This document shows positions 1 to 64,000 of a stretch of DNA of 64,000 nucleotides, in pieces. The stretch is taken from positions 3,795,326-3,859,325 of the forward strand of contig NZ_CP084098.1 of assembly GCF_036345015.1 (NCBI RefSeq), given 5' to 3'. The DNA is from Cyanobacterium sp. Dongsha4 (lineage in GTDB: Bacteria > Cyanobacteriota > Cyanobacteriia > Cyanobacteriales > Cyanobacteriaceae). How positions within the stretch are numbered: position 1 is the stretch's first letter; every line of letters starts with the position of its first letter. A model generated the notes under the pieces. The model was given only the letters and a program-made list of their open reading frames with translations. It searched no databases and was not told where the DNA came from. Position numbers and translations under genes: made by a program.

Positions 1-1376
1 ATTATCCCGATGAGTTGATTGTTGCCCGTCAAAGTGCACCTTTAACCATTGGATTTGGGCAAGGGGAATTTTTCTGTGCCTCGGATGTTACCGCCCTTGT
101 GCATCATACCAACACGGTTTTATCCTTAGATAATGGGGAAATTGCCCGTTTAACACCATTAGGAGTCGAAATTTACGATTTTACAGGGAAACGCTTACGG
201 AAAAACCCTCGCACCCTCGATTGGAGTCCTGTAACCGTTGAGAAACAAGGTTATCGCCACTTTATGCTCAAGGAAATTCATGAGCAACCCTCTGTAGTGC
301 GTACCTGCTTAGAAGCCTATATTAATCCCGACTGGCATTCCCAAAACAGTGACTCAGAAAACCCCATTAACCTCAATCTCAAGCCTGAAATTTATGAAGA
401 TTTAGAACATATCCAGATTGTGGCTTGTGGCACTTCTTGGCACGCAAGTTTAGTGGGTAAATATTTATTAGAACAAATCGCACAAATTCCTACTTTTGTC
501 CAATATGCTTCAGAATATCGTTATGCCCCTTCTCCAATGATGCGTAATACAATTACAATCGGTGTTACCCAGTCAGGTGAAACGGCGGATACCATTGCGG
601 CTCTTGAGATGGAGCGTCAAAGACGTTCTAGTTGCGATCGCACTTATCAAGCTCGTATTTTAGGTATTACAAATCGTCCTGAAAGTACGTTAGGGGGCAT
701 GGTTGATCAAGTAATCAATACTTATGCAGGTATCGAGATTGGAGTAGCGGCAACTAAAACTTTTGTGGCTCAAGTGATTGCGTTTTATATCCTTGCGTTA
801 GATTTAGCATGGCGTAGAAAAACAGTTACACCGCAAAGAATGGAGGAAATATTAAAAGGTTTACTGCAATTACCCACCCAAATCGAGCAAATTATCCACT
901 CAGAAGAGCCAAAAATCAGAGATTTAGCCCATCAGTTCCCTGATACCAAAGATTTTATCTTCCTCGGTAGAGGTATCAATTTCCCCATTGCCTTAGAAGG
1001 TGCGTTAAAACTCAAAGAAATTAGCTATATTCATGCTGAAGGCTATCCTGCTGGTGAAATGAAACATGGTCCGATCGCACTTTTAGATGCTCATGTACCC
1101 GTAGTTGCGATCGCCATGGGGGGAAGTGTATATGAGAAGGTGATTTCCAACGCCCAAGAAGCGAAAGCGAGAGATGCCCGTTTAATCGGTGTTTTACCCC
1201 AAAACCATCATGAGGATATGTTTCAAGATACTTTACTCGTGCCTGAAGTGGATGAAATCTTGTCTCCTATCTTGGCAGTCATACCCTTGCAATTATTATC
1301 TTATTACATTGCATCCATGCGCGGTTTAGACGTAGATCAACCTCGTAATTTGGCTAAATCCGTTACGGTAGAATAA
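1..1376 (+). CDS. glmS: Glutamine-fructose-6-phosphate aminotransferase, C-terminal part
   Basis: The gene makes glucosamine-6-phosphate from fructose-6-phosphate and glutamine for cell-wall synthesis. The reading frame is open from the window edge (codons from base 3 read YPDELIVARQ), so the 5' part, including the catalytic N-terminal cysteine, lies outside. What is visible is the end of the glutaminase domain, then two SIS sugar-isomerase domains (VACGTSWHA near residue 137 and FLGRGINFPIALEGALKLKE near 316) and the canonical end LAKSVTVE. The last codons of glmS are the classical recognition site of Tn7-family TnsD proteins, and a Tn7-like end starts 25 bases after this stop. This is a core gene, unlike all that follows. 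Confidence 0.97.
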   Translation, partial: YPDELIVARQSAPLTIGFGQGEFFCASDVTALVHHTNTVLSLDNGEIARLTPLGVEIYDFTGKRLRKNPRTLDWSPVTVEKQGYRHFMLKEIHEQPSVVRTCLEAYINPDWHSQNSDSENPINLNLKPEIYEDLEHIQIVACGTSWHASLVGKYLLEQIAQIPTFVQYASEYRYAPSPMMRNTITIGVTQSGETADTIAALEMERQRRSSCDRTYQARILGITNRPESTLGGMVDQVINTYAGIEIGVAATKTFVAQVIAFYILALDLAWRRKTVTPQRMEEILKGLLQLPTQIEQIIHSEEPKIRDLAHQFPDTKDFIFLGRGINFPIALEGALKLKEISYIHAEGYPAGEMKHGPIALLDAHVPVVAIAMGGSVYEKVISNAQEAKARDARLIGVLPQNHHEDMFQDTLLVPEVDEILSPILAVIPLQLLSYYIASMRGLDVDQPRNLAKSVTVE

Positions 1377-1401
1377 TCTTGGGGCGGTGCGATCGCCCTT
1401 T

Positions 1402-1426
1402 TGTGATAGGGGAATAAAGTTGTATA
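1402..1426 (+). repeat. glmS-proximal end of Tn7-like island 1
   Basis: The tip is TGTGATAGGGG, followed by AATAAAGTTGTATA, the presumed TnsB-binding site. It mirrors the distal end at 23441-23465 with the same 11-base offset. I see no further clear copies between here and the first gene at 1586; that stretch is AT-rich and otherwise featureless. Confidence 0.88.
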
Positions 1427-1585
1427 TTTTAAAATTAAGTGGTATATCCCAATTATAAACGATTTGCGTAAAATTAGCTATCCCACTAAATATTTTTTAA
1501 AATTTCACAACTGATTTAATACAGCTATATATAAAATTTTAGCTTTAAAATATTTTAATTTTCGTTATGTACTTTCTGTTAAAAT

Positions 1586-2500
1586 ATGCCAAAAACTATT
1601 TGTATTTCTTTACTATGTTTTCTTTTTCTTATTGCTTATCCTTTTAAAAATAAAACGGAAAGTAGTCCCATAATTAATACTTTACCAGTTCAAACAGTCT
1701 CAGAAAAAAAGCCTATTGGTAATAATGAATACGAAGAAAAAAAGTTTCAGCAAATTATGAATTTATCACTAGCTAACAAACTGCAGGAACAATCTATAGA
1801 GATCATTCTCCAAACAGTTGCTAAAGAATTTATGGGGGCAAAATATCAAGCTGGTTTATTGGATCAAACTAACAAAGAAAGTTTATTTATTTCTTTAACT
1901 AAATTTGATTGTGTTTTATTTGTCGAGACTGTACTAGGTTTAGTGAAAGGAATTACTGTTCAAGACTATAATTATTCTACTTTTATTACAAATATTCAAA
2001 AGCAAAGATACCGTACCCAAAATGTTACTTATTGCGATCGCCTTCACTATTTTTCTGATTGGATAGCAGAAAATGAAAAGAAAGGATTTGTAAAGAATTT
2101 AACTCAATCATTAGGAGGAATACGACTGGATAAACAGCTTAATTTCATGACAGTGAATAGGTCTAAATATCCTCAATTAAATAATAATGAAATTAATTTT
2201 CAATGTATAAAAAAAGTTGAAGCAGATTTAAACAAATTAAACTTAAGTTATATTCCCACCAATAAAATAAAATCTATTTATCCTCAACTTAAATTAGGGG
2301 ATATTATCGGTATCACTACGAAAATAAAAGGTTTAGATGTCACTCATACGGGGTTAATTTACCGACAAAATAATCAAACTGGTTTAATTCATGCTTCTCC
2401 AGCAGGGCAAGTTACTGTTGCTAAAGATTTACAAAGTTATGTACAAAATGTTCCACAGGCGATAGGAATTTTTGTTATTCGTCCACTTGATCCTCGTTAA
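1586..2500 (+). CDS. Secreted DUF1460 family protein (N-acetylmuramoyl-L-alanine amidase-like)
   Basis: The 304-residue protein starts with a hydrophobic segment (ISLLCFLFLIAYPF) that can serve as a signal peptide or anchor. The rest fits the DUF1460 family of NlpC/P60-like cysteine amidases. Visible family marks are FDCVLFVETVLGL near residue 107 with the likely catalytic cysteine, CDRLHYFSDW near 150, DVTHTGLIY near 250 with the likely histidine, and LIHASPAGQV near 265. It probably acts on peptidoglycan peptides in the periplasm. It is the first cargo gene inside Tn7-like island 1 and has no obvious operon partner. No good ribosome site precedes the ATG. Confidence 0.8.
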   Translation: MPKTICISLLCFLFLIAYPFKNKTESSPIINTLPVQTVSEKKPIGNNEYEEKKFQQIMNLSLANKLQEQSIEIILQTVAKEFMGAKYQAGLLDQTNKESLFISLTKFDCVLFVETVLGLVKGITVQDYNYSTFITNIQKQRYRTQNVTYCDRLHYFSDWIAENEKKGFVKNLTQSLGGIRLDKQLNFMTVNRSKYPQLNNNEINFQCIKKVEADLNKLNLSYIPTNKIKSIYPQLKLGDIIGITTKIKGLDVTHTGLIYRQNNQTGLIHASPAGQVTVAKDLQSYVQNVPQAIGIFVIRPLDPR

Positions 2501-2632
2501 TGTATTATCCTGCTAGAAGGTTTCATAAAAGATAAAACACCAGTCAAGCAAATTTAATAAAAATAGTGCAATAAGTTAAATGGTATCTCTTTTCTTTGTA
2601 AATCCCTTCTGTATTTTTACTTTTTTTATAGA

Positions 2633-3022
2633 TTAATCGCCAGAACAAGCTGAAGGAGTTTGACTACTTGGACGTTGGTTATTCACACAACTCATTGTAC
2701 CATCGCTACCTAATAAATATTTATCTTCTATATAGCCTTCTACTGTTGTACCGTTAGATTCATAATATATTTCCCACCAAATATTTCCCTTAGAATCATA
2801 ATACATTGTTGGATAATCACTTTGAAAGCTAGATAGTACAGTTTGATTGTTTTTTATTTTATATATTGTTACTCCACTATTATCAGGTATATGTTTTATC
2901 GGCACAGTAGCCAATCCTCTAGTATTTACCTTAAAACTGTGATGAGTAGCGGCTATACTCGGTAATATTTTTATTCCGAGAATAGCATAAAGTATTATTA
3001 ATAAATTAATAGTTTTTCTCAT
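2633..3022 (-). CDS. Small secreted protein with SH3-like fold
   Basis: The 129-residue protein has a signal peptide ending near PSIAA. The mature part (VTIYKIKNNQTVL, GNIWWEIYY, VEGYIEDKYLL) looks like a bacterial SH3b domain: short strands with a W at the core and a G-Y-I near the end. This is a fold guess, not a confirmed family. The C-terminus is short and Ser/Pro/Gln-rich with two cysteines that could pair. It is one of three small secreted proteins in a row near the island end. Function unknown. Confidence 0.6.
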   Translation of the reverse strand: MRKTINLLIILYAILGIKILPSIAATHHSFKVNTRGLATVPIKHIPDNSGVTIYKIKNNQTVLSSFQSDYPTMYYDSKGNIWWEIYYESNGTTVEGYIEDKYLLGSDGTMSCVNNQRPSSQTPSACSGD

Positions 3023-3098
3023 AATAAAACAGAAAATTAATTCATAAAAAATATATGGAAATTTCTTTAGGCAGTTTTTATTAGTCTAGAAGGACAGC

Positions 3099-3467
3099 CT
3101 ACCGCTCGATATTTCTGCAATAAAAGCTATTCGGATATTGTAAACACTCAGGTGGAATAGAACGTCTGCGTTCTGAGTTAGAAGAACCACCGAGATTGAA
3201 GTTATAAATTCTATCGCCAATGTAAATAGAAAGTAGTCCGTTAGATTCTTTCCAATAACCGTATATTTTTTTTCCAGACACGCTCCTGATAGCATCTCCA
3301 GAACGACCCACATAAAATGTACCCTCAGATGTATTTAAAACTCTACCATGTTTGTTATAAGTAATATTATAGAGCGTTTGGGCATTAACAGGACTCGAAT
3401 CTAGCAATATTCCCACGCAACTGATATTTAACGCTATAGCTATGCAAAAAGAGCATAATTTACTCAT
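3099..3467 (-). CDS. Small secreted hypothetical protein
   Basis: The 122-residue protein has a clear signal peptide (start MSKLCSFCIAIALN, likely cleavage after PVNA). The mature part is rich in Gly, Tyr and Ser (GRSGDAIRSVSGKKIYGYW) and ends with two cysteines (ECLQYPNSFYC) that could form a disulphide. I recognise no family. It lies 77 bases upstream of the SH3-like gene on the same strand, so the two may be co-transcribed. Confidence 0.6.
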   Translation of the reverse strand: MSKLCSFCIAIALNISCVGILLDSSPVNAQTLYNITYNKHGRVLNTSEGTFYVGRSGDAIRSVSGKKIYGYWKESNGLLSIYIGDRIYNFNLGGSSNSERRRSIPPECLQYPNSFYCRNIER

Positions 3468-3636
3468 AATATTAAACCTACTAGACTATAAAATAAAAGT
3501 GACGTTAGAATCTAAATGAATGATTAATAGATAAATATTTCTGTATTAATACTACCAGTGATTCTTTTATTTGTCTATTGTTATACTATAAAAATAGTAA
3601 CAATGAATCATTTAAGTCATTCACTTAATTAATAAT

Positions 3637-4029
3637 ATGGGATATTCCAATTTTGTAAAATTCCGTCTTAGTAGTTTTATATTATTTTTTACGATGTTTC
3701 TAACTATTCCAAATAATTCTGCTTTTGCCGATAACAGAAGATGTAAATTGCCCGATGGAAAAACAACCACTTGCAATGTGCAAATTTATGAATCTCAATT
3801 AAATGGTTATTTGGGTTATTCGGTAACTTTAAGATTTAATAATCAATTATTTATCGAAGCTTTTTGTACTGATGAACAGAGCCAAAATTGTCTAGTTAGA
3901 AGAACAAAAAATGGTATAAGAAGTAAATGGCAAAAAGGATATATTGATGGTTCTTCTAGTTACTTTTTTCATATAAAAACATCTGGAGGATTACTTTTAG
4001 GGTCTTATAATCCACCAGAACATATATAA
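3637..4029 (+). CDS. Small secreted hypothetical protein
   Basis: The 130-residue protein has a signal peptide ending at NSAFA. The mature part has four cysteines (RRCKLPDGKTTTCNV, EAFCTDEQSQNCLV) that suggest two disulphides in the periplasm. No family recognised. It is divergent from the 3467 gene across a 170-base AT-rich gap that probably holds both promoters. Confidence 0.55.
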   Translation: MGYSNFVKFRLSSFILFFTMFLTIPNNSAFADNRRCKLPDGKTTTCNVQIYESQLNGYLGYSVTLRFNNQLFIEAFCTDEQSQNCLVRRTKNGIRSKWQKGYIDGSSSYFFHIKTSGGLLLGSYNPPEHI

Positions 4030-4079
4030 TTTTTGTGATTCCACTTTCCCTACAAAAAAAGAGATCGCCCCTCGATTAA

Positions 4080-4685
4080 TTAGCCTGAGACTAATTTAGC
4101 AATCTCATCCTTATAAATACATAAAAAATTCTCCGCATGGGTAGCCCCTAATTTTTGAATCTCTGGTGGAAAATCATTTAAAGATACTATCTCGCCTTTA
4201 ATGTAAAGTTTTTTCGCCCCTTTTAGAGCCCCTCGGTGTAAATAAACCATTTTCGGTTGTACATCTAACCATGCTCCTAATCTTCGGGCAACATCATAGA
4301 TAGTAAGAGAACCAATACCTTCAGTCTTTTTGGTGATGGATTCGATCCAACAATAAACATCATGAAAGTCATTAAAACTGTCAAATTTTCTTTGATTACT
4401 TTTACAAATTGTCAAACCTTCTTCTAGCTTCTTTTTGCCCACATTGCACTGATGACCGTGCATCTTACCATTTTCCATTATCGATCGCCATGCTCTTTCA
4501 ATGGCTTCTGACCAAGAGATATTTTTGTCTCCCCACCATTTATCTTCCTCTTGATAGCAATTTTGACATTCTTCAAGATAGCAATTAACCAGAGTTGCTA
4601 AGGTATGATTTTTTAAATCTTTTTTTTTGCTTTTACAACTACAAATGGATTTTTTGCTCTGACATTTTTGAGATATTGATTTCAT
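4080..4685 (-). CDS. Hypothetical protein, Cys/Lys-rich N-terminus
   Basis: This is a 201-residue cytoplasmic-looking protein with no signal peptide. The first 55 residues are rich in Lys and Cys (CQSKKSICSCKSKKK, CYLEECQNCYQEED), which suggests a metal site. The middle has EKAWRS-like helices, and around residue 125 GIGSLTIYDVARRLGAWL resembles a helix-hairpin-helix or a small DNA-binding helix pair. No family recognised. It stands alone between the secreted-protein cluster and the cas6 remnant. Confidence 0.55.
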   Translation of the reverse strand: MKSISQKCQSKKSICSCKSKKKDLKNHTLATLVNCYLEECQNCYQEEDKWWGDKNISWSEAIERAWRSIMENGKMHGHQCNVGKKKLEEGLTICKSNQRKFDSFNDFHDVYCWIESITKKTEGIGSLTIYDVARRLGAWLDVQPKMVYLHRGALKGAKKLYIKGEIVSLNDFPPEIQKLGATHAENFLCIYKDEIAKLVSG

Positions 4686-4793
4686 TTGTATTTTAAAGTT
4701 TCCTTACTGAATGAATAAAAAAGAAGGTTATTTAGTTCTATATATTTATCCAATTCATTTGAAAGATTTATGCAGTTTGAGGTAAAAACTTTA

Positions 4794-5522
4794 TTAGAAA
4801 TCTTGTGCAGAAGTTATTACAGTATATAATGTGTTTTCATAATGACCTGTATAAACATACATTCTTGTTTTTTTATTGAAAAAAGCTATACTAATTATGG
4901 CATTATTTCCATGAGCTTGACAAGGTTTAGTGTTATCACATAGAGGTCCGTTAGTTGTGGTTGCTGCTTCTTCCAGTTCAATAATTTTAAAACCACCTTT
5001 ATATAACAAATCTTTAACCTCAAACATAGACATTCCAGGCTTTAAATAGCTAGGATTTATGTCTTGACAAATATAATGATATAAAGGACTTACTTGATGT
5101 CTCAAATAATAAGACCCGTCATCAGTATAAAAAGAAGATTGAAGATAACCATCTTTATAGCGTCTAAAAACTTTGAGATTTTTAAATTGAACACTATCCA
5201 CATTAGCAGGATTTGATTCATTACTTCTATAATTACAATCAAAATAACCTTGTCCTATAGAAGATAAATAGTATTTATCCATTATGAAATTTCCTTGTTC
5301 ATCATGGTCAGTATTTAATGTAGCAAAAGTTGCTGTTTTATATCTACCCTGTTGTTTAATGCTACCTTTTCTGATTTTGATGACTTCATAATCATTTCTA
5401 ACGACTGTTATCCAGTCTTTTTCTTCTTCCCAAATCGGATTATTATTAGCAATAGTAGGATTTATTTTAAGAAAAAAACTTATAGTTACAAGTGATAAAG
5501 TAAATATATTTTTGATAATCAT
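4794..5522 (-). CDS. Secreted hypothetical protein (about 242 aa)
   Basis: I start it at the ATG at 5522 because that gives a proper signal peptide (MIIKNIFTLSLVTISFFLKI, cleavage near TIAN) and an AGAGGAGA ribosome site lies just upstream. A longer in-frame start at 5567 would put charged residues before the signal. The mature protein resembles surface-adhesin-E-like cyanobacterial proteins: one domain of repeated strands with IKIRKGSIKQQGRYKTATF, then a second domain with LKPGMSMFEVKDLLYKGGF, like SmpA/OmlA-type repeats. Its 5' end faces the cas6 remnant within 40 bases. Role unknown. Confidence 0.55.
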   Translation of the reverse strand: MIIKNIFTLSLVTISFFLKINPTIANNNPIWEEEKDWITVVRNDYEVIKIRKGSIKQQGRYKTATFATLNTDHDEQGNFIMDKYYLSSIGQGYFDCNYRSNESNPANVDSVQFKNLKVFRRYKDGYLQSSFYTDDGSYYLRHQVSPLYHYICQDINPSYLKPGMSMFEVKDLLYKGGFKIIELEEAATTTNGPLCDNTKPCQAHGNNAIISIAFFNKKTRMYVYTGHYENTLYTVITSAQDF

Positions 5523-5539
5523 TGAGTATCTCCTCTCTC

Positions 5540-6156
5540 TGAGTAATGAAAAACCGATCATTTCCAACTATATCAATATCATTTTCCCCATTGTAGGCGA
5601 TAAAATTCCCTTCGATCATGGTTATCTTTTATATTCTGCCATCTCACGCCAATTTCCTATTATTCACGATATAGATGATTTAAGTATTTTACCCATTATT
5701 GGAAAGCCCGAATTTCCCCAAAATCTTTATTTAACCCCCGAATCTCAATTATGTTTGCGTTTATCCACTGATAAAGTACCTTTGATTTATCGTTTAGCAG
5801 GAAAAACACTAAATCTCAATACCGATAAGATTCGTTTAGGCTTACCAGAATCTCACGAATTAGAAGGATGCGATCGCCTCTATGCACGATTGGTTATCAT
5901 TAGAGGTTTTGATGAACCTAATGGCTTTATTAAAGCCGTAGAGCGTCAATTAGAAAGTCTGAATATCTCAGCAAAGGTCAATTTAACCACTAAATCAGGA
6001 AAACCCATCCGCCGCACCATGAAAATAAAAGGAAGAACATTGATTGGTTTCGGGGTAGAAATCAGTGAATTAAGTGAAGACAATTCGATTTTACTTCAAG
6101 AACAAGGTATTGGCGGAAAGCATAAAATGGGATGTGGAGTATTTGTACCAATGTAA
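5540..6156 (+). pseudogene. cas6: cas6 (Myxan/Cmx6 type), island 1 copy, 5' end abnormal
   Basis: The frame encodes a Cas6/Cmx6 family CRISPR RNA endonuclease: INIIFPIVGDKIPFDHGY at the start, LYARLVIIRGF in the middle and GIGGKHKMGCGVFVP at the end, which is the glycine-rich Cas6 signature. It is a clear paralogue of the cas6 at 39749. No ATG lies in the right place. The only in-frame starts are a TTG at 5512, inside the oppositely oriented secreted-protein gene, or a CTG, so the 5' end looks replaced at a junction near 5560. It is followed by a cas8 N-terminal fragment 9 bases on, with no cas3, cas7, cas5 or array. Bases 5594-6890 are duplicated at 27194-28513. Confidence 0.75.
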
Positions 6157-6165
6157 AAATCATTA

Positions 6166-6909
6166 ATGAATAAAGCAAAAATTAACCTTAGTATTCATGC
6201 CCCAGATACAACAATCATTCATAGGGCTGGAATATTAGGATTATGGATGACATTAAAACAACTAGAAGCGGAATTTCCCCAACCACACGATTGTTTAGGG
6301 GGAATATGGTGGAATTTGACAAATGATAGTATTAGCATTGATTGGCAAGGGGAAGACTTAGAGGTTTTAGATTGGCTATTGAAACAATCTTTTCGACTAG
6401 ATGATCGAGGTATTATTCAATTAACAGGATTGCAAAGAAAATCCATACCTTTAGAAAATCAAATACATCTACATCAAACAATTTTGGCTACTCTGTTACA
6501 GTACAATGGTTCTGTTCAACCATTAAAAAAAAGTTATTTTGAATCGGTAGATGTTCAAGTGGGAAATCTCAAATTAAGCCTTAGTTATAAACCACTGACT
6601 TCTTATTTCTACCAAAACTTTGCTTCTGAATTATGTGAGAAGAAAACCCAACAACTTAAGCAAAATCGTTATATTCCTATTGTTAGTCGTTTATATCCAG
6701 GGGCTATTGTTCAGCATGATTTAATTCGAGCGAAAAATCAGTGTCGAGAAAAGCTGGAATATGCTTTTGCTTTACTTTTTGTGCCGATCGCATCTCAATT
6801 TCTAGTTTTGTCTGAGGAGATAAAAAAACAAATTAGCTCAGAAAAAAGTCATCCCACAGAATATTTAATGATTATTCCAGAAACTACCAATCTGGAAAAT
6901 GATAATTGA
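6166..6909 (+). pseudogene. cas8 (Cas8a1/Csx13-like) N-terminal fragment, island 1 copy
   Basis: The 247-residue product begins NLSIHAPDTTIIHRAGILG, which aligns with the HRAGLAGL start of the full cas8 at 42713 and with the Csx13 N-terminal family of Myxan-type systems. Full proteins of this kind are more than 500 residues. Here the similarity between the two islands stops at 6890 and the frame ends a few codons later, immediately before a DNA methylase gene. So the C-terminal half of cas8 was cut away when the restriction cassette joined. It directly follows the cas6 remnant. Confidence 0.7.
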
Positions 6910-6941
6910 CAAGTATATGCTGTTTTCTCTATAATGAATAC

Positions 6942-6952
6942 TATAAGTATCT
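6942..6952 (+). promoter_or_regulatory. Candidate control-protein operator before the methylase gene
   Basis: TATAAGTATCT occurs here, 31 bases upstream of the methylase ATG, and again at 8980-8990 upstream of the HTH control gene of the same RM cassette. Near the second copy, GATACTTAT and ATGAGTATC form an inverted repeat (minus-strand reading). The placement fits C-box control, in which the C protein tunes methylase and nuclease expression. This is inferred from two copies only. Confidence 0.45.
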
Positions 6953-6982
6953 ACAATAGTAAAACCAAATAAATATTAAATT

Positions 6983-7819
6983 ATGTTTGATAAGATAATT
7001 GATAGTTTAGGTGAGCCATACTTTCAGACTGAAAATTGTTTGATTTATAATGCAGATTGTGTCACCTCAATGATAAAACTTCCACCCGAAATGATTGATT
7101 TAACAGTTACTAGCCCTCCTTACAATATAGGGAAAGAGTATGAGAAAAAAATGGATTTATCTGATTACTTAGATTGGTGTAAAAGTTGGTTAAAAGAAAT
7201 TTATCGGTTAACCACAAGTAATGGCTCTTTCTGGCTAAATTTAGGTTATCAAAGTGTAGAAAATATCGGTAAAGCTATTCCCATTTCATATTTTTTATGG
7301 GATAAAACTGCCTTTTTTTTAATTCAAGAAATTGTTTGGAATTATGGTGCTGGAGTAGCTTGTAAAAATTTTTTTTCTCCCAGGAACGAAAAATTCTTAT
7401 GGTACGCCAAAGATCCTGAAAATTATATTTTTAATTTAGATGATGTTCGAGATCCTAATGTTAAGTATCCTAATCAAAAAAAGAATGGTAAATTGAAAGT
7501 TAATCCAAAGGGTAAAAATCCGACTGATGTATGGCAATTTCCCAAAGTAACATCTGGTAGAAATCGTTCATCTAACGAAAGAACACCACATCCTGCACAA
7601 TTTCCCATAGCTGTTATTGATAGAATTATTAAAGCTAGTTCTAATCCCCAAGATGTTATTTTAGATCCTTTTTTAGGTTCAGGTACAACAGCGATCGCCT
7701 CTATTAATCTAAATCGTAAATTTATTGGTTTTGAAATTAATAAAACTTATTGTGATATAGCGGTAGCAAGAATTAAACAAAAATTATCTCAACCTGTTCA
7801 AACTTGTTTAAGTTTATAA
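6983..7819 (+). CDS. Type II DNA methyltransferase (beta class, N4-cytosine or N6-adenine)
   Basis: The 278-residue enzyme transfers a methyl group from S-adenosylmethionine to an exocyclic amino group and protects the host from the partner nuclease. The catalytic motif SPPYNIG is near residue 42 and the cofactor motif DPFLGSGTTAIAS near 226. Catalytic before cofactor is the beta order. It converges on the nuclease gene (stops overlap by 6 bases), which is transcribed from the other side with its regulator. The methylase follows the cas8 fragment directly and is cargo between the duplicated cas and tnsD arms. Confidence 0.9.
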   Translation: MFDKIIDSLGEPYFQTENCLIYNADCVTSMIKLPPEMIDLTVTSPPYNIGKEYEKKMDLSDYLDWCKSWLKEIYRLTTSNGSFWLNLGYQSVENIGKAIPISYFLWDKTAFFLIQEIVWNYGAGVACKNFFSPRNEKFLWYAKDPENYIFNLDDVRDPNVKYPNQKKNGKLKVNPKGKNPTDVWQFPKVTSGRNRSSNERTPHPAQFPIAVIDRIIKASSNPQDVILDPFLGSGTTAIASINLNRKFIGFEINKTYCDIAVARIKQKLSQPVQTCLSL

Positions 7820-8719
7820 AATAAACCAAGATACTTTGTTAATAAGTTTATTATTATTGTAATAATTGTCTTGGGAAATATATAGTTTATTTAATAAAAA
7901 TAATATTTTTTCATCTGCAACAATTTTTTTACGTTGCTTAAGTTTTTCTAGTAACTCATAAAAATAAAAATTTAAAAGTCGGGAGTATTTGCTATTTAAC
8001 TGTTCAGCAATCTCAACTAAACATACATCAATAACCCATAAGTCAGAGATTTTCAAAATTCCTTGTTCTTTCAATTCTTTTTCTTTTTTGTCTCCTATAC
8101 CTTCTAAAATATACAAGGGGGATCTTAATAAATAACTGCCAGAAACTGCAAATAATTTAGTTTGATAGACTTCTTGTTTTAATTTTGACATTTGACCTGA
8201 TTCAGATGATTGAGATTGCCAATCCTCAAAATCAATCCAACCAAAGCGAATTAATGTTAAAGTATCTTGATAAAAGTTAATTGTCAGATAATATCCTGAT
8301 TTTTCTTTTTTGACCAAAACTTCATCCTGAGATTTTTTGCCATAACTACGATTTCCAAAAATATCAGTTTTTTTCTGACCTGAAGTTTTAATTTCTACAG
8401 AATAATAAGGATTTTCAATATAGACTAAATCTTTATCTTCTTTGTGTGAACCACCACACCATTTATCAGGATATTGTTCAGCAAGAATATAAGCAAATAA
8501 TTTCTCAAAAAAATAACCTATGACGGTTGCAGGTAATTTTATATCTTTTAATGGAATCTTTGTTAATTCATCTCCTATTTTTGTTTGCCAGAGAATATTC
8601 CAAGCTCTTACTGCTATATCTTCAATTTCTCCCAATGATAGAGGATGATCCTCAATTAGTTCTTTTGTTTTATCTATCCAAGAATCTTTGTCTAAGTTTT
8701 GATAGGGAGAATTATTCAT
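7814..8719 (-). CDS. Type II restriction endonuclease, ScaI-like
   Basis: The 301-residue protein lies tail-to-tail with the methylase and just downstream of an HTH control gene, the usual layout for a type II nuclease. Around residue 105, YSVEIKTSGQ is a PD-(D/E)XK-type catalytic core (E-x-K) and is followed by FGNRSYGKKS, which I associate with the ScaI family (RE_ScaI). Near residue 210, GIGDKKEKELKEQGI is a helix-hairpin-helix-like segment. That it is a nuclease is likely; the ScaI label, and hence any AGTACT specificity, is from memory of the family and needs a profile search. Confidence 0.7.
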   Translation of the reverse strand: MNNSPYQNLDKDSWIDKTKELIEDHPLSLGEIEDIAVRAWNILWQTKIGDELTKIPLKDIKLPATVIGYFFEKLFAYILAEQYPDKWCGGSHKEDKDLVYIENPYYSVEIKTSGQKKTDIFGNRSYGKKSQDEVLVKKEKSGYYLTINFYQDTLTLIRFGWIDFEDWQSQSSESGQMSKLKQEVYQTKLFAVSGSYLLRSPLYILEGIGDKKEKELKEQGILKISDLWVIDVCLVEIAEQLNSKYSRLLNFYFYELLEKLKQRKKIVADEKILFLLNKLYISQDNYYNNNKLINKVSWFIL

Positions 8720-8937
8720 TCAATTGTTTCAATTAATTTATAAGGTGGAATTTCTAATACTTTTGCGATGCGAATAATATTTAATAAAGATACATTTCTT
8801 TCACCTCTCTCTATTCCTCCAATATAAGTTCTATGAAGTTGGGTTAATTCAGCTAACTTTTCTTGAGATAATCCTTTTTCTTTTCTATACTTTCTAATTT
8901 GGTCTCCGAACTTTTTTAAATTGATATTTTTTTCCAT
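8716..8937 (-). CDS. XRE-family control (C) protein of the type II RM cassette
   Basis: The 73-residue helix-turn-helix protein has FGDQIRKYRKEKGLSQEKLAELTQ followed by the recognition helix HRTYIGGIERGERN. I start it at the ATG at 8937 (MEKNINLKKF), not at the upstream in-frame ATG, since C proteins begin close to the first helix. Its stop overlaps the nuclease start by 4 bases, so the two are translationally coupled. Such proteins bind C-boxes and delay nuclease synthesis until methylation is complete; candidate operators are at 6942 and 8980. Confidence 0.85.
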   Translation of the reverse strand: MEKNINLKKFGDQIRKYRKEKGLSQEKLAELTQLHRTYIGGIERGERNVSLLNIIRIAKVLEIPPYKLIETIE

Positions 8938-8959
8938 AAAAGACAGTATAAAGATAATG

Positions 8960-8990
8960 ATACTCATAAGCCTACAGAATATAAGTATCT
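8960..8990 (-). promoter_or_regulatory. Candidate C-box inverted repeat upstream of the control gene
   Basis: On the minus strand GATACTTAT and ATGAGTATC form an imperfect inverted repeat about 25-45 bases upstream of the control-protein start. The outer half is identical to the 11-mer before the methylase gene. The site touches the truncated start of the tnsD remnant, so the RM cassette brought its own promoter to this junction. Confidence 0.4.
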
Positions 8991-8996
8991 TTTCTT

Positions 8997-10492
8997 GTTT
9001 TTGTCGCCAATGTTTACAGGAGGATGAAGAAAAATACGGGGAATTTTATTGGCATCGCATTCATCAACTGTCTTGTGTGTTAGTTTGTCCAACCCATAAT
9101 ATTCCATTACAAAATAGCACCCTACTGTTTCAACAATTAAATCAACATCATTATCAAGTAGCGAGTCATCATAACTGTATTTCTAAAGGTTCGATCGCAC
9201 CATACTCTCCACAAAATCAGAACATACTATTGAACTTAGCCCACGATGTTCAATGGCTGTTCAATCATCCTCAAATTTCCCGTCCCCTGGACTGGTATTA
9301 TCAGCAATATATGAATTTGTTGATGTCGAGAAATATTGCCACAGCATCCAAAAGAGTTAATCAGATGAAATTGTTTGATGAATTTTTGTTTTACTATGGA
9401 CAGGACATTCTCAGTTATTTAGACTCTGATATTAATCTCGATGACCAAAGTAATTGGTTATTCAGTATAGTTAGAAAACACCGTAAATCCTTTCATCCTA
9501 TACGTCACATCTTGATGATGAGATTTCTTTGTGGTTCGGTGCGAGAATTTTTTGAACGAACATCATCGGAATATAAACCCTTTGGCAATCCTCCTTGGAT
9601 TTGTTTTAATGGGGCTGTTGATCATTACTTACAAGCTGTAATTGAAGAAGTTGAGTTAAGTCACTGCTTAGAAAATAAGAAGCCGTTAGGAACATTTACT
9701 TGCAGTTGTGGAATGGTTTACAGTCGAACAGTATCGGAATCAGATCAATCTGAGGGTTATAAACCGAATCGAATCATCACCTATGGAGACAAGTGGCATA
9801 AAAAATTACAAGATTTAGTAGAGAATAAAAATTTGGGATTAAGGGCGGTTGCTAGAGAATTAAAGGTAAATACAAGAACCATTAATCGCTATGTGGATAA
9901 GTTGGGCTTAAATGCTTCATGGCAATCAGAAACAAATAAGTTTGCCCCAATCAATGATACTAAAGAGGTTGATGATAAGGCACAAAATAGACAAGACTGG
10001 TTAGAATTACTAAAACAGTATCCTGACGCAACAAAGACTGAACTGAGAAATTTATCTCCTGCGTTATATGCTAGATTGTATAGAGGCGATCGCATCTGGT
10101 TAAATAACAATTCACCGTCTTTGCAAAAACCACCTGTATCAGTGAATAAGAGAGTGGATTGGGGTAAAAGAGATCAGGAAGTAAAAATGCAGGTAGAAAA
10201 GGCAGTTCAAGAAATTTTACAAAAGGATAAACCAGAAAGAATTACCTTGAGAAAAGTGGGTGTTATGACGAGATTAAAAGCACTTTTAGAGCATAAATTG
10301 GATAAATTACCTCTAACAAAAACTTATCTACAAGAAACTATCGAGTCAGTGGAGATGTTTCAGGATTGAAGGATAAGATGGGCGATCGCAGTCTTAGAAC
10401 GACAGGGAGAGGAAGTAAAATCATGGAAAATCATGCGAATAGCAGGATTGAGAAATAATTGTTTAGAAAGAGTAGAGAACATACTATATTAG
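8997..10492 (+). pseudogene. tnsD: tnsD remnant, island 1 (N-terminus missing, in-frame stop)
   Basis: The frame encodes the C-terminal two thirds of a TnsD/TniQ-family target selector. It begins at the zinc motif FCRQCLQEDEEKYGE then WHRIHQLSCVLVCPTH (C-x2-C...C-x2-H), continues with helix-turn-helix stretches such as LRAVARELKVNTRTINRYV, and ends with the long TnsD-type tail. The N-terminal glmS-binding part is replaced by the RM cassette junction near 8997. A TGA at 10367-10369 interrupts the frame, but in the same frame WAIAVLERQGEEVKSWKIMR follows, the usual TnsD end, up to the TAG at 10490. Bases 8997-9929 are duplicated at 31083-32015. No tnsA, B or C lies nearby. Confidence 0.85.
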
Positions 10493-10555
10493 GAATAATG
10501 GTTGTATCAGATTTTTTCTACTCCAATGTAATTAGTAATCAAGAAACAATTAAGA

Positions 10556-12091
10556 ATGGCGAAATTAACTTTACCTCAACTAGAAAGACATTTATTTAGT
10601 GCGGCGGATATTTTACGGGGGAAAATGGACGCTTCGGAATTTAAAGAATATATTTTCGGGATGCTTTTCTTAAAGAGGGCTTCAGATATATTTGATCAAA
10701 GGTATGAAAATATTATTAAGGATAATATAGCGAAAGGAAGAAGTGAAGAAGAAGCACAAAAACGAGCAGAATCACCTAACAGTTACATAGAAACCTTTTT
10801 TATCCCTGAAAAGGCACGATGGCAATATATTCGAGATGAGTTACACAAAAATGTTGCCGATGGTTTAAACAAAGCACTGGGTGCATTAGAAGAAAATAAT
10901 GAGGCTTTAAATGGTGTACTAGGACATATCGATTTTAATCGTCAGGTGGGCAGTAATCGAATGTCAGATAGTAAGTTAAGGGATTTAATTCAGCATTTTA
11001 GTAAGTATCGTTTACGCAATGATGATTTTGTCTTTCCTGATTTGTTGGGGGCGGCTTATGAATATTTAATCGCTGAATTTGCTGACTCCGCTGGAAAAAA
11101 AGGCGGTGAATTTTATACTCCCCGTGATGTGGTGCAGTTAATGGTGCGTTTAGTAAAACCCGAAGCAGGTATGTCAATATATGACCCCTGTATTGGTTCG
11201 GGAGGTATGTTGATTCAAGCCAAGCAATATGTAGAAGAATGCGGTGGAGATTCTCGTAATTTGGCTTTAGCAGGGCAGGATAATAATGGCGGTGTCTGGG
11301 CTATCTGTAAAATTAATATGCTCTTACATGGAATTAGGGATGCTAATATTCACAATGATGATACTCTAGCTAATCCTCTCCATTTAGATGGTAATGAATT
11401 AATGCGGTTCGATCGAGTTTTGAGTAATCCGCCTTTTTCTCAGAATTACACAAAAAAAGATATTAAATTTAAAGAGCGTTTTAGTCATGGTTGGTGTCCA
11501 GAAACGGGTAAGAAAGCCGATTTAATGTTCGCTCAACATATGTTATCGGTGTTAAAACCAAAGGGAATTATGGCGACTGTTATGCCCCATGGGGTATTAT
11601 TTCGGGGAGGTGATGAGCAAAAAATTCGTAAAAGTTTGATTGAAAAGGATTGTTTAGAAGCGGTTATTGGTTTACCACCTAATTTATTTTATGGTACTGG
11701 TATCCCTGCCTGTATTTTAGTAATGCGTCATTCAGGGGCAAAATCCCCAGAGCGTCGGGGTAAGGTATTATTTATCAATGCTGATGGGGAATATTATGCT
11801 GGTAGAGCGCAAAATTATCTCAAACCTGAGCATATCGAGAAGATTATCTCAACTTTTACGGAGTTTAATTCTATTTCAGGTTATGCCACAGTAGTTAGTA
11901 AGGAGGAGTTGGCACAGAATGATTATAATTGCAATATTCGCCGTTATGCCGACAATGCACCGCCACCAGAACCTCATGATGTCACTGCCCATATTTTAGG
12001 CGGTATTCCTAAAAAAGAAGTAGATAGCCAATTATCTTTACTTCAAGCTCATGGTTTTAATGCGATCGAGATTTTAGTCCCTAGAAAGTGA
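10556..12091 (+). CDS. hsdM: Type I restriction-modification DNA methylase HsdM, N-terminal fragment (split gene)
   Basis: The 511-residue part holds the helical N-terminal domain and the N6-adenine methylase core: [15 protein letters not shown] near residue 184, [10 protein letters not shown] near 209 and catalytic NPPF near 290. It ends soon after [11 protein letters not shown]...HGFN. In uninterrupted relatives the protein goes straight on to a DYFDF...FIPHITEKNQIKPF segment, which here appears only at 13608 onward, after 1.5 kb carrying two TA pairs. The catalytic part is intact, so methylation may survive if the two pieces assemble. Confidence 0.85.
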
Positions 12092-12138
12092 AATAATAGT
12101 TAATAATAAATAATTAATGATTGTTAGAATAACTAATT

Positions 12139-12369
12139 ATGCTCGTTAGCGAAGAAATTACTATTCAAGTTACCCCCCAAGTGGCTAAAGCCTACCAATT
12201 AGCTACCGAAAAAGAAAAACAACGCCTTAGCGCGATCGCATCTTTATTCTTTGATGAAGAAGCAAAAGAAGATATTGATTTTTTAGGTAGAATTATGGAT
12301 GAAATCAGTGACAGAGCAGTCGCTAGAGGTTTGACACCTGAAATTTTAGCGGATATTCTCAATGACTGA
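12139..12369 (+). CDS. Antitoxin of a PIN-type TA pair
   Basis: The 76-residue acidic protein (ITIQVTPQVAKAYQLATEKEKQRL then EILADILND) has the size, composition and gene position of an antitoxin. It overlaps the PIN-domain gene downstream by 8 bases. The pair sits inside the split hsdM gene. Confidence 0.75.
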   Translation: MLVSEEITIQVTPQVAKAYQLATEKEKQRLSAIASLFFDEEAKEDIDFLGRIMDEISDRAVARGLTPEILADILND

Positions 12370-12790
12370 TTTACCTAAATATGTGCTTGATACTAATGTA
12401 ATAATTAGTGCTTTGTTATTTAAAAATAGTCAACCTCGTCAAGCATTAGATAAAGCAAGACAGTCGGGAATAGTGTTAATGTCACAAGAAATTTGGACAG
12501 AAATTCAAGAGGTTTTAGCACGTCCTAAATTTGATAAATATATTACTTATGGAGAGAAAAAACTATTTTTAATTGAGTTAGTTAACACAGTAAATTTTAT
12601 CGAAGTAAAAGAAAATATAACGACTTGTAGGGATGCTAAAGATAATAAATTTTTAGAGTTAGCTGTCAGTGGTTTAGCCTCCATAATTGTTAGTGGAGAT
12701 AATGACTTATTGATATTAAATCCTTTTCAAAATATCCCTATTTTAACGGTAAAAGAGTTTTTGAAAAACGATCGCACTAAATCTTCTTAA
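12362..12790 (+). CDS. PIN-domain toxin (COG1569 type)
   Basis: The 142-residue putative RNase has the PIN acidic residues: VLDTNVIISALL at residue 8, EIQEVLARPKF in the middle, CRDAKDNKFLELA near 100 and SGDNDLL near 118. PIN toxins cut RNA in a metal-dependent way and are blocked by the partner antitoxin encoded just upstream with an 8-base overlap. It is part of the insertion that splits hsdM. A related pair lies at 52489-53161. Confidence 0.85.
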   Translation: MTDLPKYVLDTNVIISALLFKNSQPRQALDKARQSGIVLMSQEIWTEIQEVLARPKFDKYITYGEKKLFLIELVNTVNFIEVKENITTCRDAKDNKFLELAVSGLASIIVSGDNDLLILNPFQNIPILTVKEFLKNDRTKSS

Positions 12791-12841
12791 GAAATGATTT
12801 CTCCTAATCCCATTTAATAAAACTTAATCAAAAGGGGAATT

Positions 12842-13159
12842 TTATTGTTTTTGATAATGGTAACGTGCTTGTAGAAAATCGATTCTTTCGGCAGTGACAC
12901 GATAAACTAATCTATGTTCTAAATCAATTCTACGAGACCATGTATCAGAATCTAAAAATTTTAATGGTTCAGGTTTACCTATACCTTCTAAGGGAGATTT
13001 GATAATAGCTTCAATTAAATCCAGAATTTTATTAGCTTTGGTTTTATCTGTGCGATACCACCATGCTAAATCTTCCCTAAAACGAGGGTGAAATACGGGA
13101 AATCTTGAATTTGTACTTAAAGATTGATTTTTCTCGGTTTTTTTCTTTTTATCTTTCAA
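12842..13159 (-). CDS. YoeB/Txe-family mRNA interferase toxin
   Basis: The 105-residue protein resembles YoeB/Txe ribosome-dependent RNases: FREDLAWWYRTDKTKANKILDLI, SPLEGIGKPEPLKF, WSRRIDLEHRLVYRV and the C-terminal YHY. It has a Lys-rich N-terminal extension, so the true start may be inside. The antitoxin gene lies upstream with an 11-base overlap. This pair points the opposite way to hsdM. Confidence 0.88.
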   Translation of the reverse strand: MKDKKKKTEKNQSLSTNSRFPVFHPRFREDLAWWYRTDKTKANKILDLIEAIIKSPLEGIGKPEPLKFLDSDTWSRRIDLEHRLVYRVTAERIDFLQARYHYQKQ

Positions 13160-13445
13160 TCTTTAACTCCTCACATAATTCATCAACACTGTTAGGTGAT
13201 GGAGGTGTTTGAGTATCCCATTTTTTTGAATCTTCTAATGCTTCTAATAAACGTTGTGCATTGACAGGCGATCGCAATAAATATATAGTTTCTAAAATGC
13301 TAGATAATTCATCGGCACACAACAGAGCAATATCTTTATGCCCCCGTCGTTTAACTACGGCAATGGTATTGTCATTTTCTATGTCGTTTAAAAGATTGGC
13401 TAGATTTTCTCTGGCTTGAGTGTAAGTGGTTTCGATGGAAAACAT
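13149..13445 (-). CDS. Phd/YefM-family antitoxin
   Basis: The 98-residue protein begins METTYTQARENLANLL-like (MFSIETTYTQARENL) and continues AVVKRRGHKDIALLCADEL, the Phd/YefM DNA-binding fold. The acidic C-terminus would wrap the YoeB-like toxin encoded next. The pair normally represses its own promoter, here in the 13446-13540 gap. Confidence 0.85.
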   Translation of the reverse strand: MFSIETTYTQARENLANLLNDIENDNTIAVVKRRGHKDIALLCADELSSILETIYLLRSPVNAQRLLEALEDSKKWDTQTPPSPNSVDELCEELKIER

Positions 13446-13548
13446 ATTATGATAATCTGTCCAGTTTTTCTGTACATTTATTGATTTTCCCAGTTTAGCT
13501 TAAAATGATATAAAAATGATCCTCTTTAATACCCTTAATTAATGAAAT

Positions 13549-13583
13549 GATCCTCCCTAACCCCCCTTAATAAAGGGGGAATT
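13549..13583. repeat. GC-rich palindromic repeat, copy 1 of 3
   Basis: The core CCCCCCTTAATAAAGGGGG sits inside a 35-base unit that also occurs at 18975-19011 and 59960-59994 (opposite strand). It runs into the start of the hsdM C-terminal frame and marks the right edge of the TA insertion. It could fold as a hairpin. Dispersed repeats of this look are frequent in cyanobacteria. Confidence 0.75.
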
Positions 13584-14718
13584 GAACCTTTATCTATATC
13601 ACTTAAACATCGTGGAATATTTTGACTTTATCCCTCATATCACCGAAAAAAACCAGATTAAGCCTTTTATTGAACAGGATAAGGGTGTTATTGCCAAAGA
13701 GCAAGAATTACATAAGGCTTTTAAGGGTTGGTGGGAGTTAAACGCCCCTAATTTGGCTAAATTGCCCGAAAATAAGGCAGTAATGCAGTTAAGAACCGAT
13801 TTTATGGCTTCCTTTGTGGAATCTCTGCAACCTGTGGGTTTATTGGATAGGTTTAAGGTGGCGGGTGTTATCGCTAGTTGGTGGGATGAGGTGCGTTATG
13901 AATTGCGCACTTTATCGGAGTCGGGTTTTAATGGTTTGGTTGATAGTTGGGTGGATACTATTAAGGATGGTTTGGCGGATAATGATGACGGTAATAATAA
14001 AGCTAAGTTTGATCCCCTTAATCATAAGTTAGTTAAAGTGTTATTGGCGGATTATTTGGCAGAAATTGAAGCAGTAGAGGGCAAAATTGCGGAATTAGAG
14101 CAGGAAAAGGAGAGTTTTGAGCAAGGAGAAGGGGGAGAGGATACGGAAGAAGGGGAAGATGTGGTTAATGTGGCGAAGGAGTTGGAAAGTCAGGTTAAGG
14201 AGTTAAAGGCTAGTATTAAGGATGCGGAAAAAAGGATTAAGTTTTTAAACCGCAGTGCTAATGTGAAGGATAAGGGTTCTATTGCGGCTAAGAAGAAGCT
14301 AGGGGAAGATACAACGGCATTAGAGCAAGAATTGGCGGATTTAGAGGCTTTTGTTACTCCTATTACTTTGGAAATAACGGAAATTGAAGAACAGTTACAG
14401 CCTTACAATGAGTTAAAGGAAAGGCTAAAGGAGGCTAAAAATGAACTTAAAGGGTTAAAAAATAATTTAATTGAGCGTTTAGACGAGGCGAGAATGGCTT
14501 TAAGTGATGATGAATGTCAAAAGCTCGTGTTAGCTATCTTTTTGGAGGGTTTAGAGCAAGAGTTAGAGCGTTATGTAACTGCCCACCGTCAACAGGTTAT
14601 CGCTGTGGTTGAGAATTGGTGGGATAAGTATCGGGTTACTTTTCGTTGTCTTGAGGAGGAAAGAAGTCAGGTTGTTAATGAGTTAAATTCTTTTTTTGAG
14701 GGGTTGGGTTATGTCTAA
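13582..14718 (+). CDS. hsdM: HsdM C-terminal fragment (split gene), coiled-coil extension
   Basis: The frame begins at a TTG, but similarity to HsdM begins at EYFDFIPHITEKNQIKPF a few codons in. It then has the usual HsdM tail (WWELNAPNLAKLPE, LLDRFKVAGVIASWWDEV, GLVDSWV) and about 200 residues of charged coiled coil (KELESQVKELKASIKDAEKRI). The tail contacts HsdS and the other HsdM in the complex. This part is separated from the catalytic part at 10556-12091 by TA genes. The last 8 bases overlap hsdS. Whether a separate polypeptide is made is unclear. Confidence 0.8.
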   Translation: MNLYLYHLNIVEYFDFIPHITEKNQIKPFIEQDKGVIAKEQELHKAFKGWWELNAPNLAKLPENKAVMQLRTDFMASFVESLQPVGLLDRFKVAGVIASWWDEVRYELRTLSESGFNGLVDSWVDTIKDGLADNDDGNNKAKFDPLNHKLVKVLLADYLAEIEAVEGKIAELEQEKESFEQGEGGEDTEEGEDVVNVAKELESQVKELKASIKDAEKRIKFLNRSANVKDKGSIAAKKKLGEDTTALEQELADLEAFVTPITLEITEIEEQLQPYNELKERLKEAKNELKGLKNNLIERLDEARMALSDDECQKLVLAIFLEGLEQELERYVTAHRQQVIAVVENWWDKYRVTFRCLEEERSQVVNELNSFFEGLGYV

Positions 14719-16039
14719 AAATATGGGTTTTAAAGATTCGCCACTAGGTTTAATTCCTGATGATTGGGATATAGTTAATTTAGGTGATGTAGCATCATCT
14801 TCTATATCAAATAGTTTTGTTGATGGACCTTTTGGTTCTAATTTAAAAACCAGTGAATATACAGAGAAAGGAGTTAGAATCATTCAACTTCAAAATATTG
14901 GTGATGGTTATTGGAATGACGATAATAAAAAATATATTTCAACTACTAAGTTTGAACAATTAAAGCGTCATGTAGCTTACCCTAATGATATAGCAATAGC
15001 AAAAATGGCAGAACCTTTAGCTCGTGCTTGTTTAATTCCTGATATTGACGATAAATATGTAGTTGTAGCTGATTGTATAAAATTAACACCAAATCTTGAT
15101 GAATATAATCTTAATTATTTAGTTAATACAATAAATTATTCTTATTTTCGACAACAAGCCGAAAAAAAAGGAACTGGTACAACAAGACTTAGAATTAATT
15201 TATCTGTTTTAAAAACAATTTTAGTAATAAAACCTCCTCGAAAAGAACAGGAAAAGATAGCGGAGATATTGGATAAGGTGGACAGTGCGATCGCACTTAC
15301 GGAGGCATTAATCAAGAAACTAAAACAAATCAAAGCAGGATTATTACAAGACTTATTAACCAGAGGTTTAGACGACAACGGGGAGTTAAGAAACCCAGAC
15401 ACTCACCCCGAACAATTTAAAGATTCTCCTTTAGGTAAAATTCCTATTAGTTGGGAAGTTGTGACAATAGAAAATATTATTCATAAAGTGGTAGGAGGAG
15501 GTACACCTTCTCGTTTTATAAACTCTTATTGGGATGGAAATATTCCATGGGCTTCAGTGAAAGATTTTACTGATGATAAAAAGTTTTTAGAAGATACAGA
15601 AGAACATATTTCTAGTGATGGACTTTTTAAAAGTACATCGAATCTTATTGAATCAAATACTCTTATTATTTGCACTAGAATGGCAGTAGGTAGAGTAGCT
15701 ATAACAACTAAATCAATAGCAATTAATCAAGATTTAAAAGCATTATATTTACAAAGTAATATCCATGTCACGTTTTTATTCTATGCGTTAAAATTTATTA
15801 GATATAAAATAGAATCTGTCTCAATAGGCTCTACTGTTAAAGGAATTAATGTAGAACATCTTTTAAAAATTTATATGAATCTACCGCCTTTAAATGAACA
15901 AGAAAAAATAGCTAAAATTTTAGATACCCAAGAGAAGGCGATCGAAAAAGAAGAGCAATATTTAAAGAAATTAAAGCAGAAAAAACAAGGATTAATGCAA
16001 GATTTATTAACAGGTAAAGTAAGAGTAAATCATTTATAA
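14711..16039 (+). CDS. hsdS: Type I restriction-modification specificity subunit HsdS
   Basis: The 442-residue protein has the two target-recognition domains of type I S subunits. Each opens with a FKDSPLG(L/K)IP..W motif (residues 6 and 239) and ends with a conserved helix: PPRKEQEKIAEILDKVDSAI and PPLNEQEKIAKILDTQEKAI. Both halves are followed by KQKKQGLMQDLLTGKVRV-like sequence. I start it at the ATG at 14711, overlapping the hsdM tail by 8 bases. It sets the bipartite DNA target of the HsdM/HsdR complex. Confidence 0.95.
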   Translation: MSKNMGFKDSPLGLIPDDWDIVNLGDVASSSISNSFVDGPFGSNLKTSEYTEKGVRIIQLQNIGDGYWNDDNKKYISTTKFEQLKRHVAYPNDIAIAKMAEPLARACLIPDIDDKYVVVADCIKLTPNLDEYNLNYLVNTINYSYFRQQAEKKGTGTTRLRINLSVLKTILVIKPPRKEQEKIAEILDKVDSAIALTEALIKKLKQIKAGLLQDLLTRGLDDNGELRNPDTHPEQFKDSPLGKIPISWEVVTIENIIHKVVGGGTPSRFINSYWDGNIPWASVKDFTDDKKFLEDTEEHISSDGLFKSTSNLIESNTLIICTRMAVGRVAITTKSIAINQDLKALYLQSNIHVTFLFYALKFIRYKIESVSIGSTVKGINVEHLLKIYMNLPPLNEQEKIAKILDTQEKAIEKEEQYLKKLKQKKQGLMQDLLTGKVRVNHL

Positions 16040-16053
16040 AATTGAGGATAAAT

Positions 16054-16290
16054 ATGAATATAGACACACTAAAAAATCAAATTCGTTACCTAACCAACCA
16101 AGAAGGAAAACCCACCGATGTTTTAATTCCCTTAACCATTTGGGAGAGTATCATCGAAAAACTTAACCTCGAAATCACGGAAGAAAATGACAGTAAAGCC
16201 CAACTCATCGCCGACTTTAAACAAAGTTTAATAGATGCTAAAGAAGGGAAAACTTACCCCCTTGAAGAACTTTGGGAGGGAATAGATTGA
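16054..16290 (+). CDS. Small antitoxin-like protein
   Basis: The 78-residue protein (MNIDTLKNQIRYLTNQEGKPTDVLIPL) has the acidic C-terminus typical of antitoxins (DAKEGKTYPLEELWEGID). I use the ATG at 16054, not the upstream TTG. It lies 3 bases before a RelE/ParE-fold toxin gene and 15 bases after hsdS, so it rides in the RM operon. Confidence 0.75.
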   Translation: MNIDTLKNQIRYLTNQEGKPTDVLIPLTIWESIIEKLNLEITEENDSKAQLIADFKQSLIDAKEGKTYPLEELWEGID

Positions 16291-16293
16291 TAA

Positions 16294-16629
16294 ATGAAAG
16301 AAATAAGATTTACTGCCCCTTTTAAACGACGACTTAAACAATTAGCTAAACGTTATCGCCGAATTTCTCAAGATATTCAACCACTTATAAATGATTTACA
16401 ACAAGGAAACTTAATAGGTAATCAAATTACAGGAGTATCGCAAATAGTTTATAAAGCAAGAGCAAAAAATAGCGATATTCCCACAGGTAAAAGCGGAGGC
16501 TATCGGCTTATTTATCAAGTGGTTTCTAATCAAATAATATTACTACTGGTAATTTATGCCAAATCAGACCAAACTAATATTAGTACTGAAGAAATAGAAA
16601 GTATTATCAAACATACCTTAATAGAATAA
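16294..16629 (+). CDS. RelE/ParE-superfamily toxin
   Basis: The 111-residue basic protein has the RelE/ParE pattern: FTAPFKRRLKQLAKRYR at the start, GKSGGYRLIYQVV in the middle and ILLLVIYAKSDQTNIS near the end, as in translation-targeting toxins. The partner antitoxin is encoded just upstream. The pair sits between hsdS and the embedded genes before hsdR. Confidence 0.85.
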   Translation: MKEIRFTAPFKRRLKQLAKRYRRISQDIQPLINDLQQGNLIGNQITGVSQIVYKARAKNSDIPTGKSGGYRLIYQVVSNQIILLLVIYAKSDQTNISTEEIESIIKHTLIE

Positions 16630-16660
16630 AAATTGATTTGAATGTCATAATGGTTCGTAG

Positions 16661-16716
16661 TGAGGGCTTTAGCCCTTATAGCAAGAGCTTTTGAACCCCT
16701 AAAGGGGTAACTACAA
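16661..16716. repeat. Short palindromic intergenic repeat
   Basis: The outer arms GTTCGTAGT and ACTACAAAC are nearly inverted. Inside are two smaller palindromes, AGGGCTTTAGCCCT and ACCCCTAAAGGGGT. This resembles the small foldable repeats scattered in cyanobacterial genomes and may also act as a terminator after the TA pair. Confidence 0.6.
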
Positions 16717-16730
16717 ACTTTTTAAAGAAA

Positions 16731-17315
16731 ATGATCAAAGTAAAAACAGCTATACCTAACATGACTTTAGGACGTGCTTTATTAATTCATCTTTTAGAAT
16801 TGTATGGTATCCCTGGTTATAAACTAACCAAATTAGAAATTCAGAAATTAGCCTACTTTTTACAAGTGGCAGGACAACCTCTAAGATTACGTTATGGTAA
16901 AAATAAATATGGTCCTTATGCGGATAATTTCAACCATGTCTTACAAGTATTAGAAGGGCATTTTATCAAAGGATATGGAGATCGTACTCAACAATCACAA
17001 ATTTATGTTTTACCCGAAGGTAGAGAAAAAGCAAATCAATACTTACAACAACATTCCGAAGCTAAAGAAAGATTAAACAAAGTAGCAGAATTAATTATGG
17101 GCTTTGAAAATCCTTACGGGATGGAAATGTTAGCCACAATTCACTGGGTTGTTACCCAAGAAGATAACCAAGCTAGTAACGATGTTAACCAAGCTATTAA
17201 ACTTGTCTATTCATGGAATGAAAGAAAAAGACAGTTATTTAAAGAAAATCATCTTAAAAAAGCATGGGAAAGACTAGCACAACAAAACTGGTTTAATTTA
17301 GCGGTAAATCAGTAA
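16731..17315 (+). CDS. DarG C-terminal-like protein without macro domain
   Basis: The 194-residue protein matches the C-terminal domain of the DNA ADP-ribosylation antitoxin DarG: KLTKLEIQKLAYFLQVAGQPLRLRY, then KYGPYADNFNHVLQVLEGHFI and GYGD. The N-terminal macro (ADP-ribose hydrolase) domain is absent and no DarT gene is visible. In DarG this C-terminal part binds and inhibits DarT, so the protein could be a remnant or a stand-alone inhibitor. It sits in the RM locus between a TA pair and the nucleotidyltransferase gene. Confidence 0.7.
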   Translation: MIKVKTAIPNMTLGRALLIHLLELYGIPGYKLTKLEIQKLAYFLQVAGQPLRLRYGKNKYGPYADNFNHVLQVLEGHFIKGYGDRTQQSQIYVLPEGREKANQYLQQHSEAKERLNKVAELIMGFENPYGMEMLATIHWVVTQEDNQASNDVNQAIKLVYSWNERKRQLFKENHLKKAWERLAQQNWFNLAVNQ

Positions 17316-17337
17316 ATTTTACTATAATTTCAATTTT

Positions 17338-17970
17338 ATGGACGATTTAGAAGCCTTTTTAAACAGATTAATTGAGCTTGAAAATGAAGAAGAAATAACA
17401 GATTTTTGTCGCAAATATTTAATTCACGGCACACCCTATATATTTAATGATCGAGAAAATGAATATTATGAATTTAGAAAAAAAATCTCTAATCAATTTA
17501 ACATTGCCTTTTATGAAATCTATATTACAGGTTCGGCTAAATTAGGATTTAGCCCTTTTAAACAAAAACTATTTGACTATGATTCTGATATAGATGTAGC
17601 CATTGTTTCACCCCAACTCTATGAAAAAATGTTAGAACCAATTTATGACTATCAGATGGAATTAAGAAAAGCGAGGAAAAGTATAACCGTGACGGAATTA
17701 AATCAATATCATTCCTTCCTTGAATATACTGCTATCGGTTGGATTCGTCCCGATAAACTACCCTTATCCTTTGGAGTTGATATATTAAAACAAGAATGGT
17801 TTGACTTTTTTAAATCAATTTCCTATGGTAAATCAGAGATAGGAAATTATAAAGTTTCAGCAGGAGTATTTAAAAGTTATTCTCACTTTGAAAAATATAC
17901 AATAAGTTCATTAAAACAAATTATTAACACCCAAAAAATTAGTAATAAAAATGTTAGCACAACAAATTAA
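17338..17970 (+). CDS. Nucleotidyltransferase-fold protein
   Basis: The 210-residue protein has the polymerase-beta-type nucleotidyltransferase signature: GSAKLGFSPF near residue 64, then YDSDIDVAIVS near 80 (G-S...D-x-D). A third acidic residue may be FGVDI near 147. Substrate unknown; relatives in defence islands act as toxins, antitoxins or second-messenger synthases. Its last 20 bases overlap the DUF262 gene, so the two should be made together. Both lie between hsdS and hsdR, a known hot spot for embedded defence genes. Confidence 0.75.
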   Translation: MDDLEAFLNRLIELENEEEITDFCRKYLIHGTPYIFNDRENEYYEFRKKISNQFNIAFYEIYITGSAKLGFSPFKQKLFDYDSDIDVAIVSPQLYEKMLEPIYDYQMELRKARKSITVTELNQYHSFLEYTAIGWIRPDKLPLSFGVDILKQEWFDFFKSISYGKSEIGNYKVSAGVFKSYSHFEKYTISSLKQIINTQKISNKNVSTTN

Positions 17971-18955
17971 ACCCTCAGTAACTAACCCTACTATTGCCGA
18001 TATTTACCAAAATATAGAAAGTGGTAAATTAATTCTTAAACCTGATTTTCAACGTAAATTTGTTTGGACTCATGACCATCAAGAGGAATTTATTGATACT
18101 ATCTTAAAAGGCTATCCTTTCCCTGAGATTTATGTTTGTCAAGGAGAAATTGATACTCATAAATTACGGACTATTGAATATGTAATAGATGGACAACAAA
18201 GATTAACAACTATCAAAAAATATATTGATGGGGAACATCAAAAACCTTTAAAAAAAATTCCTAAATATCAAGATTTAACAGAAGAACAAAAACGTAAATT
18301 TCTAGCTTATCAAATGGTAGTGAGAGATATAGGAGAAGTAGATGAGCAAGATATTAGGGAAGTATTTAGAAGAATTAACTTAACTAAATTTAAACTAGAA
18401 GATGTAGAAATTCATAACGCTATTTATAACGGCGAATTTATCCAAACTGCTAAAGATATTTTACATAATATTGATTTAAGTGAATTTTCGGTTTTTTATG
18501 AATCAGAATTTACACGCATGGCAGATTTACACTTTATTCTGTTAGTGATGTCAACCTTAGAAGAAGGGGGTTATTTTTCCCAAGATAAAGAAATCGAAAC
18601 CTATATTGTGCAGTTTAATGATGAATATAAAAATAAAAATCATATAAAAGCTCTATTGATCAAAACCTTTGCTATTATTCAAGATTTAAAATTACCTAAT
18701 GATTCAATTTGGTATCGCAAATCTAACTTTTTTACTTTGGTGATTGAAATAGCTAAACATCAAGGAAATATCCCAGAAAATTTAGCTCATAAATTAACAG
18801 AATTAGAAGAAAATATTATGAACAATAAACATCAAAATAATGAATTTGGCAATTATTACAAATATATGTATGGAGGAACTAATAATAGAACTGCTAGAGT
18901 AACAAGAGGAGAAATTTTTAATAAATATGTTTATTCATATACCAGTCATAAATGA
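17951..18955 (+). CDS. DUF262 protein (ParB/Srx-like fold)
   Basis: The 334-residue protein starts with the DUF262 motif block: PTIADIYQNIESGKLILKPDFQR-like sequence, W near residue 37, then YVIDGQQRLTTIKKYI near 77. This is the family of the GmrSD and BrxU N-terminal domains, with predicted NTPase or DNA-nicking activity. The C-terminal half is helical. No HNH (DUF1524) domain is attached, so a separate effector, or its partner nucleotidyltransferase, would have to complete the activity. Confidence 0.8.
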   Translation: MLAQQIKPSVTNPTIADIYQNIESGKLILKPDFQRKFVWTHDHQEEFIDTILKGYPFPEIYVCQGEIDTHKLRTIEYVIDGQQRLTTIKKYIDGEHQKPLKKIPKYQDLTEEQKRKFLAYQMVVRDIGEVDEQDIREVFRRINLTKFKLEDVEIHNAIYNGEFIQTAKDILHNIDLSEFSVFYESEFTRMADLHFILLVMSTLEEGGYFSQDKEIETYIVQFNDEYKNKNHIKALLIKTFAIIQDLKLPNDSIWYRKSNFFTLVIEIAKHQGNIPENLAHKLTELEENIMNNKHQNNEFGNYYKYMYGGTNNRTARVTRGEIFNKYVYSYTSHK

Positions 18956-18974
18956 TTTGTGAGAAATTTAAGCT

Positions 18975-19011
18975 AAGTTCCCCCTTTATTTAAGGGGGGT
19001 TAGGGGGGATC
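18975..19011. repeat. GC-rich palindromic repeat, copy 2 of 3
   Basis: AAGGGGGGTTAGGGGGGATC ends this copy; the left half CCCCCTTTATTTAAGGGGG can fold. Same unit as at 13549 and 59960. It lies between the DUF262 gene and hsdR. Confidence 0.75.
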
Positions 19012-19129
19012 GTATTCTCATGATTGATTCCTTATTGCTATAGCTGTAACCGAAAATTTAACTAAGATATTATAATCAAAAAGTAATCATAATCTGTATT
19101 TCTCGTTTCACCCTTGCCTTTTTTGAAAA

Positions 19130-22100
19130 ATGCCCCAACAAACAGAATATTTACTTTCAGAATTGCCCACCATTGAACATTTAAAACTACTTCAATGGCA
19201 ACACTTAGAGGGCGATCCTTTTGTTCCTGAAATAACCGATCGAGAGAGCTTTAAAGAGGTACTCTTGACAGATAGACTGAAAAAAGCCATAAAAAGGATT
19301 AATTTAGACGAAAATGGTCAACAATGGTTGGAAGATAGTCAAATCAATACCGCCGTTACAACCTTAGCAAGAGTTACAGGTAATAGCTTATTAGAAATTA
19401 ATCAGCAAGTAAGCGAATTACTGTGGCAGGGTACAATTACCGAGGGAAAAGACGGCAAAAACACCATTATCCATTATATAGACTTTAAAAACCCCGAAAA
19501 TAACGACTTTTTAGCCATAAATCAATTTCGAGTAGATCCCCCTTGGCTAACAGGAGATAAAGGCTTTATTGTGCCTGATATAGTGCTATTTATTAACGGG
19601 ATTCCTTTAGTGGTAATGGAATGTAAAAGCCCAAAACTTAACAATCCCCTTGAACAAGCTATTACCGATTTACTAAAATATTCTAATCAACGTCATACTA
19701 GCACCCCAGAAGGAGCAGAAAAATTATTTTACTATAACTTGTTGATGATTGCAGTCTCCCAACATCAAGCAGTAGTGGAGGCAGTTGGTGGTAGCTATAG
19801 CGATTATACCCCTTGGAAAGACACTTATCCCACCTCAGAAAAAGAAATAGCGAATCAATTAGAAGTAACTGGGCTTAATAATCGTCAAAAGTTAATCGCA
19901 GGGATGTTAAAACCGTCTCATTTACTAGACATATTACATAATTTTACCCTGTTTACCAGAGAACAAACTAAAATAGTCAAAATTATCCCTTACTATCAAC
20001 AATATCGAGCCGTACATAAAGCAATCGATCGACTAGAAAATAACCCCACCCGTAGCCAACACGGTGACACAGATCAAAGAGGAGGGATAATTTGGCATAC
20101 CCAAGGGGCAGGAAAAAGCCTAACAATGGTTTATTTAGTCAAGAAAATTAGAACCACACCAGCCCTAAGAAGATTTAAAATAGTAGTAATCACCGATCGC
20201 ACCGACTTAGAAAAACAACTAGCAGAATCGGCAGTATTAACAGGTGAGCCGATGCAAAAAGCCAAAAACGTGAGACAATTAGAGCAATTACTAGCTCAAA
20301 GCGGTTCGGGGTTAGTTTTCGGCATGATTCAGAAATTTAGAGGAGATACAGAAGAAGAAAATAGTAACAATAATCAAATCAGTATTAGTAACAATCTTAA
20401 TCCTTCAGAAGATATTTTAGTATTCGTGGATGAAGCCCATCGCTCCCATACAAATACCCTACATCTTAACTTGGCTCAAGCCTTGCCCAACTGTGCTAAA
20501 ATTGGCTTTACAGGCACACCTATTGTTAAAAGTGCCAAGAAGACTAGCGCTCAAATTTTTGGTAGTTACATTGATCAATACACCATTAAAGATTCCCAAG
20601 AAGATGGGGTGACATTACCGATTCTATATGAAGGTATTGAAGCAAGGGCAAAAGTAAAACAAGGGGATGATTTAGATCAGATATTTGACTTAATTTTTCA
20701 AGATAAAAGCGAAGCTGAAAAAGCCGCCATTAAACAAAAATATGCTAGTAAAAATCAAGTTTTAGAAGCCACAGAAATTATTGAAGCTAAAGCCAAAGAT
20801 ATGCTAGAGCATTATATTAGCCATATCTTACCCAATGGGTTTAAAGCTCAAATTGCTGTCAGTAGCCGTTCTGCTTCCATTAAATATTATGAGGCACTGA
20901 ATAAAGCCCAACAACAATTAATAGAGGAACTAGAAAAACGAGCCACTATTCTCAAAGAGATAGATATATCAAGCATCGAAACTTTAGACGAAAGAACCCA
21001 ATTTTTAACCCTTGCTTACCAACATCTTGACATCATTAGACGTTTAGAGTTTGCCCCAGTGATTTCAGGTAGTAAAAATGATCCTGACAGTTGGCAAAAA
21101 TGGACAAATGAAAGTAATCAAGAGAACCATATTAAGCGTTTTAAAAAGTCCCTTGATCAAGATGGTTTAGCCTTCCTGATTGTTAAAAGTATGCTCTTAA
21201 CAGGGTTTAATGCACCTTTAGAACAAGTTTTATATTTGGATCGCACCATCAAAGAACATGAATTGCTACAGGCGATCGCCCGTGTTAATCGCACCCATGC
21301 AAAAAAAGGTTATGGTTTAGTAGTTGACTATTATGGCGTTGATATAGCTTCAGCTTTAGCCATGTACGACATCAATGACTTAGAATCAGCATGGAAGGAT
21401 ATAAGAGACGAATTACCAAAGCTACAAGATAAACACCAACGGGTAATCAATTTATTTAAAGAGCATAATTGTGACTATAATAATCTGCAAGAAACTTTAA
21501 ATTTATTTATCGATGAAGGGGAAAAGTTTAGAGTAATATTTACTGAATATTTAAAGGATTTTCTCAATAGCTTAGATGAAATTTTACCTCGTCCAGAAGC
21601 CAAACCTTACCTAAGAGATGCTAAACAGTTCGGCTTAATTCGTAAATCCGTAGCGGACTTATATCGAGATGAACAATTAAATTTAGTGGATGCTAAAGAC
21701 AAAGTAACCGCTTTAATAGACCAATATATAACCATTCAAGGTATTAATCCTCATATACCCCCCATTGATATATTATCCCCAGAGTTCGATCGAAAAGTAG
21801 AAGAATATCAAAACCCGAAAACTCAAGCAGCCGCCATGGAACACGCCGCCCGTGCGTATATCAGCGATAATTATAATGATGATCCTAGTTACTATAAAAA
21901 ACTCAGTGAAAAACTAAAGGAAATAGTAGAACAATTAAAAGAAAATTGGGAAAATCAAGTAATAGCGTTACAAGATTTAGTTCAAGATATAAAACAAGGT
22001 AGAAAAGAAGACAATACAGGTTTAAATCCTGTCACAGAAAGACCATTTTTAAGTTTAATTGAACAATATTCGATCGCAGAATTAGACATCCAAATTAAAG

Positions 22101-22303
22101 CCACGAAGGAAATAGTCAAATTAATTAAGGATGAAATAAGAATAGTTCATTTTTGGCGAAATCCTATTAAACAAAGAGATTTACGGCTAAGCCTGATAGA
22201 ATATATTGACGATCGAGATTTAGTACCTTTTGAACAACAAGAAAAATTAGCCGATGAATTGGTGCAATTAGCTCGTCATAAGCATATCTATTTAACTAAC
22301 TAA
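19130..22303 (+). CDS. hsdR: Type I restriction endonuclease subunit HsdR
   Basis: The 1057-residue protein cuts unmodified DNA after ATP-driven translocation. The N-terminal PD-(D/E)XK nuclease is visible as VPDIVLFINGIPLVVMECK near residues 148-166. The SF2 motor follows: HTQGAGKSLTM near 325, DEAHRSH near 433, GFTGTP near 458 and later QAIARVNRTH. The C-terminal helical region binds the HsdM2S core. Length is normal. It is the last RM subunit gene of the locus. Confidence 0.96.
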   Translation: MPQQTEYLLSELPTIEHLKLLQWQHLEGDPFVPEITDRESFKEVLLTDRLKKAIKRINLDENGQQWLEDSQINTAVTTLARVTGNSLLEINQQVSELLWQGTITEGKDGKNTIIHYIDFKNPENNDFLAINQFRVDPPWLTGDKGFIVPDIVLFINGIPLVVMECKSPKLNNPLEQAITDLLKYSNQRHTSTPEGAEKLFYYNLLMIAVSQHQAVVEAVGGSYSDYTPWKDTYPTSEKEIANQLEVTGLNNRQKLIAGMLKPSHLLDILHNFTLFTREQTKIVKIIPYYQQYRAVHKAIDRLENNPTRSQHGDTDQRGGIIWHTQGAGKSLTMVYLVKKIRTTPALRRFKIVVITDRTDLEKQLAESAVLTGEPMQKAKNVRQLEQLLAQSGSGLVFGMIQKFRGDTEEENSNNNQISISNNLNPSEDILVFVDEAHRSHTNTLHLNLAQALPNCAKIGFTGTPIVKSAKKTSAQIFGSYIDQYTIKDSQEDGVTLPILYEGIEARAKVKQGDDLDQIFDLIFQDKSEAEKAAIKQKYASKNQVLEATEIIEAKAKDMLEHYISHILPNGFKAQIAVSSRSASIKYYEALNKAQQQLIEELEKRATILKEIDISSIETLDERTQFLTLAYQHLDIIRRLEFAPVISGSKNDPDSWQKWTNESNQENHIKRFKKSLDQDGLAFLIVKSMLLTGFNAPLEQVLYLDRTIKEHELLQAIARVNRTHAKKGYGLVVDYYGVDIASALAMYDINDLESAWKDIRDELPKLQDKHQRVINLFKEHNCDYNNLQETLNLFIDEGEKFRVIFTEYLKDFLNSLDEILPRPEAKPYLRDAKQFGLIRKSVADLYRDEQLNLVDAKDKVTALIDQYITIQGINPHIPPIDILSPEFDRKVEEYQNPKTQAAAMEHAARAYISDNYNDDPSYYKKLSEKLKEIVEQLKENWENQVIALQDLVQDIKQGRKEDNTGLNPVTERPFLSLIEQYSIAELDIQIKATKEIVKLIKDEIRIVHFWRNPIKQRDLRLSLIEYIDDRDLVPFEQQEKLADELVQLARHKHIYLTN

Positions 22304-22344
22304 ATATTATCAAATCAATTTGCCCCTTGCCTTTTTATCCTGAA

Positions 22345-23043
22345 ATGAATACTATTAGATTCGGTGAATTAGAATTTGAACTACGTCAGAGTAAAAAACG
22401 TAAAACTATAGGAATTACTGTTGAAAGAGATGGAAGTTTAATTTTAGCAGTGCCTCCTGATGCTTCTCAAGATTCGATCGCTAAAACAGTAGAAAAACGT
22501 CGTTTATGGATTTATCGCCATTTAATCAGAAAAGAAAATTTAAACCAAAATCAACTGACAAAAGAATATGTGTCAGGGGAAGGGTTCTATTATTTAGGAC
22601 GTAGCTATAGGCTGAAAATTATTGACCATGAGATCAATCATAATCCTCTAAATTTATATCAAGGACAATTTTACTTATTAAATAGTGCTTTACCTTCAGC
22701 TAGAGAACATTTTATTGCATGGTATCGAACTCATTTACTTACTTATTTAAACAATAAAATTAGCCTTTTTTATAACCGTATAGGTGTCGAACCTAAATCC
22801 ATAAAAGTCAGGGAATTAGGCACAAGATGGGGATCATGTACGGACAATAAAAATCTTTGTTTTCATTGGCGAGTAGCAATGCTTCCCCCTGAAATAATCA
22901 AGTATTTATTAGTACATGAAATGATCCATTTATTAGAAGCATCCCACAATCAATTATTTTGGCAAAAGCTAGAACAAGTCATCCCAGATTATTTAGAGAA
23001 AAAACAATGGTTAGCTTACAACGGTGTAAAGTTCAATCTCTAA
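22345..23043 (+). CDS. YgjP-like metallopeptidase (SprT/WLM type)
   Basis: The 232-residue protein has the zinc site HEMIHLLEASHN (HExxH near residue 191, third histidine further on) and, before it, the YgjP-type block LGTRWGSCTDNKNLCFHWR. I use the ATG at 22345. Genes of this family often follow hsdR in type I RM loci, where they are thought to be part of the module, though the substrate is unknown. It ends about 260 bases before the three end repeats of island 1. Confidence 0.85.
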   Translation: MNTIRFGELEFELRQSKKRKTIGITVERDGSLILAVPPDASQDSIAKTVEKRRLWIYRHLIRKENLNQNQLTKEYVSGEGFYYLGRSYRLKIIDHEINHNPLNLYQGQFYLLNSALPSAREHFIAWYRTHLLTYLNNKISLFYNRIGVEPKSIKVRELGTRWGSCTDNKNLCFHWRVAMLPPEIIKYLLVHEMIHLLEASHNQLFWQKLEQVIPDYLEKKQWLAYNGVKFNL

Positions 23044-23308
23044 ATCTATTTTCCTTTTCCGATAGTTAATATAGCTCACTATTGAAAAATAATTAATAGC
23101 GAATCTCAAACATCCTTGATTTTATCATCTATAATACATATAACAAATTTTACGGCACTGAGACACGATCGCATAATGCAACTAAAGAGAGCGATCGCCT
23201 CTGATATTTTCACCAAACCAATGGATTTATTTTGATGATAGAATTGTTATCAATACAATGTACATTACTACCGTCTTTCAATGCTTATTCTGTAAGGGAT
23301 TTTAAAAT

Positions 23309-23465
23309 TATACAACTTTATTTCCTTATTTTTAGAACAATGTAGTTTATAAAGTTAAACCAAAACTCTAAAAATATACAACTTTATTTTTTAAGGATGT
23401 AAAAAGTTAAATGAAAATACGAGATTAAAAGCAATGAAATTATACAACTTTATTACCCTATTACA
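23309..23465 (+). repeat. Distal end of island 1 with three evenly spaced transposase-site repeats
   Basis: TATACAACTTTATT occurs at 23309, 23375 and 23441, exactly 66 bases apart. After the last copy the end reads ACCCTATTACA and stops at 23465, 11 bases from the site, the mirror of the glmS-proximal end. Three spaced sites are what the left end of Tn7 shows for TnsB. The surrounding 23044-23556 stretch has no gene. Confidence 0.88.
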
Positions 23466-23470
23466 CCTTT

Positions 23471-23516
23471 TGTATAATTTTAAATAAAGTCTTAGATTTA
23501 AAAATAAAGTTGTACA
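23471..23516 (+). repeat. Proximal-type end of a second Tn7-like element
   Basis: Directly after the CCTTT duplication the sequence restarts with TGTATAATTTTAAATAAAGT. It carries AATAAAGT at 23483 and AATAAAGTTGTACA at 23503, 20 bases apart. Orientation and spacing match a glmS-proximal (Tn7R-like) end. It would have been next to glmS before island 1 arrived. Confidence 0.75.
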
Positions 23517-23556
23517 CTTCGATTATGTATTATAACAAGTTTAAATAAATCACAAG

Positions 23557-25206
23557 GTGAAGAAAATTACAGAGGTTACTAGAAGACAAATTGCTAATTT
23601 ATTTTATAAAGAATTCAATTATTGGGGGGATTATGGAGATGATGATGAGGAAATTAAATTTTTAGAAAGACTGTATGATTTAGAAAAATTACCATCAACC
23701 GATGACAGATTCAAAGATGCTAAGGGCGATATTTGGCAACATCGAATCAATAACTGGGATTTGCCAAATAATAACTGGATTGTCAAAGATAAAGACGATC
23801 GATTTAATCTAAATGATGGTAATGATGACGAATATCTATTAAAATTTCTGTCTGAAACATTACATCCTGCTGTTAGAGAATCAGAAAATGTACAGGAATT
23901 ACTTAAAAGATATAATAATATTTTGTCAGTGGATGGTTATAAAATTATAGAAATCAATAAATTATCGAATCGTCCAGTTTACGGATTTCGTGAAATCAAT
24001 AATCAAATAAAGTTTTCAAGTAATATATTAATGAAACCAATTCAAAAAATTCTTTTTGGCAGTCCAGGTACTGGTAAAAGTTATCAAATTCGTGAAATTG
24101 CTCAACAACAATTAAATATTCAGATTGATGAATTTACCAAAACGTCTCTCAATATCGTAAAAGCTGTTTTTCATCCTGAATATAGTTATGCTGATTTTAT
24201 GGGTAAATTATTACCTTTTACTCAGGGAAATTCAGTAATTTATAAATTTTATCCCGGACACTTTTTGAAGATATTAGGGAAGGCTTATAAATCTCTGATT
24301 GATGGTAAAAATGAGAATTATTTATTAGTGATTGATGAATTAAATAGAGGAAATAGCGCCGCTATTTTTGGAAATATTTTTCAATTATTAGACAGGGAAA
24401 GTGATGGATGGTCAAGCTATGAAATCGATATTTCTGAAATGGAATTAGTGGGTTTATTTCAAGCTATGAATATAAAAGTTGAGATTTCTACACATAATGA
24501 AATTAACGTACAATTTTCAGATATTGGAAAAGATAGTTATGATAAAGTATTAACTAAAGAATCAGAAAAGTTTAGGGAGCAAAATCATTATGAAGGATTT
24601 TTAATTTGTAATTTTTTACGACAATGTCAAATAAAATTACCTCCTAATTTATCAATTATTGGTACAATAAACACCTCTGATGAATCAATTTATTATCTGG
24701 ATACTGCTTTTAAAAGACGTTGGGATTGGGGTTCAGTTAATGCACCAGTCGGAGAATTTCATGAAGATAATATTCCAAAAGAATTATTAGATGTAGAATT
24801 AATTATTAATGATCAAGATAAAAATTTTTGGTGTTTTTATATAATAGGAATTAATGAGTGAATAAAATCTAATTATCAAACTATTAGACGTATTGAAGAT
24901 AAGATGATTGGATGGTGGTTTATTAAGCCTGAAAAAGATAAAATTGAACTTCAACAAGTGAAAGATAAGTTAATGTTTTATTTATGGGATAGTGTATTTG
25001 GTAGGGATAAAAAGCCTTTAGAGAGTTTTCTTAGTGATGATAAAGATTCTATAGTAAAACTTGCACTTTATTCAGACTTTTTAAACCTAACAGAAGTATT
25101 TTTAGATAAAGTATTACTGTTAGGAAAAACTCAATATAAAGGGGAATATTTTTATCAAAAAATTGAACTTGAACTAACGGAAAAACTAGATAAAATAGCT
25201 TTTTAA
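23557..25206 (+). pseudogene. mcrB: AbiJ-NTD3-McrB fusion GTPase with an in-frame stop
   Basis: The N-terminal 150 residues match the AbiJ-NTD3 domain: ITEVTRRQIANLF, LERLYDLEKLPS, QHRINNWDLPNNNWI and LHPAVRE. Then comes the McrB AAA+ motor: GSPGTGKSYQI near 167, VIDELNRGNSAAIFG near 258, GTINTSD near 368 and KRRWDW. The motor drives the McrC nuclease in modified-DNA restriction. A TGA at 24859-24861 splits the frame. Beyond it, in the same frame, the McrB C-terminus resumes (RRIEDKMIGWWFI, LWDSVFGRDK) to 25206. The start is a GTG. It is either a recent nonsense mutation or two polypeptides. Confidence 0.85.
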
Positions 25207-25231
25207 AATAAAAATTTTTAGTTTAATTCAA

Positions 25232-27115
25232 ATGATTAACTTTAACTCTTTAAAATTAGTTGTCAATAATAAGTATTCTTTTGTCGGGATTGACAAACAA
25301 GAAGATAGTTTGCGTTTTTGTTTACCTAAAGGTTTTAATTTGCAAAAATCTAAATTAGATAACTTTAATATTAAAAGAGATTTATTTTTTCTCTTCTATA
25401 AAATTTTGATAACCTTTAAAAGTATTTGTTTAGAAAAAGGTTATTTAGATAATAATATTAAACAGTTAACAAACGATCGAGATGGAGTTATAAAAACTAA
25501 AATTGGTTCTAATATTGAAAATAATGGAGAAAATAACGAGAATATTTTTTATTCTAAAATTGATATTCTTGGTAAATTATTAGATGCTTATAATGAGCCA
25601 AAAATTTTAAGTTTAGCCTCTCGATTAGGTAATACAAATCAATTTAATTTATCAAAAATTCATAAATATTTACATCAAGGTGTTTATTTGCCTAATAATG
25701 CTATTTATGTAGATCAAATGCTTCTTCCAAAAAAAGTAGTTCAATTTGAATCTACTGATATAGTCACCATGTATTGCTACTTATTTTGTGAGATAAAACA
25801 GCAATTAAAAGAAACTATAAATCCAAAAATTATATCTTTAGGTGAAGATTTTAGAGAACGTTATTTAAACTCTCAAGATAGTCTTTTTGATGAAAATACT
25901 TACGAATCTGTTTTAAATTTACTCAAAGATGCTTTAGAAACGATCGACAATTATACAGCGATAAAAGATGCTGATTATTGGGAATATTATGATGCGCTCG
26001 AACTATTTTTATATGGTGACTTAAATCAAGCTGAAGAAGGAGCAATTTGGGGTATAAATAATTTTCATACGGTGTGGGAATCAATGTGTTTAACTTACTT
26101 AGCAGAAAATAATGATTTATCTTGTTTATTACATTGTGATACTCGGTATTTAAGTTCAAGAATTATAGATAAACTGAAGGCATCAGAAAAAGTTATTGAC
26201 ATAGGTAATGTTTTTAAAATAAATGGTGTTTGTTTAAACCCTGATGCTGTTTTATATAATTCAATAAATATTAATCTTAAAAAAGACAAAATTTATCAGC
26301 TCCTTATTGATAAATGGAATGATTATGGATATAGAACACAATTTAATTATAAATGGGATAAAGATAATTATTATAGTTATAAAAAGGGTGAATTTATTGA
26401 AATTAAAATTGCTTATAAAAATCAAGATCAAAAATATACAGGAGAAATATTATCGATAATTTACAATCAACAAGAACAATATACAAAAACAAAATATTTA
26501 GTTATTGATTACCCACTACCTAAAAATTTTTATTCGTTTTGGGACATTCCAGAAATAATAGATAATGAATGTTTTAATCTCATGTTTTATTTTAATCACT
26601 TTTTTTATTTAGCCTTTGAAAATAGAATATTTACTTGGGAAAAATTTTGTGAAAATATATTAAAACCATTAGATATTAGTTTTGATAGTTGTGGTAAGTT
26701 TAGTGAAGATAATGTGTTTACTACATCGCTTTTTAGGTATAAATCATCAGAAGAAAAAATTAGAAATCAATTTAATAAATTTATGACTCAAATATTTAAT
26801 AGTCAAAATACTTCGGTAAAATTTATTGACATAAAATATCATCATTCTCGTTACTTCTTCAATACTAATAATAAGCAAGAAAATAAAGAAAAAAATGTGA
26901 GAAAGCAATTTGTTTATGAATATTTATTACAAAAGAGATTAAAACAAAATTTTGATAGTAACTATCTGCCGAATATTGAAAGTAGTTTTTGGATTCCTGA
27001 TTATCGCCCCGATGATTCAAACTTAGTTAAGAAACATCAAATTTTTCTTGATGATTACATTGAATTAAATAAAGTTAATTTCTTATTACTTGCTGAAAAT
27101 TATAGTGCTTATTAA
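25232..27115 (+). CDS. mcrC: McrC-like nuclease subunit
   Basis: The 627-residue protein lies 25 bases after the mcrB tail. The N-terminal half binds the McrB ring (YGDLNQAEEGAIWGINNFHTVWE near residue 264 is typical of these variants). The C-terminal half has the PD-(D/E)XK core: LNPDAVLY near 335 and KFIDIKYH near 531. It would cut DNA with modified bases when driven by McrB. It is longer than classical E. coli McrC and very rich in Asn, Lys and Ile. Confidence 0.85.
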   Translation: MINFNSLKLVVNNKYSFVGIDKQEDSLRFCLPKGFNLQKSKLDNFNIKRDLFFLFYKILITFKSICLEKGYLDNNIKQLTNDRDGVIKTKIGSNIENNGENNENIFYSKIDILGKLLDAYNEPKILSLASRLGNTNQFNLSKIHKYLHQGVYLPNNAIYVDQMLLPKKVVQFESTDIVTMYCYLFCEIKQQLKETINPKIISLGEDFRERYLNSQDSLFDENTYESVLNLLKDALETIDNYTAIKDADYWEYYDALELFLYGDLNQAEEGAIWGINNFHTVWESMCLTYLAENNDLSCLLHCDTRYLSSRIIDKLKASEKVIDIGNVFKINGVCLNPDAVLYNSININLKKDKIYQLLIDKWNDYGYRTQFNYKWDKDNYYSYKKGEFIEIKIAYKNQDQKYTGEILSIIYNQQEQYTKTKYLVIDYPLPKNFYSFWDIPEIIDNECFNLMFYFNHFFYLAFENRIFTWEKFCENILKPLDISFDSCGKFSEDNVFTTSLFRYKSSEEKIRNQFNKFMTQIFNSQNTSVKFIDIKYHHSRYFFNTNNKQENKEKNVRKQFVYEYLLQKRLKQNFDSNYLPNIESSFWIPDYRPDDSNLVKKHQIFLDDYIELNKVNFLLLAENYSAY

Positions 27116-27193
27116 GTAAGAATTGAAGATGTATTGATGAATAAGAATAACAGTAGGCTAATTATTTTATCTTTTTGTTTCGATAAGTTCTAT

Positions 27194-27779
27194 TAGGTGA
27201 TAAAATTCCTTTCGATCATGGTTATCTTTTATATTCTGCTATCTCACGCCTATTTCCTATTATTCATGATATAGATGATTTAAGTATTTTACCCATTATT
27301 GGAAAGCCCGAATTTCCCCAAAATCTTTATTTAACCCCCGAATCTCAATTATGTTTGCGTTTATTCACTGATAAAGTACCTTTGATTTATCGTTTAGCTG
27401 GAAAAACACTAAATCTTAATAACGATAAGATTCGTTTAGGCTTACCAGAATCTCAAGAATTAGAAGGATGCGGTCAGCGTGGCTGTGCCTTTGGCATCGC
27501 CTCTATGCACGATTGGTTATCATTAGAGGTTTTGATGAACCTAATGGCTTTATTAAAGCCGTAGAGCGTCAATTAGAAAGCCTGAATATCTTAGCAAAGG
27601 TCAATTTAACCACTAAATCAGGAAAACCCATCCGCCGCACCATGAAAATAAAAGGAAAAACATTGATTGGTTTCGGAGTAGAAATAACTGAATTAAGTGA
27701 AAATAATTCGATTTTACTTCAAGAACAAGGTATTGGGGGAAAGCATAAAATGGGATGTGGAGTATTTGTACCAATGTAA
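27194..27779 (+). pseudogene. cas6: cas6 (Cmx6 type), island 2 copy, frameshifted
   Basis: This is nearly identical to the island 1 copy from TAGGTGATAAAATTCC (27194) on, but the N-terminal codons are missing. A 23-base insertion (27473-27495) sits in the middle of a HIP1 site, which still reads GCGATCGC in the other copy. It shifts the frame, so the two halves are read in different frames. The C-terminal GIGGKHKMGCGVFVP is intact. It is clearly not functional as a single protein. Confidence 0.85.
27473..27497. repeat. Small dispersed element inserted in a HIP1 site
   Basis: CGTGGCTGTGCCTTTGGCAT interrupts GCG/ATCGC in this cas6 copy; the island 1 copy lacks it. A sister sequence, CGTAGCTGTGCCGAAGGCAT, is at 53181-53200, in a place that corresponds to the HIP1 site at the end of the WYL gene (52377). 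The 7-base arms GCTGTGCC...GGCA can fold. Confidence 0.7.
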
Positions 27780-27788
27780 AAATCATTA

Positions 27789-28628
27789 ATGAATAAGGCG
27801 AAAATAAATCTTAGTATTCATGCCCCAGATACAACAATCATTCATCGGGCGGGAATATTAGGATTATGGATGACATTAAAACAACTAGAAGTTGAATTTC
27901 CCCAACCAAAGGAGCGTTTAGGAGGAATATGGTGGACTTTGACAAATGATAGTATTAGCATTGATTGGCAAGGGGAAGACTTAGAGGTTTTAGATTGGCT
28001 GTTGAAACAATCTTTTCGGTTAGATGATCGAGGTATTATTCAATTAACAGGATTGCAAAGAAAATCCATACCTTTAGAAAATAAAATACACCTACATCAA
28101 ACAATTTCGGCTACCCTGCTACAGTACAATGGTTCTGTCCAACCATTAAAAAAAGGCTATTTTGAATCAATGGATGTTCAAGTGGGAAATCTCAAATTAA
28201 GCCTTAGTTATAAACCACTGACTTCTTATTTTTACCAAAACTTTGCTTCTGAATTATGTGAGAAGAAAAGTAAACAACTTAAACAAAACCATTATATTCC
28301 TATTGTGAGTCGATTATATCCAGGGGCAATTGTTCAGCATGATTTAATTCGAGCGAAAAATCAGTGTCGAGAAAAGCTGGAATATGCTTTTGCTTTACTT
28401 TTTGTGCCGATCGCATCTCAATTTCTAGTTTTGTCTGAGGAGATAAAAAAACAAATTAGCTCAGAAAAAAGTCATCCCACAGAATATTTAATGATTATTC
28501 CAGAAACTACCAATCCAGAAACCGTCTCTCTATATTTTGGTTTTCTTAAAAATAAAAGCTATGATAAAATGATGACGATCAGTCTCATTGACAATAATAC
28601 TCAAGTTAATATATTAATTTTTAATTAA
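27789..28628 (+). pseudogene. cas8 (Cas8a1/Csx13-like) N-terminal fragment, island 2 copy
   Basis: The 279-residue product is highly similar to the island 1 fragment up to base 28513, then continues with a different tail (ETVSLYFGFLKNKSYDKMM) before stopping. That tail may be the native continuation, so this copy keeps slightly more of the original gene. It lacks the C-terminal half of a Cas8. The C5 methylase gene starts 13 bases later. Confidence 0.7.
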
Positions 28629-28641
28629 CTCAAAGATAATA

Positions 28642-29751
28642 ATGAAACAACTATCCTTACTTCCTGAGCTAGAAATAAAAAAGAAGAAACAAGCAAAATT
28701 AGGAAGATATGAGCGTCTTCAACGAGAATTAGAAAATGTACAAGATGATTTTCACAAAATTTTTATAGATATTGAAGAAAAACCCGCACAATATAACTTT
28801 GTTGACGTTTTTAGTGGTGCTGGTGGAATGTCTCAAGGTTTATTCAAGGCAGGATTTAAGCCCATTGTTAGCGTAGAAATTAATGAAATTGCTTCTGCTA
28901 GTTATCAAAGAAATTTCCCTAATTGTTTTCATATTTGTGATGATATTCATAACTTTAATCCTTTGGACACTTTAAAAAAAATTAATGCTCCTGAAATTCA
29001 TCTCGTAGTAGGTGGTCCACCTTGCCAAGGTTTTTCTGTTGCAGGAAAAAGAAAAGAAAATGATCCTAGAAATTTCCTGTTTCAAGAATTTATACGAGTA
29101 GTTGCTGAAGTTAATCCTTGGTATGTAGTCATGGAGAATGTACCAGGTATTTTAACAATGAAAAAAGGAGCAATTACAGATAAGATTTTTCAATCATTTG
29201 ATGAAATTGGCTATAGGGTTTCCGTGGCAATTTTAGAAACTGCTGCATTTGGTGTTCCACAAATTCGCCCAAGGGCTATTTTTGTTGCTAATCGATTTGG
29301 ACAAGAAAATCCATACCCAAAAGCTCAATTATTGCCCCACGAATATAAACCCATTGAGTCAGTCATTTCTGATTTACCCGAATACGAACCAATACCCGAA
29401 ATTAATCATCAATGGACTCGTCATTCTGCCGAATATATGGAAAGATTGTCTAAAGTGGGATATGGAGAATCATTATATGATACTTATGCCGATGCTTTTA
29501 AACGTCAATACCCCGGAAAGCCTAGTATGACAATTAAAGAAAATCATGGTGGTACACATATTCATCCATATCTTAATAGAGTGATTTCTGCGAGGGAAAT
29601 GGCAAGATTACAAAGTTTTCCTGATAGTTTTATTTTTGAAGGTACAATGAAAAAAGCTATGTGGCAGATTGGCAATGCAGTTCCACCAAGACTTGCAGAA
29701 TGTATTGGATACGCTTTGATTCCTTATTTGAACAAAATTAAAAATGAATAA
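28642..29751 (+). CDS. DNA cytosine-5 methyltransferase
   Basis: The 369-residue enzyme has the C5 motifs in standard order: FVDVFSGAGGMSQGL near residue 53 (SAM binding), GGPPCQGFSVAGKR near 124 with the catalytic cysteine, VMENVPGI near 163, then the target-recognition stretch and GNAVPP near 340. It methylates cytosine C5 in the target of the cassette nuclease. It converges on the nuclease gene. It fills the same position in island 2 that the N4/N6 methylase fills in island 1. Confidence 0.95.
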   Translation: MKQLSLLPELEIKKKKQAKLGRYERLQRELENVQDDFHKIFIDIEEKPAQYNFVDVFSGAGGMSQGLFKAGFKPIVSVEINEIASASYQRNFPNCFHICDDIHNFNPLDTLKKINAPEIHLVVGGPPCQGFSVAGKRKENDPRNFLFQEFIRVVAEVNPWYVVMENVPGILTMKKGAITDKIFQSFDEIGYRVSVAILETAAFGVPQIRPRAIFVANRFGQENPYPKAQLLPHEYKPIESVISDLPEYEPIPEINHQWTRHSAEYMERLSKVGYGESLYDTYADAFKRQYPGKPSMTIKENHGGTHIHPYLNRVISAREMARLQSFPDSFIFEGTMKKAMWQIGNAVPPRLAECIGYALIPYLNKIKNE

Positions 29752-29753
29752 GT

Positions 29754-30653
29754 CTAATCCGAATTTAGTTTTTCATTCAAGGCTTTACGCCACTTTTCAA
29801 AATCATACCATCCACAACCAATACATCCTTTTTCAGCCTCTTTCCCTGTTGTGGGAATATTTTGATCCCATTGTCTATTTCCTTCATACCAAAATTCAAT
29901 TCCAAAAGGTGTTCCTCTTTCTCCTGTTTGATAACATTTTCGGCAAACTTCTCTTTTTTGTAAATTTCGTTGATTTGTCATTAATTGAAAATCTCTTTTA
30001 ATTTCCTCTTCTGTTAAATCTTCTAACGAATCTCTACGAGTAGATAAATTCCAGCGAATTTCAGGAAATTTATGATCTGCTAAAAGACTTTCTTTCTTGA
30101 CTTGTTTATCTTCATACACATCGTGATTGTTTAAAACAGATATAATTTTATTTCTTAAATCTTGATTCCATGCTTCATAACCAGAAATGCTACCTCGTGG
30201 TAATGGTAATAAGAGAATAAATGTTCTTCTTTTTTGATTGCATTGGTCACAGTTACAGTTCAGTTTTGTGGCGATTGTGTATCCCATTTCTTTTAAATCT
30301 TGATTTCTTCTAGCCCAATTGGAATTATTATAATTACAGGTTATACAAGTCCACTGAAACGTTTTTTGTAAAATGTTAAATAGTTCCCAAGTTTCTTTTT
30401 TTTGTTTATCTTTCCAAAATATTGACTGTTCTCGTCTCCATTTTTCCCAGTTTTTAGGATTACACAAATCATAGACTTCTTTGATATAAGACTTTATTTC
30501 ATCTTCCTGCTCTATATTGATTCCTGTACGACGATATTCTATTGGAACGGAGAGTTCCCATTGAAAATTATGCTCATAAAAAAAGGTTACATCTACATAT
30601 CTTTCTGATGCTTTGGTATTCTGACTCTTTCCATTAATTTCAAATTTCTTCAT
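29754..30653 (-). CDS. Predicted type II restriction endonuclease with Cys pairs (HNH-like)
   Basis: The 299-residue protein is convergent with the C5 methylase and follows an HTH control gene, so a nuclease is expected. CITCNYNN and CNCDQCNQ look like a zinc ribbon near residues 103-135, and CRKCYQ with CIGCGWYD form a second Cys set near 237-280. LLADHKFPEIRWN near 187 looks like an HNH/beta-beta-alpha-metal core. I cannot name the prototype enzyme or its target. The order control protein-nuclease with a small overlap matches island 1. Confidence 0.7.
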   Translation of the reverse strand: MKKFEINGKSQNTKASERYVDVTFFYEHNFQWELSVPIEYRRTGINIEQEDEIKSYIKEVYDLCNPKNWEKWRREQSIFWKDKQKKETWELFNILQKTFQWTCITCNYNNSNWARRNQDLKEMGYTIATKLNCNCDQCNQKRRTFILLLPLPRGSISGYEAWNQDLRNKIISVLNNHDVYEDKQVKKESLLADHKFPEIRWNLSTRRDSLEDLTEEEIKRDFQLMTNQRNLQKREVCRKCYQTGERGTPFGIEFWYEGNRQWDQNIPTTGKEAEKGCIGCGWYDFEKWRKALNEKLNSD

Positions 30654-30899
30654 TTTCTTTAATTTGCAAAAAATTCTCTAATCCATTCAACAGTTCAGAT
30701 GTTGTTACATTTAAACCTTGTGCAATTTTGACAAGGGCTGTAAAAGACGGATTTCTGACACCCCTTTCTATTCCAGATATATAAGTTCTATCTAGTCCAG
30801 AACGAAATCCTAATTCTTCCTGAGAAATTCCTAAATGATTCCTTTTACTCTTGATTAAGCATCCAAATGCTAACAGAACTTTTTTTTTGATTTATCCAT
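30640..30899 (-). pseudogene. XRE control protein of the C5 cassette, frame broken at an A9 run
   Basis: On the minus strand an ATG at 30899 opens MDKSKKK and stops at once, because a run of nine A (30880-30888) puts the rest out of frame. In the other frame the text is a full HTH control protein: SQEELGFRSGLD, RTYISGIERGVRNPS, ALVKIAQGL, ending at 30640 inside the nuclease start. One more A would restore it. Slippage on the run during replication or transcription could give some product. It is too short and broken to appear as one reading frame. Confidence 0.65.
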
Positions 30900-31003
30900 A
30901 ACATTGAATAATAAGGTTAATGTTGACGATTAATCTACGGACGATGTGTCACATTTTTTTCATTCAAGAATCATTTGAATAAGTTTGACAAATCAAGGAA
31001 TTA

Positions 31004-32020
31004 ATGAAATCCAATTACGGAGGAAATATCCATACTCGTATCGGACTTTCGGCAAGTAATATCTCCCAACCTCAACATTTCCGTTTTTGTCGCCAATGTT
31101 TACAGGAGGATGAAGAAAAATACGAGGAATTTTATTGGCATCGCATTCATCAACTATCTTGCGTGTTAGTGTGTCCAACCCATAATATTCCATTACAAAA
31201 TAGCACCCTACTTTTTCAACAGTTGAATCAACATCATTATCAGGTAGCGAATCATCATAACTATATTTCTGAAGGTTCGATCGCACCATACTCTCGGCAA
31301 AATCAGAACATATTATTCAACTTAGCCCATGATGTTCAATGGCTATTCGATCATCCTCAAATTTCCCGTCCTCTGGACTGGTATTATCAGCAATATATGA
31401 ATTTGTTGATGTCGAGAAATATCGCCACGGCATCTAAAAGAGTTAATCAGAAGAAATTGTTTGATGAATTTTTGTTTTACTATGGACAGGACATTCTCCG
31501 TTATATAGACTCTGATATTAGTCTCGATGACCAAAGTAATTGGTTATTCAGTATAGTTAGAAAACACCGCAAATCGTTTCATCCTATACGTCACATCTTG
31601 ATGATGAGATTTCTTTGTGGTTCGGTGCGAGAATTTTTTGAACGAACATCATCGGAATATAAACCCTTTGGCAATCCCCCTTGGATTTGTTTTAATGGTG
31701 CTGTTGATCATTACTTACAACCTGTCATTGAAGATGTTGAGTTAAGTCACTGCTTAGAAAATAAGAAGCCGTTAGGAACATTTACTTGCAGTTGTGGAAT
31801 GGTTGACAGTCGAACGGTATCGCAATCAGATCAATCTGAGGATTATAAACCGAATCGAATCATCACCTATGGATACAAGTGGCATCAAAAATTACAAGAT
31901 TTAGTAGAGAATAAAAATTTAGGATTAAGGGCGGTTGCTAGAGAATTAAAGGTAACTACCAGAACTATTAATCGCTATGTTAGTAAGTTAGGATTAGATG
32001 CTTCATGGCAATCAGACTGA
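31004..32020 (+). pseudogene. tnsD: tnsD remnant, island 2
   Basis: The frame starts MKSNYGGNIHTRIGLSASN, the segment that precedes the zinc motif in TnsD proteins, and then parallels the island 1 remnant (31083-32015 equals 8997-9929 with point differences). It includes RFCRQCLQEDEEKYEE and the HTH LRAVARELKVTTRTINRYV. The N-terminal part is missing and the gene stops at WQSD, where an IS is inserted. Even without the IS the next bases would give a stop (GAT TAA). The missing N-terminal segment resembles the piece at 47201-47397. Confidence 0.85.
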
Positions 32021-33315
32021 TAATTCCAAAAACCCTGAAAAGCTATGCCATAGCTGAAACTCCTAGAAAATCGTGCTGAAAATGCTCTTTGATTACATCA
32101 GGTAGCTTAGTTGTTGATTCTATTTTTCTCATTATTTGCGTCAATGATAAATGACCTAAACTAGGCATAAACTGCATTGATAACAGTATTAAATACATTA
32201 TTACTTTAATTAATAATCCTATATAAATTCCCTGTTTCCTTAATTTCATCTCCGCAATTTTTAGTACCGATTTTAACATTTTCCAAAACTGTTCAATAAT
32301 ATTGTGTGCAGACCATATCCGCCATATTTCTACTCCTCTCAACGATATACTACTTAAATCCATCAATAAATAACAACTACTATTACTTTTTTGAAAAAAT
32401 AACCAATTTAACTCCCCAAAAGTCGGATTTGATAATTTTTTTCTCACACAAGGCACATCTATTCCCCATTGATTTTCTTGATAATCCACTCTTTTTTTCC
32501 ATTCACTTCCTTTTCCTTTAAAATCTTCTCCTTCAAATACATAACTACTTTTCCCAGCCATAATAATTTTGGTGAATCCTAGTTCATCTAATTGTTCTTT
32601 TAATTGTTTTGATACATACCAAGAATCGAGAGTAATAGGATATTTACTAATATTGATATTTTCTTTGAGACATTCTTCTTTAATTTCCTTTAACATCGCA
32701 ATTAAAATACTTGGTTTATCCGTATTTTTTCTTCCCTGTTTGGAGCAATATTTTAATCCAATGGGTATTGCTTTTCCATTGATTGTTAATATGATTCCTA
32801 ATATATTTTGTCCATTTACCACTTTTTTCCAACGTCCACTATACCAAGTAAATGTACAGCGTAACCTCTTTCCTACTCTGTCAATAACACTATCATCTAC
32901 AGCAAATGTTATCTTTGCCCTTGACTGTGTAGAATTACTCTTTTTTTCAATAATTTGTAACTGTTCTACTGCCACATTGACCATCAATAATTTTAAAACT
33001 TTTTGGAGCTTGTATAATGTCCATGAAGAAATTTCTGCATATATTTTTTGATGATTAACTCCTAAGAAATCTGCCAATTGTTTAGGATTAAAACAGCCAT
33101 AGGCATGACTGATTGCTAAAATCATAATAGCTTCAAATGCTTCAATTTTATGAGAGCGAAATAATCTATTAAATCTGACAAAGAAAATCTGAATTATGCT
33201 AGATAGATGAAATTTCATGATTTAGGAAAAATATTTTGGGCATTTTCATTTAAGCATACGGTTTGATTCTTAACACTTTCAGCTTTTCAGCCATTTTCAG
33301 AATTGTCAGTATCAG
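32011..33315. mobile_element. IS copy 1 (1295 bp) with 5-base target duplication
   Basis: The element runs 32016-33310. The ends are ACTGATAATTCC at the left and, inverted, ACTGACAATTCTG at the right, giving imperfect inverted repeats of about 29 bases that both reach TGAAAAGCT. ATCAG flanks both sides (32011-32015, 33311-33315). It sits at the end of the island 2 tnsD remnant. One gene, on the minus strand, encodes the transposase. Confidence 0.9.
32043..33218 (-). CDS. DDE transposase (IS4/IS701-like), copy 1
   Basis: The 391-residue transposase has likely catalytic acids in ITFAVDDSVIDR near residue 103, YPITLDSWYVSK near 196 and HNIIEQFWKMLKSVLK near 318 (the Y/x-E-x6-K type signature of IS4-like enzymes). 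I am confident of a DDE enzyme and less sure of the subfamily. It differs from copy 2 (37201) by one residue near the C-terminus (His versus Arg), so transposition was recent. Confidence 0.9.
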   Translation of the reverse strand: MKFHLSSIIQIFFVRFNRLFRSHKIEAFEAIMILAISHAYGCFNPKQLADFLGVNHQKIYAEISSWTLYKLQKVLKLLMVNVAVEQLQIIEKKSNSTQSRAKITFAVDDSVIDRVGKRLRCTFTWYSGRWKKVVNGQNILGIILTINGKAIPIGLKYCSKQGRKNTDKPSILIAMLKEIKEECLKENINISKYPITLDSWYVSKQLKEQLDELGFTKIIMAGKSSYVFEGEDFKGKGSEWKKRVDYQENQWGIDVPCVRKKLSNPTFGELNWLFFQKSNSSCYLLMDLSSISLRGVEIWRIWSAHNIIEQFWKMLKSVLKIAEMKLRKQGIYIGLLIKVIMYLILLSMQFMPSLGHLSLTQIMRKIESTTKLPDVIKEHFQHDFLGVSAMA

Positions 33316-33388
33316 ATTAATTCAAATTGTATTTATGGTTTTGTTGTTTGGAAAAGATGATTAATATTTAACTACCTTTACAGAAAAG

Positions 33389-33769
33389 TTAAGGGATATT
33401 TTTAAAAAATTTTGTCCCACTATGAGAAATATAAAGGACTCGATTAATCATGTCTTTTCCCTCTTTTAATTCAGCTTGGATTGTAGTGACTGCATTTTTT
33501 ATTAGTTCCATTTGTTCATGACGTAATAAATCTCCTTCAAGAAAGAAAATCATTCCACAATGAACTTCTAATAAACTAGCAAATTTTTCAAAATCGACAA
33601 TATTTGCCGTTACTAAAATTCGCTCCTCATTAAAGGCGTATTCCAAAACAAAACGATCGCTTTTTCCTAGTAATCCCCTATCTCTAACAGCTACTGCATC
33701 AATAAAAAACTGTTCACATAAATAACGGGCGATGGCAGGAGAAATATCCTCATCAATTAAAAACTTCAT
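33389..33769 (-). CDS. DUF5615 PIN-like toxin
   Basis: The protein starts at MKFLIDEDISPAIARYL, the family's N-terminus with its acidic pair; an upstream in-frame ATG at 33820 lies inside the antitoxin gene and is less likely. Later AVAVRDRGLLGKSD and ILVTANIVDFEKF carry the other PIN-like acids. It overlaps its antitoxin gene by 17 bases. Likely an RNase toxin. Confidence 0.8.
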   Translation of the reverse strand: MKFLIDEDISPAIARYLCEQFFIDAVAVRDRGLLGKSDRFVLEYAFNEERILVTANIVDFEKFASLLEVHCGMIFFLEGDLLRHEQMELIKNAVTTIQAELKEGKDMINRVLYISHSGTKFFKNIP

Positions 33770-34301
33770 CTTTTTTTGGTCTTCCTTGAAGAGGATAAGC
33801 ATTAACGAATAATTGAGCAAATTTTAGATCTTCTTGGGATAAAAAAGGATAGTCTTCTAAAATATTTTCTAATGTTTCTCCTCTGTTCAAAAGATTACCA
33901 ATTCTTCTGACTGATAACCGAGATTGAGGAAAAACAGTTTCTCCCCCTAGAATATTAGTATCAGTAATTAATTCACTTTTCCAATTATTAAATTGTTTAA
34001 TTAATCCAGATAATTCTTCATTAACTTGATCTAATTGTAAAACTAAAAATTTGGCAACTTCAAAAAAAGTCGCTTTTTCTTCCCACGCTTTAACTAAACG
34101 TTGATATAAAGAAACTCTAAAGGGAATAGAAAATTCAAAATTAATTTCTTTTAATAAGAATAAATAAATTAAGGCAGGGAAGGTGAGACGGGGTGCATAA
34201 GATGTCGAAGGAATTATTTGATATTCTAATTCTTTATAAACTCGTTTTGGTGGTAACTTCAGCAAAGCCGCCACCTCATTGGGGGTGAAGATCATTTCCA
34301 T
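33753..34301 (-). CDS. DUF433-family antitoxin with N-terminal HTH
   Basis: The 182-residue protein begins MIFTPNEVAALLKLPPKRVYKEL, a MerR-like or excisionase-like helix-turn-helix. It ends with the DUF433 block GETVFPQSRLSVRRIGNLLNRGETLENILEDYPFLSQEDLKFA. DUF433 proteins pair with DUF5615 toxins, as here. A second, shorter pair of this type is at 56626-57193. Confidence 0.8.
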   Translation of the reverse strand: MEMIFTPNEVAALLKLPPKRVYKELEYQIIPSTSYAPRLTFPALIYLFLLKEINFEFSIPFRVSLYQRLVKAWEEKATFFEVAKFLVLQLDQVNEELSGLIKQFNNWKSELITDTNILGGETVFPQSRLSVRRIGNLLNRGETLENILEDYPFLSQEDLKFAQLFVNAYPLQGRPKKDEVFN

Positions 34302-34537
34302 GATTTAAACATTCTCTTACGAGGGAATATTTATTAGTTTAACACATCCAGCACTTTTTACCCTTACCATACTCCTTTTAGCTTTTCCTTAGAAGCAGTA
34401 AACTTATTCATCTCTCATATTATTTGAGCTAAGTTTAACTATTCTGTGGGGGATGATAGTTACTTGTTAGGTTGATTGGGTGAAAAGGAGGTTATAATGT
34501 TTATATGTTTATGAGTTTATCATCATAGGAGTTAATT

Positions 34538-34777
34538 ATGGCTCGTTGGTCATTAGTTATTTCTGAAAATACCGATCGCACTGTGAGATCTTATCTAGGT
34601 GCTATTGGTGCTAAAAAAGGAGGATTATCCAATTTAGTGGAAGAAGCAGTAAAGCGTTATATTTTTGAAAAAACCGTCAACAGTGTTAAGGAAAGAAATA
34701 GGGATTATTCAGAAGAAGAAATAATGAGTGTAATTGATGAAGCAATCAAGGAGACTCGTGTACAGAATCGTTCTTGA
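34538..34777 (+). CDS. Ribbon-helix-helix-type antitoxin
   Basis: The 79-residue protein (MARWSLVISENTDRTVRSYLG, then LSNLVEEAVKRYIFEKTV) looks like a CopG/RHH DNA-binding antitoxin with an acidic tail. An AGGAG ribosome site precedes the ATG. The PIN toxin gene starts inside its last 20 bases. Confidence 0.8.
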   Translation: MARWSLVISENTDRTVRSYLGAIGAKKGGLSNLVEEAVKRYIFEKTVNSVKERNRDYSEEEIMSVIDEAIKETRVQNRS

Positions 34778-35183
34778 TACAAATATTCTCATCTCGGCTT
34801 TAATCAGCAAAAAAGCAACTCCTCATATCCTTTATAAAACATGGTGGGAGTATAAACTTTATAGTTTGATTACTTCAACTTATCAGATCAAGGAATTTGA
34901 GAGGGTTGTTCAATACCCAAAACTTCAACGCTTTTTAAAACAAGATGAAGTGCAGACAATGATTAGTGGTTTGTACGATTTTGCCATCGTTGTAGAAGAA
35001 ATCGCCCATGTTAATTATTCTTCCGATCCTGACGATAATTTAATTTTAGGTACAGCGATCGCTGGTGAAGCAAATATGCTTGTCACAGGTGATAAGAAAG
35101 ATTTATTAAATCTGAGAAAAATTAATAACATCGCAATTCTTACAGCTAAAGATGCAGTAGAAATAATGAATATGAGATTTTAG
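34758..35183 (+). CDS. PIN-domain toxin
   Basis: I start it at the GTG at 34758 because AAGGAG (34748-34753) lies 4 bases upstream and the product then begins YRIVLDTNILISALIS, the usual PIN start. Further acids are in QIKEFERVVQYPKL, SSDPDDNLILGTAIAG and LVTGDKKDLL. It is probably an RNase toxin neutralised by the RHH protein from the overlapping upstream gene. Confidence 0.85.
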   Translation: MYRIVLDTNILISALISKKATPHILYKTWWEYKLYSLITSTYQIKEFERVVQYPKLQRFLKQDEVQTMISGLYDFAIVVEEIAHVNYSSDPDDNLILGTAIAGEANMLVTGDKKDLLNLRKINNIAILTAKDAVEIMNMRF

Positions 35184-35289
35184 TTATCAAAAAGTACCTC
35201 TCTCTCTCTGCATCCAAGAAAGTGCACTCACCGAAGGTGCTGCTTCGCAGATCGCATCTTGTATAGCAATACCTATTCTGTGGGGGATC

Positions 35290-35408
35290 ATATAGCAATC
35301 CTAAATCATTTATAATAAATCAATTATTAGAAAAAAACATCGAAGATGCCATCCCTCTTGCCTTTTTAAAGCTGATGAACAACACAATTCATTTAGGATT
35401 GCTATAGT
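35290..35408. repeat. MITE-like element with terminal inverted repeats
   Basis: TATAGCAATCCTAAATCATT opens it and ATTTAGGATTGCTATA closes it, about 117 bases in all, with no coding capacity. The rest of the 35184-35485 gap holds CTATTCTGTGGGGGAT (also at 34439) and a HIP1-associated stretch, ACCGAAGGTGCTGCTTCGCA, but no gene. Confidence 0.65.
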
Positions 35409-35485
35409 TAACCCAAGTTGCTAGTTATGGATAAATTTATAACCAAATCCTAAAATTCTCATATACATATTTATGAGAAGGAAAA

Positions 35486-35605
35486 ATGATTGACGAAATT
35501 TTCGAGATTTATGTGATTGTTGATGACTTATTAAAGGCGATCGCTCACCGTGAAGACGCTTGTAGAATTATGAGTGACGCAGAAATTATCACTTCTTATC
35601 AATAG
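35486..35605 (+). pseudogene. Transposase N-terminal fragment
   Basis: The 39-codon frame MIDEIFEIYVIVDDLLKAIA, then ...CRIMSDAEIIT, looks like the start of a cyanobacterial IS982- or IS4-like transposase. It stops right away at TAG. A ribosome site (GAGAAGG) precedes it. This is a remnant only; the family is not certain. Confidence 0.5.
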
Positions 35606-37107
35606 ATACTTTTGTTTTGGATTCAAATTCTTTTAAAGCATCATCAACATAAGACGGTGTCTCATTTTTCAATTGTTCTTCAGTCTGAGGATTTTTTTGT
35701 TCATTATTTGTTTGGTTTTGTTGTTGTGTACTGCCAATGTTGTTGTTTTGTGATTCCGATGATGTGCTTGTTTGTTGTTGTGAAGTTTGATTTGATGACG
35801 TTGAATTATTTTGTTTTGTTTTTTCACTATCTTTAGTTAGTATTTTAATCGCTTCAACACTTAAATTATTAATCTTTTTAAAAGGCGTAAACTTTTCACC
35901 TAAACCAATTAACAATAATGATAATAATACGAATAACAAAATACGAACTTTTTGATTTGATTTTAATTCATCAACAATCAATTGAATTATTTGCTCTTGT
36001 TTAGAAATTTTCCTTCTTAAATTCAAATAATAACAATTAGCATGATTTCCGTCATTTTGATCAAAAATTTCTTTAAATTTATTTTTCGAGAAAGGAATAC
36101 TTCCTTCACTAACTTGACTAAAATAAGCATATAAAATCCATTCTGAAATGATGTTTGATTTTTCTGCAAGGCAATTAAAAAAAATTGTCAAAGGTTGATA
36201 ATCATTAATAATTTTTATATTTTTGGTTTTCTGTGAGCCTTTCCAAGATAATCTATGATATTTTTGTCTATCTTCAATTAATTTATTCCAAATTTTTTGA
36301 CCGAAAGTTAAATTTTTATCATCTAAAACGTTAACACATTTACCAATTAAATCAAGATCTTTATGTATATTTTCTATTAAAGTACTTTTAGCAGATGTCC
36401 AAACACTAACTCGATCTGTTAATAATTGAGCAACATTATTAGCTTGTATTTCCTGATTTAATAAAGGAGGTATTAAATTATAAGCACCGGTAAGGAGATT
36501 ATCGTTAACAATTCCTCTTGCTTCTGGTTTTAGATCTTGAGAATTATAGAAACTCTTAGAAAATTGTAAGCAATTATCCCAATTTTTCTCATTTTCTTCT
36601 ATTTCTAACCATTTGATTAACTCTCCTAACGTATGAGGAATAATCATTGCCCTTAAAGTTAATAATCTGCCGATACGATCACTTTTTAGTCGTTCATTAA
36701 CAGCCCGATTTGCTCTTTCAGTATTAAATATTTGATGCCAGTTATCTGGGGTGATTAAAGTATTAGAAATAGCATCACTAATAGTTTTCAAATGTCGAGG
36801 GGAGAATGAATTAGAAATTAACTCTTTCATCGCCGTTTTGACTGCACTTTCATCAAAACCATAGTTAAGAGGGGCGGGAACAGTTTTGGGGGTACTTAGG
36901 GCAGAATAAATACTGCCATGGGCGGAATTATCACTGGCAATAATTAAATTGAAACTGTGGGGTTGTTCTAAATAAGCTACATTATAAGCCCAAGCATAAG
37001 GCGGATAATTAGCAAGGGAAAAAGCAAGATAATTAATTTGTTGTAGAGTATATTGATTAGTAGTGCTTAGTTCAATTAAACCTTTATTAGTTTTAACATA
37101 GTTAATA
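35589..37107 (-). pseudogene. Large unknown protein with one membrane segment, 5' end cut by IS copy 2
   Basis: The protein is about 505 residues as seen. The N-terminal region reads GLIELSTTNQYTLQQINYLAFSLA-like sequence and the middle is helical. One transmembrane helix, VRILLFVLLSLLLIGLG, is near residue 400, followed by a low-complexity tail of Ser, Gln, Asn and Thr (about 450-490). The apparent TTG start lies inside the IS inverted repeat, so the true N-terminus is lost. I do not recognise the family. The layout of a cytosolic domain, a single helix and a Q/N-rich tail recalls multi-gene signalling or defence operons. Confidence 0.6.
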
Positions 37108-38468
37108 ACTGACAATTCTGAAAATGGCTGAAAAGCTGAAAGTGTTAAGAATCAAACCGTATGCTTAAATGAAACTGATAATTCCAAAAACCCTGAAAAG
37201 CTATGCCATAGCTGAAACCCCTAGAAAATCGTGCTGAAAATGCTCTTTGATTACATCAGGTAGCTTAGTTGTTGATTCTATTTTTCTCATTATTTGCGTC
37301 AATGATAAACGACCTAAACTAGGCATAAACTGCATTGATAACAGTATTAAATACATTATTACTTTAATTAATAATCCTATATAAATTCCCTGTTTCCTTA
37401 ATTTCATCTCCGCAATTTTTAGTACCGATTTTAACATTTTCCAAAACTGTTCAATAATATTGTGTGCAGACCATATCCGCCATATTTCTACTCCTCTCAA
37501 CGATATACTACTTAAATCCATCAATAAATAACAACTACTATTACTTTTTTGAAAAAATAACCAATTTAACTCCCCAAAAGTCGGATTTGATAATTTTTTT
37601 CTCACACAAGGCACATCTATTCCCCATTGATTTTCTTGATAATCCACTCTTTTTTTCCATTCACTTCCTTTTCCTTTAAAATCTTCTCCTTCAAATACAT
37701 AACTACTTTTCCCAGCCATAATAATTTTGGTGAATCCTAGTTCATCTAATTGTTCTTTTAATTGTTTTGATACATACCAAGAATCGAGAGTAATAGGATA
37801 TTTACTAATATTGATATTTTCTTTGAGACATTCTTCTTTAATTTCCTTTAACATCGCAATTAAAATACTTGGTTTATCCGTATTTTTTCTTCCCTGTTTG
37901 GAGCAATATTTTAATCCAATGGGTATTGCTTTTCCATTGATTGTTAATATGATTCCTAATATATTTTGTCCATTTACCACTTTTTTCCAACGTCCACTAT
38001 ACCAAGTAAATGTACAGCGTAACCTCTTTCCTACTCTGTCAATAACACTATCATCTACAGCAAATGTTATCTTTGCCCTTGACTGTGTAGAATTACTCTT
38101 TTTTTCAATAATTTGTAACTGTTCTACTGCCACATTGACCATCAATAATTTTAAAACTTTTTGGAGCTTGTATAATGTCCATGAAGAAATTTCTGCATAT
38201 ATTTTTTGATGATTAACTCCTAAGAAATCTGCCAATTGTTTAGGATTAAAACAGCCATAGGCATGACTGATTGCTAAAATCATAATAGCTTCAAATGCTT
38301 CAATTTTATGAGAGCGAAATAATCTATTAAATCTGACAAAGAAAATCTGAATTATGCTAGATAGATGAAATTTCATGATTTAGGAAAAATATTTTGGGCA
38401 TTTTCATTTAAGCATACGGTTTGATTCTTAACACTTTCAGCTTTTCAGCCATTTTCAGAATTGTCAGA
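37108..38468. mobile_element. IS copy 2 with an extra inverted end
   Basis: The IS proper runs 37174-38467 and matches copy 1 almost base for base. Immediately to its left, 37108-37173 is a 66-base inverted copy of the element's own right end, joined to ACTGATAATTCC. No matching target duplication flanks the whole. It cuts the 5' end of the 35589 gene. The structure looks like an abortive or second insertion, or a trace of an end-to-end intermediate. Confidence 0.85.
37201..38376 (-). CDS. DDE transposase (IS4/IS701-like), copy 2
   Basis: The 391-residue enzyme is the same as the copy at 32043 apart from Arg for His in SLGRLSL near residue 367. All likely catalytic residues are present (DDSVID, LDSWYV, IEQFWK). 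It is likely active. Confidence 0.9.
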   Translation of the reverse strand: MKFHLSSIIQIFFVRFNRLFRSHKIEAFEAIMILAISHAYGCFNPKQLADFLGVNHQKIYAEISSWTLYKLQKVLKLLMVNVAVEQLQIIEKKSNSTQSRAKITFAVDDSVIDRVGKRLRCTFTWYSGRWKKVVNGQNILGIILTINGKAIPIGLKYCSKQGRKNTDKPSILIAMLKEIKEECLKENINISKYPITLDSWYVSKQLKEQLDELGFTKIIMAGKSSYVFEGEDFKGKGSEWKKRVDYQENQWGIDVPCVRKKLSNPTFGELNWLFFQKSNSSCYLLMDLSSISLRGVEIWRIWSAHNIIEQFWKMLKSVLKIAEMKLRKQGIYIGLLIKVIMYLILLSMQFMPSLGRLSLTQIMRKIESTTKLPDVIKEHFQHDFLGVSAMA

Positions 38469-38489
38469 TATTTAATAATAGTTAAAATC

Positions 38490-38561
38490 GGAAACTGACC
38501 AAAGAGGGATATTTGGAAACTGAACAATAAAGTTGGAAACTAGAGAATAAACTTGGAAACT
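38490..38561 (+). repeat. Array of four GGAAACT motifs, 20-25 bases apart
   Basis: GGAAACT occurs at 38490, 38515, 38535 and 38555. The last two units read AATAAAGTTGGAAACT and AATAAACTTGGAAACT, 20 bases apart, and share AATAAAGTTG with the Tn7-like end sites. It may be a further transposon end, or an operator. IS copy 2 ends 22 bases to the left. The whole 38469-39118 stretch has no gene. Confidence 0.6.
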
Positions 38562-38747
38562 CAATAACCCAACTTTCTCTAGTTTTTTCCTTTGGCAGTA
38601 AGCAAAAATAACTTTTACACTTTCAGTACTTAAATTTAGATAATTCAATGACTTTGAACATAAACTTTGTAAGACTTATTTTTTCTCGATGCCAAAATCT
38701 AAATTATTGTCGTCTTCAAAGACTGACGATACAAGGGATTGAAAAAT

Positions 38748-38772
38748 TATACAACTTTATTTCCCTATTACA
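38748..38772 (+). repeat. Distal-type Tn7-like end
   Basis: TATACAACTTTATT is followed after 11 bases by the tip ACA, exactly as at 23441-23465; the outer 24 bases differ at one position from that end. The next five bases are CGACC, not CCTTT. I see no clear 66-base-spaced inner copies here. Confidence 0.8.
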
Positions 38773-39118
38773 CGACCGTACTGAACAAGATAATAAGGAA
38801 ACTTAATTTCTGTGACAACAAAATTTGATATGGATAACTTTTTATGGTCTTTTTTTAGCGAAGGTATTGTCTCTAAAAAGCAATTTATAGTTAAATGTTT
38901 CTTAGCTTAGGGCTTTTAGTATTGTGATTCAAACAAGATAAAATACAAGTCTTACTTGAGAAGATGCGATCATAAAGTGGTGCAGTGCGATCGCCTCTCG
39001 TTTTTTTCAATAAGCAAGTTAGTTTATTAATTTACTAACTTTTTTATTACTTATAATTATATATTCTTTTCTCTCTAATTGAATTTCATCTAAATTTACC
39101 AACTTTATTTTTGGAGCG

Positions 39119-39427
39119 ATGGAAATTTACAACGATGGAACTAGACTCTTGGTCACTCTAATTTACCAACTATTTTATTGGTACACAACAGTCAAAGTTA
39201 AATTTAATGCTCAAACCGCCCCTTTTATCAGGGAAAGAAAATGGCATCCTAGCCAAGAAATAGAAGAACATCAAGATGGTTCACTCACTTTAAGTTTAGA
39301 ATCTTCGGGCTTAAATAATCTCAAACGTTGGATTCTCGGTTATGGCTCTGGTGCTGTGGCTCTTGAACCTCCTGAATTAGTGGAGTTAGTTAGAAACGAA
39401 ATTAAAAAAATGACTAATTGTTATTAA
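39119..39427 (+). pseudogene. WYL-type regulator, C-terminal fragment
   Basis: The 102-codon frame VKVKFNAQTAPFIRERKWHP, then QDGSLTLSLESSGLNNLKRWILGYGSGAVALEPPELVELV, is the C-terminal extension (WCX) of WYL-domain transcription factors. The HTH and WYL core are missing. WYL proteins often regulate CRISPR loci, and this remnant lies upstream of the cas operon. A second truncated WYL gene lies at 51354. Confidence 0.75.
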
Positions 39428-39551
39428 TTAAATGAGAAAACAAAATGAAACTAATTAAATCTTGTAAAATAAAGCAAGTAACCTCCGAATTTCCGTTATT
39501 TTTCGGGTTGGGCATAAGCTCGTCTAATTTACTCAAAATTAGAATATCCTT

Positions 39552-39573
39552 AACCTCTGATACCGTAAGGTGT
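39552..39573 (+). promoter_or_regulatory. CRISPR-repeat-like hairpin upstream of cas6 (motif A)
   Basis: AACCTCTGATACCGTAAGGT (plus GT) can fold as ATACC-GTAA-GGTGT. It resembles the core of the array repeat at 46436, which has AACCTT, GAT and CC-ATTA-GG in the same order, and two further copies at 44443 and 45444. It lies 176 bases before cas6. The 39428-39748 gap has no gene and presumably holds the operon promoter. Confidence 0.6.
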
Positions 39574-39748
39574 TTCTCCCGTTTCTTCCTTATCTTAAGA
39601 TGGTTTTCACAATGAAGCTAGTCTAGTTTAGAAATTTCGTGTTATATTGAAAAAAAACAACCCTCTCTCTGTCTTTTACCCATTAAGTTAAAGAAACAGA
39701 AAGAAGGGGTAATTAAAACGAATAAATTATCAACAATCATAAAGAAAA

Positions 39749-40417
39749 ATGACAGATATTATCAATCTGGTTTTTCCCGTCATGGGAGAGACGTTGCCTG
39801 CGGATCATAATTATCGGTTGTACGCTACTTTATCTAAGCGTTTTCCTCAAGTTCATAATCTTCAAGATTTAAGTATCAATACTATTTCTGGTATTTCCGA
39901 TCGTCAGGGTAAAATTACTCTTACGCCTCACTCTAAACTCTATTTAAGATTACCTGTAGAGGCGATCGCCCTTGTCTATTCATTAGCAGGGCAAACCTTA
40001 ACTATTGGAGATTGCCAAATTAAGTTAGGAAATCCTGAGTTGCAAACCATTAAACCTTCTTATTCTCTGAAGGCAAGATTAGTAACGATTAAAGGTTATA
40101 CCGAACCGATGGAATTTTTACAGGCGGCACAAAGACAACTAGAAAAATTAGAAATTCAGGCAAATATTGGAATTCCTGCCAATAATAAAGGAGAACCGAA
40201 ACGGTTAACCATGAAGATAAATAAAACTAACCGTAGCTATACAATAGTTGGTTTTAGTGTCGTAGTCACTGACTTATTAGAGGAAGATTCGGTTAAATTA
40301 CAAATACAAGGATTAGGGGGAAAAAGACGAATAGGATGCGGTGTATTTTATCCCAATATTCGGGTAAAAAAAGAATATCAAGGAGCGAATAAAAATGTCA
40401 CCGAAACTATTAGCTAA
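39749..40417 (+). CDS. cas6: Cas6 CRISPR RNA endonuclease (Cmx6, Myxan type I-B)
   Basis: The 222-residue protein is a full-length relative of the island copies: IINLVFPVMGETLPADHNY at the start, LKARLVTIKGYTEP in the middle, and the Gly-rich GLGGKRRIGCGVFYP near the end. It cuts the CRISPR transcript in each repeat and stays in the effector. The cas3 ATG lies inside its last 23 bases, so the operon is tightly coupled. Confidence 0.9.
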   Translation: MTDIINLVFPVMGETLPADHNYRLYATLSKRFPQVHNLQDLSINTISGISDRQGKITLTPHSKLYLRLPVEAIALVYSLAGQTLTIGDCQIKLGNPELQTIKPSYSLKARLVTIKGYTEPMEFLQAAQRQLEKLEIQANIGIPANNKGEPKRLTMKINKTNRSYTIVGFSVVVTDLLEEDSVKLQIQGLGGKRRIGCGVFYPNIRVKKEYQGANKNVTETIS

Positions 40418-42713
40418 GGGAAAATTTAAAGGAAAAGAAGAATTAACCCTAGAGCAACACCTACAAGATACAGAAACAGCTTGTTTAGCAATATTTAAAG
40501 GGCGTATTCTTGATAATTGGTGTCGCTTTTTTAAGATAAAAAATAAAGATCAATTTCTTTTACTTTTGAGGATTGCTTGTTTATTTCATGATATTGGTAA
40601 AGCTAACCCTGAGTTTATAAAATTAGTATTGGGAGCGAAACCATTTAAACAAACCTTCCGCCATGAATGGATTAGTGCCTTTATTCTTCATTACCCTACC
40701 GTAAAAGAGTGGTTAATAAAAAGTTCATTAGATTTAGACTTAGAAATTATAACTGCTTCTGTTGTGGGGCATCATTTACAAGCAACTCCCAAACAGAAAG
40801 ATAAAATAGATGCTTTCGGTAAACCCCGAAGTCTAGCTAAAGAATTGCCACTATATTTTAATCATCCTCAAATTATTAATATTTTAGAAAGAATCTGTCA
40901 AATCACGAATGTTGAGGGCTTACCAAAACTGCCTGAAAAATGGATATATGGTGATTCTTTTTGGGACAGTATTTATAGTGACATTATAGACACAGCCGAA
41001 GAATTTGAGTATGAAATTGAGGAAGATTCAAACCGTAGAGCTTTATTATTGGCGGTAAAAGCAGGATTAATAGTTAGTGATTCGGTAGCTTCTGGTATTT
41101 ATCGCACCCAAACATCGGAAGCGATCGAAGAGTGGGTTAATAAAACTTTGCATTCCAATCCGATTACTGCTGAGGAAATTGAGGAAAAAATACTGCAACC
41201 TCGTTATCGTCAGATAGAACAAAAAACAGGTAATCATTTCGAGCTTAAATCTTTCCAACAGGAAGCAATCAATCTTAGTTCCCGATTATTGTTATTAAGT
41301 GCGTGTGGTAGTGGTAAAACCTTATTTGCTTATAATTGGGCAAAAGGAGTTACTAAAAACTATAAAATAGGTAGAGTTATCTTTCTTTATCCTACAAGGG
41401 GAACTGCTACAGAGGGATTTAAGGATTATGTCTCATGGGCGCCAGAAACGGAAGCTAGTTTATTAACAGGTACAGCTAACTATGAGTTACGGGGAATGAC
41501 TGAAAATCCCACTGAATCAACTCAGGATAAGGATTTTACTACGGAAGAAAGATTATATGCGTTAGGATTCTGGCATAAACGTTTTTTCTCTGCTACAGTT
41601 GACCAATTTCTATCATTTTTAACCCATAATTACAGTGCTATCTGTTTATTGCCAATACTAGCTGATTCTGTGGTTATTATTGACGAGATTCATAGTTTTT
41701 CTCGTTCTATGTTTGATAATCTGGTTAGTTTTTTACAACATTTTGAGATTCCTGTGTTGTGTATGACTGCAACCTTACCAACATCCCGTCAAGAAGAATT
41801 AACCCGAAGATTAGAGAAACAAGAATCGGGTTTAGGATTAGAAATTTATCCGACTTCTTCTAATCGCAGTCAACTCAAAGATTTAGAAGAGGCAGAAACT
41901 CGCCCTCGTTATCAGATTAATCACACTAATCAAGAAGAAGCAAAGCAAAAAGCGATCGCTTCTTATGAAGAAGGAAAAAGAATCTTATGGGTAGTAAATA
42001 CAGTAGATAGATGCAGGGAAATTTCGGAAGAATTAGGAAACACTCTAAATACTGAGATATTAACTTATCATAGTCGTTTTCGCCTAAAAGATAGAAAAAA
42101 ACGCCATCAGGAAACGGTTAACGCTTTCCAGCAGACAGAGAAATCCGTTATTGCTGTTACCACCCAAGTCTGTGAGATGTCCTTAGATTTAGATGCAGAA
42201 GTATTAATCACCGAGTTAGCTCCTATATCTGCATTAGTACAAAGGTTCGGACGTTCTAATCGTCATGGTAATTTTGATTTTTCTCAGATATGGGTTTATG
42301 AACCTCCTAAGACATCACCCTATACTAAAAATGAATTAGAAAGCAGTAGTAATTTTCTCTCTGATATAGTTTCCTCTAATCCAGTTAGTCAAAGATTATT
42401 GGCAGAGAAGTTACAGGAATACTCTTTAAGAGAAAGATTTAGTGATGGTAGCAGTCACTTTATTACAGGGGGTTATTGGGCAACAGCAGAGCCTTTCCGA
42501 GAATCTGATGATTATTCCGTTAGCGGCATTTTAGACGAGGATATTCAGGAATATATACAGTTAACTGCGAGTAAAAATCCTGATGTTGATGGGTTGATTT
42601 TACCTATTCCCCGTAAATTTATCATTGATTATCCTGATCGTCCTACAGATTTACCCAAATATTTAGCGATCGCTTCTAAAAACAACTATTGTGAAATAAG
42701 AGGTTTAGGTTAA
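40395..42713 (+). CDS. cas3: Cas3 nuclease-helicase
   Basis: The 772-residue protein has an N-terminal HD nuclease (LFHDIGKANPEF near residue 61, HEWISAF near 91, VGHHLQ near 122), then an SF2 helicase: SACGSGKTLFAYN near 300, VIIDEIHSFSR near 425 and CMTATLPTS. Motif VI is in LVQRFGRSNRHG near 615. It degrades target DNA after Cascade binding. Its presence shows this operon is an interference system, since CRISPR-guided transposons of type I-B lack cas3. Confidence 0.95.
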   Translation: MSPKLLAKGKFKGKEELTLEQHLQDTETACLAIFKGRILDNWCRFFKIKNKDQFLLLLRIACLFHDIGKANPEFIKLVLGAKPFKQTFRHEWISAFILHYPTVKEWLIKSSLDLDLEIITASVVGHHLQATPKQKDKIDAFGKPRSLAKELPLYFNHPQIINILERICQITNVEGLPKLPEKWIYGDSFWDSIYSDIIDTAEEFEYEIEEDSNRRALLLAVKAGLIVSDSVASGIYRTQTSEAIEEWVNKTLHSNPITAEEIEEKILQPRYRQIEQKTGNHFELKSFQQEAINLSSRLLLLSACGSGKTLFAYNWAKGVTKNYKIGRVIFLYPTRGTATEGFKDYVSWAPETEASLLTGTANYELRGMTENPTESTQDKDFTTEERLYALGFWHKRFFSATVDQFLSFLTHNYSAICLLPILADSVVIIDEIHSFSRSMFDNLVSFLQHFEIPVLCMTATLPTSRQEELTRRLEKQESGLGLEIYPTSSNRSQLKDLEEAETRPRYQINHTNQEEAKQKAIASYEEGKRILWVVNTVDRCREISEELGNTLNTEILTYHSRFRLKDRKKRHQETVNAFQQTEKSVIAVTTQVCEMSLDLDAEVLITELAPISALVQRFGRSNRHGNFDFSQIWVYEPPKTSPYTKNELESSSNFLSDIVSSNPVSQRLLAEKLQEYSLRERFSDGSSHFITGGYWATAEPFRESDDYSVSGILDEDIQEYIQLTASKNPDVDGLILPIPRKFIIDYPDRPTDLPKYLAIASKNNYCEIRGLG

Positions 42714-44428
42714 TGGCAGGCAAAGAAATTATTGAATTATCCTATCAATTAGCAGAGTTACCCTCAACTCAACATCGGGCAGGTTTAGCAGGTTTAGTTT
42801 TGATGGTGCAAGAAATTGAAAATCAGGAAACTTTACAGTATTATGAATCGGCTTTACTAGAATTAGATAACCTCGATGAGTTTGGGGTAAGTGTTAAATT
42901 TAATCTCGAAGGTTTAAAAGCATTATTTGATGTAACTTTCGGGGCTTTTAGTGAAGAAAGATGGAGTACCAAAAAGGATAAAAAGAAAGAATATACTGAA
43001 AATGAAATCCGTCAAGTAGAAAAAAAAGATAAAGGGGGAAAAATTAAAACAGTTACCGAATATTCTTACTCAGTAGTTATTCCTCACGGTGCTTTTTTAC
43101 CTTATTTAGATGAATCAGGAGAGGATAAAAACGGCATCTGGATTAAATTATGGCGTGATATGTACTGGAGTATTATTAGAGGTAGAGATACACAGCGTAC
43201 AAGTTTTAAAGAAAGATGTGATAAAAATCAAAATCTAGGAAAATATATCAAAGATGTAAAAGAACAATGGAATAATTTTTCTAGTTCAAATAAAGTTGCA
43301 AAACAATCAAGTACTTATTTTCTTGGGGCAGAAAGTTTTAATTCTGAAAATATCCCTATTAAGGATACTGTGTCATATCAATTTCTCTTAAATTTTGCCC
43401 CTTTTGTGTTCCAAGTTTATCGCCCTACTACTCTTGATAAAGACGGAAAAAGAGATTTTAGTAAAGATGCTTTAACTTATGCTTTAGCTATTCCTGATAT
43501 AGCTGATTTAAAAAGATTTTGCTATTTTTTCCCTAAGTTATTAAAACAAAGAAGTAATGAAAAATTAGGTTACTCTCCTAAAGAATCTATTATTGATTTA
43601 GCCAACGAAAGTGCTTTAAATTTCTTTATTTTAGAAGACAGAATAGCGAGAGATATTGGTGAACAATCTACTAAAAAATCTATCCTCGGAGTTGAGGTTA
43701 TTCATGTAAAGCCAGGGCAAAAACTTAATTTTTTCGGGTTTAATTACCTTGAACCTATTACTACTCAAACCGATCAATATAAGCAAATAAAAGATAGTTA
43801 TTGGTGTCCTTGGTTTCGTAAACAACGGTTAACTAACCTATTAAATTCTATTGTTTATTCTGATAATCAAGAAGGTAAAGATGAGGAAATTCCGCCTTGG
43901 TTTGGCTTTGATGACTTACTAAGTAGAATCCCTCGTAAATGGCTAGAAACCAATAAAGATTATTTTAGCCATGATGCTCGTATTTTATTCAATCAAGAAA
44001 TTTTAAATAAACAAGGAGTAACTGAAATGTCTAAAAACAATACAAAAATTCGCCAATATTCTGAAATTGTTTATCGAGTATGTCAATCTTATGTAAGGGG
44101 AAAATTAAAAGTAAAATATGGTTTAGAATGGGATAAAGTAAAAGGTAATCCTAAATTAGAAAAAGATTATAGTGAGAATAAAACTAAAATAGCTAATGAG
44201 GCATTTTTAGCCGTGCGTTCTCGTACAGAAAAACAGGCTTTTATCGATTATTTTGTTTCCACTCTTTATCCCTTTATTAAAAAAGAAGAATTTACTCAAT
44301 TTGCCGAAGATTTATTCAACAAAACCGATGAAATTAGAGCTTTAACTTTACTTGCTCTTTCTAGTCAATTTTCTAGCACAAAAGAAGATAATAAAAGTAA
44401 TAAAAATCCTGAATCAAATGTTGCTTAA
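42713..44428 (+). CDS. cas8: Cas8 large subunit (Cmx8-like, Myxan type)
   Basis: The 571-residue protein starts with STQHRAGLAGLVLMVQEIE, the conserved start shared with the island fragments, and has the long middle FLPYLDESGEDKNGIWIKLWRDMYWSIIRGRDT of Cmx8 proteins. It is the large Cascade subunit, expected to read the PAM. Its start overlaps the cas3 stop by one base. Motif B follows 14 bases after its stop. Confidence 0.85.
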   Translation: MAGKEIIELSYQLAELPSTQHRAGLAGLVLMVQEIENQETLQYYESALLELDNLDEFGVSVKFNLEGLKALFDVTFGAFSEERWSTKKDKKKEYTENEIRQVEKKDKGGKIKTVTEYSYSVVIPHGAFLPYLDESGEDKNGIWIKLWRDMYWSIIRGRDTQRTSFKERCDKNQNLGKYIKDVKEQWNNFSSSNKVAKQSSTYFLGAESFNSENIPIKDTVSYQFLLNFAPFVFQVYRPTTLDKDGKRDFSKDALTYALAIPDIADLKRFCYFFPKLLKQRSNEKLGYSPKESIIDLANESALNFFILEDRIARDIGEQSTKKSILGVEVIHVKPGQKLNFFGFNYLEPITTQTDQYKQIKDSYWCPWFRKQRLTNLLNSIVYSDNQEGKDEEIPPWFGFDDLLSRIPRKWLETNKDYFSHDARILFNQEILNKQGVTEMSKNNTKIRQYSEIVYRVCQSYVRGKLKVKYGLEWDKVKGNPKLEKDYSENKTKIANEAFLAVRSRTEKQAFIDYFVSTLYPFIKKEEFTQFAEDLFNKTDEIRALTLLALSSQFSSTKEDNKSNKNPESNVA

Positions 44429-44442
44429 TTAATTGATTTCTT

Positions 44443-44464
44443 AACCTCAGATACCGTCAGGTGT
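44443..44464 (+). promoter_or_regulatory. CRISPR-repeat-like hairpin between cas8 and cas7 (motif B)
   Basis: AACCTCAGATACCGTCAGGT (plus GT): stem ATACC/GGTGT, loop GTCA. It starts 14 bases after the cas8 stop and ends 30 bases before the cas7 ATG. The stem bases are shared with motifs A and C while the loop varies. Confidence 0.65.
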
Positions 44465-44494
44465 GCAAAAAATAATTTATTTTTCAGTTTAATT

Positions 44495-45430
44495 ATGTCT
44501 AAAAAATCACTAAATCTATTCGCTACGGTTTTAACCTATCCTGCCCCTGCTGGTAACTATCGAGGAGAATCAGAGGAAAATCGCACGGTTTTACAGAAAA
44601 TAGTTAAGGATGGACAAAAATACGCTGTTATTAGTCCTGAATCGATGCGTAATGCTATCCGAGAAACCTTAATAAAATTAGAACAACCTCATAACCGTAC
44701 TCGATTAAATGACTATTCTGATAATGAGGGAAAAAGTCAATTAGCAGTTGAGTTTAAAGAATATCCAAATGCTGATAAATACGCCGATGATTTCTTATTC
44801 GGTTACATGATTGCAAAAAAAGAAGATGTCAAGAAAATGAAACCTACTCCTCCTAAGCGTGATAGTATATTACGTTGCAATATGGCAGTGGCTTTAAGTC
44901 CTTATAAATATGATGCTATTTTCCATCAATCTCCCCTTCATGCTAAAACCAAGAATAACGAAAAAACGCATTGGAGTAATGCGGATGGTTCGGCTTTACT
45001 GCATCGAGAAGTAACTCATACTGCTTTTCAATATCCTTTTGCATTATGCCAGAGTGATTGTCTCGAAAAACCTGATTGGGTAAAGGCATTATTAGAAGCG
45101 ATCGCCCAATTAAATAATGTTGCAGGTGGTCACGCTAGAGCATACTATGAATTTGCACCTCGTTCTATGGTCGTCCGTTTAACTCCGAAATTAGTGGCAG
45201 GGTATAATACCTATGGTTTTGATGAAGATGGTAACTGGATAGAATTAAATCGGTTAGGAAAGAAAGATAGCGATAATTGTGATTTACCAGCCGATGAGTT
45301 TTATATTGGAGGGGAAATTATCCGCAATATGGAAGAAACTCAATTACAGGAATTAAAAAATATGGGTGTCACATTGTTTAAAAATTGTGAACAACTTTTA
45401 GATTCAGTGGCTGACAGTTTTCTCAAGTAA
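44495..45430 (+). CDS. cas7: Cas7 backbone subunit (DevR family)
   Basis: The 311-residue RAMP protein shows the DevR/Cas7 pattern: LNLFATVLTYPAPAGNYRG at the start, ISPESMRNAIRE near 49, DSILRCNMAVALSPYKYDAIFHQSPLH near 126 and AGGHARAYYEFAPRSMVVR near 205. Several copies line the crRNA in Cascade. Homologues in Myxococcus are devR, an autoregulated gene, of interest given the hairpin in front of it. Confidence 0.92.
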   Translation: MSKKSLNLFATVLTYPAPAGNYRGESEENRTVLQKIVKDGQKYAVISPESMRNAIRETLIKLEQPHNRTRLNDYSDNEGKSQLAVEFKEYPNADKYADDFLFGYMIAKKEDVKKMKPTPPKRDSILRCNMAVALSPYKYDAIFHQSPLHAKTKNNEKTHWSNADGSALLHREVTHTAFQYPFALCQSDCLEKPDWVKALLEAIAQLNNVAGGHARAYYEFAPRSMVVRLTPKLVAGYNTYGFDEDGNWIELNRLGKKDSDNCDLPADEFYIGGEIIRNMEETQLQELKNMGVTLFKNCEQLLDSVADSFLK

Positions 45431-45443
45431 TCCTCTAATTTAT

Positions 45444-45465
45444 AACCTTAGATACCTAATGGTGT
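45444..45465 (+). promoter_or_regulatory. CRISPR-repeat-like hairpin between cas7 and cas5 (motif C)
   Basis: AACCTTAGATACCTAATGGT (plus GT): stem ATACC/GGTGT, loop TAAT. It starts 13 bases after the cas7 stop and ends 28 bases before the cas5 ATG, the same geometry as motif B. Its flank TTTTAATCAC even parallels the repeat end GTTGATCAC. Confidence 0.65.
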
Positions 45466-45493
45466 TTTAATCACTATTATTTACAGTTATTAT

Positions 45494-46174
45494 ATGATTT
45501 TTCTTTCTTTTAAAGCTCCTTTTGCCAGTTTTCGCCCGTTTCAATCGGGTTCTTACCGTTCTACTACCCCTATTCCTTCTCCTTCTACGGTTTACGGTAT
45601 CCTCCTAAATTTGGCAGGAATTGAATTACGAGACGATATTAATAAATCTATTTCTAATAATCGGAAAGATTTACCTTCATTAACTTTTGCGATCGCCCTT
45701 CCTTCTGGTAATTCAGAAAAAGCGGTTTTATCACAGCAACTTCATAATTATCCTGTGGGAAATTCAGGAAAAGAATTAGCGGAAAAAACCTACGGTAACA
45801 AATATTGGATTGCTCCAGTAAGAAGAGAAGTGTTAGTTAATCATCACTTCATCGTAGGCATTAAAAAAGAGAATGATTTATGTAGTCGTATTATTCAAGG
45901 ATTAAATGGGGAATTAGAAGATACTCGTTATGGTTTACCGTTTGCAGGGGATAATAATTTTTTGTTTGATTCTATTGAAATCATTGAAAAACCTTTAGCA
46001 CGTTGGTTTTATCCTCTTGAAGCAAAAACAAAACCAAATAGGGGAGTTTGTCGTTTAACGACATGGGTGGATAGGGAAGACAATACCAAAACTAGCTTAC
46101 AAGTATTTTCTCCTACTGATTTTTGCCCTGAACCTCCTGATAAGGCATGGATTACTCTACCCATCAGTCAGTAA
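45494..46174 (+). CDS. cas5: Cas5 subunit (DevS family)
   Basis: The 226-residue RAMP protein begins FLSFKAPFASFRPFQSGSYRSTTPIPSPSTVYGILLNLAG, the Cas5 N-terminus with its substrate-binding loop. GLPFAGDNNFLFDSI near 152 and a Cys-containing tail follow. It binds the crRNA 5' handle at the foot of Cascade. No adaptation genes follow; the array begins 260 bases on. Confidence 0.92.
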   Translation: MIFLSFKAPFASFRPFQSGSYRSTTPIPSPSTVYGILLNLAGIELRDDINKSISNNRKDLPSLTFAIALPSGNSEKAVLSQQLHNYPVGNSGKELAEKTYGNKYWIAPVRREVLVNHHFIVGIKKENDLCSRIIQGLNGELEDTRYGLPFAGDNNFLFDSIEIIEKPLARWFYPLEAKTKPNRGVCRLTTWVDREDNTKTSLQVFSPTDFCPEPPDKAWITLPISQ

Positions 46175-46435
46175 TTTCGGTTTTTTTACAAGCACCTGTC
46201 TCTGTTTGGAAAAATGCTCTAAGAAAAGTCGTTGAATCCCTTATCCTACCAACCTTAGAAGAATTATTCCTTAATTAATCCTACTTGAAAAATACTCTAA
46301 TTATTGTATAATAAGACTTATAACTAAAACAAAATTTAGTTGATTTTCAAAAAAATGATAGTTTCTCCTATTATTAATTCGTACCTTGAAAATTTGTCTA
46401 GGAACACTCTCTATTTAAGGCTCTCAGACTTCGCT
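46175..46435 (+). promoter_or_regulatory. Leader region of CRISPR array 1
   Basis: AT-rich stretch between cas5 and the first repeat. A short open frame (VWKNALRKVVESLILPTL...) looks like a gene tail, but I cannot place it. The repeat mutations at the far end of the array support this side as the leader. Confidence 0.55.
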
Positions 46436-47198
46436 CTGTTAAACCTTCGATCGCCATTAGGCGTTGATCACAATTGAGTTTGCATATCAGCCAACGTTTG
46501 TTGTAACTCTGTTAAACCTTCGATCGCCATTAGGCGTTGATCACATGGTACTGAGTGGTTTTGGAATGGTACTTACTGGTCTGTTAAACCTTCGATCGCC
46601 ATTAGGCGTTGATCACTGGATTAAACCCTATAGCAAAGAAACAGGATTAACTGTTAAACCTTCGATCGCCATTAGGCGTTGATCACATTTAAAAGCCATA
46701 ATATTCTCCTATTTTTTTCTGCTGTTAAACCTTCGATCGCCATTAGGCGTTGATCACTGGGAATGGCTATTAAATCTTTTAGTTTGCCAGTGCTGTTAAA
46801 CCTTCGATCGCCATTAGGCGTTGATCACAGGGAAGAAAAAAGAGTCGAAGCTGTGGAGGTGGACTGTTAAACCTTCGATCGCCATTAGGCGTTGATCACC
46901 TAATTTGCCCAACCTTGTTAATATTGGAGGTTGGAATCTGTTAAACCTTCGATCGCCATTAGGCGTTGATCACATTGGCAATATCAAATGAGTGATACTA
47001 TTCGTCGCTCTCATCTCTGTTAAACCTTCGATCGCCGTTAGGCGTTGATCACAATTGCTGTTGCTCTGTGGAAATCAAAAATGAAAAACCTGTTAAACCT
47101 TCGATCGCCATTAGGCGTTGATCACGATGCAGGAACTGTTAATGTTTTACTAGAATTAGACCCTGTTAAACCTTCGATCGCCTTTAGGCGTTGATCAC
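46436..47198 (+). CRISPR. CRISPR array 1 (type I-B): 11 repeats, 10 spacers
   Basis: The 36-base repeat starts CTGTTAAACCTTCGATCGCC and ends ATTAGGCGTTGATCAC; CGCC-ATTA-GGCG forms the hairpin. Starts: 46436, 46509, 46581, 46651, 46722, 46793, 46864, 46938, 47017, 47090, 47163. Spacers are 34-43 bases. Repeats 9 and 11 have one change each in the loop, so the old end is at the right and transcription runs rightward, as the cas genes do. The repeat contains a near HIP1 site (CGATCG). Confidence 0.98.
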
Positions 47199-47200
47199 AG

Positions 47201-47638
47201 TGTTTATTTGACGATAGAAATGCGATCGCAGTGGTGGATCTACCATCTTATCTCAGTGCTTTAATCGCAAATATGCCTCAAGATCATTGCTATACAATTG
47301 ATAGACTGATTTATCAACATACTTTACTGCCATTTTATGCTCCTTTTTATCCTTCTGAGCGTATTGGAATGGTAGAAAAGATAATGTCTGATAATACTAT
47401 CAGTTTGCGAGAAATTGCCCGAAGATTAGAAGTTGATCCTCGAACGGTAAAGTTTCATGTTACTAGGTTGCAATTACCAATGAAAAATATTAATCAATTT
47501 CCTGAAAAAAATGATCATCAACAGGGTAATCTAACTAATAACCTTATTTTTGATGAACAGACCGCAAAAAATCACTTCCAGTATCAAGGGTTGATTGAGA
47601 TAAGCGCGATCGCCTCTTATTCGTATTTTGTTCATTGA
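47201..47638 (+). pseudogene. tnsD: tnsD fragment: N-terminal segment joined to an HTH segment
   Basis: Right after the last CRISPR repeat an open frame reads LFDDRNAIAVVDLPSYLSAL and QHTLLPFYAPFYPSERIGM, the TnsD/TniQ N-terminal block, up to MVEKIM at 47397. It then jumps to SLREIARRLEVDPRTVKFHV, an HTH like the C-terminal ones in the other tnsD remnants, and ends. About 200 residues including the zinc motif are missing between. The break is at the place where the island 2 remnant starts (MKSNYGG). Confidence 0.75.
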
Positions 47639-47813
47639 AAGAATAGTGATTGCTCTGTACTATGCCTAGAGCGAGGCGTTAAGTCTTATTTATTTAATAA
47701 ACCACAAAGTAAGTTTCCATTAATTCCACTACCTAAAAAGATAGCAATAGCTATGTTTTAACCCCTTATCCTGTCTGATGTCTAGCGATGGTTTATGAAC
47801 CTCCGGTGAACTA

Positions 47814-47841
47814 CCTACACTGACCTACGGTACAGTGTAGG
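47814..47841 (-). repeat. IS200/IS605-type right-end hairpin
   Basis: CCTACACTG and CAGTGTAGG (9-base stem) flank a 10-base loop at the end of the tnpB gene. Such a subterminal hairpin is recognised by TnpA and overlaps the 3' end of the guide RNA of TnpB. Confidence 0.7.
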
Positions 47842-48927
47842 CTTCCTGCCCAGAAACCAGCGTAGTAGTGGATTTCTTACGTCCTCCCTTACTTCGTCTT
47901 ACAGTTTGGCGACAGGCTTTATCCCCCGTTCCAGAGGTCTTTAATATTCGTAGTCCTTCATCTCGGATGTTAATTGCCGCATTTATATCCCTGTCATGCT
48001 TTGCTTTACACTTTGGACATTCCCACTGTCTTATGTCCAAAGGCAAACTATCCACTCTATTAAGACATACATGACAAGTTTTAGAACTTGGGAAAAATCT
48101 ATCTACTTCCATATATATTTTTCCTTCTTGTTCGGCTTTATATTTAAGCATGGTACAAAATTGCCCCCAACCTACCTGTTGAATAGCTTTGGCTAGGCAA
48201 TGATTTTTTATCATACCTTTAACATTGAGGTCTTCTAGCACTATAACTTGGTTTTCGTTTACTATCCTACGAGATAGTTTGTGTAGAAAATCCTCACGGC
48301 AATTAGTAATTTTTTTATGTACTTTAGCAACTTTTAATCTTGCTTTATTTCGATTATTTGACCCTTTTTGTTTACAGGATAATTGTTGCTGTTTTCTCTT
48401 TAAGTTAACTTCATGTTTTTTAAGTATTTTTGGGTTATCAAACTTACTCCCATCACTGGTAATAGCAAAATGATTTAATCCCAAATCAATCCCTACAGCT
48501 TTACCTTCCGAGCTTACTTCTGGTTTATCTTTACCATCATCAATTAATACCGAGGCATAATATTGATTACAGCAATTCTTTGTAATAGTTACAGTTTTAA
48601 TTTTTCCATTTATAGGGCGGTGAATTTTTGCATAAACCAAACCAATTTTAGGAACATTAAGACAGTCACCTTTAATACTGACATTGCTAGGATACTGTAA
48701 AGATTGCTTTCCATGTTTGCTTTTAAAATTAGGATACTTTGCTCTTTTTTCAAAGAAATTATTAAAGGCTACTCCAAGATTTAAACAAACCTGCTGTAAG
48801 CACTGAGAGTAAGTTTCAGACAACCAAGAAGTCTGTTCTTGTTTTTTTAGCTCAGGGATTAACTTCTTAACATCGTAACCTGACAAACCTTTACCCGTCT
48901 GTTTATAAGTTTCATTCATTAAATTCA
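47825..48927 (-). pseudogene. tnpB: TnpB RNA-guided nuclease, N-terminus cut at the intron border
   Basis: The 364-residue frame keeps the RuvC acids: VGIDLGLNHFAIT near residue 142, IVLEDLNVKGM near 228 and HDRDINAAINI near 312. It also has the zinc motif CHVCLNRV...CPKC. The first 40 or so residues of normal TnpB are missing: the coding similarity (LNLMNETYKQTGKG) ends at 48927, exactly the 3' border of the group II intron. No TnpA gene is seen. Confidence 0.85.
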
Positions 48928-51353
48928 GTTAAACTAAGCATAGGTGTCGCCACCTACACTCGTCTTCAGAACGGAACGTGAGACTTTCACCTCATTCCGC
49001 TCCTCTCTGATAAACCCCTTGTCATGGGTACAATTCAGACTCCCATCTATGGATGTCTTATCATCATGGCAATGTTTATGGAGGAGTTGTAGATTTTTAT
49101 ATATATCCTTACCACCTTTTGATTTTGGAATAATATGGTCAATCTCTAACATATCTCCATCTTTAAAGTTCAGTCCACAGTAGTTACATTTGCCTTTTTG
49201 TATTTTTAGCAATTTTGCTTTGCTTGTAGGCATTTCAGGATAGTTTCCTATGCGTGTACTCCAGTAGATTAAGTCTCCGTCAAATATACTTCTGCCTTTT
49301 TCTACCTTTGTATGGTATTTAATTTTTGTGTCAGCGTGTAATGCTAACTCCATTCCCATACCTTCCTCTTTAATCGTAGCAAAGACCCAATTTCTATTTT
49401 CTTTGGTGTGCCAATATTTGTTGACAACCCATTTTTTCGATTTAGTTGAGTGTCTTCTTTCTGCCCATCTTTTTAATTGTAGGTATAGAACGTGGTCACA
49501 GTATGAAAATATTTCAGAACTGTTTACCGCACTATAGTAGTTTGACCACCCTCTTATTATTGGATTTAGTTCTTTGATTAATGCTATTTGTGGACTACTT
49601 TTGTGCTTATTAACGATTTCTTTTACCTTTTGTATATGGGCTTTGATTTTTTCTTTGGTTGGTCTTATCAGGGTAGTGAATCCGAGTTTTTTGTTGTTTT
49701 TACTTCCTGTTTTTCCCCCTTGATTCTTTCCAACTTTATACTGTTGGATGTTAAAACCGAGAAAGTCAAACCCTTTGTGTCCATTATATTCATATAAGGT
49801 GTGAGAAATTCTAGTCTTACTAGGTTTTAGCTCTAACCCTATTTCCTTTAACCATCCTTCAATTACTTTTTTACATTCGAGAATTATGTCTAAGTTGTGA
49901 TGTAATATTACAAAATCATCTGCATATCTAATTAGACTTATACTATTTCTCTTTTCTTGTTTACTTACCCTTCTTCCAAAAACTTTGAGACTATCCACAC
50001 TTTCCATGAATTTCTTTATTTCTAGTTCCATTCCATGTAGTGCAATGTTGGCTAATAGTGGTGAGACTACTCCACCTTGAGGTGTTCCTTTCTCAGTAGC
50101 TGACCAGTTTTTATCAACTACTCCGCTCTTTAGCCATGCTTTTATTTGTTTCCTTAATGTTGGGTATGTTTCAAGTTTTGTAAGCAATCTATTATGGTCA
50201 ATTTTGTCAAAGCATTTTGCTATATCAGCATCCAGAACATATTTAGGTTTTTGACTTATACTGTTGTATATTGCTTTTATAGCGTCATGACATGACATTG
50301 CTGGACGGAAGCCATAACTGTTTCCCTCGAATCTACTTTCCCATTGTGGTTCTAAGGCTAGTTTTAATAGAGCTTGTTTTGCTCTTTCTTCCATTGTGGG
50401 TATTCCAAGTGGTCTTTGCTCCCCGTTGGATTTGGGTATCCAAACTCTCCTTGTCGGTTTGCTTTTACCGTTTAATTTAAGGTTATTTGTAAGTTTAAAC
50501 CTTTGATTGGGCGTTAAGGATTTGACTCCATCAACCCCTGCGGTTTTCTTTCCTTGATTGTCTTGTGTTACCCTTCTGGTTGCCCATAACCTACCAAAGT
50601 AAGAGTTAGTGAGTAAACGTTGTAGTCTGTGTACTGACTTTATATCACCACGTTGACTTGCTTTGTAAATCCTCTTTTGTAACTTGAACACTGCAATTTC
50701 GACTGTTTTCCAGTCTATTTCGTTCCAGTTGTTCCATTCATACTTCAACGAGTCCATGACTTATTAATTACTAATCGATTGTTTACATTGTTTATCAAAG
50801 TGAGTACGTCAGCATATCTCTTTCATTACAAAGGAGCTTTGGCTTCTTACTCAATCCTTTCCCATATTGACTTACGCTGGTTACTACTTGTGAGTTTCAT
50901 CTTACAAGAGTCAGTGTGGGGTTACTTCGTTCCTATTTACCATTCTTTGTTATCTTTAGAATCCTACTTTTCACCGAGTCTATATAGATGTTCCTAGTTC
51001 AGCATTTTCAGGCTGCTAGTATCTTAGACCTTTGACTTTTTTGTCCCCAGTGTATCAACCTTATTTTCACTGGATTGGAATTACGATGATTCAGGCATAG
51101 GTTTGTTTCCTACTCATGGATAACTTCGCTAGACAGAGTTTGAATTAAGGTTATTCATTACTCCCATTTAACCGAGCTTCAGCGTTTAGTTTACCAAACA
51201 CTAATTCACTGTCGGTTATGCCGTCACTCCAACATCGAGAGGGAAGGATTTACACCTTCATGGTAAATAAGTTGTCAAGGTACATTATATGTGAACCTTG
51301 CCTAGTTTACGTCTTGGCTATTTTGCCTTAACTTTGACTAGAACGAATCGCAC
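48928..51353 (-). mobile_element. Group II intron (2426 bp)
   Basis: On the minus strand it starts GTGCGATTCGTTCTAG at 51353, a canonical 5' end. Domain V is the 34-base hairpin at 48969-49002 (GAGCGGAATGAGGTGAAAGT at its 5' side). It ends ...TTAGTTTAAC at 48928. The 596 bases from 50758 to 51353 hold the ribozyme domains I-III and no other gene. The 5' flank is a WYL gene in the opposite orientation and the 3' flank is tnpB, so the two exons do not belong together. Confidence 0.88.
48934..50757 (-). CDS. ltrA: Group II intron-encoded protein (RT-maturase-HNH)
   Basis: The 607-residue protein has the reverse transcriptase fold (WIPKSNGEQRPLGIPT near 107, DADIAKCFDKIDH near 178, TPQGGVVSPLLANI near 225, catalytic YADD near 279). 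A maturase X domain follows (PIIRGWSNYY near 405), then an HNH endonuclease (CNYCGLNFKDGDMLEIDHIIPKSKGG near 523). Its last 20 or so codons run through domains V and VI of the ribozyme, as in several cyanobacterial relatives. All catalytic residues look intact, so the intron may be active. Confidence 0.95.
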   Translation of the reverse strand: MDSLKYEWNNWNEIDWKTVEIAVFKLQKRIYKASQRGDIKSVHRLQRLLTNSYFGRLWATRRVTQDNQGKKTAGVDGVKSLTPNQRFKLTNNLKLNGKSKPTRRVWIPKSNGEQRPLGIPTMEERAKQALLKLALEPQWESRFEGNSYGFRPAMSCHDAIKAIYNSISQKPKYVLDADIAKCFDKIDHNRLLTKLETYPTLRKQIKAWLKSGVVDKNWSATEKGTPQGGVVSPLLANIALHGMELEIKKFMESVDSLKVFGRRVSKQEKRNSISLIRYADDFVILHHNLDIILECKKVIEGWLKEIGLELKPSKTRISHTLYEYNGHKGFDFLGFNIQQYKVGKNQGGKTGSKNNKKLGFTTLIRPTKEKIKAHIQKVKEIVNKHKSSPQIALIKELNPIIRGWSNYYSAVNSSEIFSYCDHVLYLQLKRWAERRHSTKSKKWVVNKYWHTKENRNWVFATIKEEGMGMELALHADTKIKYHTKVEKGRSIFDGDLIYWSTRIGNYPEMPTSKAKLLKIQKGKCNYCGLNFKDGDMLEIDHIIPKSKGGKDIYKNLQLLHKHCHDDKTSIDGSLNCTHDKGFIREERNEVKVSRSVLKTSVGGDTYA

Positions 51354-52415
51354 GAAGAAGACTCCAACACCAACGTTATCCATCAACTGCAACAAAAAAT
51401 CATCTCTACCGCTCAACAATATCATATTGACATTCCCACTCCAGCCATTGCCACTCTCAGAAAAGATTTAGAAACTCTCCGAGAATACAATATTTTAGAA
51501 AGAAGAATGTATCGTTGGGGTTACTATTTCGGTACTGGCGTTATGACTAAACCCGAATTTAAAACTGCTTTTGATGCTTTAGAGTCTATGGCAAACTATC
51601 AAGGAGATGCGATCGCTCAAAAACTGTATCAGGAATTAGAAAAAAGATTAAGGGGATTAAATTTAGAGAAAAAAGACGACTTTTTCTATCCTGTGAAAAG
51701 GAATTATAACCGTGCCATTAACTATACAAATCCCCAAGAAATGATTTTAAAGGGAAATAATCAAAAGACTTTATATCATCATATACCATCTTTAGAAAAA
51801 GCTATTATCAAAGGACAAGCCATCGAAATTATTCGTAAAAAAGACCCTTATAATCAAGGAAATATTGGTATAGAAATTATCATTCCTATTCAGTTAATTT
51901 ATTATAATATTGCTTGGTATTTAGTATATGAAAACTGTGCTAATGGTCATTTTATTATAGGAAGATTAAATCGTTTTAGTGACTATTTTCGACTATTATC
52001 CCCCGCAGGTAGAAATATTCAAGCTCAAAAAGAATGTCTGAAAAATGTTGAACAGTTATTAACTAATGGTTGGGGTTTAAATCTGGGTAATTTAGATGAA
52101 CAACAATTAGAATTGAAAGGAAAACTGACACTAGAAAAAATTAAAGTCAGGTTTTATCCTCCTATTTCTAATTTTATTTTGGAAGGAGATTTAAGACACT
52201 CTAAACAAAGAATAAAAGTTACTAAAGATAACTACAATAATCAAATTTTATTTCTCGATTATTTTATCAGTCTTCCTCCCCGTTCTCTTAATGAATTTTT
52301 ATTTTGGTTACAGAGTTATGGTAGTTGTGTCGAAGTTATTTACCCTGAAGATTTACGAAAAAAACATAAAGAAGGTGCGATCGCACTCTCCCAACGTTAT
52401 AACAATATTTCTTAA
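51354..52415 (+). pseudogene. WYL-domain transcription regulator, 5' end cut by the intron
   Basis: The frame is open from the exact intron border (EEDSNTNVIHQLQQKII), 51 codons before the first ATG at 51507. HIDIPTPAIATLRKDLETL is the end of a winged-helix DNA-binding part. The WYL core lies around IEIIIPIQLIYYNIAWYLVYE near residue 178 and the C-terminal extension follows. WYL regulators bind ligands or nucleic acid ends and control defence loci. The N-terminal HTH is lost, unless translation restarts at 51507. Confidence 0.8.
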
Positions 52416-52429
52416 AAAATAATATTTTG

Positions 52430-52457
52430 TGGACAATTTGTCTATTTTGTCTATAAT
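52430..52457 (+). promoter_or_regulatory. Promoter of the Phd/PIN TA pair
   Basis: TGGACA (52430) and TATAAT (52452), 16 bases apart, lie 32 bases before the antitoxin ATG. It is close to the sigma-70 consensus. Confidence 0.65.
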
Positions 52458-52488
52458 ATGGTTAATACCCCTAAACAAAGGTGTGATT

Positions 52489-52737
52489 ATGCAATTCGTT
52501 ACCGCAACCGAAGCCAAACAAACCTTTGCCTCAGTTATTGATAAAGCTCAACGTGAACCTGTAGTTATTCGGAAACAAAACCGTGATGTTGCCGTTATTA
52601 TGTCAATGGAAGACTATAACCGTATCACTCGCACTAATATTCAGGAATTTCAACAATTTAGGGCAAATATTGGACGTAAAGCCCAAGAAAATGGCTTAAC
52701 CGAAGACATCTTGAATGAACTTTTAAAAGATGACTAA
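52489..52737 (+). CDS. Phd/YefM-family antitoxin
   Basis: The 82-residue protein starts MQFVTATEAKQTFASVIDKAQ and has REPVVIRKQNRDVAVIMSMEDYNRI, the Phd fold. I use the ATG at 52489, after GGTGTGAT. The C-terminal LTEDILNELLKDD resembles the tail of the 12139 antitoxin. It overlaps the PIN toxin gene by 8 bases. Confidence 0.9.
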   Translation: MQFVTATEAKQTFASVIDKAQREPVVIRKQNRDVAVIMSMEDYNRITRTNIQEFQQFRANIGRKAQENGLTEDILNELLKDD

Positions 52738-53161
52738 TTCTTCCATACGCCTCGTTGTTGATACAAATGTTTTGGTTAGTGCTATTTTATCCCCTTATTC
52801 CATTCCTGCAAAAGTTTTAAACTGGGGAGAGGATAATGGAATTATTTTATATTCTACTGACACTTTAGCTGAACTTTTATCGGTTTTAGCTCGATCGAAA
52901 TTTGCTCAATATATTCAACCTGATGACATTGAAGGATTATCTTTACGCATCAAGGCTACATGGTTTTATGTGCCAATATTGAAACGAGTTAATTTATGCC
53001 GAGATACAAAAGATGATAAATTTATTGAATTAGCTTTAAATGGTAACGCTTCACATCTGATTACTGGAGATACAGATTTACTGATTTTACATCCTATTCA
53101 AAATATTCCCGTTATTAATCCCCGTACTTTTTGGGATTTTATTAATCAAGAAATTTCCTAA
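52730..53161 (+). CDS. PIN-domain toxin (COG1569 type)
   Basis: The 143-residue protein has LVVDTNVLVSAIL at residue 8, ELLSVLARSKF near 47, CRDTKDDKFIELALNG near 90 and TGDTDLLIL near 112. It is clearly related to the 12362 toxin, with the same 8-base overlap to its antitoxin gene. Probable RNase. Confidence 0.9.
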   Translation: MTNSSIRLVVDTNVLVSAILSPYSIPAKVLNWGEDNGIILYSTDTLAELLSVLARSKFAQYIQPDDIEGLSLRIKATWFYVPILKRVNLCRDTKDDKFIELALNGNASHLITGDTDLLILHPIQNIPVINPRTFWDFINQEIS

Positions 53162-53169
53162 TTTCCTAA

Positions 53170-53220
53170 AGCGTGTGCAACGTAGCTGTGCCGAAGGCAT
53201 TGCACTCTCACAACGTTATG
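53170..53220 (+). repeat. Partial duplicate of the WYL gene end carrying a HIP1-site insertion
   Basis: GCACTCTCACAACGTTATGG repeats GCACTCTCCCAACGTTATAA from 52383. Where the parent has GTGCGATCGCAC, this copy has GTGC, then CGTAGCTGTGCCGAAGGCAT (53181-53200), then TGCAC. This is the sister of the insertion at 27473. Confidence 0.7.
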
Positions 53221-53225
53221 GTTTA

Positions 53226-53546
53226 TTATAATTTTCTTAATTTTGAGGCTAATTTTTCTGTAATTTCTCTAGGTAATTGATCTTCCGATTCGGTCATTTC
53301 TCTTTGATTTAAAATCATGGTAATTTCTTCATCTTCAAGACTACCTAATTCCTTGATTAAATCATTAAAATTAGATTCTTGTTTTTCTACTTCCTTTTCC
53401 GATAAAGAATTAATGGTATAACTATTATGTATTTGACAGCTTAAAGCATAGACAATATATTGATTTAATGAAACCCCCTCGCTTTTAGCTAGGTTAGCCA
53501 ATTTATGATGCAATGTTTCTGGTAATCTTAAAGTTAAACGACTCAT
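53226..53546 (-). CDS. HicB-like ribbon-helix-helix antitoxin (lone)
   Basis: The 106-residue protein starts RLTLRLPETLHHKLANLAKSEGVSLNQYIVYAL, a HicB/Arc-type RHH. The acidic C-terminal tail would bind a toxin, but none is next to it; the neighbours belong to other pairs. Confidence 0.75.
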   Translation of the reverse strand: MSRLTLRLPETLHHKLANLAKSEGVSLNQYIVYALSCQIHNSYTINSLSEKEVEKQESNFNDLIKELGSLEDEEITMILNQREMTESEDQLPREITEKLASKLRKL

Positions 53547-53568
53547 AATTTTTTAATTGCAGTTTAAT

Positions 53569-53850
53569 TTAATGTTCTGTTTGATGGTGAATATAGTTTT
53601 CAAGAACATTATTTATTAATACTTCATAACTATTTTCTTGAGCATGACTTTTAAACCAGTTTATGAGATCTGATTTGATTCTAACGGTATCTGTCTTGGA
53701 TTTGCGAGGATGTTCGATTCTTTTTGCTGTTTTGAAAAAATCTTCATTAATTTCAGGTATATCGCTAAAATCAATATCCTCGTCAGACATTTCCCAGACA
53801 ATTTTTTGTCTTTCTTCTTTTGACATATCAGAAAAATTGTTCTTACTCAT
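53569..53850 (-). CDS. brnA: BrnA-like antitoxin
   Basis: The 93-residue protein has EEDIDFSDIPEI-like acidic text (SDEDIDFSDIPEINEDFF) followed by KTDTVRIKSDLINWFKSHAQE, the BrnA/CopG RHH. It overlaps the BrnT gene by 8 bases. Confidence 0.8.
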   Translation of the reverse strand: MSKNNFSDMSKEERQKIVWEMSDEDIDFSDIPEINEDFFKTAKRIEHPRKSKTDTVRIKSDLINWFKSHAQENSYEVLINNVLENYIHHQTEH

Positions 53851-54124
53851 ATAGTTTTCTTTCCTGTTTAGAGGCTTTTCTCGCTGAAATAATCCGAATT
53901 TTGTCTGCTCTTTCAGTATAAACTACAATCCCTAAAATATACTTATTGAGAGTTTCTAAATATATTTGACCTATGATGATAAATCGCAATTCACCATAGG
54001 CGAATCGATCGTCTTCAAAAATAATAGCGGATAAATCATCAAAAATTGACTGTGCTTCTTCAAAAGTAATCCCATGTTTTTGTTGGTTACTAATATTTTT
54101 ATTTATATCCCATTCAAAATTCAT
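53843..54124 (-). CDS. brnT: BrnT-family ribonuclease toxin
   Basis: The 93-residue protein starts MNFEWDINKNISNQQKHGITFEEAQSIF, the classic BrnT opening, then VVYTERADKIRIISARKASKQER with the catalytic Arg/His region. I choose the ATG at 54124; a longer start would begin in the CRISPR repeat. The gene abuts the old end of array 2, so array transcription runs straight into it. Confidence 0.9.
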   Translation of the reverse strand: MNFEWDINKNISNQQKHGITFEEAQSIFDDLSAIIFEDDRFAYGELRFIIIGQIYLETLNKYILGIVVYTERADKIRIISARKASKQERKLYE

Positions 54125-54130
54125 ATTTAT

Positions 54131-54937
54131 GTTTCCATTCAATTAGTTTCCCCCATTAAGGGAGAGTTATCAACATCCCAAATTTGCTCGATCGCACTTA
54201 AAGAATATCTGAAGTTTCCATTCAATTAGTTTCCCCCATTAAGGGAGAGAGTAATAAGTTATTTTTTACTTTCCCTATTTATAGGGTTTCCATTCAATTA
54301 GTTTCCCCCATTAAGGGAGAGAGGTGTGTAATTCAACTGCCCAGTGACAAACTATCCAGTGTTTCCATTCAATTAGTTTCCCCCATTAAGGGAGAGCGTG
54401 CGATCCAAGACTCACAATTTAGGTCAAACTCAAAGGTTTCCATTCAATTAGTTTCCCCCATTAAGGGAGAGATATGGGATTATCATTAGAAGAATTGTTG
54501 CTGTACAAGTTTCCATTCAATTAGTTTCCCCCATTAAGGGAGAGAGTACCATTGCGAATAGACTCGATCGCATCTTTAGAGTTGACGATATTCCATTCAA
54601 TTAGTTTCCCCCATTAAGGGAGAGAGTTAAGAACTTCTTCAGCTCTCGCTTTACAAGTTTCCTTTGTAATTCCATTCAATTAGTTTCCCCCATTAAGGGA
54701 GAGACAGTTAGAAAGAGTAACCCGCAAGTAATTTTAGACTGTTCAAATTCCATTCAATTAGTTTCCCCCATTAAGGGAGAGAGTGGACAAGATGTAACAT
54801 CACAATACTATCTTTTCCCCAATTCCATTCAATTAGTTTCCCCCATTAAGGGAGAGACCAACACCAAAAACTTCATCAATGAGTAAAATATCAGGCTCCA
54901 AAATTCCATTCAATTAGTTTCCCCCATTAAGGGAGAG
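54131..54937 (-). CRISPR. CRISPR array 2 (type III-B associated): 11 repeats, 10 spacers
   Basis: In the window the 36-base repeat starts GTTTCCATTCAATTAGTTTC and ends GGGAGAG; on the transcribed strand it ends GAATGGAAAC, as in cyanobacterial type III repeats. Starts: 54131, 54214, 54286, 54361, 54436, 54509, 54589, 54668, 54746, 54821, 54902. Spacers are 36-47 bases. The first six carry GTTTCC and the last five have lost it (ATTCC). A minus-strand promoter at 55001-55030 puts the leader on the right. Confidence 0.97.
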
Positions 54938-55143
54938 AGAGCCAGTTTTAAAACGCTTATCTGATAATAATTCCAGAGGCGGTTTGCGACCGATAGCAAA
55001 ATTATAATCAATTTAACCCATTTTTGTCAAAGAAAAATCCCTGAAATCCTTATTTAGCAAGACATCGACCGATCCCACGCAAGAATAAATATTTGAGGTG
55101 ATTTATCGGATTGATCGCAAAGTATTTTTGTATTTTGTTTTAT
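54938..55143 (-). promoter_or_regulatory. Leader and promoter of CRISPR array 2
   Basis: On the minus strand TTGACA (55025-55030) and TATAAT (55001-55006), 18 bases apart, match the sigma-70 consensus fully. They precede the first transcribed repeat by about 60 bases. No gene is in this stretch. Confidence 0.75.
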
Positions 55144-56610
55144 TTACTTAGGTTGATACCGTTGAATCAAATCTTTAATTTCCTTGTGATACCCCGCCAT
55201 GAAACTAGCCTTTTCTAAGCTAGGATAATCTTGTCCTGAAAGGGAGTTTAAATAGTATAAAACCGTCTTCTTCCATTGTTGAACATCTTGAACTTCCCAA
55301 CAAACATTAAATAAATCACCTTTTTCTAAATGTTTTAAACGATGAAAAATACGATTACGCCACGGCTTAATATGAACAAAAAAACGCTTCCATTGATGTT
55401 CATTTTTGATATGAGGTAAAGCAATCTCCACTAGAGAATCCAAACCACCACCATAAAGATAAACTCTACCATCTTGATTAAATAAGCCTCGTTGTTTTTT
55501 AAACTCTGAAAATGGGCTATTTTTATCGCAAATACTGGATCTTAAATAGGGAGTTTCCCCTTTAGGAGAAATAACATAATCCGTATATTTAAAATTAATT
55601 AACTCACTCATTAAACCCTCGATCGCACGAAAAGCATGGAAAAAAGCCTCAATATTATTACCCTGTTTAAAACGCACAAAACCCAGATAAGCTGACTCAT
55701 ATCCTCGCCACCACCAATTATCTTTCGGGATTTGTTGTAATTTATCAATAAAAGTATCAAAATCTGTAATATTCCACTTAATCGCTTTACCTAAATAAAG
55801 TTTTAACTTGCGAATATACTCATTATTACTATCTTGATAATAAGGAGAAAGAATAGCATTTACTCCCTCATAATCATGTCTGTCTAATAAACTTAAAGCC
55901 TCTGCTTTTTTGCGACTCCAAAGATAATTAACTCCGATGAATGGTTTTGTATAAGGAGATGGTATTCCTGCTAAATTATCCTGAGTATTTTCTTCAAAGT
56001 CATAAAAAATTACCTTTTCTTCAAATCTGGTAATAGAGGTAATTCTTGCCGCTTCTGATGACTGATTAACTCCTCCTTTTAAACATAAAATTAAGTTCTG
56101 ATTGTTTTTATTATTAGGTGCGATCGCATCCCAAAATTTTTCCCACCAAAGAAACATTTGTTCAAAATTAGCAGGATTATTATTAGGTTCATTTCCTTGA
56201 ATAAAAACCTTAGTTTCAAAGTTATAATGCTTCTGTAGATATTTTTGGATTATATAACCAGAATACAAGGTATCATAGCGATAGTATTGACGATTAGCAG
56301 TGTTAATTTGATCAGTAACAATGAGATAAACAGTATCAATTTTATTTTGATAATCTTCAATTAATTTTCCGATAATAATAGGCTTAATTTTATCTTGATA
56401 TTGTTCCCAATTGTCTGATAAATGTTTAGTAACATTACGAAAAGTATCAGAAATACCTAATTCATATTGAACCCTTACCGCTTGGCTATCTTCCCCGTCA
56501 ACATTAGATTTAGAGGCATTACCGATATTAAGCCACTGTTGACTATACTCATCACAATATAAAGCTAAATCACGAGTGCCAATGGTAGCCACTAAAATAG
56601 TTTTAGTCAT
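55144..56610 (-). CDS. CARF-HEPN ancillary ribonuclease (Csx1/Csm6-like)
   Basis: The 488-residue protein opens with a CARF-type Rossmann start, TILVATIGTRDLALYCDEY. LIVTDQINTANRQYYRYDT near 98 and LILCLKGGVNQSSEAARI near 180 fit the ligand pocket for cyclic oligoadenylate. The C-terminal part has WRNRIFHRLKH near 425, the HEPN R-x4-H RNase motif. It would be switched on by the Cas10 product of the adjacent cmr operon and degrade RNA. It is the most downstream effector gene, next to the array leader. Confidence 0.85.
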   Translation of the reverse strand: MTKTILVATIGTRDLALYCDEYSQQWLNIGNASKSNVDGEDSQAVRVQYELGISDTFRNVTKHLSDNWEQYQDKIKPIIIGKLIEDYQNKIDTVYLIVTDQINTANRQYYRYDTLYSGYIIQKYLQKHYNFETKVFIQGNEPNNNPANFEQMFLWWEKFWDAIAPNNKNNQNLILCLKGGVNQSSEAARITSITRFEEKVIFYDFEENTQDNLAGIPSPYTKPFIGVNYLWSRKKAEALSLLDRHDYEGVNAILSPYYQDSNNEYIRKLKLYLGKAIKWNITDFDTFIDKLQQIPKDNWWWRGYESAYLGFVRFKQGNNIEAFFHAFRAIEGLMSELINFKYTDYVISPKGETPYLRSSICDKNSPFSEFKKQRGLFNQDGRVYLYGGGLDSLVEIALPHIKNEHQWKRFFVHIKPWRNRIFHRLKHLEKGDLFNVCWEVQDVQQWKKTVLYYLNSLSGQDYPSLEKASFMAGYHKEIKDLIQRYQPK

Positions 56611-56625
56611 AATTAATTAAGTTTT

Positions 56626-56961
56626 TTAGAGTGTTTTATCATTAACATAAATTATTTCACCAGAGCGAATATTAGTAAGAATTTCTTTAATTTTGGGTAC
56701 GAAAAATTTTAAGGTTTCTATTCTATTATTTGGTGCTGATAAAACAATAACGGCTAAATCAATATTAGTTAAATTTTGCTGTGCAGATAAATTATTATCA
56801 ATGGTGATAAATACATCAAATTCTGTAGCCGCTAGTCTTAATAAATTACCATTTTTTGTACCCGCCCAACCTTGTTCAGGAACGGTGATAACACTATAAT
56901 TATGATTAGCTATTTCTCTTTTTAGTTTTTTAGGTAAACACTCATCAAGCAACACTTTCAT
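56626..56961 (-). CDS. DUF5615 PIN-like toxin
   Basis: The protein starts MKVLLDECLPKKLKREIANH, then TVPEQGWAGTKNGNLLRLA and FDVFITIDNNLSAQQ, the DUF5615 pattern. I use the ATG at 56961. It overlaps the DUF433 gene by 17 bases. It lies inside the CRISPR operon, between cmr6-cmr1 and the CARF gene. Confidence 0.85.
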   Translation of the reverse strand: MKVLLDECLPKKLKREIANHNYSVITVPEQGWAGTKNGNLLRLAATEFDVFITIDNNLSAQQNLTNIDLAVIVLSAPNNRIETLKFFVPKIKEILTNIRSGEIIYVNDKTL

Positions 56962-57193
56962 AATCACTAGCCAAATAATATTTTATGGAAATATTTAAAA
57001 ACATTAATACATTTTCTTTTTTTACTGTGGGAAAATCATCTAAAAATTCTTCAATAGAGTCTCCAGCTTCCAGATAATCAAGTAAATTTTGAACAGGTAC
57101 ACGAGTTCCTTTAAATACGGGTATCCCTGAGAGAATTTCTGGATCTTTTACAATTAATTGATTATTCATTTTTTTATCTAGCTTTTTGATCAT
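56945..57193 (-). CDS. DUF433-family antitoxin
   Basis: The 82-residue protein reads DPEILSGIPVFKGTRVPVQNLLDYLEAGDSIEEFLDDFPTV, the whole DUF433 signature with its HTH. An in-frame ATG a few codons in (MNNQLIVKD) may be the true start. It pairs with the overlapping DUF5615 gene. Confidence 0.9.
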   Translation of the reverse strand: MIKKLDKKMNNQLIVKDPEILSGIPVFKGTRVPVQNLLDYLEAGDSIEEFLDDFPTVKKENVLMFLNISIKYYLASDYESVA

Positions 57194-57202
57194 ACTTTAC
57201 AG

Positions 57203-59116
57203 TTAAAAAGGAAAAATTTGATAATATTCTTTGGCATTATCTTTTAAATTTTCTAAGAATTGTCGGCGAGGGTTTTGAGTCGCCCCAAATACTGTTACAA
57301 CTTGATAATCATTTTCGTCAGTATTTGCCACCCATACAGGGGAAGGTTTAACGCCTCCTTGCACTTTTCCACATAAATCACCATCATAGTTACCGTTTCT
57401 TTTTAACGTTTGAGAATGTAAAGTTGCCAAAGCGTATGGTTTGTTAAAATCCTCATCTCCTGAACAAACTACAATTTTACAATTAGCGTCTATAGCTTCT
57501 TGCCAATCTCGATTACTAACTCGCCCATTATTATGCAAACTTTTAGGGTTAATATTTTGATTAATTAAACTACCTAAAGCGGAATAAAAAGCCTGTAATT
57601 TTTGCTTAAATTGTTGGGCAAATTGTCTAGGATTATCTGCTACATTCCAAATGTCTTCTTCACTATCAATAAAGAAAGTTGAACCACGCCACCAAGGAGC
57701 ATATTGACGATTTTCACGAGAATAATTTGGTCTTCTTGCACCTTGTCCAATACCACCTAAATTTAGCATCATCCAAGTTAGATTATACATTAAATCTTTA
57801 ACAACTTTTTGCTTATCTTGAGGAATTTCTGAGGAATAACTTAAGGTTAAAATCCCCGATTGTTCACCCGGATCATCATTTCTTCCTTGCTGATTAGGAC
57901 GAGGTTCAGCTTGAATTAATTTACCCTCTAAAATATTGCATTGAATATAACCTCTTTTTTGAGGATTAATACTGCCGAATAATTGCCCTTCCCATTCTTG
58001 TACTTTATTAGCAGGTAATACCCCTAAACCAAAGCATCTAAACCAATATCTTAACATGGATTTAAAGGCAGTGCTTCTCACTTCGGCAATAGGTTTTCCC
58101 CTCATTTGCCAATTACCATGATGATTTTGAATCCATTGGGTAAATTTTTGATAACCGTGAATTAACTGTCCTTGTAAGCCTATTTCTACTCTCAAAAATT
58201 CGGAGTTTGATTCCTCCTTACCCCCCGTTTTAAGTTGTCCATAACCGCTATTAATTTGTGAACCAATACCTTCTAATAAACCGTTAATTAACCAGTTTTT
58301 GACTTTTTCTAAAATTCCCTTATTTTGACAATTACTAGCAAGTCTTAAACCAATAATAAAAGTAGCATTTTTAAGAGACAAAAAAGGATTAGGATTAGGG
58401 GAATATTTGAGGTTATTTCCGTCCCAATTCCAGATATTATTTGCCATATCCATCTCTAAACAACCTTCTTTAGGATATGCGTCAAAAAAGACAACTTTTC
58501 CTGCTTGATTAGCTTTATTATCGGTGTTAATTGAACCAAAATAAGGAGCAATTTTTTGCTCTGCTTTTTCCCATGATAAACCCTCATTTTTCATGATTTC
58601 TCGAATGGCATAGTTACGAGCAACACCTCTTAAGCTACTAGCAGGAATACAAGGCATTCCTAAAGCATCAAAGGCGGGTAAGAGGATGTTTTCCACTCCC
58701 CGATGCCCACCAACCCGAATCCGCCATGTTGACTTAGCTTCAAAGGATACCTCTGCCATTAATTTGGTGCGTTGATTCAGAGTAGCAAGACGACTGTTAT
58801 AGTTTCTGCTATTGTCTTGGATTTTCTGCAAGATTTCGATTTTCGTACCGTCTTTATAGGGATTATCTGCTTCTCTCATCCACCGTAAATATTCGGGAAA
58901 ACCTGCGGATTTGTCAATGGGTGGGTTTTCATTTAATAACCAAGAATTAGGCATAGGATTGTTACTTTCTCCGACTTTTTTTCCTTTAGAAATAGGAGGT
59001 TTTCCTCCTCCGACACTTCCACTATGTTTTTTAGTAGGGTTAGTGCTTGATTTTACTTCTTTTTTTGGAGGAGTAGGCGGTGATTTTAATATTGGTTTTG
59101 GGTTTAAATTGGTCAT
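57203..59116 (-). CDS. Cmr6-Cmr1 RAMP fusion
   Basis: The 637-residue protein joins two RAMP units. After a Pro/Lys-rich N-terminal stretch, residues 120-310 look like Cmr6 (FEAKSTWRIRVGGHRG, IPASSLRGVARNYA, GIGSQINSGYGQL). From about 320 on it looks like Cmr1 (GLQGQLIHGYQKF, STAFKSMLRYWFRCFG, GQLFGS, GGIGQGARRPNYSRE). Both bind the guide-target duplex at the 3' end of the Cmr complex. I use the ATG at 59116. Fused forms are known from cyanobacterial III-B variants. Confidence 0.85.
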   Translation of the reverse strand: MTNLNPKPILKSPPTPPKKEVKSSTNPTKKHSGSVGGGKPPISKGKKVGESNNPMPNSWLLNENPPIDKSAGFPEYLRWMREADNPYKDGTKIEILQKIQDNSRNYNSRLATLNQRTKLMAEVSFEAKSTWRIRVGGHRGVENILLPAFDALGMPCIPASSLRGVARNYAIREIMKNEGLSWEKAEQKIAPYFGSINTDNKANQAGKVVFFDAYPKEGCLEMDMANNIWNWDGNNLKYSPNPNPFLSLKNATFIIGLRLASNCQNKGILEKVKNWLINGLLEGIGSQINSGYGQLKTGGKEESNSEFLRVEIGLQGQLIHGYQKFTQWIQNHHGNWQMRGKPIAEVRSTAFKSMLRYWFRCFGLGVLPANKVQEWEGQLFGSINPQKRGYIQCNILEGKLIQAEPRPNQQGRNDDPGEQSGILTLSYSSEIPQDKQKVVKDLMYNLTWMMLNLGGIGQGARRPNYSRENRQYAPWWRGSTFFIDSEEDIWNVADNPRQFAQQFKQKLQAFYSALGSLINQNINPKSLHNNGRVSNRDWQEAIDANCKIVVCSGDEDFNKPYALATLHSQTLKRNGNYDGDLCGKVQGGVKPSPVWVANTDENDYQVVTVFGATQNPRRQFLENLKDNAKEYYQIFPF

Positions 59117-59188
59117 AATTTTATAGGTTAATATGGTTAAATACAAAATTTATTTAATAAACAATAGAAAAACTTAAAAATAAGCAAT

Positions 59189-59455
59189 TTAAGTTACTAA
59201 AGTTTCTAATTTTGCTAATACTTCTTCTCCTACTGGTTCACCCCAGTCAACTTCATTGTGTTGCTTTTCTGGTGTCATACCTTCGAGTAATTCCTCTAAA
59301 GTGTATTTTTTCCGTTGATGAGTAGGTTTAATAATTATATTTTTTTCTACTACATCGATCGAAATTTCACTTCCTTCTGTTAATTGCAACTGAGATGCGA
59401 TCGCCTTTGGGATTCTCACGGCTAAACTATTTCCCCATTTACTAATAACTGACAT
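59189..59455 (-). CDS. MazE/AbrB-family antitoxin (lone)
   Basis: The 88-residue protein starts SVISKWGNSLAVRIPKAIASQLQLTEGSEI, the SpoVT/AbrB swapped-hairpin DNA-binding fold. The acidic C-terminus VDWGEPVGEEVL is typical of MazE. No MazF gene is adjacent. It sits between cmr5 and the cmr6-cmr1 gene. Confidence 0.88.
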   Translation of the reverse strand: MSVISKWGNSLAVRIPKAIASQLQLTEGSEISIDVVEKNIIIKPTHQRKKYTLEELLEGMTPEKQHNEVDWGEPVGEEVLAKLETLVT

Positions 59456-59514
59456 AAATTTTTTAGCATCAAATATCTACTTTTTTCTATTGTATATACT
59501 TGGAGTAATTAAAA

Positions 59515-59922
59515 TTAAGTATCACCTGTCACATCGTGATAAATAGCATTCGCCCAAAAAGCAAATTCTTGAGCAATTTGTAAGCCTAATCCTGTTAAAC
59601 CTAAGTAGTTATCAGCGGATAAATTTTTGATGGTTTCTAAACCGTTATTTCCTGCTAAATTTTGTTGAGATGAGATGTCTTCTAAACATTTAAAATATTT
59701 TTTGACAACTTCTAATTTTCCTTTTAATTTTTGTCCTTCTTTATCTAATGCTTTTTCTTCAGCTTTTAATCGCATTAATCCCCATGTTGCTAGGTAAGTA
59801 TAAAGTTCGATCGCCTGATTTTTTTGCTCTTTTAATTTAGTCTGATCTTTTGTTGCTTCTCTTAAGTTTTTCAAAGCATCATACACGGGGCTACTAATAG
59901 TTCTAGGGTCAAAATTTACCAT
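59515..59922 (-). CDS. cmr5: Cmr5 small helical subunit
   Basis: The 135-residue all-helical protein (KLKEQKNQAIELYTYLATWGLMR, then YLGLTGLGLQIAQEFAFWANAIYHD) matches the Cmr5 small-subunit family that lines the target RNA in the complex. Position between cmr4 and cmr6 is as expected. Confidence 0.85.
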   Translation of the reverse strand: MVNFDPRTISSPVYDALKNLREATKDQTKLKEQKNQAIELYTYLATWGLMRLKAEEKALDKEGQKLKGKLEVVKKYFKCLEDISSQQNLAGNNGLETIKNLSADNYLGLTGLGLQIAQEFAFWANAIYHDVTGDT

Positions 59923-59959
59923 AATTTACTCCTTGATTAACATTAAAATTTTCGTTCTA

Positions 59960-59994
59960 AATTCCCCCCTTATTAAGGGGGGTTAGGGGGGATC
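59960..59994. repeat. GC-rich palindromic repeat, copy 3 of 3
   Basis: CCCCCCTTATTAAGGGGGG can fold and is followed by TTAGGGGGGATC. Same unit as at 13549 and 18975, here between cmr5 and the HicB-like gene. It may work as a hairpin in the transcript. Confidence 0.75.
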
Positions 59995-59997
59995 AAA

Positions 59998-60222
59998 TTA
60001 AGCTACAGATAAAGCGGAAAAAGTTTTAGGAATGGGTAATTCTTCTTGAGACTCTATAGCCGATTCGATCAAAAAATTTAGTAATTCTTGACCATTTTTC
60101 ACTGCTTCTTCATAAGAATCACCATGAGTATGACAAAATTCGCTCCACTCTGGTAAATTAACCACAAAACAGTCATCTTCATTTGACCATTGAATTAACA
60201 TGGTATATTTTTGATTTTTCAT
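59998..60222 (-). CDS. HicB-family antitoxin-like protein (lone)
   Basis: The 74-residue protein reads YTMLIQWSNEDDCFVVNLPEWSEFCHTHGDSYEEAVKNGQELL, the partial RNase H fold of HicB. No DNA-binding tail and no HicA partner are visible. It lies between cmr4 and cmr5. Confidence 0.85.
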   Translation of the reverse strand: MKNQKYTMLIQWSNEDDCFVVNLPEWSEFCHTHGDSYEEAVKNGQELLNFLIESAIESQEELPIPKTFSALSVA

Positions 60223-60273
60223 AATAATTAATCCCTATTATCTTTTACTTTTTGAATAGCATTAAAAACGTCA

Positions 60274-61086
60274 TTAAGCGGGGTTAGGGGTATTATTCCA
60301 CTGTTGACAAAAACCACGCCCTAAACTTTCTTGCCCTCCAAATTGAATGATTCTATTACTACTAATTAGACTATTTAATTCTTTCAAAGATTCCTCACCA
60401 CTACCATTAGCTTTAGTGGTTAAACCATTGGTATAATACATTAGAGTATCTGGGGGAATAGCCTCCTCATAACGAAAACCTCCGTCAACGGTTTTATGTT
60501 CATCTAATTTGATTTTTACCTGTCGCCATAAACTCATTTCGATTAAAGTAGCACAATGTTGATCTGGTAAAATTAACACTTTATCTATGGGTTTAGTTAT
60601 ATCATTTTTAGGAATGAAATCTTGCCAATTTTCCCACTCTTTTAAATCACCTGATTTTAAGATCGCATCTTTTAAATAAACATTACTATTATTCTGTTTA
60701 AAACTGCAACTATAAATCTCAGGAATTGTCAGCGATTTTGTTTGATACCTTACCCAACGATGCAATAATAAAGGTGAAGTAATCCAGACAATGCCATGAC
60801 TTAAAGAAGGTACGGGAAGGAATAAAATAGACGCATCTCCTATCCAAATATCACCCTGTTCTAATTGTGCATTATCATCTCCTAATTCGTTACCAAATAG
60901 TTGAAATTTATTTTTTTTATCGTAGATAATTGCTCTTAATTTTCCTCGAATGGTACTTGATGGAATGTAGGGTAAATTGGTATGAGATTCTCTGGCAATA
61001 CCGACTAAATTGCCTTCTTGGGTTGTACCGCCTGTGTGTAATGGTGCTAATAAATAAAGGTAAGTTTGATTCATTTTTTTTGACAT
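60274..61086 (-). CDS. cmr4: Cmr4 backbone and RNA-cleaving subunit
   Basis: The 270-residue RAMP protein begins YLYLLAPLHTGGTTQEGNLVGIARESHTNLPYIPSSTIRG. The acidic positions near the first loop match the Cmr4 slicing site, and GGQESLGRGFCQQW is the C-terminal Gly-rich loop. Repeated copies form the filament over the crRNA and cut target RNA every 6 bases. Confidence 0.93.
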   Translation of the reverse strand: MSKKMNQTYLYLLAPLHTGGTTQEGNLVGIARESHTNLPYIPSSTIRGKLRAIIYDKKNKFQLFGNELGDDNAQLEQGDIWIGDASILFLPVPSLSHGIVWITSPLLLHRWVRYQTKSLTIPEIYSCSFKQNNSNVYLKDAILKSGDLKEWENWQDFIPKNDITKPIDKVLILPDQHCATLIEMSLWRQVKIKLDEHKTVDGGFRYEEAIPPDTLMYYTNGLTTKANGSGEESLKELNSLISSNRIIQFGGQESLGRGFCQQWNNTPNPA

Positions 61087-61109
61087 ATAATGTAATTAAT
61101 TAACAGTAA

Positions 61110-61505
<396 letters not shown>

Positions 61506-61538
61506 ACTAGCTAGAATTTAATTTTTTCAGCATTTTTC

Positions 61539-63265
<1,727 letters not shown>

Positions 63266-63267
63266 TA

Positions 63268-63360
63268 ATTTTTACCTCTTTTGCCTAAATCTCTATCTTC
63301 AAAAGCCTTCATGATTTGTCGGTACGTTTTACGGTTAATTTCTTCATTTTCTAACATTGT
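63268..63360 (-). other. Short open frame or gene remnant
   Basis: A 30-codon frame, MLENEEINRKTYRQIMKAFE then DRDLGKRGKN, lies just upstream of the 62717 gene. Its frame stays open 10 codons further up without a start. It may be a small gene or the tail of a broken one. The rest of the 63266-63513 gap shows nothing else. Confidence 0.3.
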
Positions 63361-63513
63361 TTTTAACTGATTAGGAGTTTTTTGAGTAATTCATTAATGT
63401 CTATTCCTTTTTAATTTGGGTTTGTTCTTAAATTCCTTAATTGTCAAATTCCAGCTAGTTGATTTACAATAGGAATATCAGGTTCTATTTCCATCTAAAA
63501 TTATCCCCTTAGT

Positions 63514-64000
63514 TTATATTTCCCGTTTACGAATCATAAAAGAGGCTAATTTTAACCAGTTTTGGACTTCGTTATTAATTTCATTTAAAGAGGTTGTATT
63601 CCATAAATTTTCTATAAAATTAGTTAAGCAATTTCTGATCTCATTTTGCTTATCTTCATCAACATTTCGATTCAAAGAAAAACTAATTACCCAATCCTTA
63701 ATTGCTTGTTTTGTAGGTGCGGGATGAGATGACCATAAATTACTAGCTAATTCAAAAATACTAGCATCTAAGTTAGATTCAAGTAGTTGTTTCCATTGTT
63801 GAAAAGTATCAAATTTGGCGGTAGCTTTCAAAATATTTCCGTTACCATAAATAACCCTTACTTGCACCGCATCCTTAGCAATTTTTTCCCCCTCTTTCAT
63901 GTAATAATGTTCTTTAGCTTCTTCTTCTGCTTCCCACATATTCTCAAGTGCGATCGCCATTGGTACAGAATGATGAGCTATAATGATACCAAAACTAATA
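63514..64000 (-). CDS. cmr2: Cas10/Cmr2, C-terminal end
   Basis: The frame is open to the window edge. Upstream of the apparent ATG at 63960 it reads ISFGIIIAHHSVPM, followed by ALENMWEAEEEAKEHYY and VQVRVIYGNGN, which is the last palm-domain and C-terminal part of Cas10. So it is the tail of the large III-B subunit, which makes cyclic oligoadenylate when target RNA binds. The GGDD site and the HD domain lie outside the window. Confidence 0.85.
   Translation of the reverse strand, partial: ISFGIIIAHHSVPMAIALENMWEAEEEAKEHYYMKEGEKIAKDAVQVRVIYGNGNILKATAKFDTFQQWKQLLESNLDASIFELASNLWSSHPAPTKQAIKDWVISFSLNRNVDEDKQNEIRNCLTNFIENLWNTTSLNEINNEVQNWLKLASFMIRKREI

Follow-up and report, generated by a model that had tools for sequence, protein, structure and literature searches.

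The window, i.e. the whole stretch of 64,000 nucleotides of Cyanobacterium sp. Dongsha4 that was analysed, starts in the 3' part of glmS, which is followed by two Tn7-like islands lying one behind the other, here termed elements A and B (Table 1). The left end of element A lies 25 bp after the glmS stop, its termini TGTGATAGGG and TGTAATAGGG match at 9 of 10 bases and its CCTTT target duplication is intact. With one mismatch allowed, the 13-base end repeat ATACAACTTTATT has six matches in the window where 0.57 would be expected, a count reached in none of 100 shuffles, and it marks the left end at 1402, three right-end sites up to 23465, the left end at 23471 and the right terminus at 38772. 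At the left end of A two such sites were seen, one of them with two mismatches. All features looked for in a Tn7-like transposon at glmS (TGT..ACA ends, repeated sites, a 5-bp duplication and a position about 25 bp after the gene) are present in A, and only part of them in B, where the right terminus is followed by CGACC and no matching target duplication was found. An earlier note, made from the sequence alone, had placed both elements at the glmS site; this holds for A, which lies directly at the gene, but B sits behind A. The repeats at 23294 and 38733 of the window self-comparison, considered as stray CRISPR repeats, proved to be transposon ends; other repeats in that comparison lie at 13548, 18973 and 59957.

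Table 1. Features of the two islands (window coordinates)
Feature	Position	Strand	Basis or remark
glmS 3' part, attachment site gene	15..1376	+	SIS domain; stop at 1374-1376
Tn7-like element A	1402..23465	.	termini TGTGATAGGG / TGTAATAGGG, CCTTT on both flanks
cas6 copy A, open	5512..6156	+	TIGR02807, PF09559
cas8 N-terminal fragment copy A, 247 aa	6166..6909	+	TIGR03485; aligns to residues 14-249 of Cas8 8fcj_I
N6/N4 DNA methyltransferase, RM cassette 1	6983..7819	+	PF01555, PADLOC MTase_II
ScaI-like restriction endonuclease, RM cassette 1	7814..8719	-	PF09569, PADLOC REase_II
HTH controller-like protein, RM cassette 1	8716..8967	-	PF01381
tnsD remnant copy A	8997..10486	+	PF15978; alignment to 627-aa Crocosphaera TnsD
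Cargo of A	10541..23330	.	type I RM (HsdM, HsdS, HsdR), GmrSD-type protein, YgjP-like
Right end of A; three end repeats at 66-bp spacing	23310..23454	+	
Tn7-like element B	23471..38772	.	degenerate left end directly after CCTTT copy
cas6 copy B, broken by 23-bp insertion	27157..27776	+	
cas8 N-terminal fragment copy B	27789..28628	+	CAST-like to about residue 244
C5 DNA methyltransferase, RM cassette 2	28642..29751	+	PF00145
Type II restriction endonuclease, RM cassette 2	29754..30653	-	PADLOC REase_II, E 6e-36; no Pfam match
XRE-like HTH (controller-like), RM cassette 2	30640..30900, approximate	-	three-frame reading; family by eye
tnsD remnant copy B	30988..32016	+	starts near residue 92, IS-cut
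Right terminus of B, one end repeat left	38749..38772	+	

The orphan Myxan-type cas6-cas8 fragments reported in these islands were confirmed by profile matches, and a second copy is present. Cas6 of copy A matches TIGR02807 with E 3e-61 and 206.7 bits (NCBIfam cut-off 98.85), and the Cas8 fragment of A matches TIGR03485 at model positions 3-222 of 316 with E 6e-56 and 189.4 bits (cut-off 80.85). In the PDB the two proteins match at E up to 1 only 8fcj and five further entries (Cas6 E 1e-45; Cas8 E 1e-51, with residues 14-249 of 534 aligned), whose own label reads 'Type I-B CRISPR-associated protein'. We take these entries to be a type I-B CRISPR-associated transposon (CAST) complex, and 8fcj to be of I-B2. 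The second cas6-cas8 copy was found by window self-comparison at 27194-28521 with 93.8% DNA identity to copy A, and a genome search with the Cas8 piece at E 0.001 returned copies A and B only. The first 46% of cas8 is present in both copies, in agreement with the half gene noted for each, and the two breakpoints lie within about 10 bp of each other as judged by eye. Cas6 was likewise said to remain in each element, and is open in A but interrupted in B.

As for tnsD, also claimed for each element, a piece is found in both but the whole gene in neither. Copy A lacks about 123 N-terminal residues, resumes near residue 124 of its 627-aa relative and has an in-frame TGA about 48 codons before the relative's end; the part at 8997-9930 is 94.8% identical to 31083-32016 of copy B. 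The TnsD Pfam profile at E 0.001 finds only these two copies in the genome. Two IS-like copies in element B (32010-33309 and 37168-38467) are 99.7% identical, their protein has no Pfam match, and the first of them interrupts tnsD.

Between the cas8 fragment and the 5'-truncated tnsD both elements carry a type II restriction-modification (RM) cassette, and the cassette differs between the copies. The HTH protein of cassette 1 is probably a C protein. Site-specific insertion of the cassettes was considered as the cause of the near-identical cas8 breakpoints; no common motif was seen by eye in the aligned junctions. Much of the cargo of A is common to the family genome G117.

Genes missing from the islands

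In relatives (L043, L045 and L055, the last with a tnsD match covering residues 1-485 only) the gene order is glmS-tnsA-tnsB-tnsC-tniQ-cas6-cas8-cas7-cas5-tnsD, and a CRISPR array between cas5 and tnsD was read in L052. In A and B other genes have taken the place of all that precedes cas6 in this order, and the RM cassette replaces the stretch that reaches from about codon 245 of cas8 into the 5' part of tnsD, so that the cassettes occupy the former place of the Cascade genes. No cas3, cas7, cas5, TnsA, TnsB, TnsC or TniQ gene was found in either element. A complete Cascade (Cas6, Cas8, Cas7 and Cas5 without Cas3) is thus not present, Cas8 itself being cut at about residue 245, and of a pair of TniQ and a TnsD with TniQ domain there remain only positions 109-142 of 142 of the TnsD domain in A and 85-142 in B. 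Self-comparison at E 1e-5, which a one- or two-repeat array could escape, detected no CRISPR array in A or B; the only arrays that it gave in the window are at 46434 and 54131. As none of these cas genes, no array and no tnsABC gene was found in the elements, the term derelict, used in the earlier note for a type I-B CRISPR-associated transposon, fits them.

Elsewhere in the genome, queries with I-B1-type TnsC gave no match, and TnsB is represented by weak pieces only (28-37% identity). TniB-type ATPase genes of other transposons have three Pfam matches, the best with 126 bits, and this family is present in 13 of 14 control genomes. Such ATPase genes lie at C1:1556018-1556725 and C1:1839403-1839708, one of them beside a TnsB piece; ATPase and TnsB piece look like remains of another Tn7-like transposon type.

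Further relics were observed in the window. A third, divergent tnsD relic (47204-47638) is 44% identical to residues 37-100 of the Crocosphaera TnsD, followed by an apparent HTH part. Its start lies a few bases behind the final repeat of the array at 46434-47199 of the resident cas3-bearing system, and the order array-then-tnsD at 46434-47638 is the order found in CASTs. There follow an OrfB_IS605/TnpB-type gene (47825-48919), with a 90% homologue inside the tnsD relic of family genome G041 (L116), and on the minus strand a group II intron with a reverse transcriptase-maturase gene (48928-50757; Rfam, Pfam). The second CRISPR array lies with type III effector genes (RAMP, Cmr3) at 54131-63265.

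Kinship of the Cascade and transposition genes

An alignment scan of genome contigs gave 63 loci; a single-protein scan gave none. The 63-row Cas8 tree was built carefully, the other trees quickly and without bootstrap. In the Cas8 tree the label CAST means that the stretch holds no cas3, and 6 of the 26 stretches so labelled are without any tns gene (L037, L038, L039, L044, L047 and L048). The labels I-B1 and I-B2 follow the TnsB type or, where a stretch has no TnsB, the nearest Cas8. Among the I-B2-labelled loci used, three (L053, L056 and L189) showed TnsAB directly, and none was seen in the 20 kb around the L218 cascade. From the TnsB, Cas7, Cas5 and joined trees 25 locus ids judged to repeat a contig already included were dropped, and rows fitting no label or too short were left out of the trees. 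Rows with cas3 were thinned to at most 12 in the Cas7, Cas5 and TnsB trees and to 24 in the joined tree, where I-B2 rows were thinned to 14.

The phylogeny of the Cas6 and Cas8 pieces, which the earlier note had proposed as a check, places them with the CASTs. In the tree of the Cas8 N-terminal part there is one CAST clade of 28 rows (26 CAST and 2 window rows) with support 100/100 and none of the 34 cas3-system rows. Within it a 21-row clade holding the window lineage and 16 I-B2-like rows has support 100/100, and the window pieces group with Crocosphaera and Okeania loci at 100/99. The resident Cmx8 (42713) sits on a branch of length 6.7. The Cas6 tree gives the same kind of grouping (20 rows, support 95), with the family genome G013 inside. 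Likewise, the window lineage groups with I-B2 in the Cas7 tree (54 rows) at 98 and in the Cas5 tree (52 rows) at 100.

The transposition genes of the relatives point to the other type. In the TnsB tree (18 rows), which carries a long-branch warning, G013 and an Okeania fragment group with I-B1 at 100, far from the TnsAB of I-B2. The nine best other rows for the TnsC of G013 are all I-B1 at 54-61% identity, whereas TnsAB-type loci reach 23-26%. The best rows show 35-37% identity to the TniQ of G013 and 50-52% to the TnsD of L052, and among the matches of these two there are no TnsAB-labelled rows, such rows being few. The TnsD of L052 is in turn 55-57% identical to that of the window. I-B1-type transposition proteins are hence found in relatives and not in the window: TnsB, TnsC and TniQ in G013, pieces of TnsB and TnsC in Okeania, and TnsD in L052. 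Fused TnsAB and tRNA homing are not seen in this lineage, as G013 has separate TnsA and TnsB and the glmS site. The two gene sets are physically linked: tniQ and cas6 of G013 are 39 bp apart, and in Okeania the tnsB-tnsC pieces run into cas8-cas7-cas5.

When Cas5, Cas7 and Cas8 were joined in one tree of 57 rows, which include the PmcCAST-host locus L218 and none recognised by name as AvCAST, the 33 CAST rows came out as a single clade (support 100) nested within the cas3 systems. The AU test gave p 9e-88 for the window lineage and I-B1 as one clade, p 0.0032 for I-B1 grouped with cyanobacterial cas3 systems and separated from the remaining CASTs, and p 0.0023 for I-B2 and the window lineage with cyanobacterial cas3 systems apart from I-B1; it should be noted that the groups were named after the trees had been seen, which makes these p-values optimistic. 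The Cas7, Cas5 and joined trees and the AU test thus agree that the Cascade of the relic lineage is not of I-B1 type, and by branch lengths it is more diverged from I-B1 than the TnsB of the lineage is. The relics seem to stem from a CAST lineage with I-B1-type transposition genes and a Cascade sister to that of I-B2.

A single clade of CAST Cascades, together with I-B1-type tns genes beside an I-B2-kin Cascade, suggests one domestication followed by a transfer between backbones, as judged from few loci. We lean somewhat towards a reading of the gene trees in which the Crocosphaera, Okeania and SU3 loci and the window's family make up a third lineage of type I-B CASTs, its transposon being of I-B1 type and its Cascade sister to I-B2; the Cascade of all I-B CASTs would have been domesticated once and later moved once between deeply different Tn7 backbones, either into I-B2 or into the window lineage, instead of being captured twice, and in the window's family the module would have been lost repeatedly and the transposon kept as a defence island.

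Decay in the family and its timing

The glmS flank of 10 other family genomes was examined for ATACAACTTTATT at up to one mismatch. The repeat was found in 7 of them (G041, G117, G159, G013, G064, G204 and G100), in G204 as one site with one mismatch and in G100 about 19 kb downstream of glmS. No such match was detected at the flanks of G083 and G195, and G146, where the sequence ends about 110 bp after glmS, was left out of the scan. Among 15 family genomes a CAST-type Cas8 is present in the window's own genome only, the Cas8 match of G117 belonging to a cas3 system (L141), and 4 of them have a TnsD above the Pfam cut-off. With the TnsC of G013 as query, 2 of the 15 gave a match, G013 itself and G172, where two adjacent TnsD genes and a TnsC 40% identical to that of G013 (G172:C1:1378561-1383754) make up a different Tn7-like element.

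The lesions differ from island to island. G013, whose element has the same end repeat as those of the window, has retained tnsA-tnsB-tnsC-tniQ together with a cas6 that is 82% identical to that of the window and lacks the final codons; methylase and helicase cargo comes next. By eye, the end of tniQ in G041 leads into tnsD at about residue 69. The tnsD of G159 begins at about residue 75, has a single in-frame stop and lies behind a C5 methylase of the opposite strand. In G117, as judged by eye, the left cargo of B meets the right cargo of A, and just 19 bp from the 3' end of tnsD separate the two. The CRISPR module is thus lost in six islands of five family genomes with varying breakpoints; A and B share that of cas8 to about 10 bp and differ at tnsD. 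Similar relics were observed outside the family. L077 (11793-12405, plasmid Cy782201 of Gloeothece verrucosa PCC 7822) holds another cas6-cas8 N-terminal relic, closest to the window lineage (cas6 58% and cas8 64% to L052). The I-B1-type locus L050 (Nostoc sp. LPT) has a tniQ remnant, cas6, cas8 in two frames, cas7, cas5 and a full-length tnsD, with no tnsABC between glmS and cas6, and is another decaying CAST.

We conclude that islands A and B are very probably the remains of type I-B CASTs that homed through TnsD to the 3' end of glmS and are no longer self-mobile. According to the mechanism that we propose, the original CASTs would have homed in this way and then lost the tnsABC-tniQ side together with the rest of cas8, cas7, cas5 and the array, keeping ends and cargo. 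Cascade assembly, RNA guiding and TnsC recruitment would then be impossible in A and B, and the remainder would therefore act as a fixed defence island, in which the cas6, cas8 and tnsD pieces would at most provide homology through which islands recombine.

Between A and B the dN/dS is 0.135 for the cas8 fragment (25.5 synonymous and 14.5 nonsynonymous changes), 0.196 for cas6 and 0.182 for tnsD. As controls we used 12 hand-picked pairs, 8 of CASTs and 4 of cas3 systems. For cas8, 7 of the 8 CAST pairs, some of them drawn from cut or decaying loci (L050, L070, L072 and L114), lie at 0.119-0.237 and one (L072/L114) at 0.59, while the cas3-system pairs gave 0.045, 0.082, one pair without nonsynonymous change and one undefined value. 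As the values for A and B resemble those of the CAST pairs, most of the divergence between the copies seems to have accrued while a CAST-like constraint still acted, and the breakage to have come afterwards. Continued selection on the truncated pieces may be compatible with the low dN/dS as well. Beside the breakpoint the cas8 fragments share 187 identical bases, with 40 differences in 732 bases overall (permutation p about 1e-4), which suggests recent recombination near this point; such recombination may be the source of the near-identical breakpoints of A and B. It also counts against decay of two CASTs that breakpoints as close as about 10 bp in cas8 are not predicted by independent breakage, and that B lacks a matching target duplication.

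TnsABC from elsewhere could act in trans on A or B, and A might be non-autonomous yet mobile, moving when a related CAST supplies TnsABC and TnsD. The matching termini of A, its three right-end and two left-end sites and the intact CCTTT duplication show that its insertion was real transposition, and G013 encodes TnsABC-TniQ with the same end repeat. The genome, however, holds no I-B1-type TnsC and only distant TnsB pieces, and the insertion of A may predate the loss of tnsABC, and we find present mobility unlikely. Still less probable, in our judgement, is selection of the Cas6-Cas8-TnsD remnant for a new job, e.g. binding crRNAs of the resident arrays or the glmS site and thereby regulating the RM cassette or blocking other Tn7-like insertions. 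It would agree with the dN/dS of 0.135-0.196, with the lack of stops in the cas8 fragment or the compared part of tnsD, with the cut at nearly the same cas8 codon in both copies and with the statement, in excerpts of a review (PMC11656645), that CASTs can bind host crRNAs through Cas6. On the other hand B has a broken cas6 and an IS-cut tnsD, the tnsD of A is missing both its N-terminal part and its C-end, G117 has lost the whole piece, and CAST controls are similar in cas8 dN/dS, so that the signal predates breakage just as easily. That the fragments derive from the resident cas3-bearing CRISPR system, or group with its cas8 at 42713 as the earlier note allowed for, is hardly conceivable: both are I-MYXAN-type by model name, but the resident Cas8 is of another, very distant family (TIGR04413, at most 27% identity), the resident cas7 and cas5 are only 26-28% identical to those of CAST locus L052, and the 100/100 CAST clade rejects this source.

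Comparison with known systems

Decayed type I-B CASTs, as we interpret A and B, offer a natural example of the fate of a CRISPR-guided transposon, whose guide module disappears time and again but whose ends and defence cargo are retained. If the mixed lineage of I-B1 transposition genes and I-B2-kin Cascade is true, whole Cascade modules would be swappable between Tn7 backbones, a point relevant to the double origin that has been stated for I-B CASTs and to attempts at combining CAST parts. Excerpts of PMC11406308 hold I-B1 and I-B2 to be separate cooptions, those of PMC10293859 describe at least two independent captures of type I-B, and the part of PMC11656645 available to us derives two independent I-B captures from Cas7 and Tns trees. 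CASTs are also listed in a CRISPR classification (PMC12669027, in part). In titles and abstract openings, a scope outside which most subscription papers fall, we found no description of decayed or non-autonomous CASTs or of an I-B1/I-B2 Cas8 phylogeny of this kind.

Among Tn7-like transposons with defence cargo, RM genes are the commonest such cargo in the portion of Benler et al. 2021 (PMC8649781) that we used, as they are found in A and B. That survey, by the same portion, required TnsB, which puts elements like A and B outside its scope, and it mentions one Geminocystis transposon close to I-B CASTs that carries an adaptation module.

The closest Cascade and TnsD are those of Crocosphaera MO_133.B10 and MO_199.B6, Okeania SIO2B3 and unicellular cyanobacterium SU3 (L052, L114, L072 and L230). 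L052 has the order cas6-cas8-cas7-cas5-array-tnsD and L114 the same end repeat as the window, but these loci keep cas8-cas7-cas5, and their Cas8 is about 50-60% identical to the window pieces. Decay is seen here too, with a broken tnsD in L114, gaps in tnsC-cas8 and cas7 in L072 and cas8 in several frames in L230.

Type I-B1 CASTs (AvCAST, Tn7743), which according to excerpts of PMC11406308 home to glmS and are found only in cyanobacteria, resemble the relic lineage in the separate TnsA and TnsB of G013, the synteny and the glmS site. They differ from it in that its Cascade genes are not I-B1, and from the window elements in that these lack tnsABC, tniQ, cas7, cas5 and an array. With type I-B2 (PmcCAST, Tn7744; host Nostoc sp. 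'Peltigera membranacea cyanobiont' 210A, L218) the likeness is in the Cascade, the Cas8, Cas7, Cas5 and Cas6 of the relic lineage being sister to I-B2-labelled rows, whereas I-B2 has a fused TnsAB and a tRNA site (PMC11406308, in part) and a TnsC only 23-26% identical to that of G013.
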